The position numbers and the translations under genes are program-made. A DNA stretch of 64,000 nucleotides from Undaria pinnatifida (taxonomy: Eukaryota > Sar > Phaeophyceae > Laminariales > Alariaceae), in NCBI GenBank assembly GCA_012845835.1, contig JABAKD010000023.1:10519840-10583839 (forward strand), read 5' to 3'. The notes under the pieces were generated by a model that saw only the letters and a list, made by a program, of their open reading frames with translations, was not told where the DNA came from and did no database searches. Positions 1 to 64,000 of this stretch are shown here, piece by piece (position 1 is the first letter of the stretch; the number at the start of each line of letters is the position of its first letter).

Positions 1-40
1 TAATTTTTGTGCGCGCCACTCGGGACAGGCGTTTAGGTGC

Positions 41-430
41 TTGGAGATGTCGGGCGTGAGCAAGTTCTGCAAGGCGGAACTGGCTACCCTGGCGAAGACT
101 TGCGTTGAAGTGGTGCCACAAGCTGGCCTTGAGGGGAGCGAACTTGCCTTCCGGCACCCGGTGATGGCTGCTCCTGCGCCTCATCAAGCGGACACGTCGC
201 CGCCACCGGAAACAGTATGGCAGGGTTGGGAAGCGCTTCGGGACAACCTGCCAGAACTAAGCGACAATATCATCATCGAGTGGCTCAGAAATAGAGGCTC
301 ACTCAAAGGATCGACAGGTCGTGTACTCTACCGGGGACTTCAACGAGTACTGGATCTTGGGGCGCTAAGCGGACTCGTGGGTGTGCCGTGCGGAGTGGGC
401 GGCGGCGTCCTGCACTTACGATTTTTGTGA
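41..430 (+). other. Exon-like ORF, probable N-terminal part of the SWIM protein
   Basis: A 129-codon open frame. Residues about 60-105 (GWEALRDNLPELSDNIIIEW and following) resemble the short stretch that precedes the SWIM finger in proteins of the YqaJ/exonuclease-associated type: a GW motif, a Pro-Leu-Ser step and an aromatic helix. The frame ends in TTTTTGTGAGT, which reads well as a splice donor near 427. The SWIM-bearing frame starts 570 bp downstream on the same strand, so the two may be exons of one gene. The link is inference. No acceptor was fixed, and 430-995 holds no other convincing coding sequence on either strand. Confidence 0.35.
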
Positions 431-995
431 GTTACCTGGTATGACCGGTAGGATAGTTTACACCTAAAAATCGTTGTCAGTCCATTTAATGCTTTGTACT
501 AGGGCGAGTTGAATGCATGTTTCCTAAATACTGCTGCCTCCATCCCGGTTGGTGTACCGCCGTTGGTGAGATCTGCGCGTCGTCCCAACGTTGCCATCGG
601 TACACCGTTCGTCCGCCTGTGCCTACGTTCGCGTGCTGCTATCAGTGTACGTCTCTTGGTTGTATCGCATGTACAACCGGGACATTGATTCCGACCGCAA
701 CTTCCGCGTGGAGCTTCGTTACGAGACGCCCGACTACATTTTTTAGGGTAGCCATTACTGTCGATGTTTTGAATAGCGTACGTAAAAGTCATTGGGATGG
801 TTGGTAACATCCATCGCATGTCGTGCCCCATAACTACTTGTACGAAAATTAAACGGGCGTTTTTTAAAAGATAAGAATTTCCCGCTTACACTAAACATAT
901 CGTACCGACTTCGTCTATGCGTGTGAGATGGCTACAAGGCAGCTGAACAGCAGATGATCTTATAGCGATGGGATTAACAACGGAGCATTTATTAT

Positions 996-1709
996 GTGAC
1001 CGTCCTGGTGTGCCTTGATTGCGGTGTGTGTGTCCCTGCTGCACAACCACAGGGCGAGTACGAAGTCGCCGCCGCGCTGGAAGTGGAGAAGGTGGATGAA
1101 ATCGACAACACCAACAACGTCGACGACTCGGAGGGAGGCGTTGAGGTCGATACATGCCGCTACGTAACCACGAAAGTTATCCGGGCTTCTTGCACATGCC
1201 AGGCGGGGGCCGGGGGGGGTTGCCATCACGTGTGTCAGCTACTTCAACTGACGCGCCTACTGCAGCTGACAGAGGTTGAGCTCGATTTTTGGAATCCTAA
1301 ATCACCAACGAGTGTGGCGTGCCAGTGGGTTCATAAAAACTGTGGGGGAGGCCGCAGCAAGGAAAAAAACATACTGCACTGTTTGCCGATGGACAAAATT
1401 GCTACGACTTTGAGAACACTGAGGGATCCGAAGGCCCACCAGTTCCAGGGGTTTGAGGCGGTAAAAACGCGGGGAGTAGTGGCCTTGAATCGGGCTGATG
1501 GCTACAGCGCGCATCCAGACTTCGGCGCGTGGGCCGAAGCGAAGAGTCTCTTCGACAAGGGCGGACATCACAACCAATTAGAACAAGCCAGGCTTTCGAA
1601 GTTCGTCGACGGGCAGAGGAGGAAAATTGAGCGTTGTAATGGACTAGGCGAACCGGAGATTCTTTTTTCTGAAGCGTGCATTGACGTTTTGCCGCCTAAA
1701 GTTATTTGA
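996..1709 (+). CDS. SWIM zinc-finger protein fragment
   Basis: A 237-codon frame with an acidic N-terminal stretch (about residues 21-52) followed by a SWIM-type zinc finger. The ligands are C66-x-C68-x7-C76-x-H78 in SCTCQAGAGGGCHHVCQLL. The Ala-Gly-rich spacing and the later W-containing segment (TSVACQW, residues ~105-111) match SWIM domains linked to YqaJ-type nucleases and some transposon proteins. SWIM domains bind DNA or protein. No nuclease or transposase domain is visible downstream, so this is a partial gene, a pseudogene or an exon set whose remainder lies outside the window. The ATG at 996 is only the first in frame; a splice acceptor just upstream is equally possible. Confidence 0.5.
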   Translation: MTVLVCLDCGVCVPAAQPQGEYEVAAALEVEKVDEIDNTNNVDDSEGGVEVDTCRYVTTKVIRASCTCQAGAGGGCHHVCQLLQLTRLLQLTEVELDFWNPKSPTSVACQWVHKNCGGGRSKEKNILHCLPMDKIATTLRTLRDPKAHQFQGFEAVKTRGVVALNRADGYSAHPDFGAWAEAKSLFDKGGHHNQLEQARLSKFVDGQRRKIERCNGLGEPEILFSEACIDVLPPKVI

Positions 1710-3167
1710 TGTGAGCCACTCGTCGTGGGTGGGTCTTGCGCAAACACCCTTAAAGGTGTCGCCAGTCTTCATAACCAAATATGGGGTGTAAACATGAAAT
1801 ATCACATGATTTATCGGCCCATTGTGGGTTATAATTAGGAAGGCAACCCGCGTTACAGCAGGATTTTTCTGACCGTGCAATCAATGATGGTACCCAGCAT
1901 AACGTAACCACGCCAATAATGTGTTTGCTTCTGAAGTAATCCACCGGTACGGCAACTTATTTCGCGGGAGTTTACAGGTTGATTTCAGCGACCTCGCGTC
2001 TTTCCGTGGACGTGCGCATTCGGTCGGTTGGTCGGGAGGTTGCATTCGGTTTGTCTCTGCCCTGCGTTTGGCATCTGGGTTTATATTCCTGTAGTGGACG
2101 TGTGGACAATGGGCCGTAGCTTCCGCATGTGGGTGAATGTTATTTCCGTGCTTTGTTCGTCCATCCCCCCCCCCCCCCCCCCCCGCCCCCCCCCATCCCA
2201 AACCCCATCCCAAACCCCATGTTCAAGAACCATGTTCAACAAAGGAGGTTGCCTCCCCGTGTACTTCAACGTTTCTTTTTCGTGCAGAGCTGCTGATGGT
2301 CTATCGACTGAAGTTTAATTAGTTGAAGTGATCGAAACACACCTGTGGTCCGAAGACATCTATTTAATCTTGTCTTCGCTCTGCGGTTGGTTCGTCAACC
2401 GGGGTTATACTAGTTACGATTGCGACAGCGAAACAGCAGGCCGACGCGTGCAAGGGTGTGGTTTGCATTTAGTTCCAGCAGAGCAATATGTTAACGTTAT
2501 CAACAGTTGCGAACAGGTAAACATTATTATCTTATTGGTCAAGGTAAATATAACTCGACCGCTATACACTTCAATAAAGCAGGGTGTTGCGGCGAAATAC
2601 GCAAGCTATAAACCCCCCAAACCAGCTCGAAATTTATGTATAAAACATGGAAAAACACGATGCACGAACAAGTTTGTTCGGGGATGCTTTTCCGCGTCTA
2701 GTGTAAAACACGAAAGTGTGATCTCCACATAAAATATCAATCAACTAAATTTTCAGCAATACATCGTAAGCACTGCGAACCTGTGTTCTTCAGAGCCCTG
2801 CCGTCTTCCGTCGTTAGACCTAGCTCATGCCGTCAGTACCCAATCGGAATGATTGCTTATCGAGGGTTAATGAGGCGAACGATTATACATATATATATAA
2901 AAAAATTAGGCGCCTCGTGACCTACGCATAGGAATGATACATTTGGTGGCAGCTTGATCGCTCGAAGCACGGAGGGTGTGGACAGGACGGCATATATTTT
3001 CAAGTATACGCCCCGCCCCTGTAGTAAATCACATTACGCATCCATATGCATCAATCTCCAATAGGATTATTAATTAGCTTCATAAGTGGCGAGGCGGAAA
3101 CACAGCGTAAATTCAATGACATTCGACCGTGCACGACGTCAATTAGGTCGGGACAGCAGTTGCACAT
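1710..3167. other. No recognisable gene; poly-C tract
   Basis: AT-rich sequence with short unrelated open frames. A run of C interrupted by one G lies at about 2166-2194, followed by two copies of ATCCCAAACCCC. Replication slippage or assembly error is likely there. Nothing else could be supported. Confidence 0.5.
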
Positions 3168-5662
3168 TCACCCTTCTCTGTCCGGGGTCGCGAACGGTGC
3201 ATGCAGCAAGTTCACGAGGGCCCCGCAAACCGCGTAGCAAGGATCAATCAGATCAAACTGCTGCGAGTCGAACTTGCTACCAAGGATGCGCCACTCCTTC
3301 ATTGCCCCAATCGCTCGTTCTACGTGAATGCGGAGGTTAGCGACGTCCCTGGTAAAGTTGGCATCCTCTCTGTTGTACTGGTCCTCGCCTCTGCGCTTGC
3401 TGGGGGGTGCGACGTAGTGGATTTTCACCTGCATCAACAACGGTGCAATAGTGTTGAACCCTCGGTCTGCCATTACGTGCATGCCGTTGTCAGATAGACC
3501 CTGCTCAACCAACCTGTCGATGATCCCAGACTCTTTCACCAGTTCAGCATCGGTCACTCGCCCGCCGAACGCTTTAGATATAAAGCAGATAGCACCCCCT
3601 GACGTAATGCCAATCAACACTTTACAGGTTGCCTTCCCCTTATAATTTGAATACGTTTCCCACGCGGCGTCCGTCTGCCACACTTTGTCTACAGGGGTCT
3701 CGGTGGCATCGAGCACTATGGCCACCTTCGACAGGCCCCTGTCTCTGAAGTTTTGAGGGGCATATTGCTCCACTTCGCTTCCCGTTGGTAAACGCACCAA
3801 ACGTCGTAAGAAACCACGCAAGAAATTCAGCCACGTAGCGAAAGCCCTCCCCCCAGTAGACTCGCTTACGCCGAAAAGTGCAGACGTGACCCGTAACGAC
3901 GTAGCCGTGCGCAACAAAAAAAGCGTGAAAAATAGGCCGTTCAACCCACACAAAAGCGTCTTCTGTTTTTTTGGCCTAGTCCCATCGGGCTTTGCACCCC
4001 CCACCCTCGTCTGGGCACCGCTGTAAAATACGAGGTTGTCCGCGACTCCTCTGGCATTGATGTACCCGAATAAATCCTAAGGCCGCAAAAAACGACAATG
4101 GTAGGTGCAATAGAGAAAGGGGGGGGGGGTTCGAGTCGCGAGAAATAAGTATACGTCCTGAAATAGAATTCTCCTGATTAGTGTCGGCGATGCCCACTCT
4201 ACTTTATGGAGGATACACAACTTTTAACAGGCATGAACAAACATGAGGCCATGACGGAATTGGTCCATACCCCGCCGTGTGGGTAAGTTGAACAAGTGTT
4301 CAACAAATAGAATTACGATGTTAATAATTTTGTACAGGGGTTACATTCACGACAACAAGCTATACATAACCTTGGGGACCGCGACCCAGAGATATATCTC
4401 GACTTCAAATTCCGTGCGCAATTTGTCCCCCAAGCATCCGTAAGGTGGTACGGATAACGACATCGAACAACAAGCGCAGAACAGACAGACGACAGACTAA
4501 ATGGAAGACAAGAGCGTGGAGCAACACAACAAGGGACCAGGTACCTGCTGTTTGCGAGCAAAAACTACAACCCCTACCGTGGGATGACTCATGTCATTAA
4601 TAGTTACCGTCCGAAAATCGGAAAAGAGGAAAAACTACGTAACAGAGAACCTGCTACATACAGAAGTACAGCGGCAGTTGTGATCAATACGATAACGACA
4701 ACCTTATCGTCGTGGCAGAGCGGGGTTCGTAGGGATGACCAATGCCGCTGCTGTTGTTGCGAGTGATGCTGTTTGTACTCCTATTGCTGAGCCGCCGCCG
4801 CTGATGCTCCTGGAGGTGCATTGCCTTTTAGACAAAATCCATTCCAGCGGGACGAGTAGCATGTCATTGGAGCCTGCAGACACAGGAATATAGGCTGCCC
4901 AAATAAAGAAACGCCAGAAAAGCCTGTGTTCAAGTTAACGACAGACATAAATACCCCGGGCGTCTCTTTTTTTAAAATTCGTACATCAGCAGTATAGTAG
5001 CACCTGTACGCGTTCTATCATGCATGAGATAACATGGATTGCACTGATGATAGCTATTCCCACTACCGGTGACTAACAACATCACGTGGTCGACCGTGTG
5101 AGCTCACCTCCAGGCCTGCTGGGCCATTCAGACCACAGACGCTCCTTGCCTCGATGTCGGACAATCTGCCAAGGATATGAAAATCCAGCACACTCCGTGT
5201 TGAAGACTGCGCATCCTCATTGGTCTTAGCGCGTTTGTTCCCCGACAGCAGCTTGACTCTATCCTGCAGATCACGAAGTTTGATGTCGAGCTCACGTCTG
5301 TCACTTTTAGCCTCCATCAATAGAGCAAAAACACGCTTGCTCCCAGCCTCGGCTCTCAATAAGCGTGCAGGCGCATTTTTGGCGGCGAACTCCATCTGTG
5401 CATTACTCTGCGTGGGCTTTGCGTCGCGTGCGGGTCTCACGACAAGACTGGCGCCACTCCCTTCAAGACTGGCGACGATGCTGTCGGCTGTAAAGTGCAC
5501 TATTGAAACCCTGGGATCCTTTGCGGTGCAGGGAGCGGAGCCCCATCCAATTAATGATAGCCATTCCTCGCGATTGTTTAATGGTACTCTCACCGTAGCT
5601 TCTCCACCGATACGTTGACAGAAGACCATCTTACAGATGCAACGGTACTTACTGGCAGCCAT
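3168..5662 (-). CDS. THAP-DDE transposase (Harbinger/IS4EU-like), two exons
   Basis: Proposed exons are 5662-5108 and 4076-3168, giving about 487 residues. Exon 1 starts at ATG 5662 and holds a THAP-like finger: C10-x4-C15, the invariant-type Pro27 and Trp34, then His56-Phe57. The third zinc ligand position has Ser53 instead of Cys. A Leu/Arg-rich coiled coil follows at about 122-138. Exon 1 ends in GGAG/GTGAGC and exon 2 begins after CCTTAG; both junctions are phase 0. Exon 2 carries a helix-turn-helix-like region and a DDE_Tnp_4 core: Asp in VLDATE, Asp in MADRGF and Glu in HVERAI. THAP plus coiled coil plus DDE_Tnp_4 is the known layout of this DNA-transposon group. Terminal inverted repeats were not located. 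The missing Cys suggests loss of DNA binding or a diverged finger. The open frame upstream of a GTG at 4004 supports the longer exon 2. Confidence 0.75.
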
Positions 5663-5740
5663 GTTACGTAGCTGTGTCCTCTGTAGAGACGCCAGTGTTT
5701 TTCTGTGTGGTTGGTGGTGCGCTCCCCGCGAAATTTTCAA

Positions 5741-7640
5741 ATTTGAAAAGGAGAGGGTTTTCCAATCTAGCTGGTGGATGCTTGGTCACAAGCATTATTT
5801 ATTTTTTTGGTCCCACATATCGAGACGTGAGACGTGAGCAGCGCGTGCAGTTTGGTTTGGTCTGCCCAGGACGCAGGAAAGGACCAATTTGCTGCGTCCG
5901 TCGGTGAGCGATTTGAGTGCCACTGCTTCTGAGTTACGGCTCCGCGCGCAACGGCCCAGAAAGGTGCGTACCCCTGATGCTTGCGCTGCTATGTAAACGA
6001 GGCGACTCTCATTTTTTGTCGCCATGCGGTTGACTTCGAAAATCTGTCTAGCTACAAGCTCGTGCTCGTTTTGTAAGAGGACGAGGATCACCAATAACGG
6101 GCCAGGTCCACCGGGCACGCTCGTAAGTCTTCCATGGCCGTCGTCTCTTTCGGTAGGACCGTACCAGCTACATGCCATGCTTTCACGTCTGGCACTGAGT
6201 AGCATTGTCTCCGGGTTCCCGTTCGCTCGTGTTATTCTTGCAGCAGCAGCAGAAAGGTGCGGCAACACCTACCTGCAGACCTCGAACTTTCACTACGCAA
6301 ATAGAGCCCTGGGCTGGTAGGTCTACAGACCTTGCGGTGGCCCAGCGACAGGTATCACGTCGAGAGTCACTGTTGGTCGTTCCACCTTGTCACCCTGGCA
6401 GTGAATAGTGGTAAACCTACCGCACCCGCCGTGTCAGGACATGTCGTGCAGAGTTAACCCCAAAGAAAAAAAAGAATGCAGGATGAGCCGCATATTTGAG
6501 CGTTGCCATACTATATTTAACACATAATTACCTGATTATCACTTCCCCCCCACCCCGCTTTTTTTTTTTCAAAGGGAGTTTGCAAGTCGTCTATTATGGT
6601 TTGGTCTTGCGAACCAGGCTATTCACCATGTTCATAACCGAATCCGATTTGAAAACGCTGCGAAGACCTACTATGCGTGTGGCCACGAGGCTTAGGCGTG
6701 GCGGTAGAGTTGGGTCGTACGTGGTGCGTTAGGCATGGTCACCTACGATTCGCGCGTCTTTTTAGGCAGCAGCGGCGGAGCAGCAATGCTTAATCGGGAT
6801 GCTCGTGCGCAGTCTCGGTTTGCGTGGAGGGAACTGCGCCGGCAGGAGGCTGGATTCGACGACGAAGGAGGAGGGCGACTGGCCGTCGACGGGCGGGGAA
6901 GAGACGGATTGAACTCTCCCTGAACGAGAATTTTGTTTTTCAGATCAGCACCGCAAACTGCGTGGAGCACATTTTTTTTTGGACGGGGGAGAAGGGGAAC
7001 CGACTGGAATTGAGTGTGAACGAGAGCAAGTGCGAAGGAGCTGGCCGAGTGAGCTAAGGCGATGAGGCGGCCACGGAGAACCACAGCAGGAGGACGGCAC
7101 ACGGAGACCCACGACCGGCACGCACATCATCATCATGAGAGCAGCGATCGTCTTTTTTTCAAGGGTTATTTTTACGAGGCAGTAGTACAACATGTTACTT
7201 ACGTCTCTGATTTTTGTAGAGTTTGTAGAAGAGTTGTATACCCTTCACGGGGAACGACCCGCCGCAATTTTCAATTTTCAGGCACGGGCGTCGTAGCTGC
7301 GCTACAACCTGTCAAATAAGTCGGGAAGGAGGGGCGATCATTGATACCTGTACGGTGGTTTTTGGTTCCATTGCTCTTGTTTCACTGCATGCCCGCGGGT
7401 CGTCACTCTGACAGCACTCCAGACAGCAGGCGCGTTCGTCTATACTCACGATTACCGTGCGGTTCGTACGGTGCAGGCAGCCCAACCGCTGTAGTTTGTA
7501 GCCGCGAGTTGGTTAGTTGTGGGGACGGGGGAACTCTACGTATGCTGTAGTTGAGTGGATACCGGCGGCCATGTGAGTTCAGTTGGCACATTCGACCTTT
7601 TCACTTGATTGTGCGCCTTTTTTCGTAACGTGCGTTTTTA
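5741..7640. other. No supported gene
   Basis: Several open frames of 60-160 codons occur on both strands, but none shows a domain, a consistent splice pattern or a protein-like composition. The stretch contains short homopolymers (T runs near 6560 and 6970). It may contain upstream sequence of the transposon gene at 3168-5662. Confidence 0.4.
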
Positions 7641-9131
7641 GGGGAGCGCCTAATCTTAACCCACGGGTTGGAAAAGAGAACCACCACCCGAACATTCAAG
7701 CTGCGCAAACCCGGGAAGACACCCTTACCTGGCCCCTTTGTGGTTCTCGGGAGTCTCGGGAGCCGTGTCATATTTTGAAATTGGATGGAAATTCAAACCT
7801 CGTCTCTCAGAATCCACGCCGACAACAAAGACACACCATCACACCATCACCCTCGCCACGACCACCACCAGAGGACAGACCGATCTCAAGCACATATCCG
7901 GCCTCGCAGAAGAAGACTGCCATCAGCCGAACAGAGGCCCAGACGATAGCAGCAGCAGCCGAAGAGGAAGAAGCGGAAAGGAGAGCAGCAGCACATCAAC
8001 CCCGGGCCATCCCACAGGTACGGTATGATACGCGACACCCAACGGCAGCAACACGCAGCCGTGCAGTGAACACGCAGCGGTGTAGTGAGGTACAAGGAAG
8101 ATGTGTTGTCCTCTGCTGGTCGTGTCTTGTCTCTATCCTCTTTCTTAGTCTCGTGGTGATCGTGTCTGGTTCTCTCTTTGCTTCTCCCTCTTCTTCTCTC
8201 TGTGTTCTGTACATATGTACGTCTGATTCTGGATTGCGAACGTATAGCAAATAAGTATGCTGCTACGTCTCATTCAGGATTGCGAACGTATAGCAATAAA
8301 GTATGCTGCTGCAGTGGTGTATGTCATGCCAAGCACATGCAGCGGCATCATACACGTCATACGCAGTAGATCGGGCGTTGCAGGTGGTGGACTGCTGTAT
8401 CATACCCGTTCTGTCGCTGTTCGCATGTAACATCGCTGTTCGTATGTGACTGCAGTTGTTTAAACGCTTTCCCTTTTGTTTTGTGCTGCGGCGCCGCTGC
8501 CGCTGCCGCTGCCGGTACCACCGCTGTAAAGGTACCACCGGTGTAAAAATGTGGGGCGCGTGGGTACTGTACAAATCTCGTCCGCGCCTGCACGCCAGTA
8601 CCACTGTCAATATGTGGGGCGCGTTACCCGTTACTGCTGAACGTACATATACCGTCCATCCCAACATGCACGTATGATATCATAGGTGACAATAGTTCTT
8701 CAAACGTTTTGCTTTCGTTTTGTGCTTGGTGCTTGATGGCATGGTGTTGTTGCAGGAGTTCAGGCCGGCGGGATCGGGCGCCCCTCCCTCCCTGCAGGAG
8801 CTTCACCTGCTGCACCTGCACCTACGCCTGCGCGGCAGAAACCCCTCCAATGAGCGCCGGCCCAGCACAGCAGGTGAACTAGAAGGCACTTCAAAATGAC
8901 GGGCTGCCGTCGCCCCTGCCGTGTCGACTGTAAACTGACGACCCCATGCCTGTACCAGTACCACTGCCAAGATGTGGGGCGCGTTACTGCGGTACATACT
9001 CCGGCCATCCCAACATGTGCGTATGATATCATAGGTGACAGCAGTTGTTCGAAGTTGCTCCTTTCGTTTTGTGCTTGTTGGCGTGATGCTGTTGCCGGAG
9101 TTCAGGCCGGCGGGATCGGAGCGCCTCTCCC
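7641..9131 (+). repeat. Long inverted repeat, left arm
   Basis: This block is matched in reverse orientation by 25235-26820, starting at the shared GGGGAGCGCCTAATC edge. Long stretches are near-identical by eye. The 3' half is built of subrepeats with a period of about 350 bp; the motif TATGATATCATAGGTGAC recurs at about 8673 and 9023. The block has CAG/CTG-rich coding-like frames in its 5' half, but they are shared by both copies and show no known domain. It behaves as an unclassified interspersed repeat, perhaps non-autonomous. Confidence 0.8.
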
Positions 9132-9383
9132 TGCTCTGCTTGATTCATACGGCAGCTTGCTGTTAATTCTCGTTTGTTTTCGGTCCACATCCTAGTTAAA
9201 CATTAACATGTCTGCTAATACACACCGTACTGCTGGCCCGTACTGCTGGCCCGTACTGCTAGCTCTACTGCTATACTCTGCCAGGCCGTCTCCTCGCAAT
9301 AGTTCGGTTTGCTTCCGTCCACCCAGCATAAAATCGCTTAATTCTCACCCCTCCCCTCCCCACTCCTCGCATTTTGTTATACT

Positions 9384-11428
9384 TTGCAGGCCATACTTGC
9401 GTCATCGTCACAGGCGTCCAGAAACCCGCTCACAGAGAGCAAGGGCATTGTTGCAAGGGTGTTGCCCTTCGTACCGAATGCTCCATTCATCTTCCTCGGT
9501 GGAGTACATACGTTGTGGTACTCGGTGTTTGATTCTGAGTGCAAAAGGACTCGTCGCGTGGACATCATGGCATCGCCCGCCTGTCTCCAATGGGCACTAG
9601 ATAGCGGTCTTGGTACCGGCCCGGATGATCCGAGTCCGTTGTTGGTGGCGGCCAGGGCGGGCACGGTTGACTGCGTGCGGCTAGCAAGAAGCGCTTTTTG
9701 CTTGGGCTGGGGGTCGAAGTGTGCTACCGAGGCTGCACGAGGCGGGAACGTCAACGTCCTGGAGTGGTGGCGCAGCCAGGATATGCCCTTGGCCGAAGCG
9801 TGCTCACTCGACGGGAGGACGGTAGAAGCTGCAGTGGCAAGTGGATGCGTCGACACCGTGGAATGGTGCCTACAGCGCGGGTGTGAAATCGGCGCTGCGG
9901 TTGAGACAGCGGCTCGACTTGGGCGCATCGATATCCTCAAACGTTTCAACGAAGACGACCGGGCCGCCACGATATACACCAGTTGGAGTGGAGGACCGAT
10001 CGCTGCTGCAAACGGCGGGGACGTGGCCACTTTCAAGGGGTTAATGGAGCACATAGAGTTTGGCGATTCGGAGGATGAGATATTATCCGAGGCGCTATCC
10101 GCGGCCGCAGCAGGAGGGCATACGGAACTACTCCGGCACTTGGAAGGACGAAGGGGGAGGAGGGTTGGGGGATGCCACCCTAACAATCGCCACGGATGCA
10201 GCAGCAGCAAGACACCTCAACACCCTTTAATGGGCGATGTCGAATGGTTGTTCTTGGGACGAAAGTACGTGTGAATCGGCCGCGAAGGGTGGGCATGTTG
10301 ATGTCCTGGAGTGGTGCAGGGTGAATGGCTGCCCTTGGGATCCGAACGCGTGCGCAAAGTGGGCTGCGGAAGTGGCCGCCGAGCGTGGTGTCACAGGTAC
10401 GCTGGAATGGTGCACTGCTAACGGCTGCCCTTGGTACGAGGGGGCATGTTCCCTTGCTGCGGAGTTCGGGCAGTTGGGTGTGCTTAAGTGGGCCCGTGAA
10501 AACGGAGCGCCCTGGGGAACGAACACTTGTCCCGAGGCTGCTGGGAGGGGAGACTAGATTCTCCTCCGATGGTGCAGGGAACAAGACTGCCCGTGGGGCC
10601 AGTCGACGTGTTTGAGGGCTGTTGAAGGTGCTTGTTTGGATGTGCTGAAGTGAGCGCGGGCCCACAACTAACTGCCCATGGGATCCGGTGGCTTTCTCCT
10701 GGGCAGCGTCGTACGCGGCGTCTGTTTCGGGGAATTTGGAACTGCTCATTTGGTGCTTATCAAACGGGTGTCCACGGGTGGACCGGCACCCAGATAACCC
10801 GGCGACAACGGCAATCGGTGAGGCTGTGAATGCGTGTCAGTGGTGGTCGGCGGATGGAGCGGGCTTAACGGTCATAGAGTGGATGAAGGCGGACGGCTAC
10901 CTGTGGCAGCCGGACAAGAGTTGGTGCGCCATCGCAGGTATGTCGGGTGACGCACTCCTGCTGCAGTGGTTGAGGGGAAACAGTGTTCCCTGGGATTACA
11001 AGACCGTCCTTAATGCCGCTGAATCAGGCCACATCGACGCGTTGCGGTGGTGCAATTCCCATGGCCACGAAAGGGTGGATATCATTGGTTATGTGGCCGC
11101 CGCCCGAGATGACATCGCCATGCTAACTTGGTGCCCGGACGTCGGCATCGTCTTCAACGAGCACACGCACGCAACACCCCGGGATATCGGTGTTATGGAG
11201 TGGCTGCAGGATAACCGTTGTCCTTTTGATGCCCTCACGCCAGTTTACGCTGGGAGGTATTCAGTATTGGACGTGCTTGAATGGTCCACGAAGAACGGGT
11301 GCCCTTTTGATGCGAGGGTGTGGCTCGAGTGTGAGGATGCAAGGACAAAGGAATACAACCCTGTCTGGCTGTGGTGCGAAAACAATGGCTTCGTAACGGG
11401 TGACCGCGGAGAGAGAGAGACGGTGTAG
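9384..11428 (+). pseudogene. Broken F-box-like/ankyrin-repeat gene
   Basis: Three overlapping frames together read as one protein. A short F-box-like N-terminus (VARVLPFV, then LWYSVFD) is followed by many ~33-residue ankyrin-type repeats of the stramenopile LEWCRVNGCPWD style. A TTTGCAG acceptor at about 9387 suggests an upstream exon. The reading shifts frame in a G-rich run near 10150-10165 and meets a TAA at 10228. It continues in the second frame to a TAG at about 10555, then changes frame again before 10688. The last frame runs to 11428. With two stops and at least two shifts this is probably a pseudogene, although sequencing errors in homopolymers could explain one shift. Such proteins are thought to act as protein-binding scaffolds. 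No neighbour suggests a specific role. Confidence 0.75.
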
Positions 11429-11429
11429 G

Positions 11430-12429
11430 CGCAGGGTGGGTCTGAAATATTGGGGGTTGGTAGAGGGTATGTTGGGTCGTTGAGGCATCATGGTTCGACG
11501 TTGGACGGCGACAAGTCCGCCCTGCGCGGTCGTCTTGATTGACACATGAATGTGGGTATATGGCGGAGGCGTGTGCATGGGTGCGTTTGTGCTATATAGG
11601 CCTTTACACAGTATGGGTACATGTTCATGTTTTCCTGCTGTCTTCTTGTGTTGGGCAGAGCATAGGTGGTTATTGAGGCGTGTTTCGGTCAGATGCGCTT
11701 CCGTATTTGTTTTTGTTTTCTTGGATATGCTCTCAATTGTGCTCTTTGTTATGGGGATGTAAACCGTGATTCTATTATGGAAACCCGAGGATGGTCCTTA
11801 CACCCCCCCCCGTATTTGCGCGCGCCGGAAATTGAAAACCGCAGCACCGCCCCAGGACTGCGACAGCATAATAACGAACTTTTTTCATTGCAGATTATGA
11901 CGTGATTGCTTCGTCTCTCACAATTGAGGATACCTAATTTGTAAAGGTCCCTTACGGTGTCCCATCTGTTTCTCAAGGTTTTTGAGACATTGTTGTTGAA
12001 TTGGGCGGCGTTGTGCGAGTGAAACTCATTTTTTGACAGCCTGTGCTTGAACCATGCAGCCGAATGCCCGCCCAATCAAACAATCGGCCCCAGAAATGGC
12101 CGTTTTTGGCGCCTTTCGCAGGGGGCAAGAAAGTGGCGGAAAGGTGTCGGAATATAGACTTACTTACTAATATCTTTGTGCTGAAAGCGCTCGGTTGGTG
12201 CTTCCTTGGCACCTCGGAGGCCGGACCTTCCAGCTTACTTGCGGAACGGTCCAGCTTTTCTTTGATTTCTTGCTCCGCCCGATCTGTTTTTGTTTCAAAT
12301 ATATGTCGATGTTTTTATGGGGATCACTTTATTTTTCCGATGATTTTCTTCGGTTTCTTGCCCCACCTGATCTATTTTTGTTGCAAATATATATCGATTT
12401 TTTTAATGGGGATAACTTTTTTTCTCCGA
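11430..12429. other. No gene; short direct repeats
   Basis: AT-rich sequence. A block containing AAATATATGTCGATG and TTTTATGGGGATCAC occurs at about 12295-12345 and again, diverged, at about 12382-12425. It also precedes some of the tRNA-like units that follow. No coding signal was seen. Confidence 0.45.
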
Positions 12430-13045
12430 TGACACCCAGATTCGCACCATCGAAGACAAAGCTTACAAGCGGACAGTCTATCTACTAGACCACAACGTCA
12501 CATTGATATCTCGTATTTTATTGTTACCACTAAAATTGATAAATAAATACCAAGTATCGTTTTTTCATGAGGGTCATTATTGTTTCCGATGACACCCGGA
12601 TTTGAACCAGCGAAGGTCAGGCTTATAAACGGACAGGCTATCTACCAGGCCACAATGTAACAGCAGCAGTGGTAACCAACGAAGGTCAGGATTATAAACG
12701 GACAGTCTATCTACTAGACCACAATGTCACAGCAGCGGTGGTAACCAACGAAGGTCAGGATTACAAACGGACAGTCCATCTACTAGACCACAATGTCACA
12801 CAAGCAGTGGTATCTACCAGTACTATTTTTTTACGAACATATATAAATGTTTTGACGAGGATATTTTTTTTTTCATATGACCCCTGGATTCAACCAACGA
12901 AAACCAGGCTTATAAGCGGACAGTCTCTCCACTAGAAGACCACAAAGTCACATTGATATCTATGATTTGTTTTCATGAGGATCATTTTTTTTCCCCCATG
13001 ACACCGGAATTCGAACCAACGAGAAGACCTTAAGGCTTAGTCTAT
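12430..13045 (-). repeat. Cluster of about six tRNA-like units
   Basis: On the minus strand each unit has an A-box-like GTGGTCTAGTAG, a central GTCCGCTTATAAGC-like stretch and a B-box-like GGTTCRAATCC about 40-50 bp later. Units lie at about 12430-12500, 12588-12660, 12665-12730, 12738-12795, 12875-12950 and 12998-13040. The third and fourth are a near-perfect ~66 bp tandem pair. The stems do not pair well, so these look like tRNA pseudogenes or heads of tRNA-derived SINEs rather than working tRNAs. Some are followed by a shared T-rich segment. Confidence 0.6.
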
Positions 13046-13614
13046 AGTACATACCGGTACTACTACACCAGGTTTGTACATACCATTAGCTGTTGGATCC
13101 CAATCAATGCACTATTATAAGGCTAGTTTGGGTAAAGCTATCGGTTAACCCTTTGCAAGTGGTCAAACGGGCTAATACCCCACTAATTTCTGAACAGCAC
13201 GCCCAGCTCAGATCGGTCCGGCTTTATACAGCCCAGCAGCGCCGCGTAGCGCGGTGCGGTGCCGCGTGCCCTTCGATGCGGTGCTGGGTCGTGCTGCGCT
13301 GTGTGCTTTCTTTCGAACATAGAGCAGTACCGGGTATAATACGTGTTGTTGTGTACTACCAGGTACTCTTCTTCTTTCTTTTTTTCTACGTGTATTTGAT
13401 CTTTGACGGCCCCCTGTTTTTCCCCACGCAAAGTACCCCCGTACTGCCGATCAGAACGTAACACCGGTAACAAGTGCACACAGCACAGGTGAGCACAACA
13501 GGGCAATTTGCTCTGCACAAGCAGCTCTTGGCATTATCAAATCGCTGTTCGCACCACATCATGGGCCTCTTCTTTCTGCCCTCTCTACATGTCTTTAGTT
13601 GCATTCTTCCTTGC

Positions 13615-13910
13615 CTTGCGCGAGCGTAGCGGGCGGCGTTGGCCGCCCCCGGAGCGGAACCCTTGTACATACATACTTTTGACCCTGATAGCTACACTGT
13701 AGTTGCAAGGGGAGTCGCCGACCTATATCCTTAATGAGGACACACAACCCGTAATACGTGCGATCGGAGTATCACACACAGCTTGCCAAGATGAGTTTCG
13801 ACAAAATATTCGATCTCACAGCTGGGGTGTATTTTCATTTTTTATAATATATACAAGAGCTTCGCTCGCGGGCGGCTGGGCGCCGCCCGCTACGCTTGCG
13901 GAAGGAGGAA
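13615..13910. mobile_element. Foldback element with GC-hairpin ends
   Basis: The two ends are inverted copies of each other. Each contains AGCGTAGCGGGCGGC, a short loop, then GCCGCCC, and each ends inward in CTTGTA. Each end is also a hairpin by itself. The interior (about 13680-13855) matches, in reverse, the start of the G-rich insertion at 41137-41310. The layout fits a small foldback transposon or a composite of hairpin modules. No protein is encoded. Confidence 0.55.
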
Positions 13911-14411
13911 TGGACATTCAGTAGGAAGGCGGAAAAGAAGCACAAATAAATGGCGCAACTGGCGACTCGAAAATGCCAACAGGCCCATATATAGTACAAC
14001 GGTACAGGAAAGAGACGATTATGATTATGAGTTTGTTATTATCATCCATTCGCCCAGTCCATGATGGGCACGTCGGAGGACTTGCTTGGCATATCCTTCC
14101 ACCTCTCAGGTAGCACCTGTACACTTATTAATAGCTCTCTCTAAGTCGATCATCAATAATAAATTATCGCAGTGCATAAACACCAGGCACGCGCTTGTCA
14201 AGGATAGAGACAGGAAAACTACAACTTAAGATGTAAAGGAGCGCACTGCCAAAAAAAACATGCTGAAAGCAGGAACTTGAACGCACACACCGCAAACATG
14301 TGAAGTACATTTGTATTCCAGAAAGACGAAGAGCACGCATTTAGGCATAGTTCTCGAGAAACGATGCTGGTATAATAAACCACAACTTAACGTTCTATAA
14401 AGAACGTGCTG

Positions 14412-17400
14412 TCAACATTGCTTCCGAAGGAGCATGCAGGCTTGCTTGGACTCTTCCTCCTCAGCGGAGGTACCCAGCACCTTGCACTCTTGTTTTTTGT
14501 CGATGATCTTGTGGATCTGTCCACAAACGTTGAAGCATGGCGGGAGGACGTCGATAAGTATGTGTAAAAAAGTATTGGTACTTGTTGATTATATGCTTGG
14601 ATATGATGCGGATATGATGACGGTTGAGTATTGTAGGGGTTTCCAGTGATAAGTTGGCTACATGATAGCGGGATATCGGGATGGTGGAAATACTCCGCCT
14701 ATTTATCCGCCTTTCTTCCTGGCGAGCGCACTCCACGCTGCGCCTTGGCTAGGAGCAACTTAATATATATATGTACGTCCTATACTTGTCTTCATACCGG
14801 TGACTTCACTACCCCACTATTGTCAGCTCAACGGGTAAGCCCTCTACGCTTCGTAGGGATCAACAAACACGATAATTATCGCGTACGCGGTACTATCCCT
14901 GTTAGAGAAAAGGGTGTCGTACTATCTGTATCATGAATATGATATTCTAGTCTGACATGCTTTGCTTGACAATGATTGATGATAGGGCTTTGATTATGTT
15001 CAAGCCTCCTTTGTTATGTCGCCCCCTCAACTCCCCCCGCCCTTATCGTGCGCGTGTGCAGAGTGTTATGATAAGCGGTATCCGCTGTATGCCGGACCAC
15101 AAAAATATTGAGCAGGGGGAATGGGGTAGATTATAAGGTTCTTATAGTCCACAGTTAGGTGCTCAAACATTTTATGTACGTAGTATACGAACATTTTGAG
15201 TACAGACGAAGATTGTCAACATTCCTGCGTTTGTTATGGAGTTCGTACCTGATACCGTATCCTATATACCAGGTACGCGTTTTAATCAAGGTTGCCAAAC
15301 AGTTTAAAGGATCGCTATTTCTTTATCGCGGTAGCTTATCAAGTAGCAGCATGGACTAACACTCTTGCAGCACTGTGATACTACGTGTCGCTCCTCCGGG
15401 AAGGAACGTGCGGAATAACTTGACCCTCGATATAACAACCTCGTCACGTGTAGCGAGGCGTTTGCGCTCTGATCTATCGGTACTCTGAAACAGATACAGA
15501 CACGCAGTTGAAGTCGTGCTATACCGGCATCGAACAGTTGTCGAGTGAACTCTGAAATATAGTGACATATTGCGAGATTTAATATGTTTTTGCTGGGTTT
15601 GCGGTTAATGGTGATGTATGCGTTAGTTCGGGTAGGACAAACCCGCTCTAGGAAAGTCTCAAACAGACTGGCCTTTTTCGGGAGCTGATCGGATGCTTGA
15701 GAGCTGTAGCCAGGTACACCAACTCGCCCAGGGAGATACACTGGAAGACGGCGGTTGGGGTTTTAGATTATGTCTCTTTCATGAGTGATTTTGGCATTAC
15801 TTTTCAGAGAGGCAGTGGACTGGAGCTGGTTGCGTATGCAGATGCAGACTACGCCAGCAAGGCCACTGATAGGAGGTCGGTTTCCGGTGGGGCTGTCATG
15901 TGCGCAGGGGCATGCGTGTGCTGGTTTTCGAGAACTCAAAAGTGCGTGATATTTCCGATCACAGAAGCCGAGTACGTAGCACTGGCAGACACCATAAGTT
16001 GGAGATTTTCGGGGCTCGGGGATAGTGACGATTTTTGGTAAAATACCCGGGGTCATCCCCGCGTAATCAGTCTATGGTTTTCTCAACTAGCCCCATAATG
16101 AGACCCAGCTGAGCCAAACCGTTTAGTTTTCATCCTGCAAGGAGGGGTCACACCCACCTGTTAACGCTTGTGCGGGGAAGGATTCGCTTGACCACTCGAG
16201 AGGATTATGGCTCGTTAAGTAGGAAAAAGGTCTCAAATTCGACGAGTTCGATACGTCTGAACCCGAGGGCGACTAACTTTTTCGCGAGCTGATTTGAATT
16301 GTTTCTTGACAGATTATTCTGCATATATTAGCTGGAGTTTCGTACTTTTAAAAAGTGCATGGTAGTTAGGGAGGCAAGTAACTGTTTCTTTGCTTTTGAA
16401 ATATTACTGTTTTCACGATTGCGTTGTCTAGTATGGCATTATCTTTCGCGAGATTTGAGCGTTTGGAATTTGAATGGATTTTTAGAGTGTACCCAGCCGG
16501 GAGGCGTTTGTCTTATTCAAAAGCGAGTTTTGAGACTGCTGTCCAATCACACTTGTTGGCGCCCCTGTTCTATGGAGCTGACAACCGTTTTATAAGGAAA
16601 GCTGAAGGCTGATTATAAGGCCGATGTTTGAGTTTCGGATTTGAGTTTTCGGTCTATGAATTTCGGATTTGAGTTTTTGTATTTGGACTTGGGATTTTAC
16701 GACTTACCAGGTAGATCTTAGGTTCGTGAAGATTGATGTTGAATACTGTCCCTGAATGGTATCTCTAGATTTATGGAGTGCTTTTTAAGGACTATGGTGT
16801 TGCAATCTTTCTTTCTTGTCACGGAGGTACTGGGAGGATATTGATTGACCGTAATTTTCATTGAATCGTTTTACCCTGATGATATGACAATATAGCATCA
16901 TACCGTATCATTTACGAAGCAGGGAGGCTGTTGATTATATGCTTGGATATGATGCGGATATGATGACGGTTGAGTATTGTAGGGGTTTCCAGTGATAAGT
17001 TGGCTACATGATAGCGGGATATCGGGATGGTGGAAATACTCCGCCTATTTATCCGCCTTTCTTCCTGGCGAGCGCACTCCATGCTGCGCCTTGGCTAGGA
17101 GCAACGTAATATATATGTGTTCGTCTTATACTTGTTTTCATACCGGTGACTCCATTGTCAGCTCAACGGGTAAGCCCTCTACGCTTCGTAGGGATCAACA
17201 AACAGTACTTCTCTCCAGCAGACGTCGTAACCATCCAAATTATTGGAGCTCCTTTCGTTGTTAGTATTGTGGTATTGTTGTACTTGCTCTTGGTACTCGG
17301 AAAAAGAGCCGCACTTCATAGACTATATCCGCACGCCATCCCCTAGTCTTGAGCAAGAGACATGGATGTCTCGACTCGTGACACACAGGACGCAAGATAA

Positions 17401-19545
17401 GAGTAGAACGTACCTCGATGTCGAACGCCCTCGTGGCACCGTGGGAATGGAATGCGGGATGTATATCGAGCAAGTGGTCGCCTGCCTTCTTCAGGAGGTC
17501 ACCGACCTTGATGTCGCCGGTGCACTTCGTGTTTATGTCCTCGCCGACTTGGCGGCCCTCGGCGGCTGCTTCGCAGGGATTCTGCAAACGACAACAACGG
17601 ATGGAATATCTAGCGTTCAGTGAATGTTCAAAATAGTAAGGCCACGTAGCTGTCGTCGATTTCCAAAGTTGGAAAGGAAGTCGTACAATTTAACACTGTT
17701 GTAATGAAAGCGGTCGTTTATGGGCAAAGCCCTGCCTGGTACCACAACGTTGCTAACACCTATGAAATCACCACTGGGACAGGAACGAACGGGATTCACA
17801 GTCGCAACTGGTAAGCGTAAGCCCCAGTATACTGCTATATAAGGCCTACCGGCGGAATACCGACAACGAAGGGTAAGAGACAGTACCTGCTGTATATATT
17901 GTTCGGTACTACTCTATTACTGCTACTATCAACACTATTACGACCGACGTGTACTGCGATTCCTGAAGAGGTTGCGCACCCTACCTGCTACTTGTACTCG
18001 TTAATACAAAGAGTTCATGTGGTTGTATGAAAAATGAGTAACTTCAGTAGTACACCGCGTCACTACATGAACAACTCGCTAACCCCAATCACGGGACTGC
18101 TCTCCAGCATCACCCAGGTTAACTTCAGCTTCTGTTTACTGCTATATACCAACCTCCAGTGCGTACTGCGACTGGTGCTGAGGTATCATGCTGCTGTGTT
18201 ATTTATCACTGCATGGACCATTTTTACAACCCTGGCTGACCCCCGTGATGAGACTTGCCCGTTTTCATTGCGTCTTACATGTATAGATACCACGTAGTCG
18301 TAGTCGTACATCCAAAACGTGTGTTTATATCACAGCACAAAGCGTCACTGCATGGACCACTTGTCCAACACCCGCTTACCCCGATGACGGGACTGCCCCG
18401 TACTCGTAGTCGTACATACATGAAGTGTGTTTGGCTGTACGTATGAAAAAGAAATCGCATCACACAGCGTCACTGCATAGGTCTACTCGTAGACCTGAGT
18501 ACTTGTACAATTCCCGCTTATACCCCGATGACGGGACTGCCCCGCACGTACTCGTACACGCAAAAGTGTGTTTGTACGCATGAAAAATAAATCACAGCAC
18601 ACAACTGCGTAGACAACTAGTACAACATGCTTACCCCGACGACGGGACTGCCCTCCGTGACCACCAAGGCGAACTTGAGTTTGTTCAGGCTACGCGTCTC
18701 CAAGCACAGCTTCCACACCGTGTGGTAGTTCGACCACGCTGGTGTAGCACACACATGCTACAGCAGACGTTGCAGACAGGCACACAAGGTCAAACAATGT
18801 AAATTTCAATGTGCATCATTATTGGAAACAGGATTCGCTTGAGTTCACCAACACCCAAAACCACATACTGGTAGTCTATTGCGCACAACTTGCAGCACAC
18901 TCAGCCAACACTCAACGCAGCACTACCGAAAATACAGGGTGTTGACATCTGGTGTTCTTACCTATGTCGCACGGCGCTGAACACACTGACAACGGGAACA
19001 AACTCTCAAAGTATAGTAGCTGACGGCAAACATCAAATTCCAACAACACGAAGAAATGAAACTCACGTGTCGTCAAGCTCTCAGCTTCTTCGTTAGGGAC
19101 GCCGATCGAAGGTGAATCACAGGTGTCCGCGTCACACCAGTCACACACACGAGGGTTGTCGCCGCTTCCCCAGTGCTTCTTGTTAAGGTTATGAAAAGCT
19201 TGGCACGTGGAAGGCTCGTCACTCCTGCAGGTGTCGCAGACAGCGTACTGGGAACTCCTGTTTTTCCTATTTCGTGCGATGAGGAAGCCGTCACAACCCT
19301 TGCTCGGGCACGGCCAATCAGGATTGCCAGAAGAAGCTGAGTCCCGTTCTTGCCCGACCAGCTTTCACACGCCTGATCCTGAACCTCCACCACCCCCACT
19401 GTTGGCGGAGCCTCCTCCCGCACTAGCCTTTGTCCGCTTCGCAAACTTCAACTTCAAATTGTTATTGCCGATCCGGCAAATTTCAAATTCAAATTGTTTG
19501 CAGCCGTCAACGGCAATTCCCTCCCAACAGCCAGCAATTGGCCAA
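14412..19545 (-). CDS. Host-type multi-exon gene, Cys-rich protein of unknown function
   Basis: Four exons on the minus strand join with matching phases: 19545-19067, 18738-18635, 17581-17414 and 14516-14412 (stop at 14412-14414). Donors are GTGAGT, GTAAGC and GTACGT; acceptors end in CAG or AAG. Exon 1 has a Gly/Ser-rich linker and then a zinc-binding-type cysteine pattern: CPSKGC, CDTC, a His, CDWC and DTC. Exon 2 encodes WSNYHTVWKLCLETRSLNKL; exon 3 begins NPCEAAAEG and contains KVGDLLKKAGDHLL. I do not recognise the family. An in-frame TGA at 19365-19367 interrupts exon 1, so the copy may be broken, or that base may be wrong. More 5' exons probably lie upstream. The last intron holds a Copia element. 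Confidence 0.5.
14583..17204 (+). mobile_element. Ty1/Copia LTR retrotransposon fossil
   Basis: LTRs lie at 14583-14869 (287 bp) and 16929-17204 (276 bp). They begin TGTTGAT and end ATCAACAAACA, and are nearly identical by eye. The flanking 5 bp target duplication GTACT is intact at 14578-14582 and 17205-17209. A purine-rich tract (GCAGGGAGG) precedes the 3' LTR. Inside, only a Copia RNase H region is recognisable at about 15660-16040, with YADADYA and ITEAEYVAL motifs. The element is strongly shortened and broken. The LTR similarity argues for a fairly recent insertion. It sits in the last intron of the minus-strand gene. Confidence 0.85.
18030..18660 (-). repeat. Degenerate tandem copies of an exon/donor segment
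   Basis: The segment around the exon 2 donor (GACGGGACTGCC on the plus strand, with CTTACCCC just before it) recurs at about 18095, 18384, 18534 and 18640. On the minus strand the copy at about 18190-18080 still reads KLTWVMLESSPVIG before GTTAGC, parallel to KLKFALVVTEGSPVVG before GTAAGC in exon 2. Intervening parts share a GCGTCACTGCATGGACCAC-type stretch. This looks like repeated duplication of one exon plus flanking intron, most copies now decayed. Confidence 0.5.
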
Positions 19546-19559
19546 CTTCAAAAGTAAAA

Positions 19560-20300
19560 GTACAAAAAAGAAGTTGCTGAAAAAGCAAAATAAAAGTATC
19601 AGAGCAAGCAGTAAAGATGAGAGAACAAAATGAGAGCTAAGTATGAGACTAGGGAAAGCAAGGAAGGCAAGGAACTTCGGGACGGTTCTTTTCCCCAGCA
19701 ACTAATTTTCTTTTCGGCAATTACGGGCTGAGAAGGGCTGAGAGGGGGGAGGATATGCCGAGCGAGACGTCCGAGGGGGGCGAGGTCTAGGTATATAGTT
19801 TTATGTTGTGTTTGTCTTCATTTTCAGAAATTCATCAAAACGTCAAACATAATTCAGGGCCCCGTCAGCGAGGTGGGGGTGTACGGGGGGGCGAATCCAT
19901 GGGTAGTGAGCAGGTAGGGTACTGCACTAGGACGTTCGCATACATCATTGTGATCATTCTCAAGAAACAACTCGAAAATAACTCAAAACAGTCCAAAATA
20001 TTGCCTAAATTCGGCATATTTCGACCCATTCTAGGTGTTGAAACACAGTTTTCTTTTTTTTTTCCATTACAATTATCTGCGTTTCACCTTTGTAACGAAC
20101 CCGGCTACAATGTCGCCACCAACACCGTTGTACCCAAACAACCGAATGCCTAGTGATCCACGTAACGGCTTTATTAAGGCGCCAACGAACACCACAAAAA
20201 AGAACCAACGAACACCACAAAAAAGGAAGACGAAAAGCACTCCGTCAGGGCGTGTTCATCCCGCCGGTTGAAGTTTTATTTAGTCACAACAACCCCCCAT
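19560..20300. other. No supported gene
   Basis: A/T-rich and purine-rich sequence between the 5' exon of the minus-strand gene and the MULE gene. It includes a short direct repeat (CCAACGAACACCACAAAA, twice near 20183-20222). No domain was seen in any frame. Confidence 0.4.
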
Positions 20301-20304
20301 ATAT

Positions 20305-23300
20305 TCAAGACCCAGAAGTAGCGGCTCTTTTGCTACCCGCCCTGGTGCCCGTTCCTTCTGCCGCACCACGTTTTCTTGAGTTACTTGCTCTAGGGGGAAG
20401 GCGAACAGTGTTCGGGTTCCCGACCAAAGCTGTCAACCCTCCCGCCCCGCCTACCCCCGTCTGCGCCTGTGCTTGGGTACGGACGCAGGCGTAAAAGTTG
20501 TTCACCAGAGCTTTGGCGGCTTCAGGCGAGAAACTATCAGACAGAATACTGCATGTCAGCGCTAGTGTCTTGTAAACATCGGCGTACAACACTTGCTTAT
20601 CCTGTTCGGTTGGGCCCTTCTCCCGCAAGCCTAGCAGAACCGTCTGGACCGTCTGGCTGCTCCCCACGAAAGCCTTCCACCCCCCGCCGACACTGCAAGC
20701 TGCTGTCCCTTGGAAGCCGTCCGTTCCTGCAGCTGCTCCTCCGTGGCGATCTGCCGCTACCCATTTAGGCGTGGCAGCAGATGGCCAATCACCTTCTGGT
20801 GTGCCCCTCGCTTTCTCCGTCAGCCAGTGCTCGTGTAGGAGCCCGACGTGGAATCGAAAGCGTGGGGAGTGGATCATGGCCGCCCAAAAATGGCGGCAGC
20901 ACAACCCTAGGACCTGGAGTGCGCGGCACTGACACAAGTGGCTACCGTCGGAGAAGAGCGACACGAGGTACGTGTAGGTGTCAGAGCCGCGTGACTCGCA
21001 AACCTGCAAGACGAAGACGACGTCGCAAAGCTTCTCGGCGATGTACTCGAAAGTGCGTTTCAACGCCTCCGCGCGTTCCGGGCCATCGATCTCCTCCCCG
21101 CCCAGCTGGCAGTACAGAATGCCGCACCCATCTCTTGCTCCCTGAATCGCCGCGGCCACAGGGCGATCGGGAATTCCGAGGCTTCCATCACGCTCTTGAA
21201 CGCTGTCGTCGCCGGAATGGCCATTCGAACAGGTGGCAGGTGCTGAATGGCGTCACGAAGCTTTGCGGAGTCACGCTGGTTGTCGACGAGGCCCGTGAAG
21301 CACGTGGCGACGTCCATGAGAAACGTGCGAGCATTACACTTCTCCTTGATCAGCGCGTTCTGCCCTGCAAGGATACGTTGCGAAACGCGGGACGTGCCAA
21401 CATTTCAAGCGATGCGGAGAGAGTTGAAGCGATGCGGAGAGAGGTTTGGAACGGATGGTGAGCGACACCTTCATTTCCTCCTCCGTAAAAACCACGAACA
21501 GCATGCCGATTATGGGGGGGTCACACGACTTGCGCTCCGAAGACGAATATCGCGGAAGAATCAAATCACACAGCCAACCATGCATCCGCGAGGAAAGGCG
21601 CATGGATGGCCAGGCATGGTTCAGGGGGGGGGCGTAGGGAACGGGGCTGACTGATTTGTGGTGTTGCGGTTGAACGGAATGTACCCAAGGACCAAAGGAC
21701 CAACCACGAACACGAAAGGTTCTTTCGTATGCACAGCAACACTTGCAATAAGATACGACGCCAATCCAAGGCTCTTGCGTGAACGCCAACATTTCCCCGC
21801 GCGATCTGAACACTACCGACCAAGCAGCGATGAGATTGCGCGTGGTCTGGCGGGAAACATAACACGTACTGTACGTGTAAACACACCTTCAACTCTTGAC
21901 GTTGTCCACGAACCCACAGAGAACGCTAGCGGGGACACGTACTCCGCCCACCGTTTGCGGTCTTCGTAGATCACCCCCATGTATTGGTCTGCCTTGGGGT
22001 ATTTGTCGGTGAGGGTCTTGAACTTCTCCTCGAACTTCGCCATGGAGGTCTGTTGGCGAGCCACCTTGAACTCGTCCATGAAGGCCTGTGGAAAAACAAC
22101 GAGGTGGAAGTTGGCTTCGGGGCAGCATTTATATGCCGTCGCACCGCCAAAAAAAATGGTATGTTAACATATACATGCGTGTGATTTGAGAGTCAACATT
22201 AAAGGCGACATTGTCCAATGACCGTCAAACCGATACAAAATGCGTTTTATGTTGTACGTGCCCCATGCAAAACCGGTTCACACATGCATGTTGGAGCCCA
22301 ATTCTTTGGAGAGAGCCTTGGTGATGTTTTGGTACAGGTGCCACAAGCAACGCCTGGCCGTCGTGTCCGGGAAGACGTGTCGGACTGCCCCCGTCATAGC
22401 AGCATCGGCGTCTTGGATGAAGATACCCGGCTGCTTGCCACCACGGGACGCAAGGGCATTCTCCAACATCCAGATAAAAGTGTCCGTCGTCGTGTCCGCT
22501 GTGATGGATTGGCCGACGATACGCGTCCGGAATTCATTGTCGATGACGGCGAACACACCGATTGGCATACGGTACCGGTTTTTCACGGCCGTATCGTCGT
22601 AGAACGCCACATGCCCAAATCGATTCCACAGAGACACCTGCGGGCGCGGTTGAGGGGACATATTCATCTTTTCAAATGGCTGCATCCGTCGGTCTTGACG
22701 CGTAACAATGACATATGCGCACCGATTGCTGGTTGAAACTCTACGGGCGCTGGGTACGTACCTGCTCCCTCGTCTGCCAGAAAAGATGGCTGAGTCGGCC
22801 TCCCTCGTCAAGCTTCACCTCGCACACTCCGCCGCCCGCAGTTTCCCTCTTCACCTGGGACCCAAGAGCGTATATTTTCGGAAACGAGCAGCGGCAGAGG
22901 TACTGGGTTCAGGACAAACAGCCAGTCCTCGATCAGGCGTAGTCGGACAAAGCATACTCAATGATTACATTCCGCCCGTTCACGAGATACATAGAAATAA
23001 ATACAATACTTTTGAAGCATTTGACGGTCTGCGGTCCTTCAACAATGTTTTTGTATGCTTCTATGCTACGTCGTGTTGTTGCTTGTGCTGCCACGCCAAC
23101 CCCTGCATACGAAAGTGACGTGTTCACGGGCGGCTAGGCGGCGCACTGCTGGTGAGAACGGGTTTACTATAGTCAGTTCAGTGGGCATGTGGATAGCAGT
23201 GTCCTTCTGACGCGCCGAGCCTGGAACCCCCCCCACACAGGGATACTTCCGCAGAGACCCCCCCTGGAGTTTCCCAAGGGCACGGGGGGGGGGGGGGGGG

Positions 23301-24835
23301 GGGTCACCTCACACTTGACCACATACCTCGTCGTAGACATCGGTAGCATCGAACGCCCGCTCCCCTCCTGTTTGCGCCTGTACCGCGTTTTGAACAGCGC
23401 GACGGTTCACGTGCTCACTGTGCAACTTCTCCAGTACCACCGCGATAGCCTTGGGCTTCATGCCCTCAGCTGGTAAAACGTGAAAACATGACAACGACAT
23501 GAGACATTCTCGTCAATACCTAACGGGAACAAGCGGGACAATAAGTTGATGGGTGCTGCCTGAACGTTCGTTGGCATCGAGCACAACAATTATGACAACA
23601 TATTCATTCTGCTGTTGCGGTGTTGCCTACTCACCAGTCAGCTTTACCACTTGTCGCTGCATCTCCCCTGTGAGCTTTCCAGCCAGCTGCATTTTCACCG
23701 CCATAGCCTCGCGGTCAATGACGTGGTTGTGCTCGAGCTTCAAGTTTCGCAAGGAGGGGTGGGCGTGACTCTTGGCGTGCCTGAGAGTGACCTGCTTCAG
23801 CGATTTTGTCCGTGAACAAGGCAGGAACATATGAGACAGGAACAGATGTGCGCATATTCGTATTCAGCTTTAATCAACTTCGGCAACGACAACCAGCGAC
23901 GACATACCAAGCAACGGCATACCACGCACTAACTTTATTCCGTTACAGTGTCTCATGGTTTCAACTCCTTTCGCATATGAGGTGTGTCGCGGCCGTTTGC
24001 CCCAGGGGGTGGGAAGGGCGTGGCCCCAGGGGGTGGAAAGGTGGTGAGTCTTGAGATGGTGGTAGTGGTGGCTCTGGATGTTTTTTACTCAAGTGTCATC
24101 CGCACGATTCATAAGTGCCTCGAAAGTCCTCAAATCTTCCGCTCGTACGATCCTGGGAGCGTTCACGAGTGTCTAATAATGTAAAATACCGCGTACGTAT
24201 TCACAAGTGCCCCCCGCACCAACGTAGGCCGCACACCCATACCCACCCACGTACGCACCTCGAACGGGCAACTTATCCTGCTTGTTCCGCAGCCATTCCG
24301 GCGGGTGATGCCAGGCGCTGCGCACAGAAGGCAACACAATAATGAGCCGGTGATCAGTGAGTACAAAGACAACACTGGCAACGCTGGCTGCTGGTGTCAA
24401 CTTGCCGTACGCCCCTCGCGTCCCGTTTTATTCTTCTCGTTTCACTGTACTTGTCGCAAACAACAAAGTAAACACATACACATGCCCTACAAACACAGCT
24501 CCAGCTCCGGGCATTCGCTTACCGTTGTCCAAGGAGCGCAGGTACTGCTCTTGATCATGCCTCCCTTTCCCAGCTCTCTGACAAACGAACTTTTTAAAGT
24601 CCACCCTATTGCTCGAGCCGTCGTCCACCCGTGACGACTTAGCGACAACCAGGATAATCCCTTCCTTCCCACACACGCTGCGCAGTTCTTCTTCCACCTC
24701 TGCGGGTGTTCCGTTCTCCACCGGAATGGCCTTCAGCTTCACCAGCAATGCTGCTGGGTCGTACGCCTGGCCGAACGTGAGCAACAGCACAAAGGCCAAG
24801 AACAACCTAAGTTCTGGCTGGCTGCCGGGGTGCAT
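20305..24835 (-). CDS. Mutator-like (MULE) transposase gene, about nine exons
   Basis: Exons: 24835-24523, 24317-24259, 23791-23635, 23469-23327, 22902-22762, 22637-22284, 22085-21887, 21364 to about 21150, and a last exon ending at 20305. Every junction from exon 1 to exon 8 has GT and AG and matching phase. Exons 1-3 encode a FAR1-like zinc region (VDFKKFVCQRAGKGR, SCPFE, KLEHNHVID). Exon 6 carries the MULE catalytic core: FYDDTAVKNRY, IFIQDADAAM, then CLWHLYQNI. Exon 7 has TTSRVE. The last exon has a SWIM finger, C76-x-C78-x9-C88-x-H90 in its open frame. The exon 8/9 junction was not fixed. No stop interrupts the exons, so the gene looks intact. It could be an active autonomous MULE or a domesticated relative. 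Terminal inverted repeats were not located. The first exon start is uncertain, because a hydrophobic N-terminus may be intron read-through. Confidence 0.8.
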
Positions 24836-24969
24836 GCTATCAGCGGTCGGTGCTCAGAGTTCGGCGAGACCCATAATCGACGGTTGGTTTTCAGCCGCCC
24901 GGGAACAGCCGCCCGGGAACTACCATTCCTACTACGCAAAACTCTGTTGTGGACCAAATAAGTTCAACG

Positions 24970-26820
24970 AAACGCAAAATGTTTGAACAACTGCTGGCCA
25001 TACACGTTGGGATGGACGGGTTACGTACGGTAGTCAAGCGCCCCATGTCTTGACAGTCGTACAGGCATGGAGTCGTCAATTTACAATTGAAACGGTAAGG
25101 GCAACCGCAGCCTGTCAATTACAAGTGCCCTGTAGTTCACCTGCTGTGCTGGGACGCCCCTCATTGGAGGCGAAGGTTGATGCTGCGCAGCTGCAGGTGC
25201 AGCTGAAGGTGCAGCTCCAGGTGCAGCCCCTGCGGGGAGAGGCGCTCCGATCCCGCCGGCCTGAACTCCGGCAACAGCATCACGCCAACAAGCACAAAAC
25301 GAAAGGAACAACTTCGAACAACTGCTGTCACCTATGATATCATACGCACATGTTGGGATGGCCGGAGTATGTACCGCAGTAACGCGCCCCACATGTTGGA
25401 AGTGGTACAGGTACAGGCATGGGGTCGTCAGTTTACAGTCGCCACGGTCGGGGCGACGGCAGCCCGTCATTTTGAAGTGCCTTCTAGTTCACCTGCTGTG
25501 CTGGGCCGGCGCTCATTGGAGGGGTTGCTGCCGCGCAGGCGTAGGTGCAGGTGCAGCAGGTGAAGCTCCTGCAGGGAGGGAGGGGCGCTCCGATCCCGCC
25601 GGCCTGAACTCTTGCAACACCATGCCATCAAGCACCAAGCACAAAACGAAAGCAAAACGTTTGGACAACTGTTGTCACCTATGATATCATACGTGCATGT
25701 TGGGACGGACAGTATATGTACGTTCAGCAGTAACGGGTAACGCGCCCCACGTATTGACAGTGGTACAGGCGTGCAGGCACGGACGAGATTTGTACAGTAC
25801 CCACGCGCCCCACATATTTACAGCGGTGGTACCTTTGCAGCGGTTGTACCGGCAGCGGCAGCGGCAGCGGCACGAAACAAAAGGGAAAGCGTTTGAACAA
25901 CTGCTGTCGCATACGAACGGCGATGTTACATGCGAACAGCGAGAGAACGGGTATGATACAGCAGTCCACCATCTGCAACGCCCGACCTACTGCGTATGAC
26001 GTGTATGATGCCGGTGCATGACACTTGGTGTGATGTACTTGGCATGACATACAGCACTGCAGCAGCATACTTTCTTGCTATACGCTCGCAATTCAGAGTG
26101 AGACGTAGCAGCATACTTTATTGCTATACGTTCGCAATCCTGAATGAGACGTAGCAGCATACTTTATTGCTATATACGTTCGCAATCAGAATCAGACGTA
26201 CGATACATTTTGTAGTCTACAGAAAACAGAGAGAAGAGGGAGAAGCAAAGAGAGAACCAGAGAGAGCGCGGGAGACTAAGAAAGAGGATAGAGACAAGAC
26301 ACGATCACCACGAGACTAAGAAAGAGGATAGAGACAAGACACGACCAGCAGAGGACAACACATCTTTCTTGTACCTCACTACACCGCTGCGTTTGTTTTC
26401 ACTGCACGGCTGCGTGTTGCTGCCGTTGGGTATCGAGTATCATACCGTACCTGTGGGATGGCCCGGGGTTGATGTGCTGCTGCTCTCCTTTCCGCTTCTT
26501 CCTCTTCTGCTGCCGCTGCTATTTTCTGGGCCTCTGTTCGGCTGATGGCAGTCTTCTTCTGCGAGGCCGGATATGTGCTTGAGATCGGTCTGTCCTCTGG
26601 TGGTGGTAGTGGCAGGGGTGATGGTGTGTCTTTGTTGTCGGCGTGGATTCTGAGAGACGAGGTTTGAATTTCCATCCAATTTCAAAATATGACACGGCTC
26701 CCGAGACTCCCAAAAAACCACAAAGGGGCCAGGTAAGGGTGTCTTCCCGGGTTTGCGCAGCTTGAATGTTTGGGTGGTGGTTCTCTTTTCCAACCCGTGG
26801 GTTAAGATTAGGCGCTCCCC
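24970..26820 (-). repeat. Long inverted repeat, right arm, with an extra subunit
   Basis: 25235-26820 is the inverted counterpart of 7641-9131. 24970-25234 adds a further diverged copy of the ~350 bp subrepeat that the left arm lacks. A ~47 bp segment near 26270-26345 (AAGAAAGAGGATAGAGACAA) is duplicated here but single in the left arm. The arms are 16.1 kb apart and point toward each other. Confidence 0.8.
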
Positions 26821-26869
26821 GTTTGTAGGCGGGAAAGCGTAGTATTTCCCTGACGAATTTTGATTTCAC

Positions 26870-27113
26870 TTGGTTTTTCGGATCTTCCTAGGGCTCCAGC
26901 ACCTTTGTGTGACCACGGACTCTAGATGTTTGACAAGAGTTAATGTGAGAAAACAACAACAATAATTAAACCCGAACGATTCCAAACCGCAACTACATCA
27001 ATCACCACCAATTAAATAATTATTTTGGGGTGGTTGTAGAGTAAATGGTTCTTGGTTCATATGCCTTTATCAAGATAGATCGATTTCCGGAACGCAGAGC
27101 GATCAGGCAGAGA
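26870..27113. repeat. Fragments of dispersed repeats
   Basis: About 26906-26960 (GTGACCACGGACT, then GTTAATGTGAGAA and CAA repeats) matches 54383-54430. About 26963-26990 is the tail of the 840 bp repeat family in reverse orientation. 27026-27045 is an extra copy of that family's GGTGGTTGTAGAGTAAAT head. No gene was seen. Confidence 0.5.
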
Positions 27114-28384
27114 TGGTTGTAGAGTAAATCGAGAGTGTATAACGCCTTCCAGGTCCGAGAGGAATAATACCTGCGATGTAATAGGAAACCTTTTTTTTCC
27201 CATCACTTTAAAAGTATGCCCACCATGAATTTCTGGGAAAATTCTTGGAGGAAATTTCCGGCAACATTCTCGCATAACTGCTGTGACAGCAGAAATCAAT
27301 GCGCCTTCTTCGTAGATCGGGGTGTTGTGTCCTAAAAACTGGGGGACAGACGGCATTCGTCTTGTGTGTGAGCAGTCCTCGAGATGCATTTTGGAGTAGT
27401 GCCACCGTGTGCGCACGCACGTGCGCGCACCCTCGCAGAACTTCACCCGTGCTGCTGTCCGGCAGCCTTTCACACGTGGTTGCCATCTGCCGCTAGGACG
27501 CGGCTACGCACGATTGTAACTGTAACGGAAAACGCGAGACACATACTACATGATGAGTAAAACAAGGGCGGGCGTGTGGCGACACACACAACCGAAGACA
27601 AGAGCACGGATGTGTATGGCGACAAACGCGAAGAGACAGCAGCTGCAGCTGTAGTAATGTAGTAGTAGCCCACCACAAACAGCACAGCCGAGAGAGGGCC
27701 CTCCCGGCCTAGCTATGGTGGCGCAGCCGCATCTACCTCGTGTCCGTGCCCTGCAGGGCTGGGTGGTGATTGATGTAGAGCGTTTGGAGGGGGAGGTGAT
27801 ATCGTTGTGTAGGGCGGGTGGAGTGTGGGAGGCAATCAATGAAAACTGGCTTGCTGCTTGCAGGATTAAGGATCAACTTCAACCAAAAGGCCCCCCTCGC
27901 AAGATTTAGAACCCCCTGTGTTGCGTGTGGTGAAAAAACGAGTTTTAGAAGGAAATAACTCGAGTAGCATTTATTTGTTGTTCAACATTTTTAGTCTACT
28001 TCCTCACAATGGCGTCGCAGACAGGATGTGAGATTATGAACAGTGAGGTCGCTGGTTCGATTCTCACCGTCTTTCCCAGAAAAAAAAAAAAAAAAAAGGG
28101 ATTTTCTCTCGTTCAAGAACCTGTAAAACTCAACCACTTGAAAACAACGATGAGAGCAATGTATAGGATCATTGCAAGTCACTCCAATACCGAAAAAGTC
28201 GCATTGGATACTTGGTACCTCATCGGGCTTCCTGACATAATCTGGGAAATATGTCAGGTTTAGTGGGGGAGAATGTGGTGAAAAAACGAGTTTAGAAGGA
28301 AATAACTCGAGTAGCATTTGTTGTTCAACATTATTTTTTTTTAGTCTACTTCCTCACATGCGGTTTGGGATCGTTCGAGTTTAT
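27114..28384 (+). repeat. 840 bp repeat family, copy 1 (split by a miniature LTR element)
   Basis: The copy runs from the GGTTGTAGAGTAAAT head to the GGGATCGTTCGAGTTTA tail. It is split at 27925/28359 by an LTR insertion. Conserved interior marks include ACTGCTGTGACAGCAG, GTGCGCACGCACGTGCGCGC and a 60-odd-codon plus frame starting MVAQPHLPRVRALQGWVV. The minus frame with ECCRKFPPRIFPEI is also open in several copies. Neither frame matches a family I know. Confidence 0.75.
27926..28358 (+). mobile_element. Miniature LTR element (TRIM-like)
   Basis: Two ~84 bp terminal direct repeats (27926-28008 and 28274-28358) begin TGTGGTGAAAAAACG and end CTTCCTCACA. A TGGCGTCGCAGAC primer-site-like stretch starts at 28010. 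A purine tract (AGTGGGGGAGAA) abuts the second repeat. A 4 bp target duplication TGCG flanks it. The 265 bp interior has no recognisable protein. It contains a poly-A run and a B-box-like GGTTCGATTC at 28054-28063. It is non-autonomous, with near-matching repeats that suggest a young insertion. Confidence 0.75.
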
Positions 28385-28394
28385 CGAACAAAAA

Positions 28395-29241
28395 GGTGGT
28401 TGTAGGGTAAATCGAGAGTGAGTGTATAACGCCTTCCAGGTCCGATAGGAACAATGCCTGCAATGTAATTGGAATCTTTTTTTTTTTCATCACTATAGAA
28501 GTATGCCCACCACGAATTTCAGGGAAAATTCTTGGCGGAAATTTCCGGCAACATTCTTGCACAACTGCTGTGACAGCAGAAATAAATGCGCCTTCTTCGT
28601 AGATCGGGATGCTGTGTCCTAAAACTGGGGGACAGACGGCATGCATCTTGTGTGGGCAATCCTCGAGCTGCATTGGGCATTGAAGTAGTGTCACCGTGTG
28701 CGCACGCACATCATGCGCGCCCCCTCACAGAACTTCACCCGTGCTGCTGTTCGGCAGCCTTCCACACACACGTGGTTGCCATCTGCCGCTAGGACGCGGC
28801 AGCGCACGATTGTCACGGAAAATGCGAGACACATTAATATTCGTACATGATGAGTAAAACAAGGGCGGGCGTGTGGCGACACACACAACCGAAGACAAGA
28901 GCACGGATGTGTATGTCGACAAACGCGAAGACACAGCAGCAGCAGCAGCTGTAGTAGTAGTAGCCCACCACAGCACAGCCGAGAGAGGGCCTCCCCGGCC
29001 TAGCTATGGTCGCGCAGCCTCATCTACCTCGTGTCCGTGCCCTACAGGGCTGGGTGGTGGTTGATGGAGAGCGTTTGGTGGGGGAGGTGATATCGTTGTG
29101 TAGGGCGGGTGGGGTGGGTGAGGCAATCAATGAAAACTGGCTTGCTGCTTGCAGGATTAAGGATCAACTTCAACCAAGGAGCCCCCCTCGCAGGATATAC
29201 AACCCCCTAGGTGTATTGCGGTTTGGGATCGTTCGGGTTTA
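28395..29241 (+). repeat. 840 bp repeat family, copy 2
   Basis: Complete from head to tail, about 10 bp after the end of copy 1. It is more diverged than copies 1, 3 and 5, but all internal marks are present. Confidence 0.75.
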
Positions 29242-29323
29242 ATTGATTTTTTTTATTTTTTTTTTGATTATCCTCCGGCGGATGGGGAAAAATAAAGCTT
29301 TAGCTCACTAATTTGAATAATAG

Positions 29324-30143
29324 GGTGGTTGTAGAGTAAATCGAAAGTGTATAACGCCTTCCAGGTCCGAGAGGAATAATACCTGCGATGTAATAGGAAA
29401 CCTTTTTTTCCCATCACTATAGAAGTATGCCCACCATGAATTTCTGGGAAAATTCTTGGAGGAAATTTCCGGCAACATTCTCGCATAACTGCTGTGACAG
29501 CAGAAATCAATGCGCCTTCTTCGTAGATCGGGGTGTTGTGTCCTAAAAACTGGGGGACAGCCGGCATTCGTCTTGTGTGTGAGCAGTCCTCGAGATTCAT
29601 TTTGGAGTAGTGCCACCGTGTGCGCACGCACGTGCGCGTACCCTCACAGAACTTCACCCGTGCTGCTGTCCGGCAGCCTTTCGCACGTCGTTGCCATCTG
29701 CCGCTAGGACGCGGCTACGCACGATTGTAACGGAAAACGCGAGACACATACATGATGAGTAAAACAAGGGCGGGCGTGTGGCGACACACACAACCAAAGA
29801 CAACAGCACGGATGTGTATGGCGACAAACGCGAAGAAGACACAGCAGCTGCAGCTGTGGTAGTAGTAGCCCACCACAGCACAGCCGAGAGAGGGCCCTCC
29901 CGGCCTAGCTGTGGTGACGCGGCCGCATCTACCTCGTGTCCGTGCCCTACAGGGCTGGGTGGTGATTGATGTAGAGCGTTTGGAGGGGGAGGTGATATCG
30001 TTGTGTGGGGCGGGTGGGGTGTGGGAGGCAATCAATGAAAACTGGCTTGCTGCTTGCAGGATACGGGATCAACTTCAACCAAAGAGCCCCCCTCGCAAGA
30101 TTTACAACCCCTTGTGTTGCGGTTTGTGATCGTTCGAGTTTAG
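29324..30143 (+). repeat. 840 bp repeat family, copy 3
   Basis: Complete copy, very close to copies 1 and 5 by eye. It is separated from copy 2 by about 80 bp of A/T-rich sequence. Confidence 0.75.
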
Positions 30144-30164
30144 TTAAGCAGAAGTAGGAGTAGC

Positions 30165-30235
30165 ATGTATATACTATACAAGGGGCTACGCCGGCGGCCT
30201 GGACGGCCGCCGGTCGCAGCGCAGGATAGTAAATA
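30165..30235. repeat. GC-hairpin module
   Basis: CCGGCGGCC, loop TGGAC, GGCCGCCGG form a perfect 9 bp stem at about 30191-30213. TACAAGGGGCTACG lies on one side, so in reverse the module ends in CCCCTTGTA, like those at 13615-13910 and 55660-55705. Confidence 0.5.
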
Positions 30236-30454
30236 TTAAGAGGGTAAGAAGTAATGCCAAGAGTTAGACGAAGTTTGTTCATTCATATATGGGAGATACT
30301 GGAAAGGGAAAACGCCGACAAATTTTTCCCGATTTCCCGTGTGCGGCGGAACAATGCGAGAAGGCAGCCTGTAAATTATGGGAGAGCATGGCGGTTCACC
30401 CAGCTGGGTGACGCTCTGCGTTGCTACGCAGAAAGGCGCGGCCACAGCTGCTGC

Positions 30455-30840
30455 TGTGCATATACCTGCTGTGCATATACCATTTGTAGCTTCGTGATGC
30501 TGCTGTGCATATGCCATTTGTAGCTTCGTCATGCTGCAGGCTCATCATAGCTTCAGCTACTGCTGTACATCATGTACATGTACGTGCTGCTGATTTATAC
30601 GTGCTGCTGTAGACTACCGGGGGTTCAAAAATATTGAGAGTTCGCAGTTCTCCACGACGCCTAGCTGCTGCTGTGCATGTACCATTTGTAGCTTCGTGAT
30701 TCTGCTGTGCATATACCATTTGTAGCTTCGTGATGCTGCTGTGCATATACCATTTGTAGCTTCGTGATGCTGCAGGCTCATCATAGCTTCAGCTACTGCT
30801 GTACATCATGTACATGTATACGTGCTGCTGTAGACTTCGC
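30455..30840 (+). repeat. Tandem 32 bp repeats inside a duplicated block
   Basis: TGCTGTGCATATACCATTTG followed by TAGCTTCGTGATGC recurs with a ~32 bp period at 30459-30530 and 30665-30770. The adjoining block (CAGGCTCATCATAGC through CTGCTGTAGACT) is also present twice, at about 30538-30618 and 30773-30835. Confidence 0.7.
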
Positions 30841-30968
30841 AGTTCTCCACTACGCCTGGGTGGCATGTGTTCTCGGGGATTACGAACTTTTCTTCCCCAG
30901 ATCCTAGCACAAACCTCGCTTAGTGGCCTTTACAATGGCGACGCCGGCCAGGTAATTGACCCCCCCCC

Positions 30969-31229
30969 GTGTGTCGGAGGTCAGAGAACACGTACCGAAG
31001 AAATAACGCGAAGACATTAGCCCTGTGTGCAGACTACGCACCAAACGTCTCACAGGGCACGATTTTCGGAGATCTCGTCGTAGATCTCGACGTCGAGGCC
31101 TCGCGCGCGCGCTACGGCGCCGAGCGGGCGGATCAGCTGAGCCGGTGGTTGCAGGCGAGGCGGGGGCACGCCTCAGCGAAGAAACCGCGCGGAAAGGCGG
31201 TCAGAGGCGGGAGATATCCGCAGACGTAA
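30969..31229 (+). CDS. Exon-like ORF of unknown function
   Basis: An 86-codon frame whose second half (TIFGDLVVDLDVEASRARYG, then a basic tail) has a protein-like, high-GC composition unlike the surrounding repeats. GTGTGCAG just upstream of the coding-like part could be an acceptor, and CAGACGTAAGG at the end could be a donor. No family was recognised, and it could be a chance frame in a GC-rich patch between copies 3 and 4 of the 840 bp repeat. Confidence 0.25.
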   Translation: MCRRSENTYRRNNAKTLALCADYAPNVSQGTIFGDLVVDLDVEASRARYGAERADQLSRWLQARRGHASAKKPRGKAVRGGRYPQT

Positions 31230-31278
31230 GGATGTGCATATGTGATAAGCGAACTAAGATATATAGATTTATAGATAG

Positions 31279-32110
31279 GGTGGTAGTAGAGTAAATCGAG
31301 AGTGTATAACGCCTTCCAGGTCCGATAGGAACAATGCCTGCAATGTAATTGAAACCTTTTATTTCCATAACTTTGAAGGTATGCCCACCACGAATTTCTC
31401 AGAACATTCTTGGTGGAAATTTCCGGCAACATTCTTGCATAACTGCTGTGACAGCAGAAATCAATGCGCCTTCTTCGTAGATCGGGATGTTGTGCCCTAA
31501 ATACTGGGGGACAGACGGCATTCATCTTGTGTGGGCAATCCTCGAGATGCATTGGGCATTGGAGTAGTGTCACCGTGTGCGCACGCACGTGCGCGCCCCC
31601 TCACAGAACTTCACCCGTGCTGCTGTCCGGCAGCCTTTCACACGTGGTTGCCATCTGCCGCTAGGACGCGGCAGCGCACGATTGTAACGGAAAACGCGAG
31701 ACACATTAATATTCGTACATGATGAGTAAAACAAGGGCAGGCGTGTGGCGACACACACAACCATAGACAAGAAAAGCACGGATGTGTATGGCGACAAACG
31801 CGAAGACACAGCAGCAGCAGCTGTAGTAGTAGAAGCCCACCACAGCACAGCCGAGAGAGGGCCCTCCCGGCCTAGCTATGGTGGCGCAGCCTCATCTACC
31901 TCGTGTCCGTGCCCTACAGGGCTGGGTGGTGATTGATGGAGAGCGTTTGGAGGGGGAGGTGATATCGTTGTGTGGGGCCCGTGGGGTGGGTGAGGCAATC
32001 AATGAAAACTGGCTTGCTGCTTGCACGATGAAGGATCAACTTCAACCAAGGAGCGCCCCTCGCAGGATTTATAACCCCCTGTATTGCTGTTTGGGATCGT
32101 TCGGGTTTAG
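31279..32110 (+). repeat. 840 bp repeat family, copy 4
   Basis: Complete copy, sharing several variants with copy 2. It is followed after 8 bp by copy 5. Confidence 0.75.
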
Positions 32111-32118
32111 AAAATAAG

Positions 32119-35100
32119 GTGGTTGTAGAGTAAATTGGGGTGGTTGTAGAGTAAATCGAGAGTTTATAACGCCTTCCAGGTCCGATAGGAATAATGCCTG
32201 CGATGTAATAGGAAACCTTTTTTTTCCCATCACTATAAAAGTATGCCCACCATGAATTTCTGGGAAAATTCTTGGAGGAAATTTCCGGCAACATTCTCGC
32301 ATAACTGCTGTGACAGCAGAAATCAATGCGCCTTCTTCGTAGATCGGGGTGTTGTGTCCTAAAAACTGGGGGACAGACGGCATTCGTCTTGTGTGTGAGC
32401 AGTCCTCGAGATGCATTTTGGAGTAGTGCCACCGTGTGCGCACGCACGTGCGCGCACCCTCACAGAACTTCACCCGTGCTGCTGTCCGGCAGCCTTTCGC
32501 ACGTGGTTGCCATCTGCCGCTAGGACGCGGCTACGCACGATTGTAACGGAAAACGCGAGACACGTACATGATGAGTAAAACAAGGGCGGACGTGTGGCGA
32601 CACACACAACCGAAGACAAGAGCACGGATGTGTATGGCGACAAACGCGAAGAAGACACAGCAGCTGCATGCAGCTGCAGTAGTAGTAGCCCACCACAGCA
32701 CAGCCGAGAGAGGGCCCTGCCGGCCTAGCTGTGGTGGCGCAGCCGCATCTACCTCGTGTCCGTGCCCTACAGGGCTGGGTGGTGATTGATGTAGAGCGTT
32801 TGGAGGGGGAGGTGATATCGTTGTGTGGGGCGGGTGGGGTGTGGAAGGCAATCAATAAAAACTGGCTTGCTGCTTGCAGGATTAAGGATCAACTTCAACC
32901 AAAGAGCCCCCCTCGCAAGATTTAGAACCCCCTGTGCAGAATATTATCGAAGTATGAGAAAATATGGGTTTTGTACGTACGTAAGAAGTTTGACCAATCA
33001 GATCAATGCGGTAATTCATAGTCGTATGAGCGATAGCATTGGGCACACCTGGCCCAGCTGTGTAGGCGACGACCTGCACGCGGAGCGCGTAGGGGAGCAG
33101 AGTCAGAGCTTACAGGTCCAAGGTGTGATACAGACTAGTTAAGTTCTAGTTTAAGGCTAGTTTAAGTTCGTGCACTCCCCGACAATGGAGGAGTGCAAGT
33201 CACCGGAGGCTGAAGCTCTCGTGGCTGCTGCTGTACGCGGTCCTAGTCAGGCCGCCTCGGCTGCTGCTCGGTTCGAGGCTCATGCTGCTGTCGACACTGT
33301 GCAAGCTGGGGTCGACAAACGCCGTGCCGAAGCTCTGGCTGCTGTGCAAGCTGAGTCCGAAGGTCGCCGTGCCGCAGCCGCTTCGGCTGCTGCTACTGCT
33401 GCGTCTGCCACCGCGGCACCATCTTTGCTCAGCCCCAGTCCCGCTGTGTCCGAGGCTGCGGGGGTAATATAGGCTGAAGTGCTGCGCTGGCAAGGGCAGG
33501 TGTCTGGCGAGTTTGCTCGGATAGACGTAGAGGTGTTCCGCCTCAAGTCGACGATGGATCAACTGCTGGCCTCCTTTAAAACCCTGCTGGATGCGGTGGC
33601 TGGTGGCGCGTCTAAAACCGAGCACGTCGAGGCCATGCTCCAGCAGTTCATAGACATCTTTGCCGATCAGCAGCCGGCCCCGCGGGACAGTGGGGACGCG
33701 AGGGAGCGCCACGTCCAAATGTCGCAGTTAACTGACGACACTGCGCTATGGAAAAAGATGGCGTCCAGAAAACATTGGGTGCTCCGCGGGCGCATACCTC
33801 CCAACATTGGCGACTCGGCAGCGGATATCCAGTCCTTCGTAGGCGAGGCCGTCAACGTCACGACGGCAGATGCTACCCAGCTCGTCGCGATCAGTGACTT
33901 TGACATTCGTGCGTACGGGCCGCGCGCGGAAGGGATGGTCGAACACCTGCTGATGGCCGCTGACCGCCTCGATTTCTTGCGCCAGGCTCTTGTGGCGGTC
34001 CTGTCTGGTGGGTTTTCCCTCGGCAGCGACGGCGACCGCCATTGCCGGGAGAGGGTGGCAACGATCGATGCCGCCTTCACGACAGCGTCTGCCGACCTAC
34101 GCCGGCACACCCAAGCAAAACCGAGCAACCAGCAATATTATCCTGCTCTCTGGCTCCGCGGCGCGGGCTGTCATGAGCAAGATGGTAAACGACGATCTTC
34201 GTCTCCAACTGCAAATTCTTGCATTCGACTCCCCCGGCCGACGCCACTTCACCTGATGCTCTTCGCGACAGTGGCAGTTCGGCGGCGCCGGCTGGTGGGT
34301 CGCGGGCGTTGGTGCTGGGCTCAGAGCCCCGCGGTGGGTCCGGGGGTGGTAGTGGCGGCGCTGGTTCTGGATGAGGACACGGTCCCTTCCTGTCGGTTGG
34401 GCCAACACCTGGGGGGGCGGCTGCTGAGCTTGCCGTTGGTAGAGCGGTGAGGGCGCCGGGGGCCAGCGGGGAAGCGGGTGTCCGGCCGGCCACCCAAGGT
34501 GTAGGAGGGGGGCCGCGTGGGCGTGCGTTCGTAGCTTTGGCTGGCGATGGGGGTGTGGGGCGTGCTCGCGTGGCGGTGGCTCCGGGCTCGGTCCCCTTCG
34601 GCGAGAAAGGTACGTTTTTTTATGTGCGTGTGAGTGAGTTGCCGGCTGACTTGCTGCGTGTACAAGGGGCGTTTGATGGCGTACGTTCGGGTGCCTTGCG
34701 ATTCGTTGCGGTCGACCCTTGGTTGGATGCTCGGGCGGTTGTGATGCAGGCGATGGCCGAGCAAGGCTCCGCGAGCCTCGGTCATCTCGCCTCGGCAAAC
34801 TGCCCCCTCTTGAGACAGTGTCAGCGCCTTCGTCTCGTACATCCGCTTCAGCGAGGCAGGTGTCGCAGCTCGTTTGCTTCCTTATACATGTCTCCTTTGT
34901 TGTGCGTCCGGAGCGGTTTTTCGTGAACCGTTTGTTGGCTTCGGTGGGTATGCCGCGCATATCTGTCGGATCTGATTTCGGTTTTCAAGGCGCAGATGTT
35001 TCCCAAAAAGGGGTTGCTGCCGTCGCGCACGTCGGAATTCCCCGCCGCGGGGGGTTCCAGATGTCTCTATCCCGGGTGATTGTGGGCCTGTTTCTGGCTC

Positions 35101-38021
35101 TGGTGGCAACGCCGGGAACTACTTCTTTGTGAGGTATTACGTAGACGATGGCATTGTCGTCGAGTTGCAATGGTGGCCGGACGGTCGCCGTTGTTTGCGC
35201 GCTGTCCAGTCGCTGGCATTGAACATTTTCGCTTGTTGGGCGAACGTGGTGTCTCTGATCCGCCCCTCCTGTCCGCCAGAAAAATCACTGACTGGAACAC
35301 GCAACTGGAGGCGTTGGGTTGGATCATTGGCACGGAGGCGCTTACGGTTACGTTGCCGTCCCATAAGCGCCTCAAGCTGCAAATCTACTCGCGGAGTGGC
35401 CCTCGTCTCGTACAACTGCTTCAGCGAGGCAGGTGTCGCAGCTCGTTGGCTTCCTTATACATGTCTCCTTTGCTGTGCGTCCGGGGCGGTTTTTCGTGAA
35501 CCGTTTGTTGGCTTCGGTGGGTATGCCGCGCATATCTGCCGGAGCTGATTTGGTTGTGGTACGGCCAACATCGGGCAGCGCCTCGTCTTGGGACCCGAGT
35601 TTCAAGGGAACCTCGAGATTTGGCGATGGTTTATCGAGGAGGGATTGGACGCGCGCGGAAGAACCTTGTCGGCTCCGATGTATCATTTGCTTGAGCGCCC
35701 CTCCCAACGTACTCCGTTTTCGGGTGCATCCAAAACCGGTGTCGGCGGTTTCTGCCTTGAAACTGGGGTGTACTGGAGATACGATATTTACGCCGGGGAA
35801 CGATCTCGATTTTGCGGGTCGAGCAAGTAAGTTGCAGGCGAGACCGATATATCGATTAACGTCCTCGAACTGCTAGGTATGGTCGTCTCCCCGTGGGTCG
35901 TCGTATCTCCGTGCGCCGAGCGCCCGGCCGCGTTGGGGGACTGCGTGTTGTGGCGTGGCGACAACGAAGCAGCCGTAGAGTGGGTGCGGCGTTGTCGAGG
36001 CGGGAAGGAGCGGAGATCGGGCGCGTTGATGCGCCTCCTTGGTGTGCTTAAATTGTCCTCTGGTTGGCACTTCGACGCGAAACGCGTAGGGGGTATTTTT
36101 AACGTTGCTGCGGACGGTATCTCACGCTGGGATCGCGCTTCCGTCCTCGTTAATATGCGTGCTGTCCGTGGGATATGCTGCTCGCGCGCGAGAAGCTGAT
36201 ACCCCCGTGGCGTGCCGGGGGTCGTGTTTTGTGGCCGGCCCTGTGCGCTTCGTTCTGTCTCTTGACTCGCGCGTCCGAAATGTTCGCGGAAACCCGGTTA
36301 CGAGTTCACGAGACTTATTGTTTGCGGCGTGCTGATGTTGCATTTTTTTGCGGAAATATTCAGCTTACTGTTGCGCAGTGGTCAACCGCGGATCATGTCA
36401 AGGCTCAATTTCGCGGGTCGCAGGGTGACCAACCGCGGAAAGGGGCGGTTGTCACGCATGTGCGAAAGGGTCCGTCGATGCGCGTGGGGGAAGGTGGCGG
36501 CGCCGTCGATCTAATGATCGAATTGATGTCTTGTTACTTGTTTCCTCCCTCTTTGGCCCCCTTGGTTGCGTGTGTCGTTGGTAATGGCAGATGGTCCATG
36601 TGGACACAACATCAAGCGACTGTAGCTTTGCGGAAAGTGGTTGCGTTGGCGGGTGTGCGTGCGGAGGAGTACGCCTTGCACTCCCTGAGGATTGGAGGCG
36701 CAACGCACTTGTCGGCAGGGGGTGCAACACCGGTGGTGTTGCAGCGTGAGGGCCGATGGGCTCTGACTAGTTGGGCAAACGCGGAGTTACAAAGAAGTGT
36801 GTTATCTCGTGTGCACTCTACGACTCGAGGGTAGGGGGAAGCGGGGGGGGGTGGGACTACATTCGTAATACGGGTCAACTACCAGTTTGTGCTGGAGGCT
36901 GGCGTCGAGAGTTCGATGTCGCCAGTTGGGTTGGGAGTTGACTCGTGTATACGGATGTTAGCGTGGGGTTGCCGGCGGGGCAGCCCCGAGGTATTCCCAT
37001 CTCCAACCCCCCTCTCCGGGCGGGGGGTTGCGCATTAATATAATACAACTTCGAAAGCAAAGTGCAAAGCAGAATATTATCGAAGTAGGAGAAAATATGG
37101 GTTTTGTACGTACGTAAGAAGTTTGACCAATCAGATCAATGCGGTAATTCATAGTCGTATGAGCGATAGCATTGGGCACACCTGGCCCAGCTGTGTAGGC
37201 GACGACCTGCACGCGGAGCGCGTAGGGGAGCAGAGTCAGAGCTTACAGGTCCAAGGTGTGATACAGACTAGTTTAAGTTCCCACCCACCCGCCCGTGCTT
37301 TTGAGGGAGTCAGTGGAGGGGGAGTTAATCGGTCGCAGTAACGTTGCGCGTGTTTGTTACTGTTTTGGCAAACGTACTCGTTTTCGCTGAAGATGCGACG
37401 GGGTTTCGTAGATTGCGCAGGTTTGCGGTGGGTGCTAGCCGCATCAGTGTTATAGCGTGGTGCAAGAGGTGTTCGTTGTTGTGTTTTTTTTCAGCATGTG
37501 TTATATCTGAGTATCCCTCCGTGCGGTGGGGTTACGTATGACTGTTTTACGCAGATATTATGTTGATAGTTAAGAGCGAACGTTGTGGCAGTGCATCGGC
37601 TCGTATTTAGCGCGCAATCTGAAAGTGTGGGAGAGGGGAATTATCCGTATATTGGCAAGTAAGTGCATTTGTTTAATGTGCATGGTGTGTGCAGGCGTGC
37701 ATATTTTATAGCATATTTATTACACGCGTGTGTACGTTTTTTATATGCTGCACATTATAGGCGGTTGCCTCGTATGTCTTCTTCGAGTTGCCAACGATTG
37801 TTCGTCGTTGGTTGTTGGCTGGCGTCGAGAGTTCGATGTCGCCAGTTGGGTTGGGAGTTGACTCGTGTATACGGATGTTAGCGTGGGGTTGCCGGCGGGG
37901 CAGCCCCGGGGTATTCCCATCTCCAACCCCCCTCTCCGGGCGGGGGGTTGCGCATTAATATAATACAACTTCGAAAGCAAAGTAAGTGCAAAGTTGCGGT
38001 TTGGGATCGTTCGAGTTTAAT
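32119..38021 (+). repeat. 840 bp repeat family, copy 5 (split by the YR element)
   Basis: 32119-32936 is the body, with a doubled GGTGGTTGTAGAGTAAAT head. 37994-38021 is its tail (TTGCGGTTTGGGATCG). The 5.06 kb between is the YR retrotransposon. Joining the two flanks reproduces the uninterrupted sequence CCCTGTGTTGCGGTTTGGG seen, with small variants, in other copies. Confidence 0.8.
32937..37993 (+). mobile_element. Tyrosine-recombinase retrotransposon (DIRS order, Ngaro/PAT-like) fossil
   Basis: Terminal layout is of the split-direct-repeat kind: A1 (32937-33150), coding region, B1 (36896-37070), A2 (37071-37275), spacer, B2 (37819-37993). Parts in order: a gag-like Ala-rich and coiled region (about 33185-34100); a reverse-transcriptase region with YVDDG (about 35130-35400) preceded by a partial duplicate of the same ~577 bp segment (units at about 34947 and 35523); RNase H (about 35720-36150, FSGASKT, GDNEAAVEW, NVAAD); and a tyrosine recombinase (about 36175-36834, ending with LHSLRIGGATHLS). 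It has no target-site duplication, as expected for recombinase integration. It is broken at a few places. Repeat similarity suggests a recent age. Confidence 0.85.
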
Positions 38022-38103
38022 CAATTGGCGAATATTTTCATCGACTATTCCTCTCTTTGACCGGGATCTCCGACGCCAAAAATAAAAACCTTCCACTATG
38101 GGA

Positions 38104-38187
38104 CCAGAAATCATCGTTATTTCTGGGTTCAGAAGTAATCGAGGTCAGAAATCAACGGATCTGGTGATTTCTGAGCCCAGAAATAAC
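38104..38187. repeat. Nested hairpin
   Basis: 38116-38134 and 38169-38187 pair over 19 positions with one mismatch (GTTATTTCTGGG against CCCAGAAATAAC). A smaller CCAGAAAT/ATTTCTGG pair lies inside the left half. This may be a miniature foldback element or a transcript hairpin. Confidence 0.6.
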
Positions 38188-38479
38188 AGCTCTAGTCTTC
38201 CAACCTCTCAGAACTGGGATTATTTGACTTTTGGATACTACCTCGTACCAAGTATCACATGTCACCACTGCTTATACCGTACCTGGTATGATACTTGTCT
38301 GCTGTACACGTCACGCATTATATATTTGTGTGTTTGCGAAAGTACGTTTTTAGAAATTTACTTGTTCAAAAATTGTCCCGAAGGTAAGATTTGCGGTACA
38401 TTTATGAAAAAAAGGCTAAAATGTACCTCATCGAAGGTAGGTTTTGATCAAAAGTTGCGGTAAATTTTGTCTCTCTGTT

Positions 38480-39082
38480 TTATTGGCCTACAACGCACCG
38501 AGCATTTGTCCGAGGCAGAACGCCTCTGCAAGGGCCTAATAGTGCCCCAACCACGGGACAAACAGGTCCTAGGACAAGCACCGCTGTTTGCACAGCAGCA
38601 GCACAAGCAACGAACGCACGGAGGATGGAGAGGGTAGTACCCTGAGCACGACGCGCAGGCGTAACATCAAAGATATGCAGCAGGCCGGTGATGAACCGTC
38701 TGTTGCTGCCCTCTGCGTCCGTGACCAAGGGTTCAGCGCTTGCGGCAAGCTGTGGTGAGCTTCTCGCAGCTGGCGGAGTCGAACGCACGCGGAGAGGAGC
38801 CTCAACGCAGAGAGCGACACCACGCGCCTTGATTGCGGCTATCGTGTGCCGCATCTGGCAAGATAGGACTCGTATCGGTCCATCTGTGCGACAGCAGCCA
38901 CCGCGCTTCTCCAACATCGCCGCGGCTAAAGCGTGGCATGACTTTTGGTTTAGGGCAGAGGAGCGGAAACTCCTCTGCCCTAAACCGCTGCGTGCACTGC
39001 GGATTCTTCGCAGGGTGGTGCTTCGCAATAACAGGTCCACGTTCCATGGGGAAACTGCGCTTCGCCTTCCCTTCCGTCGCAT
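38480..39082 (-). CDS. ORF of unknown function
   Basis: A 200-codon minus frame. The second half (LVTDAEGSNRRFITGLLHIF, then a hydrophobic Ala/Val/Leu stretch) looks protein-like and could hold one or two membrane segments. The first half overlaps a perfect hairpin and a low-complexity Arg/Ser region and may not be coding. No family was recognised. Confidence 0.25.
   Translation of the reverse strand: MRRKGRRSAVSPWNVDLLLRSTTLRRIRSARSGLGQRSFRSSALNQKSCHALAAAMLEKRGGCCRTDGPIRVLSCQMRHTIAAIKARGVALCVEAPLRVRSTPPAARSSPQLAASAEPLVTDAEGSNRRFITGLLHIFDVTPARRAQGTTLSILRAFVACAAAVQTAVLVLGPVCPVVGALLGPCRGVLPRTNARCVVGQ
38947..38986. repeat. Perfect 17 bp hairpin
   Basis: GGTTTAGGGCAGAGGAG, loop CGGAAA, then its exact reverse complement. 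The perfect stem implies a recent origin or selection. Confidence 0.8.
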
Positions 39083-39150
39083 GAGGAAGGCATTGCTCTG
39101 CTTGTAGCACGTGTAATGAGGTAGTCCCTGCTCACAAGGAGATTTTTACG

Positions 39151-39490
39151 CGCGAGACAGACCGCCATACCTCTGATTTGTAGTCTGTTGGGTGCTTGCA
39201 TGTACCGTGTTCCAGGTACTGCTTCACCTGAAACGAGAAGCTCGAGACTGGAGTACGTACAACGAGTACTCGTATCGTATAATACTGTACAGCAGTAACT
39301 CGTACTGCTGCTGCTGTACGTATAGACAGACCCCCATACCTCTGATTTGTAGTCTGTTGGGTGCTTGCATGTATTATACCGTGTACCAGGTATGCTGCAC
39401 CTGGAACGAGAGGCTCGAGACAGGAGTACGTACAGCGAGTACTCGTATATCGTATAATACTACGAGTACTCGTACTGCTGCTGTATGTAC
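39151..39490. repeat. Two-copy tandem repeat, about 170 bp
   Basis: The block from ACAGACCGCCATACCTCTG through CGTACTGCTGCTGCTG is repeated, slightly diverged, from about 39325. Internal GAGTACTCGTA palindromes are present in both copies. Confidence 0.7.
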
Positions 39491-39763
39491 TCGTATGTAT
39501 ATTACAATCGCGCACATCCCCGTTTCCCTTCTAAATTTCGGAGGCGTCGCCTGCAGGATTTTGTTTACCGCTTGCGCAAACACACCAAAAACTCGGTGGG
39601 AAGGCAATTTACTTTTTTTAGCGGAAGGCAAGTAAATTTTTAGAAACGTATTTTCGCAAACACTCTATTTACAAAAAAAATCGAATTGCGTTTTTCCGTG
39701 ATGTTCGCTAATCTGAGCCAAGGGCCCGAATTTTGAACGAGGAACTTGCTACGTCGAGTTTTG

Positions 39764-40176
39764 CACTTTGCTTTCGAAGTTGTATTATATTAATGCGCAA
39801 CCCCCCGCACACTGATGCGGCTAGCACCCACCGCAAACCTGCGCAATCTACGAAACCCCGTCGCACATCTTGAGCGAAAACGGGTACGTTTACCTAAACA
39901 GTAACAAACACGCGCAACGTTACTGCGACCGATTAACTCCCCCTCCACTGACTCCCTCAAAAGCACGGGCGGGTGGGTGGGAACTTAAACTAGTCTGTAT
40001 CACACTGTGGACCTGTAAGCTCTGACTCTGCTCCCCTACGCGCTCCGCGTGCAGGTCGTCGCCTACACAGCTGGGCCAGGTGTGCCCAATGCTATCGCTT
40101 ATACGACTATGAATTACCGCATTGATCTGATTGGTCGAACTTCTTACGTACGTACAAAACCCATATTTTCTCATAA
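39764..40176 (-). mobile_element. YR-retrotransposon terminal remnant
   Basis: In reverse, this reads as the A2 end, the following spacer and the very end of B2 of the element at 32937-37993, with no internal genes. It is a shortened end-only remnant, comparable to a solo terminal repeat, in the opposite direction to the complete copy 2 kb away. Confidence 0.75.
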
Positions 40177-40504
40177 ATATATATAAGATCATTCCTTGAA
40201 TATCGAGTCATTCCTTGGTGTCATGTACTTTGGTCAGGAGTTACTTTCTCGGCCTAAGTATGCGATTCGCGGAACTGGAATTCTCGGTCGAATATGGCTT
40301 GGTTCGAGCGCCGCCTTTGGGGGGCGGCTCCAACGCCCCTCGCCCTGCCGTGTCCGTTCCGCACATCGACGTGAACGCGGACGGGTGCCGAGCGAGACGA
40401 GCGAGTGTTGAGGAGGAATTTCGGAAAAATTGTTGAATCTTAATGGCTGCAACGCCTGAATGATTTACAAAATTGGCATCATTTCCAAACGGTACGTGAT
40501 AATG
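40177..40504. other. No supported gene
   Basis: Contains a GC-rich, weakly palindromic patch (GGGGGGCGGCTCC) near 40320 and short unrelated open frames only. Confidence 0.4.
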
Positions 40505-41136
40505 TGTGGTAATAAGTCATAAGGCAATTGATAATTTGATAAAAAAAGTCAAAAGCTCATAACGTAAGTTGATAATTCAGGTTCGGCATAGATCCAAGGA
40601 AGGTTAAGACACCTACATTCGAGTACCTGGCGTTGGAGTTGACCTTCGCTCGTAGTTGTGGGTTGATCTTGGAGTAGGATATGGATCCATCTGGGTAGCT
40701 GGGATAATCACGGGTTTTTGGTAGGTGGAAAGGTCGTCGTTGGGTACTGCGTGGATTCCAGGAAGAAGTTGAGAAGGATGTGAAAGTCGTGGTACAGAAC
40801 TGATTGCCAACAAGTAGTTGTAAGGTCGGTAAGTTTTGAGAGCAGATTTCCCGGGGTTTGTCGTGGTTGCCCTTTCATGTCAGAAGCTCGCTGGGTGTCG
40901 CTTGGAGCCGTCTCGAGTCGATGCACGATATGGCAAGCCACCGGGGTCGGGTGAGACTGATGTAAGCGAGTATCAGGCGAAAGCAGTCAGTACGTGACGG
41001 ATTGGTAGGCGGACAAAAGCAGTGAAGAAGGATAAATGATGCTCAATTACACACGATCCATCAATCATATTTCTTGACCAGTTCTCGAAGCCAGAACAAG
41101 CATTTATTTCGTCAGATGGAAGAACCTACAGATATT

Positions 41137-41835
41137 ATAAAAAATGAAAATACACTCCAGCTGTGAGATCGAAGATTTTGTCGAAACTCATCTTTGCAAG
41201 CTGTGTGTGATACTCCGATCGCGCGCATTACAAGTTGTGTGTCCTCATTAAGGATATAGGTCGACGACTCCCCTTACAACTACAGTGTAGCTATCAGGGT
41301 CAACAGGATGATTTTAGTCAGTCTGTGCGCGGAAACTATAAAACCCGTTTCTGAGGGGGACAAAATCTGACAGCTGTGAAGGGAAATGTATCCTTTTATC
41401 AAGTGAATCTTGTAAATCGAATAACCGGTGAGGGGGGTGGGGCGGAGTTTTGAAGGACGTGGGGGCCTGGTTTTGATCAAAAGCGAGCGGGTTTGGGGGG
41501 GGGGGGGGGGGGGGGGGGAGGGGGCAATTTGTGCATGTAAGCTATAAATATTTTCGAGGGGATAAATCTGACGGTTTTGGCACCAGTATATTATTGCGGG
41601 GGGGGTTGGGGCGGGGGGGGGGCGGGGGGGCGTGTGGGGCAGCTCAATATGTGCCTGGAAACTATACATTATTTTGAGGGGATAAATGTGACGGTTTTGG
41701 AAATAATACATCAGTTTATCATGTATATCCTGGGGTAAGTCGTACAATCAGTGAGTAAAGAGAGGGTGGAGTGTTCGAGGGGGTGGGGTTGGGATGGGTT
41801 GGGGGGGAGGTGGGGGGGGGGGGGGCGGGGGGGGG

Positions 41836-41872
<37 letters not shown>

Positions 41873-41896
41873 AAGGGCCTTAAGTGAGGGGTTTGT
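41137..41896. mobile_element. G-rich insertion inside the 5' LTR
   Basis: The insertion is flanked by AGATATT at 41130-41136 and 41897-41903, a likely target duplication. The first ~175 bp match the interior of the foldback element at 13680-13855 in reverse. The rest has three diverged blocks sharing GAGGGGATAAATCTGACGG, separated by G tracts (about 41497-41519, 41600-41630, 41811-41873). No gene was seen. The long G runs may be partly assembly artefact. Confidence 0.6.
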
Positions 41897-42236
41897 AGAT
41901 ATTGTATGGAATGAGTTTGGACAGCTAGCGAGCATACAGCAGTCTCGCGAGTGAGATTCACCAGACCGCGTGAGCCGAGTCCAGTTCTTATTACATTGGC
42001 GTTGTCCTGTGATGCCGTCTGTTGATATACATGCTTGCAAAACGCTTCGAGATCTGAACTGCACTGAAAAATGAGACGATCGGATGTACGTGTCTTTGTA
42101 CCCTGGTGCGTCGTACGACCGGCAATTTGTTTTTTCTTCGCAATCAAACTGTTTCGCGTTGCTTTTCGAGTGACCACAACGGGCGTAAATGTAAGGAACA
42201 AAAAGGTTCTCATATTAATCACTGTATGGCGCCTAT

Positions 42237-42505
42237 GACCCAGGCTACGGTAGGGGGGTCCCCTTTTGGGCCTTTTTTTTCAGTCGCTAGGGGTCACTCG
42301 CGCGAGTAACCCCTTTGTTCCTATGCAATCTTACGTTTTCTTTATGTTTTACATTGACGAAATCAATCCGCAATGCAAAGGTGATCTAAGCTGCGGCAAA
42401 CCAAGTTCCTAAACTATCTTCATCCGTAGGGTACAGAGCTACTCGTGCGAGTGGCTCAAACACACCAGTGAAAATGGGGGTACCCCCCCTACCGTAGCCT
42501 TGGTC
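42237..42505. mobile_element. MITE with ~28 bp terminal inverted repeats
   Basis: Ends are GACCCAGGCTACGGTAGGGG and its inverted near-copy finishing TAGCCTTGGTC. The CTAT target duplication is at 42233-42236 and 42506-42509. Two interior palindromes occur: AGGGGTCACTCGCGCGAG (about 42289-42316) and GAGCTACTCGTGCGAGTGGC (about 42436). No coding capacity. It lies inside the 6.4 kb LTR element and is therefore younger than it. Confidence 0.75.
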
Positions 42506-45500
42506 CTATGTTTCTGTCCACCGTCGTACATGTCATACCCTGCATTGCCCTCCTTGCCGCTCGACGCTGCTGCTGCTGCTGGTGCTGCCGTGCGAGTGCG
42601 TTCTCGGTTACACTACCTTAGCCCTTCCTCCATAGTAGTTTTCTCACTCCCACGCGCCCGTCAGTGCGTTGGTTTTACCGTATCATGACGATCTGACGGC
42701 CTTCTATTCGTCGCACCTGGTGGCCAAGGTGGTACCAGGCACATCCCCAGTTCAGCATGCACTGGGCGCTGCGAAACCATTCTTTTTTTTCGTGGATCTA
42801 GGATTGTGTACAACAAACCAGAGTGATGCTTTTGCAGGCAGCCAACTTGCACCAGTCATCGATAGTGTTGAGTAGCCGTAGACCGTGATTCGAGGGCCAC
42901 CTGGGGCGATACATCCCGTCTTCTTCCGCTTCTCCGATCATTGTTTGTGACCGCCGATTCCTGTAGAGTAGATAATCCAAAATGTGCTGGGTATCGTCTT
43001 GCCCCTCGATCGGGACTTCCGATATCGTACAGAACCGTGTGACGGAATAATTCGGGTACCTTGGACCAGAGTTTCCATGGGCCCCTTAACTACAGTGTTT
43101 TGTTTTTCCGTTGTACAGCAGGAAGCCGACGAAAGCAGGAGTCATGACCTCGATTCGTCATCAGCTTCACGAATTTTTGCATGGATGAGTCGTGTATCAA
43201 TTCCCCAGTAGGCTGAAGAAAGAAATGCAGTAAGAGACGTGGAAAATCTCCGGTCGTTTTGATCACACGATGAAGTTAGGCGCTTTAGGCAGTGCGAACA
43301 CTTGTAGCAAACGAGGTTCGCCCATTGCGTCTCCCCGTTTCCAGGGTGGGAAACCAGGTACCCGTGGCAAGGTACCTCGTTTTGGTGAGCTACAGCTAGG
43401 TGTTGGTTATGGCAGCATATCAAAATACTGTAGTGTTGCACCCCCAGAATTTTGTCGCCCATCACCAACGAGCCCAAGAGGTGATCCCGACATCCACGTA
43501 CGTTTCCTCACCGGTTATGCCCGTTACAGTACCGGTATCGCCTGTGATGGCCCTTCAACAGCGTACGCAAATCTGTTCAATCGAAGATGTAGCCCCGCAC
43601 CTTCCTTACCGGTTGTTTCAAGACAAGAAATAAGATTGCCTGTATGGGCAAGCAGTTTGTCTGGAGGATGTTAGATTCCTCGGACCAAGATCGTTGTAAC
43701 CGCTTGTTTTTTTTTTCTGACGAAGATTGTTGTACATAGCCGATTGCATTTTTTTATTCCTCTGACCAAGATTGTTGTAGCTGATTTCTATTTTTTCCGC
43801 ATGCCATCATTTACTTGGGGGTTGACTTCAGTAAGCCCCTCTTATTAACAACACTTACTCGTCAAAGTACACGCAGGGTCGCATGCACGACGTTCGCCCC
43901 TGGCAACTCTTTGATAAGTATGATTTTTTTAGTCGACGATTGCAGACGAGGCAGTCTCGATTCAAACAATCATATAACAAACCACGTCGGCCGAGCCTGT
44001 AGCAACGACGGTATCAGCTGGCCGGTAACGCCTGTGCGGTCGCTTTAAAGCACGCACACACCCATTCTATCGGTCGTGGCGGCTCCGCGCCGCCCTTGTC
44101 GGAATTCTCAGAAAAAGCGATTTGGTTCCCTGTCTGGCAGATGTCTCATCCAGAGCATGTAGACAGCAGGTAGACCTCCCTGACTCTAGGATAGAGGTGC
44201 CTGATTTCTTATCTGAATTTCAACATTTCTGGGAGGAAAAATCAACGTCGCCCTTTCCCCCCAAACAACCCATGTCCGAGTTCACGCCGGGCCTCATGCC
44301 AAACGCACATACCCCGGCATAGCTTTCATTGACACGGGTTCCCCACAGCAGTATTTTGTACAAGTATGTTCTCTCATAGTGGAGTCCGCCCGAAGAATTG
44401 ACTGACGCACGTAAATGTCAATTGCTTTTTCCCCCTTTACTTTCTAACAGCAATTAGCAGTTACTACTACTCTGTTGTGCGTCTCAATACGCTGTGTTGT
44501 TTTTGGTAAAAACGTCTCTGGCTTAGAAGACGTTCTTCAGCAACGATGAGCGCAGTTCGATCATTGCGTGCCGAGTCTGCTGCAATCCACAGACCCGCCT
44601 GTTGGATAATTGGCAGCTCATCGGTTCCTGACACCACCATTCACGTCTGTCAGGTTTAGCCAAAGAAGTATGGTAGGATAAGGATTTCGGTCACCCGTCA
44701 CACCACTATTACAACGCTTCGATTGATGCTCGTGCAACAATGTCACCCGCGGGCATTAGTCGAACGATATTTTTGGTAGACGGGTATGTCAGCGAGAGTA
44801 AATCAGAATCGTGGATATGCCGAAGTATAGTACTGCGTAAAGCCGCGAGACGTCGCGCGCGGAAAACAACCGTTGTTATGCCGCTGAGTCCCTCCCGCTG
44901 CCATTTTAGTTGGGGGGGAGAGTATCGTTCGACTTTCCACATCCGTTGCAGGAAATAATGAACTGGCTCATGTCTTATTATCGTATATGGATAACCGGGT
45001 TTGGAGTCCGAGACGAATACAACTCACTGTGAGATTGTCAGATACTCTTTAGTTTTTGGTGTGCCGAAGCTGTAACATCGCCCACGTAGGATCCGATAAC
45101 AGGTGTTCCCGAACACACCAACGCCTTGTCGCACAGCGTGCAGAACATCGGGGGCCTAGCACTGTTTTGCTGCCTGACTGGTTACGTCCTTACCCCAGGG
45201 CATCAGAAACCGGCAAGGCACGTTTGACGAAAGGCGTGAAGAAGCTCGCACTATTTCATGGTGGATACTGGAGGACGACGGCTCGAACACGTCCTCAGCG
45301 CATCGTCGGAAGGGGACACCAGATCACCCTACGCCGCCATCCTTTTTGTTTCGTGTTGTTTTGTGTAGGGTTGTATGTTTTTTTTTTAAAGGGGCGTTGC
45401 AAGTAAAGAAAATAAATCGCAGACAGGCATGGGCGCAGCGCTGTCGTTGCGAAGATAACCAGTTATCCGGTGTTTCCTTTGGGAGAAAAATGTTCAGAGA

Positions 45501-45619
45501 TCCATGTTTTCTTTCGATGAAAGACGGGTTTGTGCTTGGGTAGGCCTCTAGGAAGTTACCTGGATCGCGAGGCTGGGTTGCATCCTGGGTGGGGCGGAGG
45601 CATAGTAACGATAGTATTG

Positions 45620-45816
45620 AAACGGTTGCCTCCACGCCCTCCGATTTCGTTGAGGCCGCCGTTCGGGGAAGGATTGGGGACATGGAATCGCTTGCATCAA
45701 CGCCCTCCGATTTCGTAGAGGCTGCCGTTCGGGGAAGCATTGGGGATTTGGAATCGCTCGCATCAACGCCCCCAGGTTTCGTTGAGGCTGTCGTTTCGGA
45801 AAAACGGTGGAATTGA
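45620..45816 (+). repeat. Three 66 bp in-frame tandem repeats
   Basis: Three units with a 66 bp period begin at about 45634, 45700 and 45766. In the plus frame they encode a 22-residue unit (STPSDFVEAAVRGRIGDMES and two more residues). The frame is open for 75 codons and keeps the repeat in phase. It lies inside the LTR element interior. Confidence 0.6.
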
Positions 45817-47167
45817 ATTCCGGTTTCATCGTCGCATTGGCGAATTTACCATGTTGAAGTATCGAGGAAAATTCTCAGCTTGCCACCCCACGCTACTTTG
45901 AGGGGCATGGGTGAGTAGGGCAAAGCTTGGATTATACCTTGTGCTTCGGTTAGCGCTCAGAGCGAGACTTTTCCGTCGTTCTGTCTTGATCGATTGTTCA
46001 GTCTGGGTGCTCATTCAAGTTTTTGTTCGGGTCGCGTTGAGTTCATTAAACGTCTCAGTGATGCACACGTATGATTGCCATCAAACCAACTGCGTGGGAT
46101 TACTGTGATGACTTTATACCTTGCGGTAATTGCTTTTGAGTAGCAAACTGTTTGGGTTGCTACTAAAAAGCAGGGTGGGCCAATGTGGTAATAAGTCCTA
46201 AGTCAATTGATAATTTGATAAAGAAAGTCAAAAACTCATAACGTAAGTTGATAATTCAGGTTCGGAATAGATCCAAGGAAGGTTAAGACACCTACATTCG
46301 AGTACCTGGCGTTGGAGTTGACCTTCGCTCGTAGTTGTGGGTTGATCTTGGAGTAGGATATGGATCCATCTGGGTAGCTGGGATAATCACGGGTTTTTGG
46401 TAGGTGGAAAGGTCGTCGTTGGGTACTGCGTGGATTCCAGGAAGAAGTTGAGAAGGATATGAAAGTCGTGGTACAGAACTGATTGCCAACAAGTAGTTGT
46501 AATGTCGGTAAGTTTTGAGAGCAGATTTCCCGGGGTTTGTCGTGGTTGCCCTTTCATGTCAGAAGCTCGCTGGGTGTCGCTTGGAGCCGTCTCGAGTCGA
46601 TGCACGATATGGCAAGCCACCGGGGTCGGGTGAGACTGATGTAAGCGAGTATCAGGCGAAAGCAGTCAGTACGTGACGGATTGGTAGGCGGACAAAAGCA
46701 GTGAAGAAGGATAAATGATGCTCAATTACACACGATCCATCAATCATATTTCTTGATCAGTTCTCGAAGCCAGAACAAGCATTTATTTCGTCAGATGGAA
46801 GAACCTACAGATATTGTATGGAATGAGTTTGGACAGCTAGCGAGCATACAGCAGTCTCGCGAGTGATATTCACCAGACCGCGTGAGCCGAGTCCAGTTCT
46901 TATTACAAATGTTTGGAAATTTGCGGTGGCATACTCTCGAGCGTTAGATTCTTTGCTGTACGTTTTTACTAGATCGTTTGGTTTCTTGCTCGGCATTTTT
47001 ATTGCTTTTGTTTCTGCTCGTTTTGCCAGCTGGAAATTCAATTTTTTAGTGTGGGTTCACCTAAAACGTGACACAACTTACCGACGATATGCAACAACTT
47101 CGTGACACAAGTTACCGACGGCAAGACGTTTCGTGACAAAATAACTCCCAAATCATGATACTTTCAC

Positions 47168-48095
47168 GTAACAGAATTTCGAGACAAAACGAAGCAGGTA
47201 GAGCCGTCTCTGAGGACTTTGGCCCTGGCTTTAGCACGGCCGCTGACACTCCAGCCAGCCTCTGCTGTAGGCATGAACGAATGCAGTTGATTCGCAGAGA
47301 ACTATCCCGCTGTGCTCGCTTCTATGTGGCCATCGTCCACGCCATTTCATGTCACCTCCCTTCTGTTTTGAGCTCGTCGTCGTACGGTTGAGGTACGAGG
47401 AAACCCGTACGTACTCGGTGAGAACAGCAGTATGTACGACGAGCATGAACGCCATTTGACGACATTGGCAAGCACAAAACAGCAGGTGTAGCAGCAGTAG
47501 CCGAAGGGCGAAACGTCTAGCACATAATGCAGCAACTAGTAGCAACCAGAACTACAGCAGATAGCTCAAAGTGCAGTGCGAGTGCCGTTGGCAAGTTTAG
47601 TCGTACACGCATCACTCTGTCCCATATATATAACAGAATCTCGAGACAAAACGAAGCAGGTAGAGCCGTCTCTTCGGACTTTGGCCCTGGCTTTAGCACG
47701 GCCGCTGGCACTCCAGCCAGCCTCTGCTGTTGGCATGAACGAGTGCGGTTGATTCGCAGCGAACTATCCCGCTGTGCTCGCTCTTATGGGTCCATTGTCC
47801 ATGCCATTTCATGTCAACACCTCCCTTCTGTTTTGAGCTCGTCGTCGTACGGTTGAGGTACGAGGAAACCCGCACGTACTCGGTGAGAACAGCAGTATGT
47901 AAGACGAGCATGAACGCCAACTGACGACATTGGCAAACACACAACAGCAGGTGTAGCAGCAGTAGCCAAAGGGCGAAACGTCTAGCACATACTGCAGCAA
48001 CACATAGCAACCAGAACTACAGCAGATAGCTCAAAGTGCAGTGCGAGTGCTGTTCGTTGGCAAGTTTAGTCGTACACGCATCACTCTCAAGAGCC
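47168..48095. repeat. Two-copy tandem repeat, about 463 bp
   Basis: The block from ACAGAATTTCGAGACAAAAC to GTCGTACACGCATCACTC occurs twice, at about 47168-47630 and 47632-48095, with few differences. The minus frames starting MLLVAALCARRFALRLLLL and MLCVAAVCARRFALWLLLL are parallel in the two copies. They are not known proteins. Confidence 0.75.
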
Positions 48096-48328
48096 CACAA
48101 GAGTCAGGGCAGGGGCCCCCAACACAGAGACACGTGACAACCACGGCCAGCTGTCGATCGCGTAATTGGCCGGTAGTCCGTGCTTCGGTGGGTGTATCGA
48201 AAGTCGTTCGTAGTACTACTGCTGTAGACCGTCGAAAGACCACGTGACATGTGACATCCCGTTCTGGTGGCAGCCTCGCCAGCAGACCCCTCAAAATATA
48301 TTTTTGTTTTCTTTTTCTTGGCCCCATA

Positions 48329-51300
48329 TGTTGGTAAATCGGTAGCTTCTGGGGAAAAGGTATTGTATTATTGAGACTTCCGTCTGGAGAGACATGCTGG
48401 AAAGTGGAGTGGGTCATGTGGGCCAACTCTCCACAGCCCAGTAACAACCGCTCGTAGTCGAATACCTAAACCTCCTCGCATAGTTCCTACTCGTACATAC
48501 CCGTGGGACTACTCGTGGATTATACCACGAGACGATCCCTGTGACTTCCCTCCGTGACACAACGTATGTAACTGTAACTTATTTCTAGGCTGTTCGTTGA
48601 GACAAGCTACATCGTGTTAGCAACACTACAGGAATGTTCCTACTCGTCAATGTGTCCAATGAACACGAAGGGGGCGAGCATGGTAGGCGCGTTGCTCCGA
48701 TCTCCCAACGTCTTCTCGGTGGAATGCACACTCGGAATACCAGGTCACACGCCGACACTACAACAACCAAATAATCCGCACGATCCTATTGGCCAAGTGT
48801 CTGACGTACTCCAACGTACTACATACCAACATACCGACAGAGACACCTTCGTCCGTTGTGTTAACCCGACACACTACAAAGAGTATTCTCGGAACATCCT
48901 GCTCAACAACAATGAGTGACAGCAGTTCTCATATTCAAACTGTCCAATCAGATTCTCCTATCACAGCAGCCGATACACTGCCGCTACCACGAACACCCTC
49001 CCTAGGGGCTGTTGTATCAACCAGACCAAGTACTTATCAAGAAAAACAAAATCAAAAACAATTCAGACTTCTACTTTCTAGAGCCCAGCGCAAAGTCATT
49101 TCTGCGAGCGCAATAGCACCTGAGCTGACCTAAAGGACCTCTATCTTACGAGGCTTCACACGGGATCTCAGAAACAGGAGCACTCCGTTCACGAACAGAG
49201 AGTCTCCTTCATACCATCCACCATCGCAAGGTACTCTGCCTCAGAAGTCGACTGCGAAACGCATTTCTACGTCCTAGAAATCCCAATAAAAAAAACAAAT
49301 ATCTCAGCTACAAAAACAACAATCGATCCTGAAACTGATCTACGGTCAGTAGCCTATTCTCGCAACGTCGGTACCTACGAACTACAAACAATACCAGCGT
49401 ACCTGCTATGTCTACCAAACTGTCTAATCAAAATGTGTCAACCGAACAAACTTTAAAACAAAATTAAATGCGCCATTTCCAGACGATTATGCAGGATCTT
49501 CCGGGTTGCTTTGTAGTGGCTCTTCGTTGGCTCGTTGGGTGCCTGCCACAGTTCGCACAGCGTTCAAGGTATCAGATCTCGTCTCGCTGGCGATCCATGC
49601 TGGCTCCACACCACCTCTCGGCCACCACCTCTTCGAACGGCACATTTTCTGCCTCGCCATCCTCCAACAAGGACCTGTATCGCTGGCAAGGGAAGGAGGG
49701 ATAGGGCTGATGCAACAAACAATTAACGTCTCGAGAAAAACTCCTCACGTAGTATCTCGCCCGAGAAATCTCAATCGGGCCAGCCCCGCGGTCACCTCAA
49801 TCATTCGCAACCAATAAAGAACTTGACCTCACCCAAATTCTTCGTAGAAACAGATTCGTCTGCTGCTGCTGCCATAAACACTTCAGCCAGACTAATCGTT
49901 CCTGCATACAGAATGTCATCCCCATGAATCACATCCATCCCCACTACCGTCTCCCTTCACGAAACGCAGGACACAGGGGTCAGAAATACACTGCTCGAAA
50001 CACCAGTCTAGATGCTTGCCTTCGTCCGTACAAACTCTTGTGTTCAAACGAACAACTTTTCCTGACACCAAACCACAGCCATGAGGCAACTCCATAAACA
50101 CTTCGAGATCCAATTCCGATCGAGCAAATGCTTGCTCAATCCGAGTGAAATAATTCCAAATTGTACTTGCTCGCCAACGCCACTACCAATCTATGAGATA
50201 CAGCATTTGCGGTAGGCAAGAAAGTCTCAAGACAGTCCACACCGTACTTCCGCTTGTAGTTTTTCACTACAAGCCTAGCCTTGGCTTTCACTATCTTTCC
50301 ATTTCGTCTGCTTCCCATTCGAAAACCCTTTCAGCATCAATCACATTACAGCCTATCGGGACTTTTACTGCCAACGTGAACGTTCTCGCTCTCATCAAGC
50401 CTTCAACCTCTGCAGACCTGGCTCCTTCCCAAATCTTGGCATACAACGCTGGGCTACATGATAGCTACCAGGATCTGACCCAACATCTTGAACCAGTACC
50501 TATGGCAATTCCATTTCTACCTACTGCTACAAGGGCATACACTATGTCTTATGCGAACATGGCTCCAAAATTGAATACGAGTGCAGGCGCGATCTACTCC
50601 TTGACTGCACAGGTTTCGCACGCGAGTTCTATCATCTCACACTTCACCATTCTCGCGAGTAACAGTACTGCAGTCAGCAAGCTCAGCGACAAACCGCGGA
50701 ATACGATCGGCAAAAGGGGGCGCCTCTGCCTCCATCTGTCTTCCCGACTCAATCAACTCGTCACCATTATGCCCTCCCGGCCCAATCGACTCTACCTCAT
50801 CATTCCCTCCCGGATCCCTCGTCTCTACCACCTCCTCCTCTATCTTTTGACCTCCCTACTCCTGCCCATCAGTCTCAGGCGCTGCAGAAGACACACAAAA
50901 GGGGGCGACTCAATCAGAGAAAATATTCACGGGCGGAAGCGATTCACAACGGAAGATGGAACACAAGAGGAATGACCTACTACACTGCCCGCATCAACCT
51001 AGACAACATCATTAACTCCCGCACCAGAAAGTACGACAGCACGTTTCAAACGTTTGTGGGCAACTGCTCTTCCAACAGGCGACCATACCTCGTTTTCTAC
51101 ATCGTCGCTACTATCCGTCACTATCCTCCCTTCCCTCCTCTGCGACCCTATCGGCAGACAAGATTGCAGTGGAGGGAGCTGTGACGGCAACACCTCCCAT
51201 GGCAACAGCAGTTTGGACGGTCGCTGTCACCTGCAGGGCGTTGACTTCAAAAACAAAACGGATACGGTCCGTCAGGACGAGGTTCTCCATACCACATTTC

Positions 51301-54037
51301 ATACGGTGATTTAGTCTCAGGGTTAGCGGAGCACGCAGTGTGATTCATGGCTTCGCAAGCCCAGTGCATTGCCTCAGCCCAGAGTATATCAGTCTTATGT
51401 AATCGCACATATTCAAAAAGAACTTTAGCCTGGGTACGAGCCGCCACCGCGGCCTCCTATATCAATCCCAACGCACGCTATGCAACACCACTATATTGCG
51501 GACTATAAGCCAGTGTGAACTCTTGTTAGATCAAAAGCTCGTGGCACACAGATGCAAATCCCTTCCGAAAAACTTCCCTCCATCGTCAAATCTAACAATC
51601 TCAACCTATGACGGGACACCATCAGCACGCACACTGCAAGAAAACTCCGAACAGCACTCCCTGCGTCTGATTTATTTTTCAAGAAATACATCCATGCGTG
51701 CCTTGTGAAATCATTCTCCACAAACATGGGGTAGCGCTGTACCCCCTACGGACACAATGTCCTTCCTCCATCCCAGGTCAACAAAAACAAATCTCTCTGC
51801 CCAACTTTTATCTTATCAGTCTACGTTTAGCATCAAGCGAATGAGCATAAATGTTGTTAACTCGTTCACATCCATCGTGGTTTTCTGCTTGCAGTATTAA
51901 ATCAGTCAACACCGAACAAATAGAGTCTTCTCCTAGACGATACGCGTTCAGCATGCCATGAACGTTTGGAAATATCACTTTGTCCTTCAAACGCAGTCAT
52001 CACCACATCAGGACCATCAACACACATTCCATGACCTGGCACACATCTAAATCGGAGATGATTGTTGTATCCTAAGTTGAGGGAATACAACACTTTCTTT
52101 CACTCTACTACGGATTATTCGTTGTCAGCAGTCACAAACACCAACAACACGAATACCAACTTCAGGTTGCAGCGAAAATGCTACCACACCATTCATGCTA
52201 CTAGTCGCACAGGATGGCACCTAAAAATGATACCATGCATGTTCGACTATTAGAGTTGTTCAAACTGGTTTGAGAGAAAAACCCTACACTCTCTGCTGAT
52301 GCACCTTACCCACACTCGGTCATTTCTCTTACCAGGGGGTCAGTTGGAAAACAATGTCAGTCATCGGAATATCAGCCTCAGAAACAAGCGTCTCATACAG
52401 ATTTTGTGTCGGGCACTCATCAGAAAATTCAAATTCTGTCACCACAAGGGATACGATACTTCAGTGCCGTACAGTACCGTTGAATTCAGGAGCTTTGGGA
52501 ACTTTGGAAAGGACCCCCACCCAACCTCTCGCCGAATTATATATGTCAGCCCCACGAATCCATGTATTTCCACTGGCGACGTTTTCCCACCTCCTACTAC
52601 TCAACTGAGAAGAGGTGTGAGGAACTGAGGACTGGCTATCTAAAGCTCTACCTACAGTCCCGTGGACCGAATCAAAGTTTACTGCAGTAACAACGAACGA
52701 TCAGCATACAATGCTACACGGGGTTCAAGCCTAAGTTTACAAGACTACTACTCCCAACCATCGTGCTGGACACGCCAAGGCCTTGGGCATCGCCGCCCGT
52801 TCCTCCGACGGCCCTGCCGGCGGCACCCGATTGGTGCGCGCCAGCCTGTGGTCCCGCGTCTCTAAGTGCAACGCTCCGAACCTGCGAGGAACAATCCTCA
52901 TAAAATACACAGGGGTTCAAGTCTGGGTCTACAACACCCCACTCCAAACCCTCATGCCGGACACGCCAAAGCCTTGGGCATCGCCGCCCGTTCTTCCAAC
53001 GGTCCTGCTGGTGGCACCCGAGTGGTACACATCAGCCCCTGGTGCAACACCTACATACACAACCAGGGGACTCCATTCCTTTCTCTCCTTCTTCTTTTGT
53101 GTCTCAACAACAACCAACGCGAACAAACCCTGTTGGTGTGAAACTTGGGGTGAGCAATATAGATACTGCGTCTCTAGGGAACTCATGAAACACATTCTCT
53201 CACTAACAACCTGCAGTTCACCCTGATGGTGGGCCGGAGGGGTCGCGTTATCCCCGTCAGCCATGACGAAGAGAGGTCGGGTGATCAAGCCGCCTCCGGC
53301 ATGCATCCGACAGCCCGTCGACACAGTCCAGGGGGACGAAACAGCAGTCGACTGATGACACGCTTAAGCGTGTTGGTAAATCGGTAGCTTCTGGGGAAAA
53401 GGTATTATATTATTGAGACTTCCGTCTGGAGAGACATGCTGGAAAGTGGAGTGGGTCATGTGGGCCTACTCTCCCCAGCCCAGTAACAACCGCTCGTAGT
53501 CGAATATCTAAACCTCCTCGCATAGTGCCTTCTCGTACATACCCGTGGGACCACTCGTGGGTGATACCACGAGACGATCCCTGTAACTTCCCTCCGTGAC
53601 ACAACGTATGTAACTGTAACTTATTTCTAGGCTGTTCGTTGAGACAAGTTATATCGTGTTAGCAACACTACAGGAATGTTCCTACTCGTCAATGTGTCCA
53701 ATGAACACGAAGGAGGCGAGCATGGTAGGCGCGTTGCTCCGATCTCCCAACGTCTTCTCGGTGGAATGCACACTCGGAATACCAGGTCACACGCCGACAC
53801 TACAACAACCAAACAATCCGCACGATCCTATTGGCCAAGTGTCTGACGTACTCCAACGTACTACATACCAACATACCGACAGAGACACCTTCGTCCGTTG
53901 TATTAACCCGACACACTACAAAGAGTATTCTCGGAACATCCTGCTCAACAACAATGAGTGACAGCAGTTCTCATATTCAAACTGTCCAATCAGATTCTCC
54001 TATCACAGCAGCCGATACGCTGCCGCTACCACGAACA
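48329..54037 (-). mobile_element. Ty1/Copia retrotransposon fossil
   Basis: Two 667 bp LTRs (48329-48995 and 53371-54037) share TGTT/AACA ends and are almost identical by eye. A near-perfect 5 bp target duplication (CCATA/CCATG) flanks it. Read on the minus strand the Copia order is visible: pre-integrase and integrase (about 51990-51250), RT (about 50320-49900, KARLVV and ETFLP motifs) and RNase H (about 49330-49150, STSEAEYLAM). A G-rich polypurine tract lies next to the 48995 LTR edge. A ~195 bp segment in the 5' part (about 52721-53040) is duplicated. It is broken at several places, yet its LTRs indicate a recent insertion. Confidence 0.85.
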
Positions 54038-54548
54038 CCATGCACCCATTTCCTTCCCTTTCGCTTCTTTGTTTATTGTTTCTTTTTTCCAATTGACTTG
54101 GGTCTGTTGTGCGTATGCGTAGTGATAGATACTACGTGTGATATATACGTGGTAATCTTTCTTGGGTGGCAAGCGGTATAGTCGGTTTTCCCAGGCGCGA
54201 GTAATGAGACGTATGCACCGGTATGGACCTGGCACATCGTATACTGACTCCCGATCTCACTTTTTTATGTTTCTGGTGGAGGCATGAATTGCGTCAGCTG
54301 TGATTTATGCGTGTACCACCTTGGGTTGTTTGTGTTTTTCCCTAGGGTATTCCTCTGCTCCAGAGTGACTGGAACCAGTCCTGTGACCACGGACTGGATT
54401 GTGCAAGTTAATGTGAGAACAACAACAACTGAAATATTGCCTGTTTCTTGACCTTTCAGCTGCTTTCTGCAAATTTGGTTTTTCTGCCAACACGATTTTG
54501 AACCCTATGCAAAGATCCTGCTTTGTTTTAATCAATTGTCAGCCAGCC
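54038..54548. other. No gene; repeat fragment with CAA tail
   Basis: About 54335-54430 (TTCCCTAGGG, CTCCAG, GTGACCACGGACT, then GTTAATGTGAGAACAACAAC) is similar to 26885-26960. The CAA-repeat ending is like a LINE or SINE tail. Confidence 0.45.
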
Positions 54549-54640
54549 GCCCCGGTGGTCTAGTGGTTTTACCCTCGAATACCTCCAACGTTTGGTTGTC
54601 CTTGAGTTCGACACCCACCACGATGAAATTTGACTTTATT
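54549..54640 (+). repeat. tRNA-derived SINE head
   Basis: GGTGGTCTAGTGG (A box) and GAGTTCGACACC (B box) are about 47 bp apart, as in tRNA-Glu or tRNA-Asp promoters. The intervening arms do not pair, so it is not a working tRNA. A-rich sequence follows. Confidence 0.55.
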
Positions 54641-55659
54641 TGCAAAAATGCAATCAAAAAAAGAGATCAACTGCTGAGAGCGCCTGCTAGGTACAATTCG
54701 ACGCGAGTCGACGAGGGAAGAAAATGCTCGATTCTCCTCGCGGTAAAAATGAAGGCACGTGCCGAATTGGGGAGGGAGGAGAAGGGCCCGCTATGTGACC
54801 CCGGATCTGAGTTACTACTGGGAGGGAGCGCGAGAATGGTGCGGGGATGATAAATGGGATGAAGAAGAAAAAATGTTGCAAAGAAAGCTATATTATTATT
54901 TCTACCAGTAAATAATATGTCAGTCTCTGGGAAATACGCACGGCACCATCAGCAGTCGTCATGGTAGAGAGACTCCGGATATTATGTATAGAGGGGACGC
55001 GTCCAACTTCAACAACGTGAAAGCACCCACGAAGCAAAGACAGCAGACACACATATCCCGCCTTCTCGAGAAAAAACAGAAAAGAAGCGCTACGCCAACC
55101 TCCCGTACGAGCAAAGCCACCCCCGCACCTATCTTAGACAACGCCGACGCAACGAGAGATCGCCCTCCTCTTCTTCGTTTTTCTCCTCGCCCGCAACCAC
55201 GCAGACCAATCAATGCGACAGCCTTCACGTAACAAACAAAGCAACCTTCTTCCAAAACCTCGCCGGCTGACATGTCCCCATGCCGACGTTTGATGCAAAC
55301 CGACTTTGCATCCTGTCGACTTCGAACCTCCATTGCCACGGGGACAGCAGTGCAGTCTCTACACTAATGCCAAGGCCTCTTTCGTTTCGCCTAGAGGCGA
55401 CGCAGGTTCTCAATAATACTATTTTCGGTATTTTTGTTTGATAGACGCCAACTTTCACTTGACGGCGCATTTAACATAGTGTGTTTCGCCTATCCTTGCC
55501 TTCTTTGTTGTATAATATTACGTTTTTTTTCTGTCAAATCATGACTTTCATAATCCCATGTTCGTATTGAACTCTTGGCATTAATTTAAAGTTCAATGCA
55601 TGACAAATCGGACAGCTACACCTTAAGTTGTCGAAGTGCTGCCCTGCCCTACCCGAAGC
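54641..55659. other. No supported gene
   Basis: Only unrelated short frames. The 126-codon minus frame at 54959-55339 has no domain and a mixed hydrophobic/Arg-rich composition. Confidence 0.4.
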
Positions 55660-55707
55660 ATGGGCGCCGGCGAATGCCGGCGCCCATGCGGAGCCCTTGT
55701 ACTTCGA
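55660..55707. repeat. GC-hairpin module at the end of the YR element
   Basis: GCATGGGCGCCGGC, loop GAAT, and its exact reverse complement form a 14 bp stem at about 55659-55690. GGAGCCCTTGTA follows and runs straight into the shortened A2 end of the YR element. Confidence 0.7.
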
Positions 55708-57253
55708 TAATATTCTGCTTTGCACTTTGCTTTCGAAGTTGTATTATATTAATGCGCAACCCCCCGCCCGGAGAGGGGGGTTGGAGATGGGAATACCCCG
55801 GGGCTGCCCCGCCGGCAACCCCACGCTAACATCCGTATACACGAGTCAACTCCCAACCCAACTGGCGACATCGAACTCTCGACCCCAGCCTCCAGCACAA
55901 ACTGGTAGTTGACCCGTATTACAAATGTAGTCCCACCCCCCCCGCCCCCCCCTACCCTCGAGTCGTAGAGTGCACACGGGATAACACACTTCTTTGTAAT
56001 TTCGCGTTTGCCTAACTAGTCAACGCCCATCAGCCCTCACGCTGCAACACCGCCGGTGTTGCACCCTCTGCCGACAAGTGCGTTGCGCCTCCAATCCTCA
56101 GGGAGTGCAAGGCGTACTCCTCCGCACGCACACCCGCCAACGCAACCACTTTCCGCAAAGCTACCGTCGCTTGATGTTATGTCCACATGGATCATCTGCC
56201 ATTTCGAACGCCACACGCAACCAAGGGGGCCGAAGAGGGAAGGAACAAGTAACAAGACATCAATTCGGTCATTAGATCGACTGCGCCGCCACCTTCCCCC
56301 ACGCGCATCGACGGACCCTTTCGCACATGCGTGACAACTGCCCCTTTCCGCAGTTGGTCACCCTTCGACACGCGAAACCGAACCTCAACATGATCCGCGG
56401 TTGACCACTGCGCAACAGTAAGCTGAATATTTCCGCGAAAGAAGGCAACATCAGCACGCCGCAAACAATAAGTCTCGTGAACTCGTAACCGGGTTTCCGC
56501 GAACATTTCGGACGCGCGAGTCAAGAGACAGAACGAAGCGCACAGGGCCGGCCACAAAACACGACCCCCGGCACGCCACGGGGGGATCAGCTTCTCGCGC
56601 GCGAGCAGCATATCCCACAGACAGCACGCATATTAACGAGGACGGAAGCGCGATCCCAACGTGAGATACTGTCCGCAGCAACGTTAAAAATACCACCTAC
56701 GTGTTTCGCGTCAAAGTGCCAACCAGAGGACAATTTGAGCACACCAAGGGGGCGCATCAACGCGCCCGATCTCGGCTCCTTCCCGCCTCGACAACGCCGC
56801 ACCCACTCTACGGCTGCTTCGTTGTCGCCACGCCACAACACGCAGTCCCCCAACGCGGCCGGGCGCTCGGCGCACGGAGATACGACGACCCACGGGGAGA
56901 CGACCATACCTAGCAGTTCGAGGACGTTAATCGATATATCGGTCTCGCCTGCAACTGACTTGTTCGACCCGAAAAATCGAGATCGTTCCCCGGCGTCAAT
57001 ATCGCATCTCCAGTACACCCCAGTTTCAAGGCGGAAACCCCCGACACCGGTTTTGGATGCATCCGAAAACGGAGTACGTTGGGAGGGGCGCTCAAGCAAA
57101 TGATACATCGGAGCCGACAAGGTTCCTCCGCGCGCGTCCGATCCCTGCTCAATAAACCACCGCCGAAACTCGAGGTTCCCTTCAAACTCGGGTCCCAAGA
57201 CGAGGCGCCGCCCGAGGTTAGCCGTACGAAAACCAAAATCAGATCCGGCAGAT

Positions 57254-60200
57254 ATGCGCGGCATACCCACCGAAGCCAACACACGGTTCACGAAAAACCG
57301 CCCCGGACGCACAGCAAAGGAGACATGTATAAGGAAGCCAACGAGCTGCGACACCTGCCTCGCTGAAGCAGATGTACGAGACGAGGGCCACTCCGCAAGG
57401 AGATTTTTGCAGCTTGAGGCGCTTATGGGACGGCAACGTAACCGTAAGCGCCTCCGTGTCAATGATCCAACCCAACACCTCCAGTTGCGTGTCCCAGTCA
57501 GTGATTTTTCTGGCGGACAGGAGGGGCGGATCAGAGACACCACGTTCGCCCAACAAGCGAAAATAGTCCGATGCCAGCGACTGGACAGCGCACAAACAAC
57601 GGCGACCGTCCGGTCACCATTGCAACTCGACGACAATGCCATCGTCTACGAAATACCTCACAAAGAAGTAGTTCCCGGCGTTGCCACCGGAGCCAGAAAC
57701 AGGCCCACAATCACCCGGGATAGAGACAACTGGAACCCCCCTTGGCGGGGAAATTCCGACTTTCGCGACGGCAGCAGCCACTTTTTGGGAAACATCTGCG
57801 CCTTGAAAACCGAAATCAGATTCGGCAGATATGCGCGGCATACCCACCGAAGCCAACAAACGGTTCACGAAAAACCACCCCGGACGCACAGCAAAGGAGA
57901 CATGTATAAGGAAGCCAACGAGCTGCGACACCTGCCTCGCTGAAGCAGATGTACGAGACGAGGGCCACTCCGCAAGGAGATTTTTGCAGCTTGAGGCGCT
58001 TATGGGACGGCAACGTAACCGTAAGCGCCTCCGTGCCAATGATCCAACCCAACACCTCCAGTTGCGTGTCCCAGTCAGTGATTTTCCTGGCGGACAGGAG
58101 GGGCGGATCAGAGACACCACGTTCGCCCAACAAGCGGAAATGGTCCGATGCCAGCGACTAGACAGCGCACAAACAACGGCGACCGTCCGGCCACCATTGC
58201 AACTCGACGACAATGCCATCGTCTACGTAATACCTCACAAAGAAGTAGTTCCCGGCGTTGCCACCGGAGCCAGAAACAGGCCCACAATCACCCGGGATAG
58301 AGACAACTGGAACCCCCCGCGGCGGGGAAGTTCCGACGTACGCGACGGCAGCAGCCCCTTTTGTGGGAAACATCTGCGCCTTGAAAACCGAAATCAGATT
58401 CGGCAGATATGCGCGGCATACCCACCGAAGCCAACAAACGGTTCACGAAAAACCGCCCCGGACGCACAGCAAAGGAGACATGTATAAGGAAGCCAACGAG
58501 CTGCGACACCTGCCTCGCTGAAGCAGATGTACGAGACGAGGGCCACTCCGCAAGGAGATTTTTGCAGCTTGAGGCGCTTATGGGACGGCAACGAAACCGT
58601 AAGCGCCTCCGTGTCAATGATCCAACCCAACACCTCCAGTTGCGTGTCCCAGTCAGTGATTTTCCTGGCGGACAGGAGGGGCGGATCAGAGACACCACGT
58701 TCGCCCAGCAAGCGAAAATGGTCCGATGCCAGCGACTGGACAGCGCACAAACAACGGCGACCGTCCGGCCACCATTGCAACTCGACGACAACGCCATCGT
58801 CTACGTAATACCTCACAAAGAAGTAGTTCCCGGCGTTGCCACCAGAGCCAGAAACAGGCCCAAAATCACCCGGGATAGAGACAACTGGAACCCCCCGCGG
58901 CGGGGAAATTCCGACGTGCGCGACGGCAGCAGCCCCTTTTGTGGGAAACATCTGCGCCTTGAAGACCGAAACCAGATCCGGCAGATATGCGCGGCATACC
59001 CACCGAAGCCAACAAACGGTTCACGAAAAACCGCCCCGGACGCACAGCAAAGGAGATATGTATGAGGAAGCCAACGAGCTGCGACACCTGCCTCGCTGAA
59101 GCAGATGTACGAGACGAGGGCCACTCCGCAAGGAGATTTTTGCAGCTTGAGGCGCTTATGGGACGGCAATGCAACCGTAAGCGCCTCCGTGTCAATGATC
59201 CAACCCAACACCTCCAGTTGCGCGTCCCAGTCAGTGATTTTTCTGGCGGACAGGAGGGGCGGATCAGAGACACCACGTTCGCCGAACAAGCAAAAATGTT
59301 CCGATGCCAGCGACTGGACAGCGCACAAACAACGGCGACCGTCCGGCCACCATTGCAACTCGACGACAACGCCACCGTCTACGTAATACCTCACAAAGAA
59401 GTAGTTCCCGGCGTTGCCACCAGAGCCAGAAACAGGCCCACAATCACCCGGGATAGAGACAACTGGAACCCCCCGCGGCGGAGAAATTCCGACATGCGCG
59501 ACGGCAGCAGCCCCTTTTTGGGAAACATCTGCGCCTTGAAGACCGAAATCAGATCCGGCAGATATGCGCGGCATACCCACCGGAGCCAACAAACGGTTCA
59601 CGAAAAACCGCCCCGGACGCACAGCAAAGGAGATATGTATAAGGAAGCCAACGAGCTGCGACACCTGCCTCGCTGAAGCAGATGTACGAGACGAGGGCCA
59701 CTCCGCAAGGAGATTTTTGCAGCTTGAGGCGCTTATGGGACGGCGACGTAACCGTAAGAGCCTCCGTGCCGATGATCCAACCCAACACCTCCAGTTGCGC
59801 GTCCCAGTCAGTGATTGGTTTGGCGGACAGGAGGGGCGGATCAGAGACACCACGTTCGCCGAACAAGCGAAAATGGTCCGATGCCAGCGACTGGACAGCG
59901 CACAAACAACGGCGACCGTCCGGCCACCATTGCAACTCGACGACAACGCCATCGTCTACGTAATACCTCACAAAGAAGTAGTTCCCGGCGTTGTCACCAG
60001 AGCCAGAAACAGGCCCACAATCACCCGGTATAGAAGCACCTGAAAACCCCCGCGGCGGGGAAATTCCAACGTGCGCGACGGCAGCAGCCCCTTTTGTGGG
60101 AAACATCTGCGCCTTGAAAACCGAAATCAGATCCGGCAGATATGCGCGGCATACCCACCGAAGCCAACAAACGGTTCACGAAAAACCGCCCCGGACGCAC

Positions 60201-63200
60201 AGCAAAGGAGATATGTATGAGGAAGCCAACGAGCTGCGACACCTGCCTCGCTGAAGCAGATGTACGAGACGAGGGCCACTCCGCAAGGAGATTTTTGCAG
60301 CTTGAGGGGCTTATGGGACGGCAATGCAACCGTAAGCGCCTCCGTGTCAATGATCCAACCCAACACCTCCAGTTGCGTGTCCCAGTCAGTGATTTTTCTG
60401 GCGGACAGGAGGGGCGGATCAGAGACACCACGTTCGCCCAACAAGCGAACATGGTCCGATGCCAGCGACTAGACAGTGCGCAAACAACGGCGACCGTCCG
60501 GCCACCATTGCAACTCAACGCCAACGCCATCGTCTACGTTATACCTCCAAAGAATTAGTTCCCAGAGTTGCCACCAGAGCCAGAAACAGGCCCACAATCA
60601 CCCGGGATAGAGACAACTGGAACCCCCCGCGGCAGGGAAATTCCGACGTGCGCGACGGCAGCAGCCCCTTTTGTGGGAATCATCTGCGCCTTGAAAACCG
60701 AAATCAGATCCGGCAGATATGCGCGGCATACCCACCGAAGCCAACAAACGGTTCACGAAAAACCGCCCCGGACGCACAGCAAAGGAGACATGTATAAGGA
60801 AGCCAACGAGCTGCGACACCTGCCTCGCTGAAGCAGATGTACGAGACGAGGGCCACTCCGCAAGGAGATGTTTGCAGCTTGAGGCGCTTATGGGACGGCA
60901 ACGTAACCGTAAGCGCCTCCGTGCCAATGATCCAACCCAACACCTCCAGTTGCGTGTCCCAGTCAGTGATTTTTCTGGCGGACAGGAGGGGCGGATCAGA
61001 GACACCACGTTCGCCCAACAAGCGAAAATGGTCCGATGCCAGCGACTGGACAGCGCACAAACAACGGCGACCGTCCGGCCACCATTGCAACTCGACGACA
61101 ACGCCATCGTCAATTAAATACCTCAAAAAGAAGTAGTTCTCGGCTTTGCCACCAGAGCCAGAAACAGGCCCACAATCACCCGGGATAGAGACAACTGGAA
61201 CCCCCCGCGGCGGGGAAATTCCGACGTGCTCGACGGCAGCAGCCACTTTTTGGGAAACATCTGCGCCTTGAAAACCGAAATCAGATCCGGCAGATATGCG
61301 CGGCATACCCACCGAAGCCAACAAACGGTTCACGAAAAACCACCCCGGACGCACAGCAAAGGAGACATGTATAAGGAAGCCAACGAGCTGCGACACCTGC
61401 CTCGCTGAAGCAGATGTACGAGACGAGGGCCACTCTGCAAGGAGATTTTTGCAGCTTGAGGCGCTTATGGGACGGCGACGTAACCGTAAGAGCCTCCGTG
61501 CCAATGATCCAACCCAACACCTCCAGTTGCGCGTCCCAGTCAGTGATTTTCCTGGCGGACAGGAGGGGCGGATCAGAGACACCACGTTCGCCGAACAAGC
61601 AAAAATGGTCCGATGCCAGCGACTGGACAGCGCACAAACAACGGCGACCGTCCGGCCACCATTGCAACTGGACGACAACGCCATCGTCTACGTAATACCT
61701 CACAAAGAAGTAGTTCCCGGCGTTGCCACCGGAGCCAGAAACAGGCCCACAATCACCCGGGATAGAGACAACTGGAACCTCCCTTGGCGGGGAAATTCCG
61801 ACGTTCGCGACGGCAGCAGCCCCTTTTGTGGGAAACATCTGCGCCTTGAAAACCAAAATCAGATTCGGCAGATATGCGCGGCATACCCACCGAAGCCAAC
61901 AAACGGTTCACGAAAAACCGCCCCGGACGCACAGCAAAGGAGACATGTATAAGGAAGCCAACGAGCTGCGACACCTGCCTCGCTGAAGCAGATGTACGAG
62001 ACGAGGGCCACTCTGCAAGGAGATTTTTGCAGCTTGAGGCACTTATGGGACGGCGACGTAACCGTAAGAGCCTCCGTGCCAATGATCCAACCCAACACCT
62101 CCAGTTGCGTGTCCCAGTCAGTGATTTTCCTGGCGGACAGGAGGGGCGGATCAGAGACACCACGTTCGCCCAACAAGCGAAAATGGTCCGATGCCAGCGA
62201 CTTGACAGCGCACAAACAACGGCGACCGTCCGGCCACCATTGCAACTCGACGACAACGCCACCGTCTACGTAATACCCCACAAAGAAGTAGTTCCCGGCG
62301 TTGCCACCAGAGCCAGAAACAGGCCCACAATCACCCGGGATAGAGACAACTGGAACCCCCCGCGGCGGGGAAATTCCGACATGCGCGACGGCAGCAGCCC
62401 CTTTTTGGGAAACATCTGCGCCTTGANNNNNNNNNNNNNNNNNNNNNNNNNNNNNNNNNNNNNNNNNNNNNNNNNNNNNNNNNNNNNNNNNNNNNNNNNN
62501 NNNNNNNNNNNNNNNNNNNNNNNNNNNNNNNNNNNNNNNNNNNNNNNNNNNNNNNNNNNNNNNNNNNNNNNNNNNNNNNNNNNNNNNNNNNNNNNNNNNN
62601 NNNNNNNNNNNNNNNNNNNNNNNNNNNNNNNNNNNNNNNNNNNNNNNNNNNNNNNNNNNNNNNNNNNNNNNNNNNNNNNNNNNNNNNNNNNNNNNNNNNN
62701 NNNNNNNNNNNNNNNNNNNNNNNNNNNNNNNNNNNNNNNNNNNNNNNNNNNNNNNNNNNNNNNNNNNNNNNNNNNNNNNNNNNNNNNNNNNNNNNNNNNN
62801 NNNNNNNNNNNNNNNNNNNNNNNNNNNNNNNNNNNNNNNNNNNNNNNNNNNNNNNNNNNNNNNNNNNNNNNNNNNNNNNNNNNNNNNNNNNNNNNNNNNN
62901 NNNNNNNNNNNNNNNNNNNNNNNNNNTCACCCGGGATAGAGACAACTGGAACCCCCCGCGGCGGGGAAATTCCGACGTGCGCGACGGCAGCAGCCCCTTT
63001 TTTGGGAAACATACTGCGCCTTGAAGACCGAAATCAGATCCGGCAGATATGCGCGGCATACCCACCGAAGCCAACAAACGGTTCACGAAAAACCGCCCCG
63101 GACGCACAGCAAAGGAGACATGTATAAGGAAGCCAACGAGCTGCGACACCTGCCTCGCTGAAGCAGATGTACGAGACGAGGGCCACTCCGCAAGGAGATT

Positions 63201-64000
63201 TTTGCAGCTTGAGGCGCTTATGGGACGGCAACGTAACCGTAAGCGCCTCCGTGTCAATGATCCAACCCAACACCTCCAGTTGCGTGTCCCAGTCAGTGAT
63301 TTTTCCTGGCGGACAGGAGGGCGGATCAGAGACACCACGTTCGCCCAACAAGCGAAAATGGTCCGATGCCAGCGACTGGACAGCGCGCAAACAACGGCGA
63401 CCGTCCGGCCACCATTGCAAATCGACGACAACGCCATCGTCTACGTAATACCTCACAAAGAAGTAGTTCCCGGAGTTGCAACCAGGGCCAGAAATAGGCC
63501 CACAATCACCCGGGATAGAGACAACTGGAACCCCCGGCAGCGGGGAAATTCCGACGTGCGCGACGGCAGCAGCCCCATTTTTGGAAAACATCTGCGCCTT
63601 GAAAACCGAAATCAGATCCGGCAGATATGCGCGGCATACCCACCGAAGCCAACAAACGGTTCACGAAAAACCACCCCGGACGCACAGCAAAGGATACAAG
63701 TATACGGAAGCCAACAAGCTGCCACACCTGCCTCGCTGAAGCAGATGTACGAGACGAGCGCCACTCCGCAAGGAGATTTTTGCAGCTTGAGGCGCTTATG
63801 GGACGGCAACGTAACCGTAAGCGCCTCCGTGCCAATGATCCAACCCAACACCTCCAGTTGCGTGTCCCAGTCAGTGATTTTCCTGGCGGACAGGAGGGGC
63901 GGGATCAGAGACACCACGTTCGCCCAACAAGCGAAAATGGTCCGATGCCAGCGACTGGACAGCGCGCAAACAACGGCGACCGTCCGGCCACCATTGCAAC
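57254..64000 (-). repeat. Tandem array of a ~577 bp RT-derived unit
   Basis: The landmark GGCAGATATGCGCGGCAT recurs near 57254, 57831, 58409, 58987, 59564, 60142, 60719, 61296, 61874, 63049 and 63627, so the period is 577-578 bp. One further unit is expected in the gap. Each unit carries the YVDDG-encoding stretch and the connection toward RNase H. Units differ at scattered sites and look highly similar. The array reaches the window end. Confidence 0.9.
62427..62926. other. Assembly gap of 500 N
   Basis: Exactly 500 undetermined bases inside the tandem array. The round number suggests a default gap size, so the true array length is unknown. Confidence 0.98.

What the first reader, a model, noticed from the sequence alone, without database searches (positions are those of the whole stretch)
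57254..64000. Reverse-transcriptase segment turned into a satellite-like array
At least eleven head-to-tail copies of a ~577 bp segment of a YR-retrotransposon RT gene lie inside one element copy, and the array runs off the window. The other copy in this window (32937-37993) carries the same segment duplicated about twice. An internal RT fragment becoming a tandem satellite is unusual. It may reflect template switching during reverse transcription, or unequal exchange seeded by an ancestral two-unit state.
Basis: partly seen in the sequence, partly recalled or inferred. Interest (0 to 1): 0.75.

Follow-up and report, generated by a model that had tools for sequence, protein, structure and literature searches.

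The report
Tandem array inside a dead retrotransposon
A piece of a dead jumping gene's copying enzyme has been repeated head to tail about eleven times or more, a clear example of an already known way in which satellite DNA gets started, here in a little-studied class of jumping genes.

Summary
The array is real. On the minus strand, 57229-64000 holds 10 complete units (577 or 578 bp) and partial ones, interrupted by a 500-N gap (62427-62926) and running off the window. A relative, L001 (24% diverged), carries the segment once, inside an open 803-codon frame; there it is exactly 576 bp, phase 0 at both ends. The unit is thus the C-terminal half of the reverse transcriptase of a split-direct-repeat (Ngaro/PAT-type) tyrosine-recombinase element; the enzyme names rest on recalled motifs and weak profile hits. 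The second copy is not doubled: it keeps 1.26 units with the same junction point and lost the RT fingers. The tandem state is therefore older than the split of the two copies. Since then no coding constraint is seen: 11 of 11 visible copy-1 units share a one-base length gain, and unit differences fall evenly on codon positions. Units are mosaics of one another, which shows exchange among them. Gradual growth or one burst stays open, and so does whether the tandem state itself was mobile. Satellites from retrotransposon 3'UTRs and LINE ORF2 are in print, so this is a new member of a known kind.

The parts
57229..64000 (-). tandem array of the RT palm/thumb segment (copy 1); runs off the window; 10 complete units plus partial ones; contains a 500-N gap
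57229..57805 (-). last unit, 577 bp, joined without a break to RNase H
57806..62425 (-). eight contiguous complete units: 57806-58383, 58384-58961, 58962-59538, 59539-60116, 60117-60693, 60694-61270, 61271-61848, 61849-62425
   Evidence: unit start positions
62427..62926 (.). 500-N assembly gap inside the array
62927..63023 (-). partial unit (97 bp) on the far side of the gap
63024..63601 (-). complete unit (578 bp), the most diverged
63602..64000 (-). partial unit cut by the window end (399 bp)
56590..57228 (-). connection and RNase H region of copy 1 (part of a 352-codon open frame, 56590-57645)
56023..56632 (-). tyrosine recombinase region of copy 1, broken by stops
55724..55890 (-). B1 repeat of copy 1; followed by only 18 nt of A2, then unrelated DNA at about 55700
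32937..37993 (+). copy 2 of the element, inserted without target-site duplication in an ~810 bp repeat
32937..33146 (+). A1 repeat of copy 2 (pairs with A2, 37070-37280)
36897..37063 (+). B1 repeat of copy 2 (pairs with B2, 37817-37983)
34826..35555 (+). 1.26 units in copy 2: thumb fragment 34826-34985, then palm and thumb 34986-35555, with the same junction point as the array
33161..34825 (+). ORF1 frames (gag-like by position only) and start of the pol frame in copy 2; RT fingers (L001 from about 330-370 to 1499) missing after it
35831..36834 (+). RNase H end and tyrosine recombinase frames of copy 2 (two overlapping frames)

Best explanation
A YR retrotransposon of the split-direct-repeat (Ngaro/PAT) type suffered a tandem duplication of a 576 bp, 192-codon, in-phase piece of its RT gene, joined at about 4 nt of shared sequence (inferred with the help of relative L001). 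The two copies in the window both descend from that event, because they share the junction point (shown); most simply the ancestor was still mobile, by itself or with help (inferred; copy 2 is a clean insertion, but copy 1's own insertion ends are not seen). After that the elements were dead weight: in copy 1 a frame-breaking one-base length gain is in every visible unit, and the tandem pair grew at DNA level, by unequal exchange with conversion between units, to about 11 or more units; in copy 2 a deletion left 1.26 units. The array has no coding role (shown as lack of constraint); it is a short satellite-like array and a possible seed of a longer one (inferred).
For: Single-copy relative L001 with an open 803-codon frame; the segment is 576 bp there. 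Same junction point in 10 of 10 fully visible copy-1 junctions and in copy 2. Copy 2 sits precisely, without target-site duplication, in a repeat whose uninterrupted sister copies are in the window. 11 of 11 visible copy-1 units are one base longer than L001 at the same run; copy 2 is one shorter there. Differences among the 10 complete units fall evenly on codon positions (36/26/29, p = 0.42), as do copy 1 against copy 2 differences in RNase H (9/10/8, p = 0.89), while the distance to L001 is third-position biased (32/23/75 and 36/25/90). Units are mosaics: 189 of 378 site pairs fail the four-gamete test, linkage falls with distance more strongly than in all 2000 permutations, 5 of 45 unit pairs share blocks of three or more minor alleles, one pair 7 units apart; 0 of 1200 simulations without exchange gave 28 or more informative sites with half of the pairs in conflict.
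Against: Neighbouring units are not more alike (Mantel r = -0.20, p = 0.81, 8 of the 9 contiguous complete units), which plain local unequal crossing over would predict. Unit-unit difference (4.25%) is about that between the two copies (4.39% in the flank, 4.89% unit to unit; ratio within/copy 2 0.82, 0.63-1.09, and within/flank 0.88, 0.64-1.25, without the most diverged unit), so much of the array may be as old as the split of the copies. At 9 sites copy 2 shares the non-L001 base with only some copy-1 units (4 of the 9 with two or more units on each side), against 2 sites fixed as derived in copy 1. Taken alone, the fall of linkage with distance was matched in 18-25% of star-tree simulations and 0.7% of coalescent ones. 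Copy 1's insertion ends are not seen, so a DNA-level duplication of part of an element is not excluded. The RT name rests on recalled motifs and a weak Pfam hit (E = 0.33 on L001:670-1380, none on L001:670-1659); the fold prediction failed.
Confidence: 0.65

Rival explanations
1. One burst: strand slippage or template switching during one reverse transcription (or rolling-circle copying) made most units at once, and copy 1 came to its place with its array already long; later changes and conversion gave the present differences.
For: Poorly resolved tree, no likeness of neighbours, unit divergence about as old as the split of the copies, short shared sequence at the junction.
Against: 28 informative sites among the 10 units, more than a star tree gives in simulation (medians 4 and 9); but conversion after a burst can also spread variants, and conversion can also erase neighbour likeness.
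Confidence: 0.2
2. The array is an assembly artefact.
For: A 500-N gap lies in it; single changes cluster in some units.
Against: All 10 complete units differ (45 pairs, least 1.9%); the same junction point occurs in a second copy elsewhere in the window.
Confidence: 0.04
3. An unrelated satellite was captured by, or lies beside, the element.
For: The 5' side of the array is not in the window.
Against: The unit is colinear with the RT gene of L001 and runs into RNase H at the expected place.
Confidence: 0.02
4. The duplicated palm-thumb piece is or was of use to the element, since the first duplication kept the frame open.
For: 576 bp in L001, phase 0 at both ends, in-frame junction; the junction is older than the split of the copies.
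Against: One in three duplications keeps frame by chance; each visible copy-1 unit is now off frame at the same run and without constraint.
Confidence: 0.04

Closest known systems
Ogre LTR-retrotransposon internal arrays that became satellites (Lathyrus sativus, PMC7004042, passages read; Macas 2009 only as cited there)
   Same: Short tandem array inside a retrotransposon, dispersed with it, some in elements that lack pol (two of its nine satellites); arrays may expand at some loci.
   Different: There the units lie in the 3'UTR of LTR elements; here in the RT gene of a YR element. Expansion outside the element could not be tested here.
Satellites from LINE-1 ORF2 (PROsat of Phodopus, Pvc20 of Phoca vitulina) and from partial CR1 ORF2 (HinfI, chicken), as given in the review PMC9659126 (passages read)
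   Same: A piece of a reading frame of a LINE became a tandem repeat.
   Different: LINEs, named satellites; here the array is still embedded and short, and the element is of the YR class.
Ngaro elements (Cafeteria, PMC8547959, passages read; 15 families in Ectocarpus, PMC12477816, passages read)
   Same: A1-ORFs-B1A2B2 layout, YR gene, isolated AB repeats (PMC8547959).
   Different: No tandem RT segment is told in the passages that I saw.

Membership tests
Split-direct-repeat YR retrotransposon (Ngaro/PAT type) | A1-[ORFs]-B1A2B2 layout | tested here: met
   copy 2: A1 32937/A2 37070, B1 36897/B2 37817, 99%; layout as in PMC8547959
Split-direct-repeat YR retrotransposon (Ngaro/PAT type) | insertion without target-site duplication (recalled as a trait of YR elements) | tested here: met
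   copy 2 only, against sister copies of the ~810 bp repeat; copy 1 not testable
Split-direct-repeat YR retrotransposon (Ngaro/PAT type) | tyrosine recombinase gene | tested here: inconclusive
   L001 394-codon frame: PHROG integrase E 0.0026; Phage_integrase E 0.07-0.15 and XerD E 0.31, below cut-off; copy 2 frame Phage_integrase E 0.14; HxxR and Tyr motifs recalled
Split-direct-repeat YR retrotransposon (Ngaro/PAT type) | RT and RNase H | tested here: inconclusive
   RVT_1 E 0.33 on one L001 piece, none on a longer one; RNase H piece hit only Peptidase_A17 E 0.004 and DUF6256 E 0.078, both below cut-off; YVDD, FGW and RNase H residues recalled and located; fold prediction useless, pLDDT 28.6
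Split-direct-repeat YR retrotransposon (Ngaro/PAT type) | place in a Ngaro or PAT clade of an RT/YR tree | not tested
   no reference sequences on hand
Satellite DNA | head-to-tail array of one unit | tested here: met
Satellite DNA | exchange or concerted evolution among units | tested here: met
   mosaic units, shared length gain in 11 of 11 visible units; but weakly homogenised: 4.25% mean difference, neighbours not more alike
Satellite DNA | long arrays, at many loci, outside the element | not testable with these tools
   no whole genome is held

The most novel reading that the evidence does not exclude
This family of YR elements moved around the genome while carrying a multi-unit, in-frame tandem RT segment, so that the array itself was the mobile thing: a transposon that plants ready-made satellite seeds taken from its own enzyme gene.
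Probability: 0.12. Interest if true: 0.6.

Novelty: new member of a known kind. Interest (0 to 1): 0.33.

Why it matters
It shows, with an unduplicated relative for comparison, an early stage of satellite birth from a coding piece of a YR retrotransposon: first junction, its presence in two copies, loss of coding, exchange among units. With long reads one could ask whether array length grades between copies, hence whether growth is by reverse transcription or by DNA exchange; [quoted passage not shown]

Tried and rejected
Profile searches on window and L001 frames gave little: Pfam 10 window frames, one weak hit; L001, PHROGs and NCBIfam weak hits only. PDB sequence searches of L001: only unrelated chance hits. 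AlphaFold of L001 with one relative: mean pLDDT 28.6, so no fold search was made. Viral contigs: 6 of 8 scans used; no relative, and two phage contigs matched a motif by chance (L002, L003). 343 genomes of the order of the MAG, searched with L001: only L001 itself. tRNA and Rfam: none. My first reading, that the unit holds a decayed FGW motif, was wrong: L001 shows that motif upstream of the unit. Unit tree: unresolved; the copy-1 units against copy 2 have 66% support. A second alignment with lower gap costs left the divergence figures unchanged, so mismatches from two compensating indels in the unit 63024-63601 still inflate its distance and add to the variable sites; one search leaves that unit out of the ratios. 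The host was not identified; an alga of the brown-alga kind is a guess, not a result.

Full report
OBSERVATION. The minus strand of 57229-64000 is a head-to-tail array. BLAST of one unit against the window finds it end to end; unit starts lie 577 or 578 bp apart, except 598 across the gap. There are 10 complete units, a 97 bp and a 399 bp partial one, and a 500-N gap (62427-62926). Tandem Repeats Finder did not list it; its longest period is 500. The 45 pairs of complete units differ by 1.9-6.9%, mean 4.25%; none are identical, which speaks against a simple assembly duplication. The number of units is a lower bound.

WHAT THE UNIT IS. One scan of the genome contigs with the 352-aa frame at 56590-57645 brought a single relative, L001, a 3,704 bp contig in a Rickettsiales MAG, probably host DNA by its content (inference). 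L001 has an 803-codon frame open at its 5' end and an overlapping 394-codon frame. Its matches in the window run colinear with both element copies from the RT segment through RNase H to the recombinase and the B repeat, and it has no internal repeat by BLAST. The unit corresponds to L001 1084-1659, exactly 576 bp, 192 codons, phase 0 at both ends. It begins after the FGW-type motif (nt 1000), holds YVDD (nt 1237) and the region that leads to RNase H. These motif names, and 'fingers', 'palm' and 'thumb', are recalled; the profile support is weak (RVT_1 E 0.33 on one piece and nothing on a longer piece).

THE ELEMENT. Copy 2 (32937 to about 37993) has A1-ORFs-B1A2-B2 repeats, the layout given for Ngaro in PMC8547959. 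It sits in the last of five ~810 bp repeats; sister copies show the uninterrupted sequence, with no target-site duplication. Copy 1 matches the element only up to 18 nt into its A2 repeat, at about 55700, and its other end is beyond the window, so its own insertion is not seen. Copy 2 holds L001-like sequence up to about L001 332, then some 40 nt that do not clearly match, then jumps to L001 1500: the RT fingers are missing and what follows is a thumb fragment and one whole palm-thumb piece, 1.26 units.

HISTORY. The end of one unit meets the start of the next at the same point in 10 of 10 fully visible places of copy 1 and in copy 2; over 24 nt, 6 of the 10 are identical to copy 2 and the others differ by one or two substitutions. 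So the junction is older than the split of the copies. That both were then inserted by transposition is the simplest reading, but it is shown for copy 2 only; a DNA-level duplication of part of an element is not excluded for copy 1. At the junction the two parent sequences (read from copy 1 at the last unit and from L001 at the first) share TTTC, so the duplication may be by microhomology or template switching (inference; L001 is 24% diverged). Against L001, 11 of 11 visible copy-1 units are one base longer at the same A-run, and copy 2 one base shorter; 5 of the 10 complete units are one base longer still. Differences among units fall on codon positions 36/26/29 (p = 0.42) and those between the copies in RNase H 9/10/8 (p = 0.89), while the distance to L001 is 32/23/75 and 36/25/90. 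So the lineage was under selection before, and no constraint is seen among the units or between the copies since.

EXCHANGE. Of 378 pairs of informative sites among the 10 complete units, 189 fail the four-gamete test; an earlier count on all 13 whole and partial pieces gave 154 of 378. Linkage falls with distance, r = -0.20, stronger than in all 2000 permutations. Five of 45 unit pairs share three or more minor alleles in a run, one of them 7 units apart. In 1200 simulations without exchange (300 for each of four settings) none had 28 or more informative sites with half of the pairs in conflict; single measures do occur there: the fall of linkage in 18-25% of star trees and 0.7% of coalescent trees, and half of the pairs in conflict in 29-36% of star trees, which however had few sites (medians 4 and 9). 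I take exchange as shown on the joint result. Its pace is not: neighbours are no more alike than distant units (Mantel r = -0.20, p = 0.81, 8 of the 9 contiguous complete units), and mean unit divergence is 0.82 (0.63-1.09) of that to copy 2 and 0.88 (0.64-1.25) of that of the flank, without the unit 63024-63601. Two sites fixed as derived in copy 1, plus the shared length gain, favour growth after the split; 9 sites where copy 2 shares the non-L001 base with only part of the units (4 of them, 118, 348, 413 and 507 in the unit, with two or more units on each side) speak for an older set of units, for conversion or for repeated change.

KNOWN OR NEW. PMC7004042 (passages read) reports satellites that began as arrays in the 3'UTR of Ogre elements and leaves the first mechanism open. 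PMC9659126 (passages read) lists satellites from LINE-1 ORF2 and partial CR1 ORF2. I found no report of an RT-segment array in a YR element in the nine searches; they cover only open-licence papers, searches listed 15 of 42 and 20 of 41 papers, and apart from the four papers named in Closest known systems I saw titles and starts of abstracts only. PMC12477816 (passages read) lists 15 Ngaro and 5 PAT-like families in Ectocarpus. I call it a new member of a known kind.

On rereading I saw that copy 1's insertion ends are not in view.

Noticed in passing
27111-32936: Five direct copies of an ~810 bp repeat, 87-96% alike, unknown kind; copy 2 of the element is inserted in the last.
   Followed up: partly
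39760-40175 (-): Isolated A-B repeat of the same YR element; isolated AB repeats are reported for Ngaro in Cafeteria.
   Followed up: partly
55690-55720 and 40150-40180: Copy 1 ends 18 nt into A2, within a base or two of where the isolated A-B repeat begins; in copy 1 a hairpin with perfect 14 bp arms, GCATGGGCGCCGGC-ATTC-GCCGGCGCCCATGC, follows.
   Followed up: no
37040-37100: Inverted arms ACTTCGA and TCGAAGT flank the B1|A2 junction, a possible recombinase core site (seen by eye).
   Followed up: no
L001 1-3704: A eukaryote-type YR retrotransposon contig is binned in a Rickettsiales MAG (JALZUV010000302.1), probably contamination from the host.
   Followed up: partly
3171-4076 (-): DDE_Tnp_4 transposase frame (E 1.4e-34).
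   Followed up: no
7641-9134 and 25232-26820: A 1.5-1.6 kb inverted pair, 88% alike, each with its own internal repeats.
   Followed up: no
47169-48087: A 465 bp segment in two tandem copies, 93% alike.
   Followed up: no
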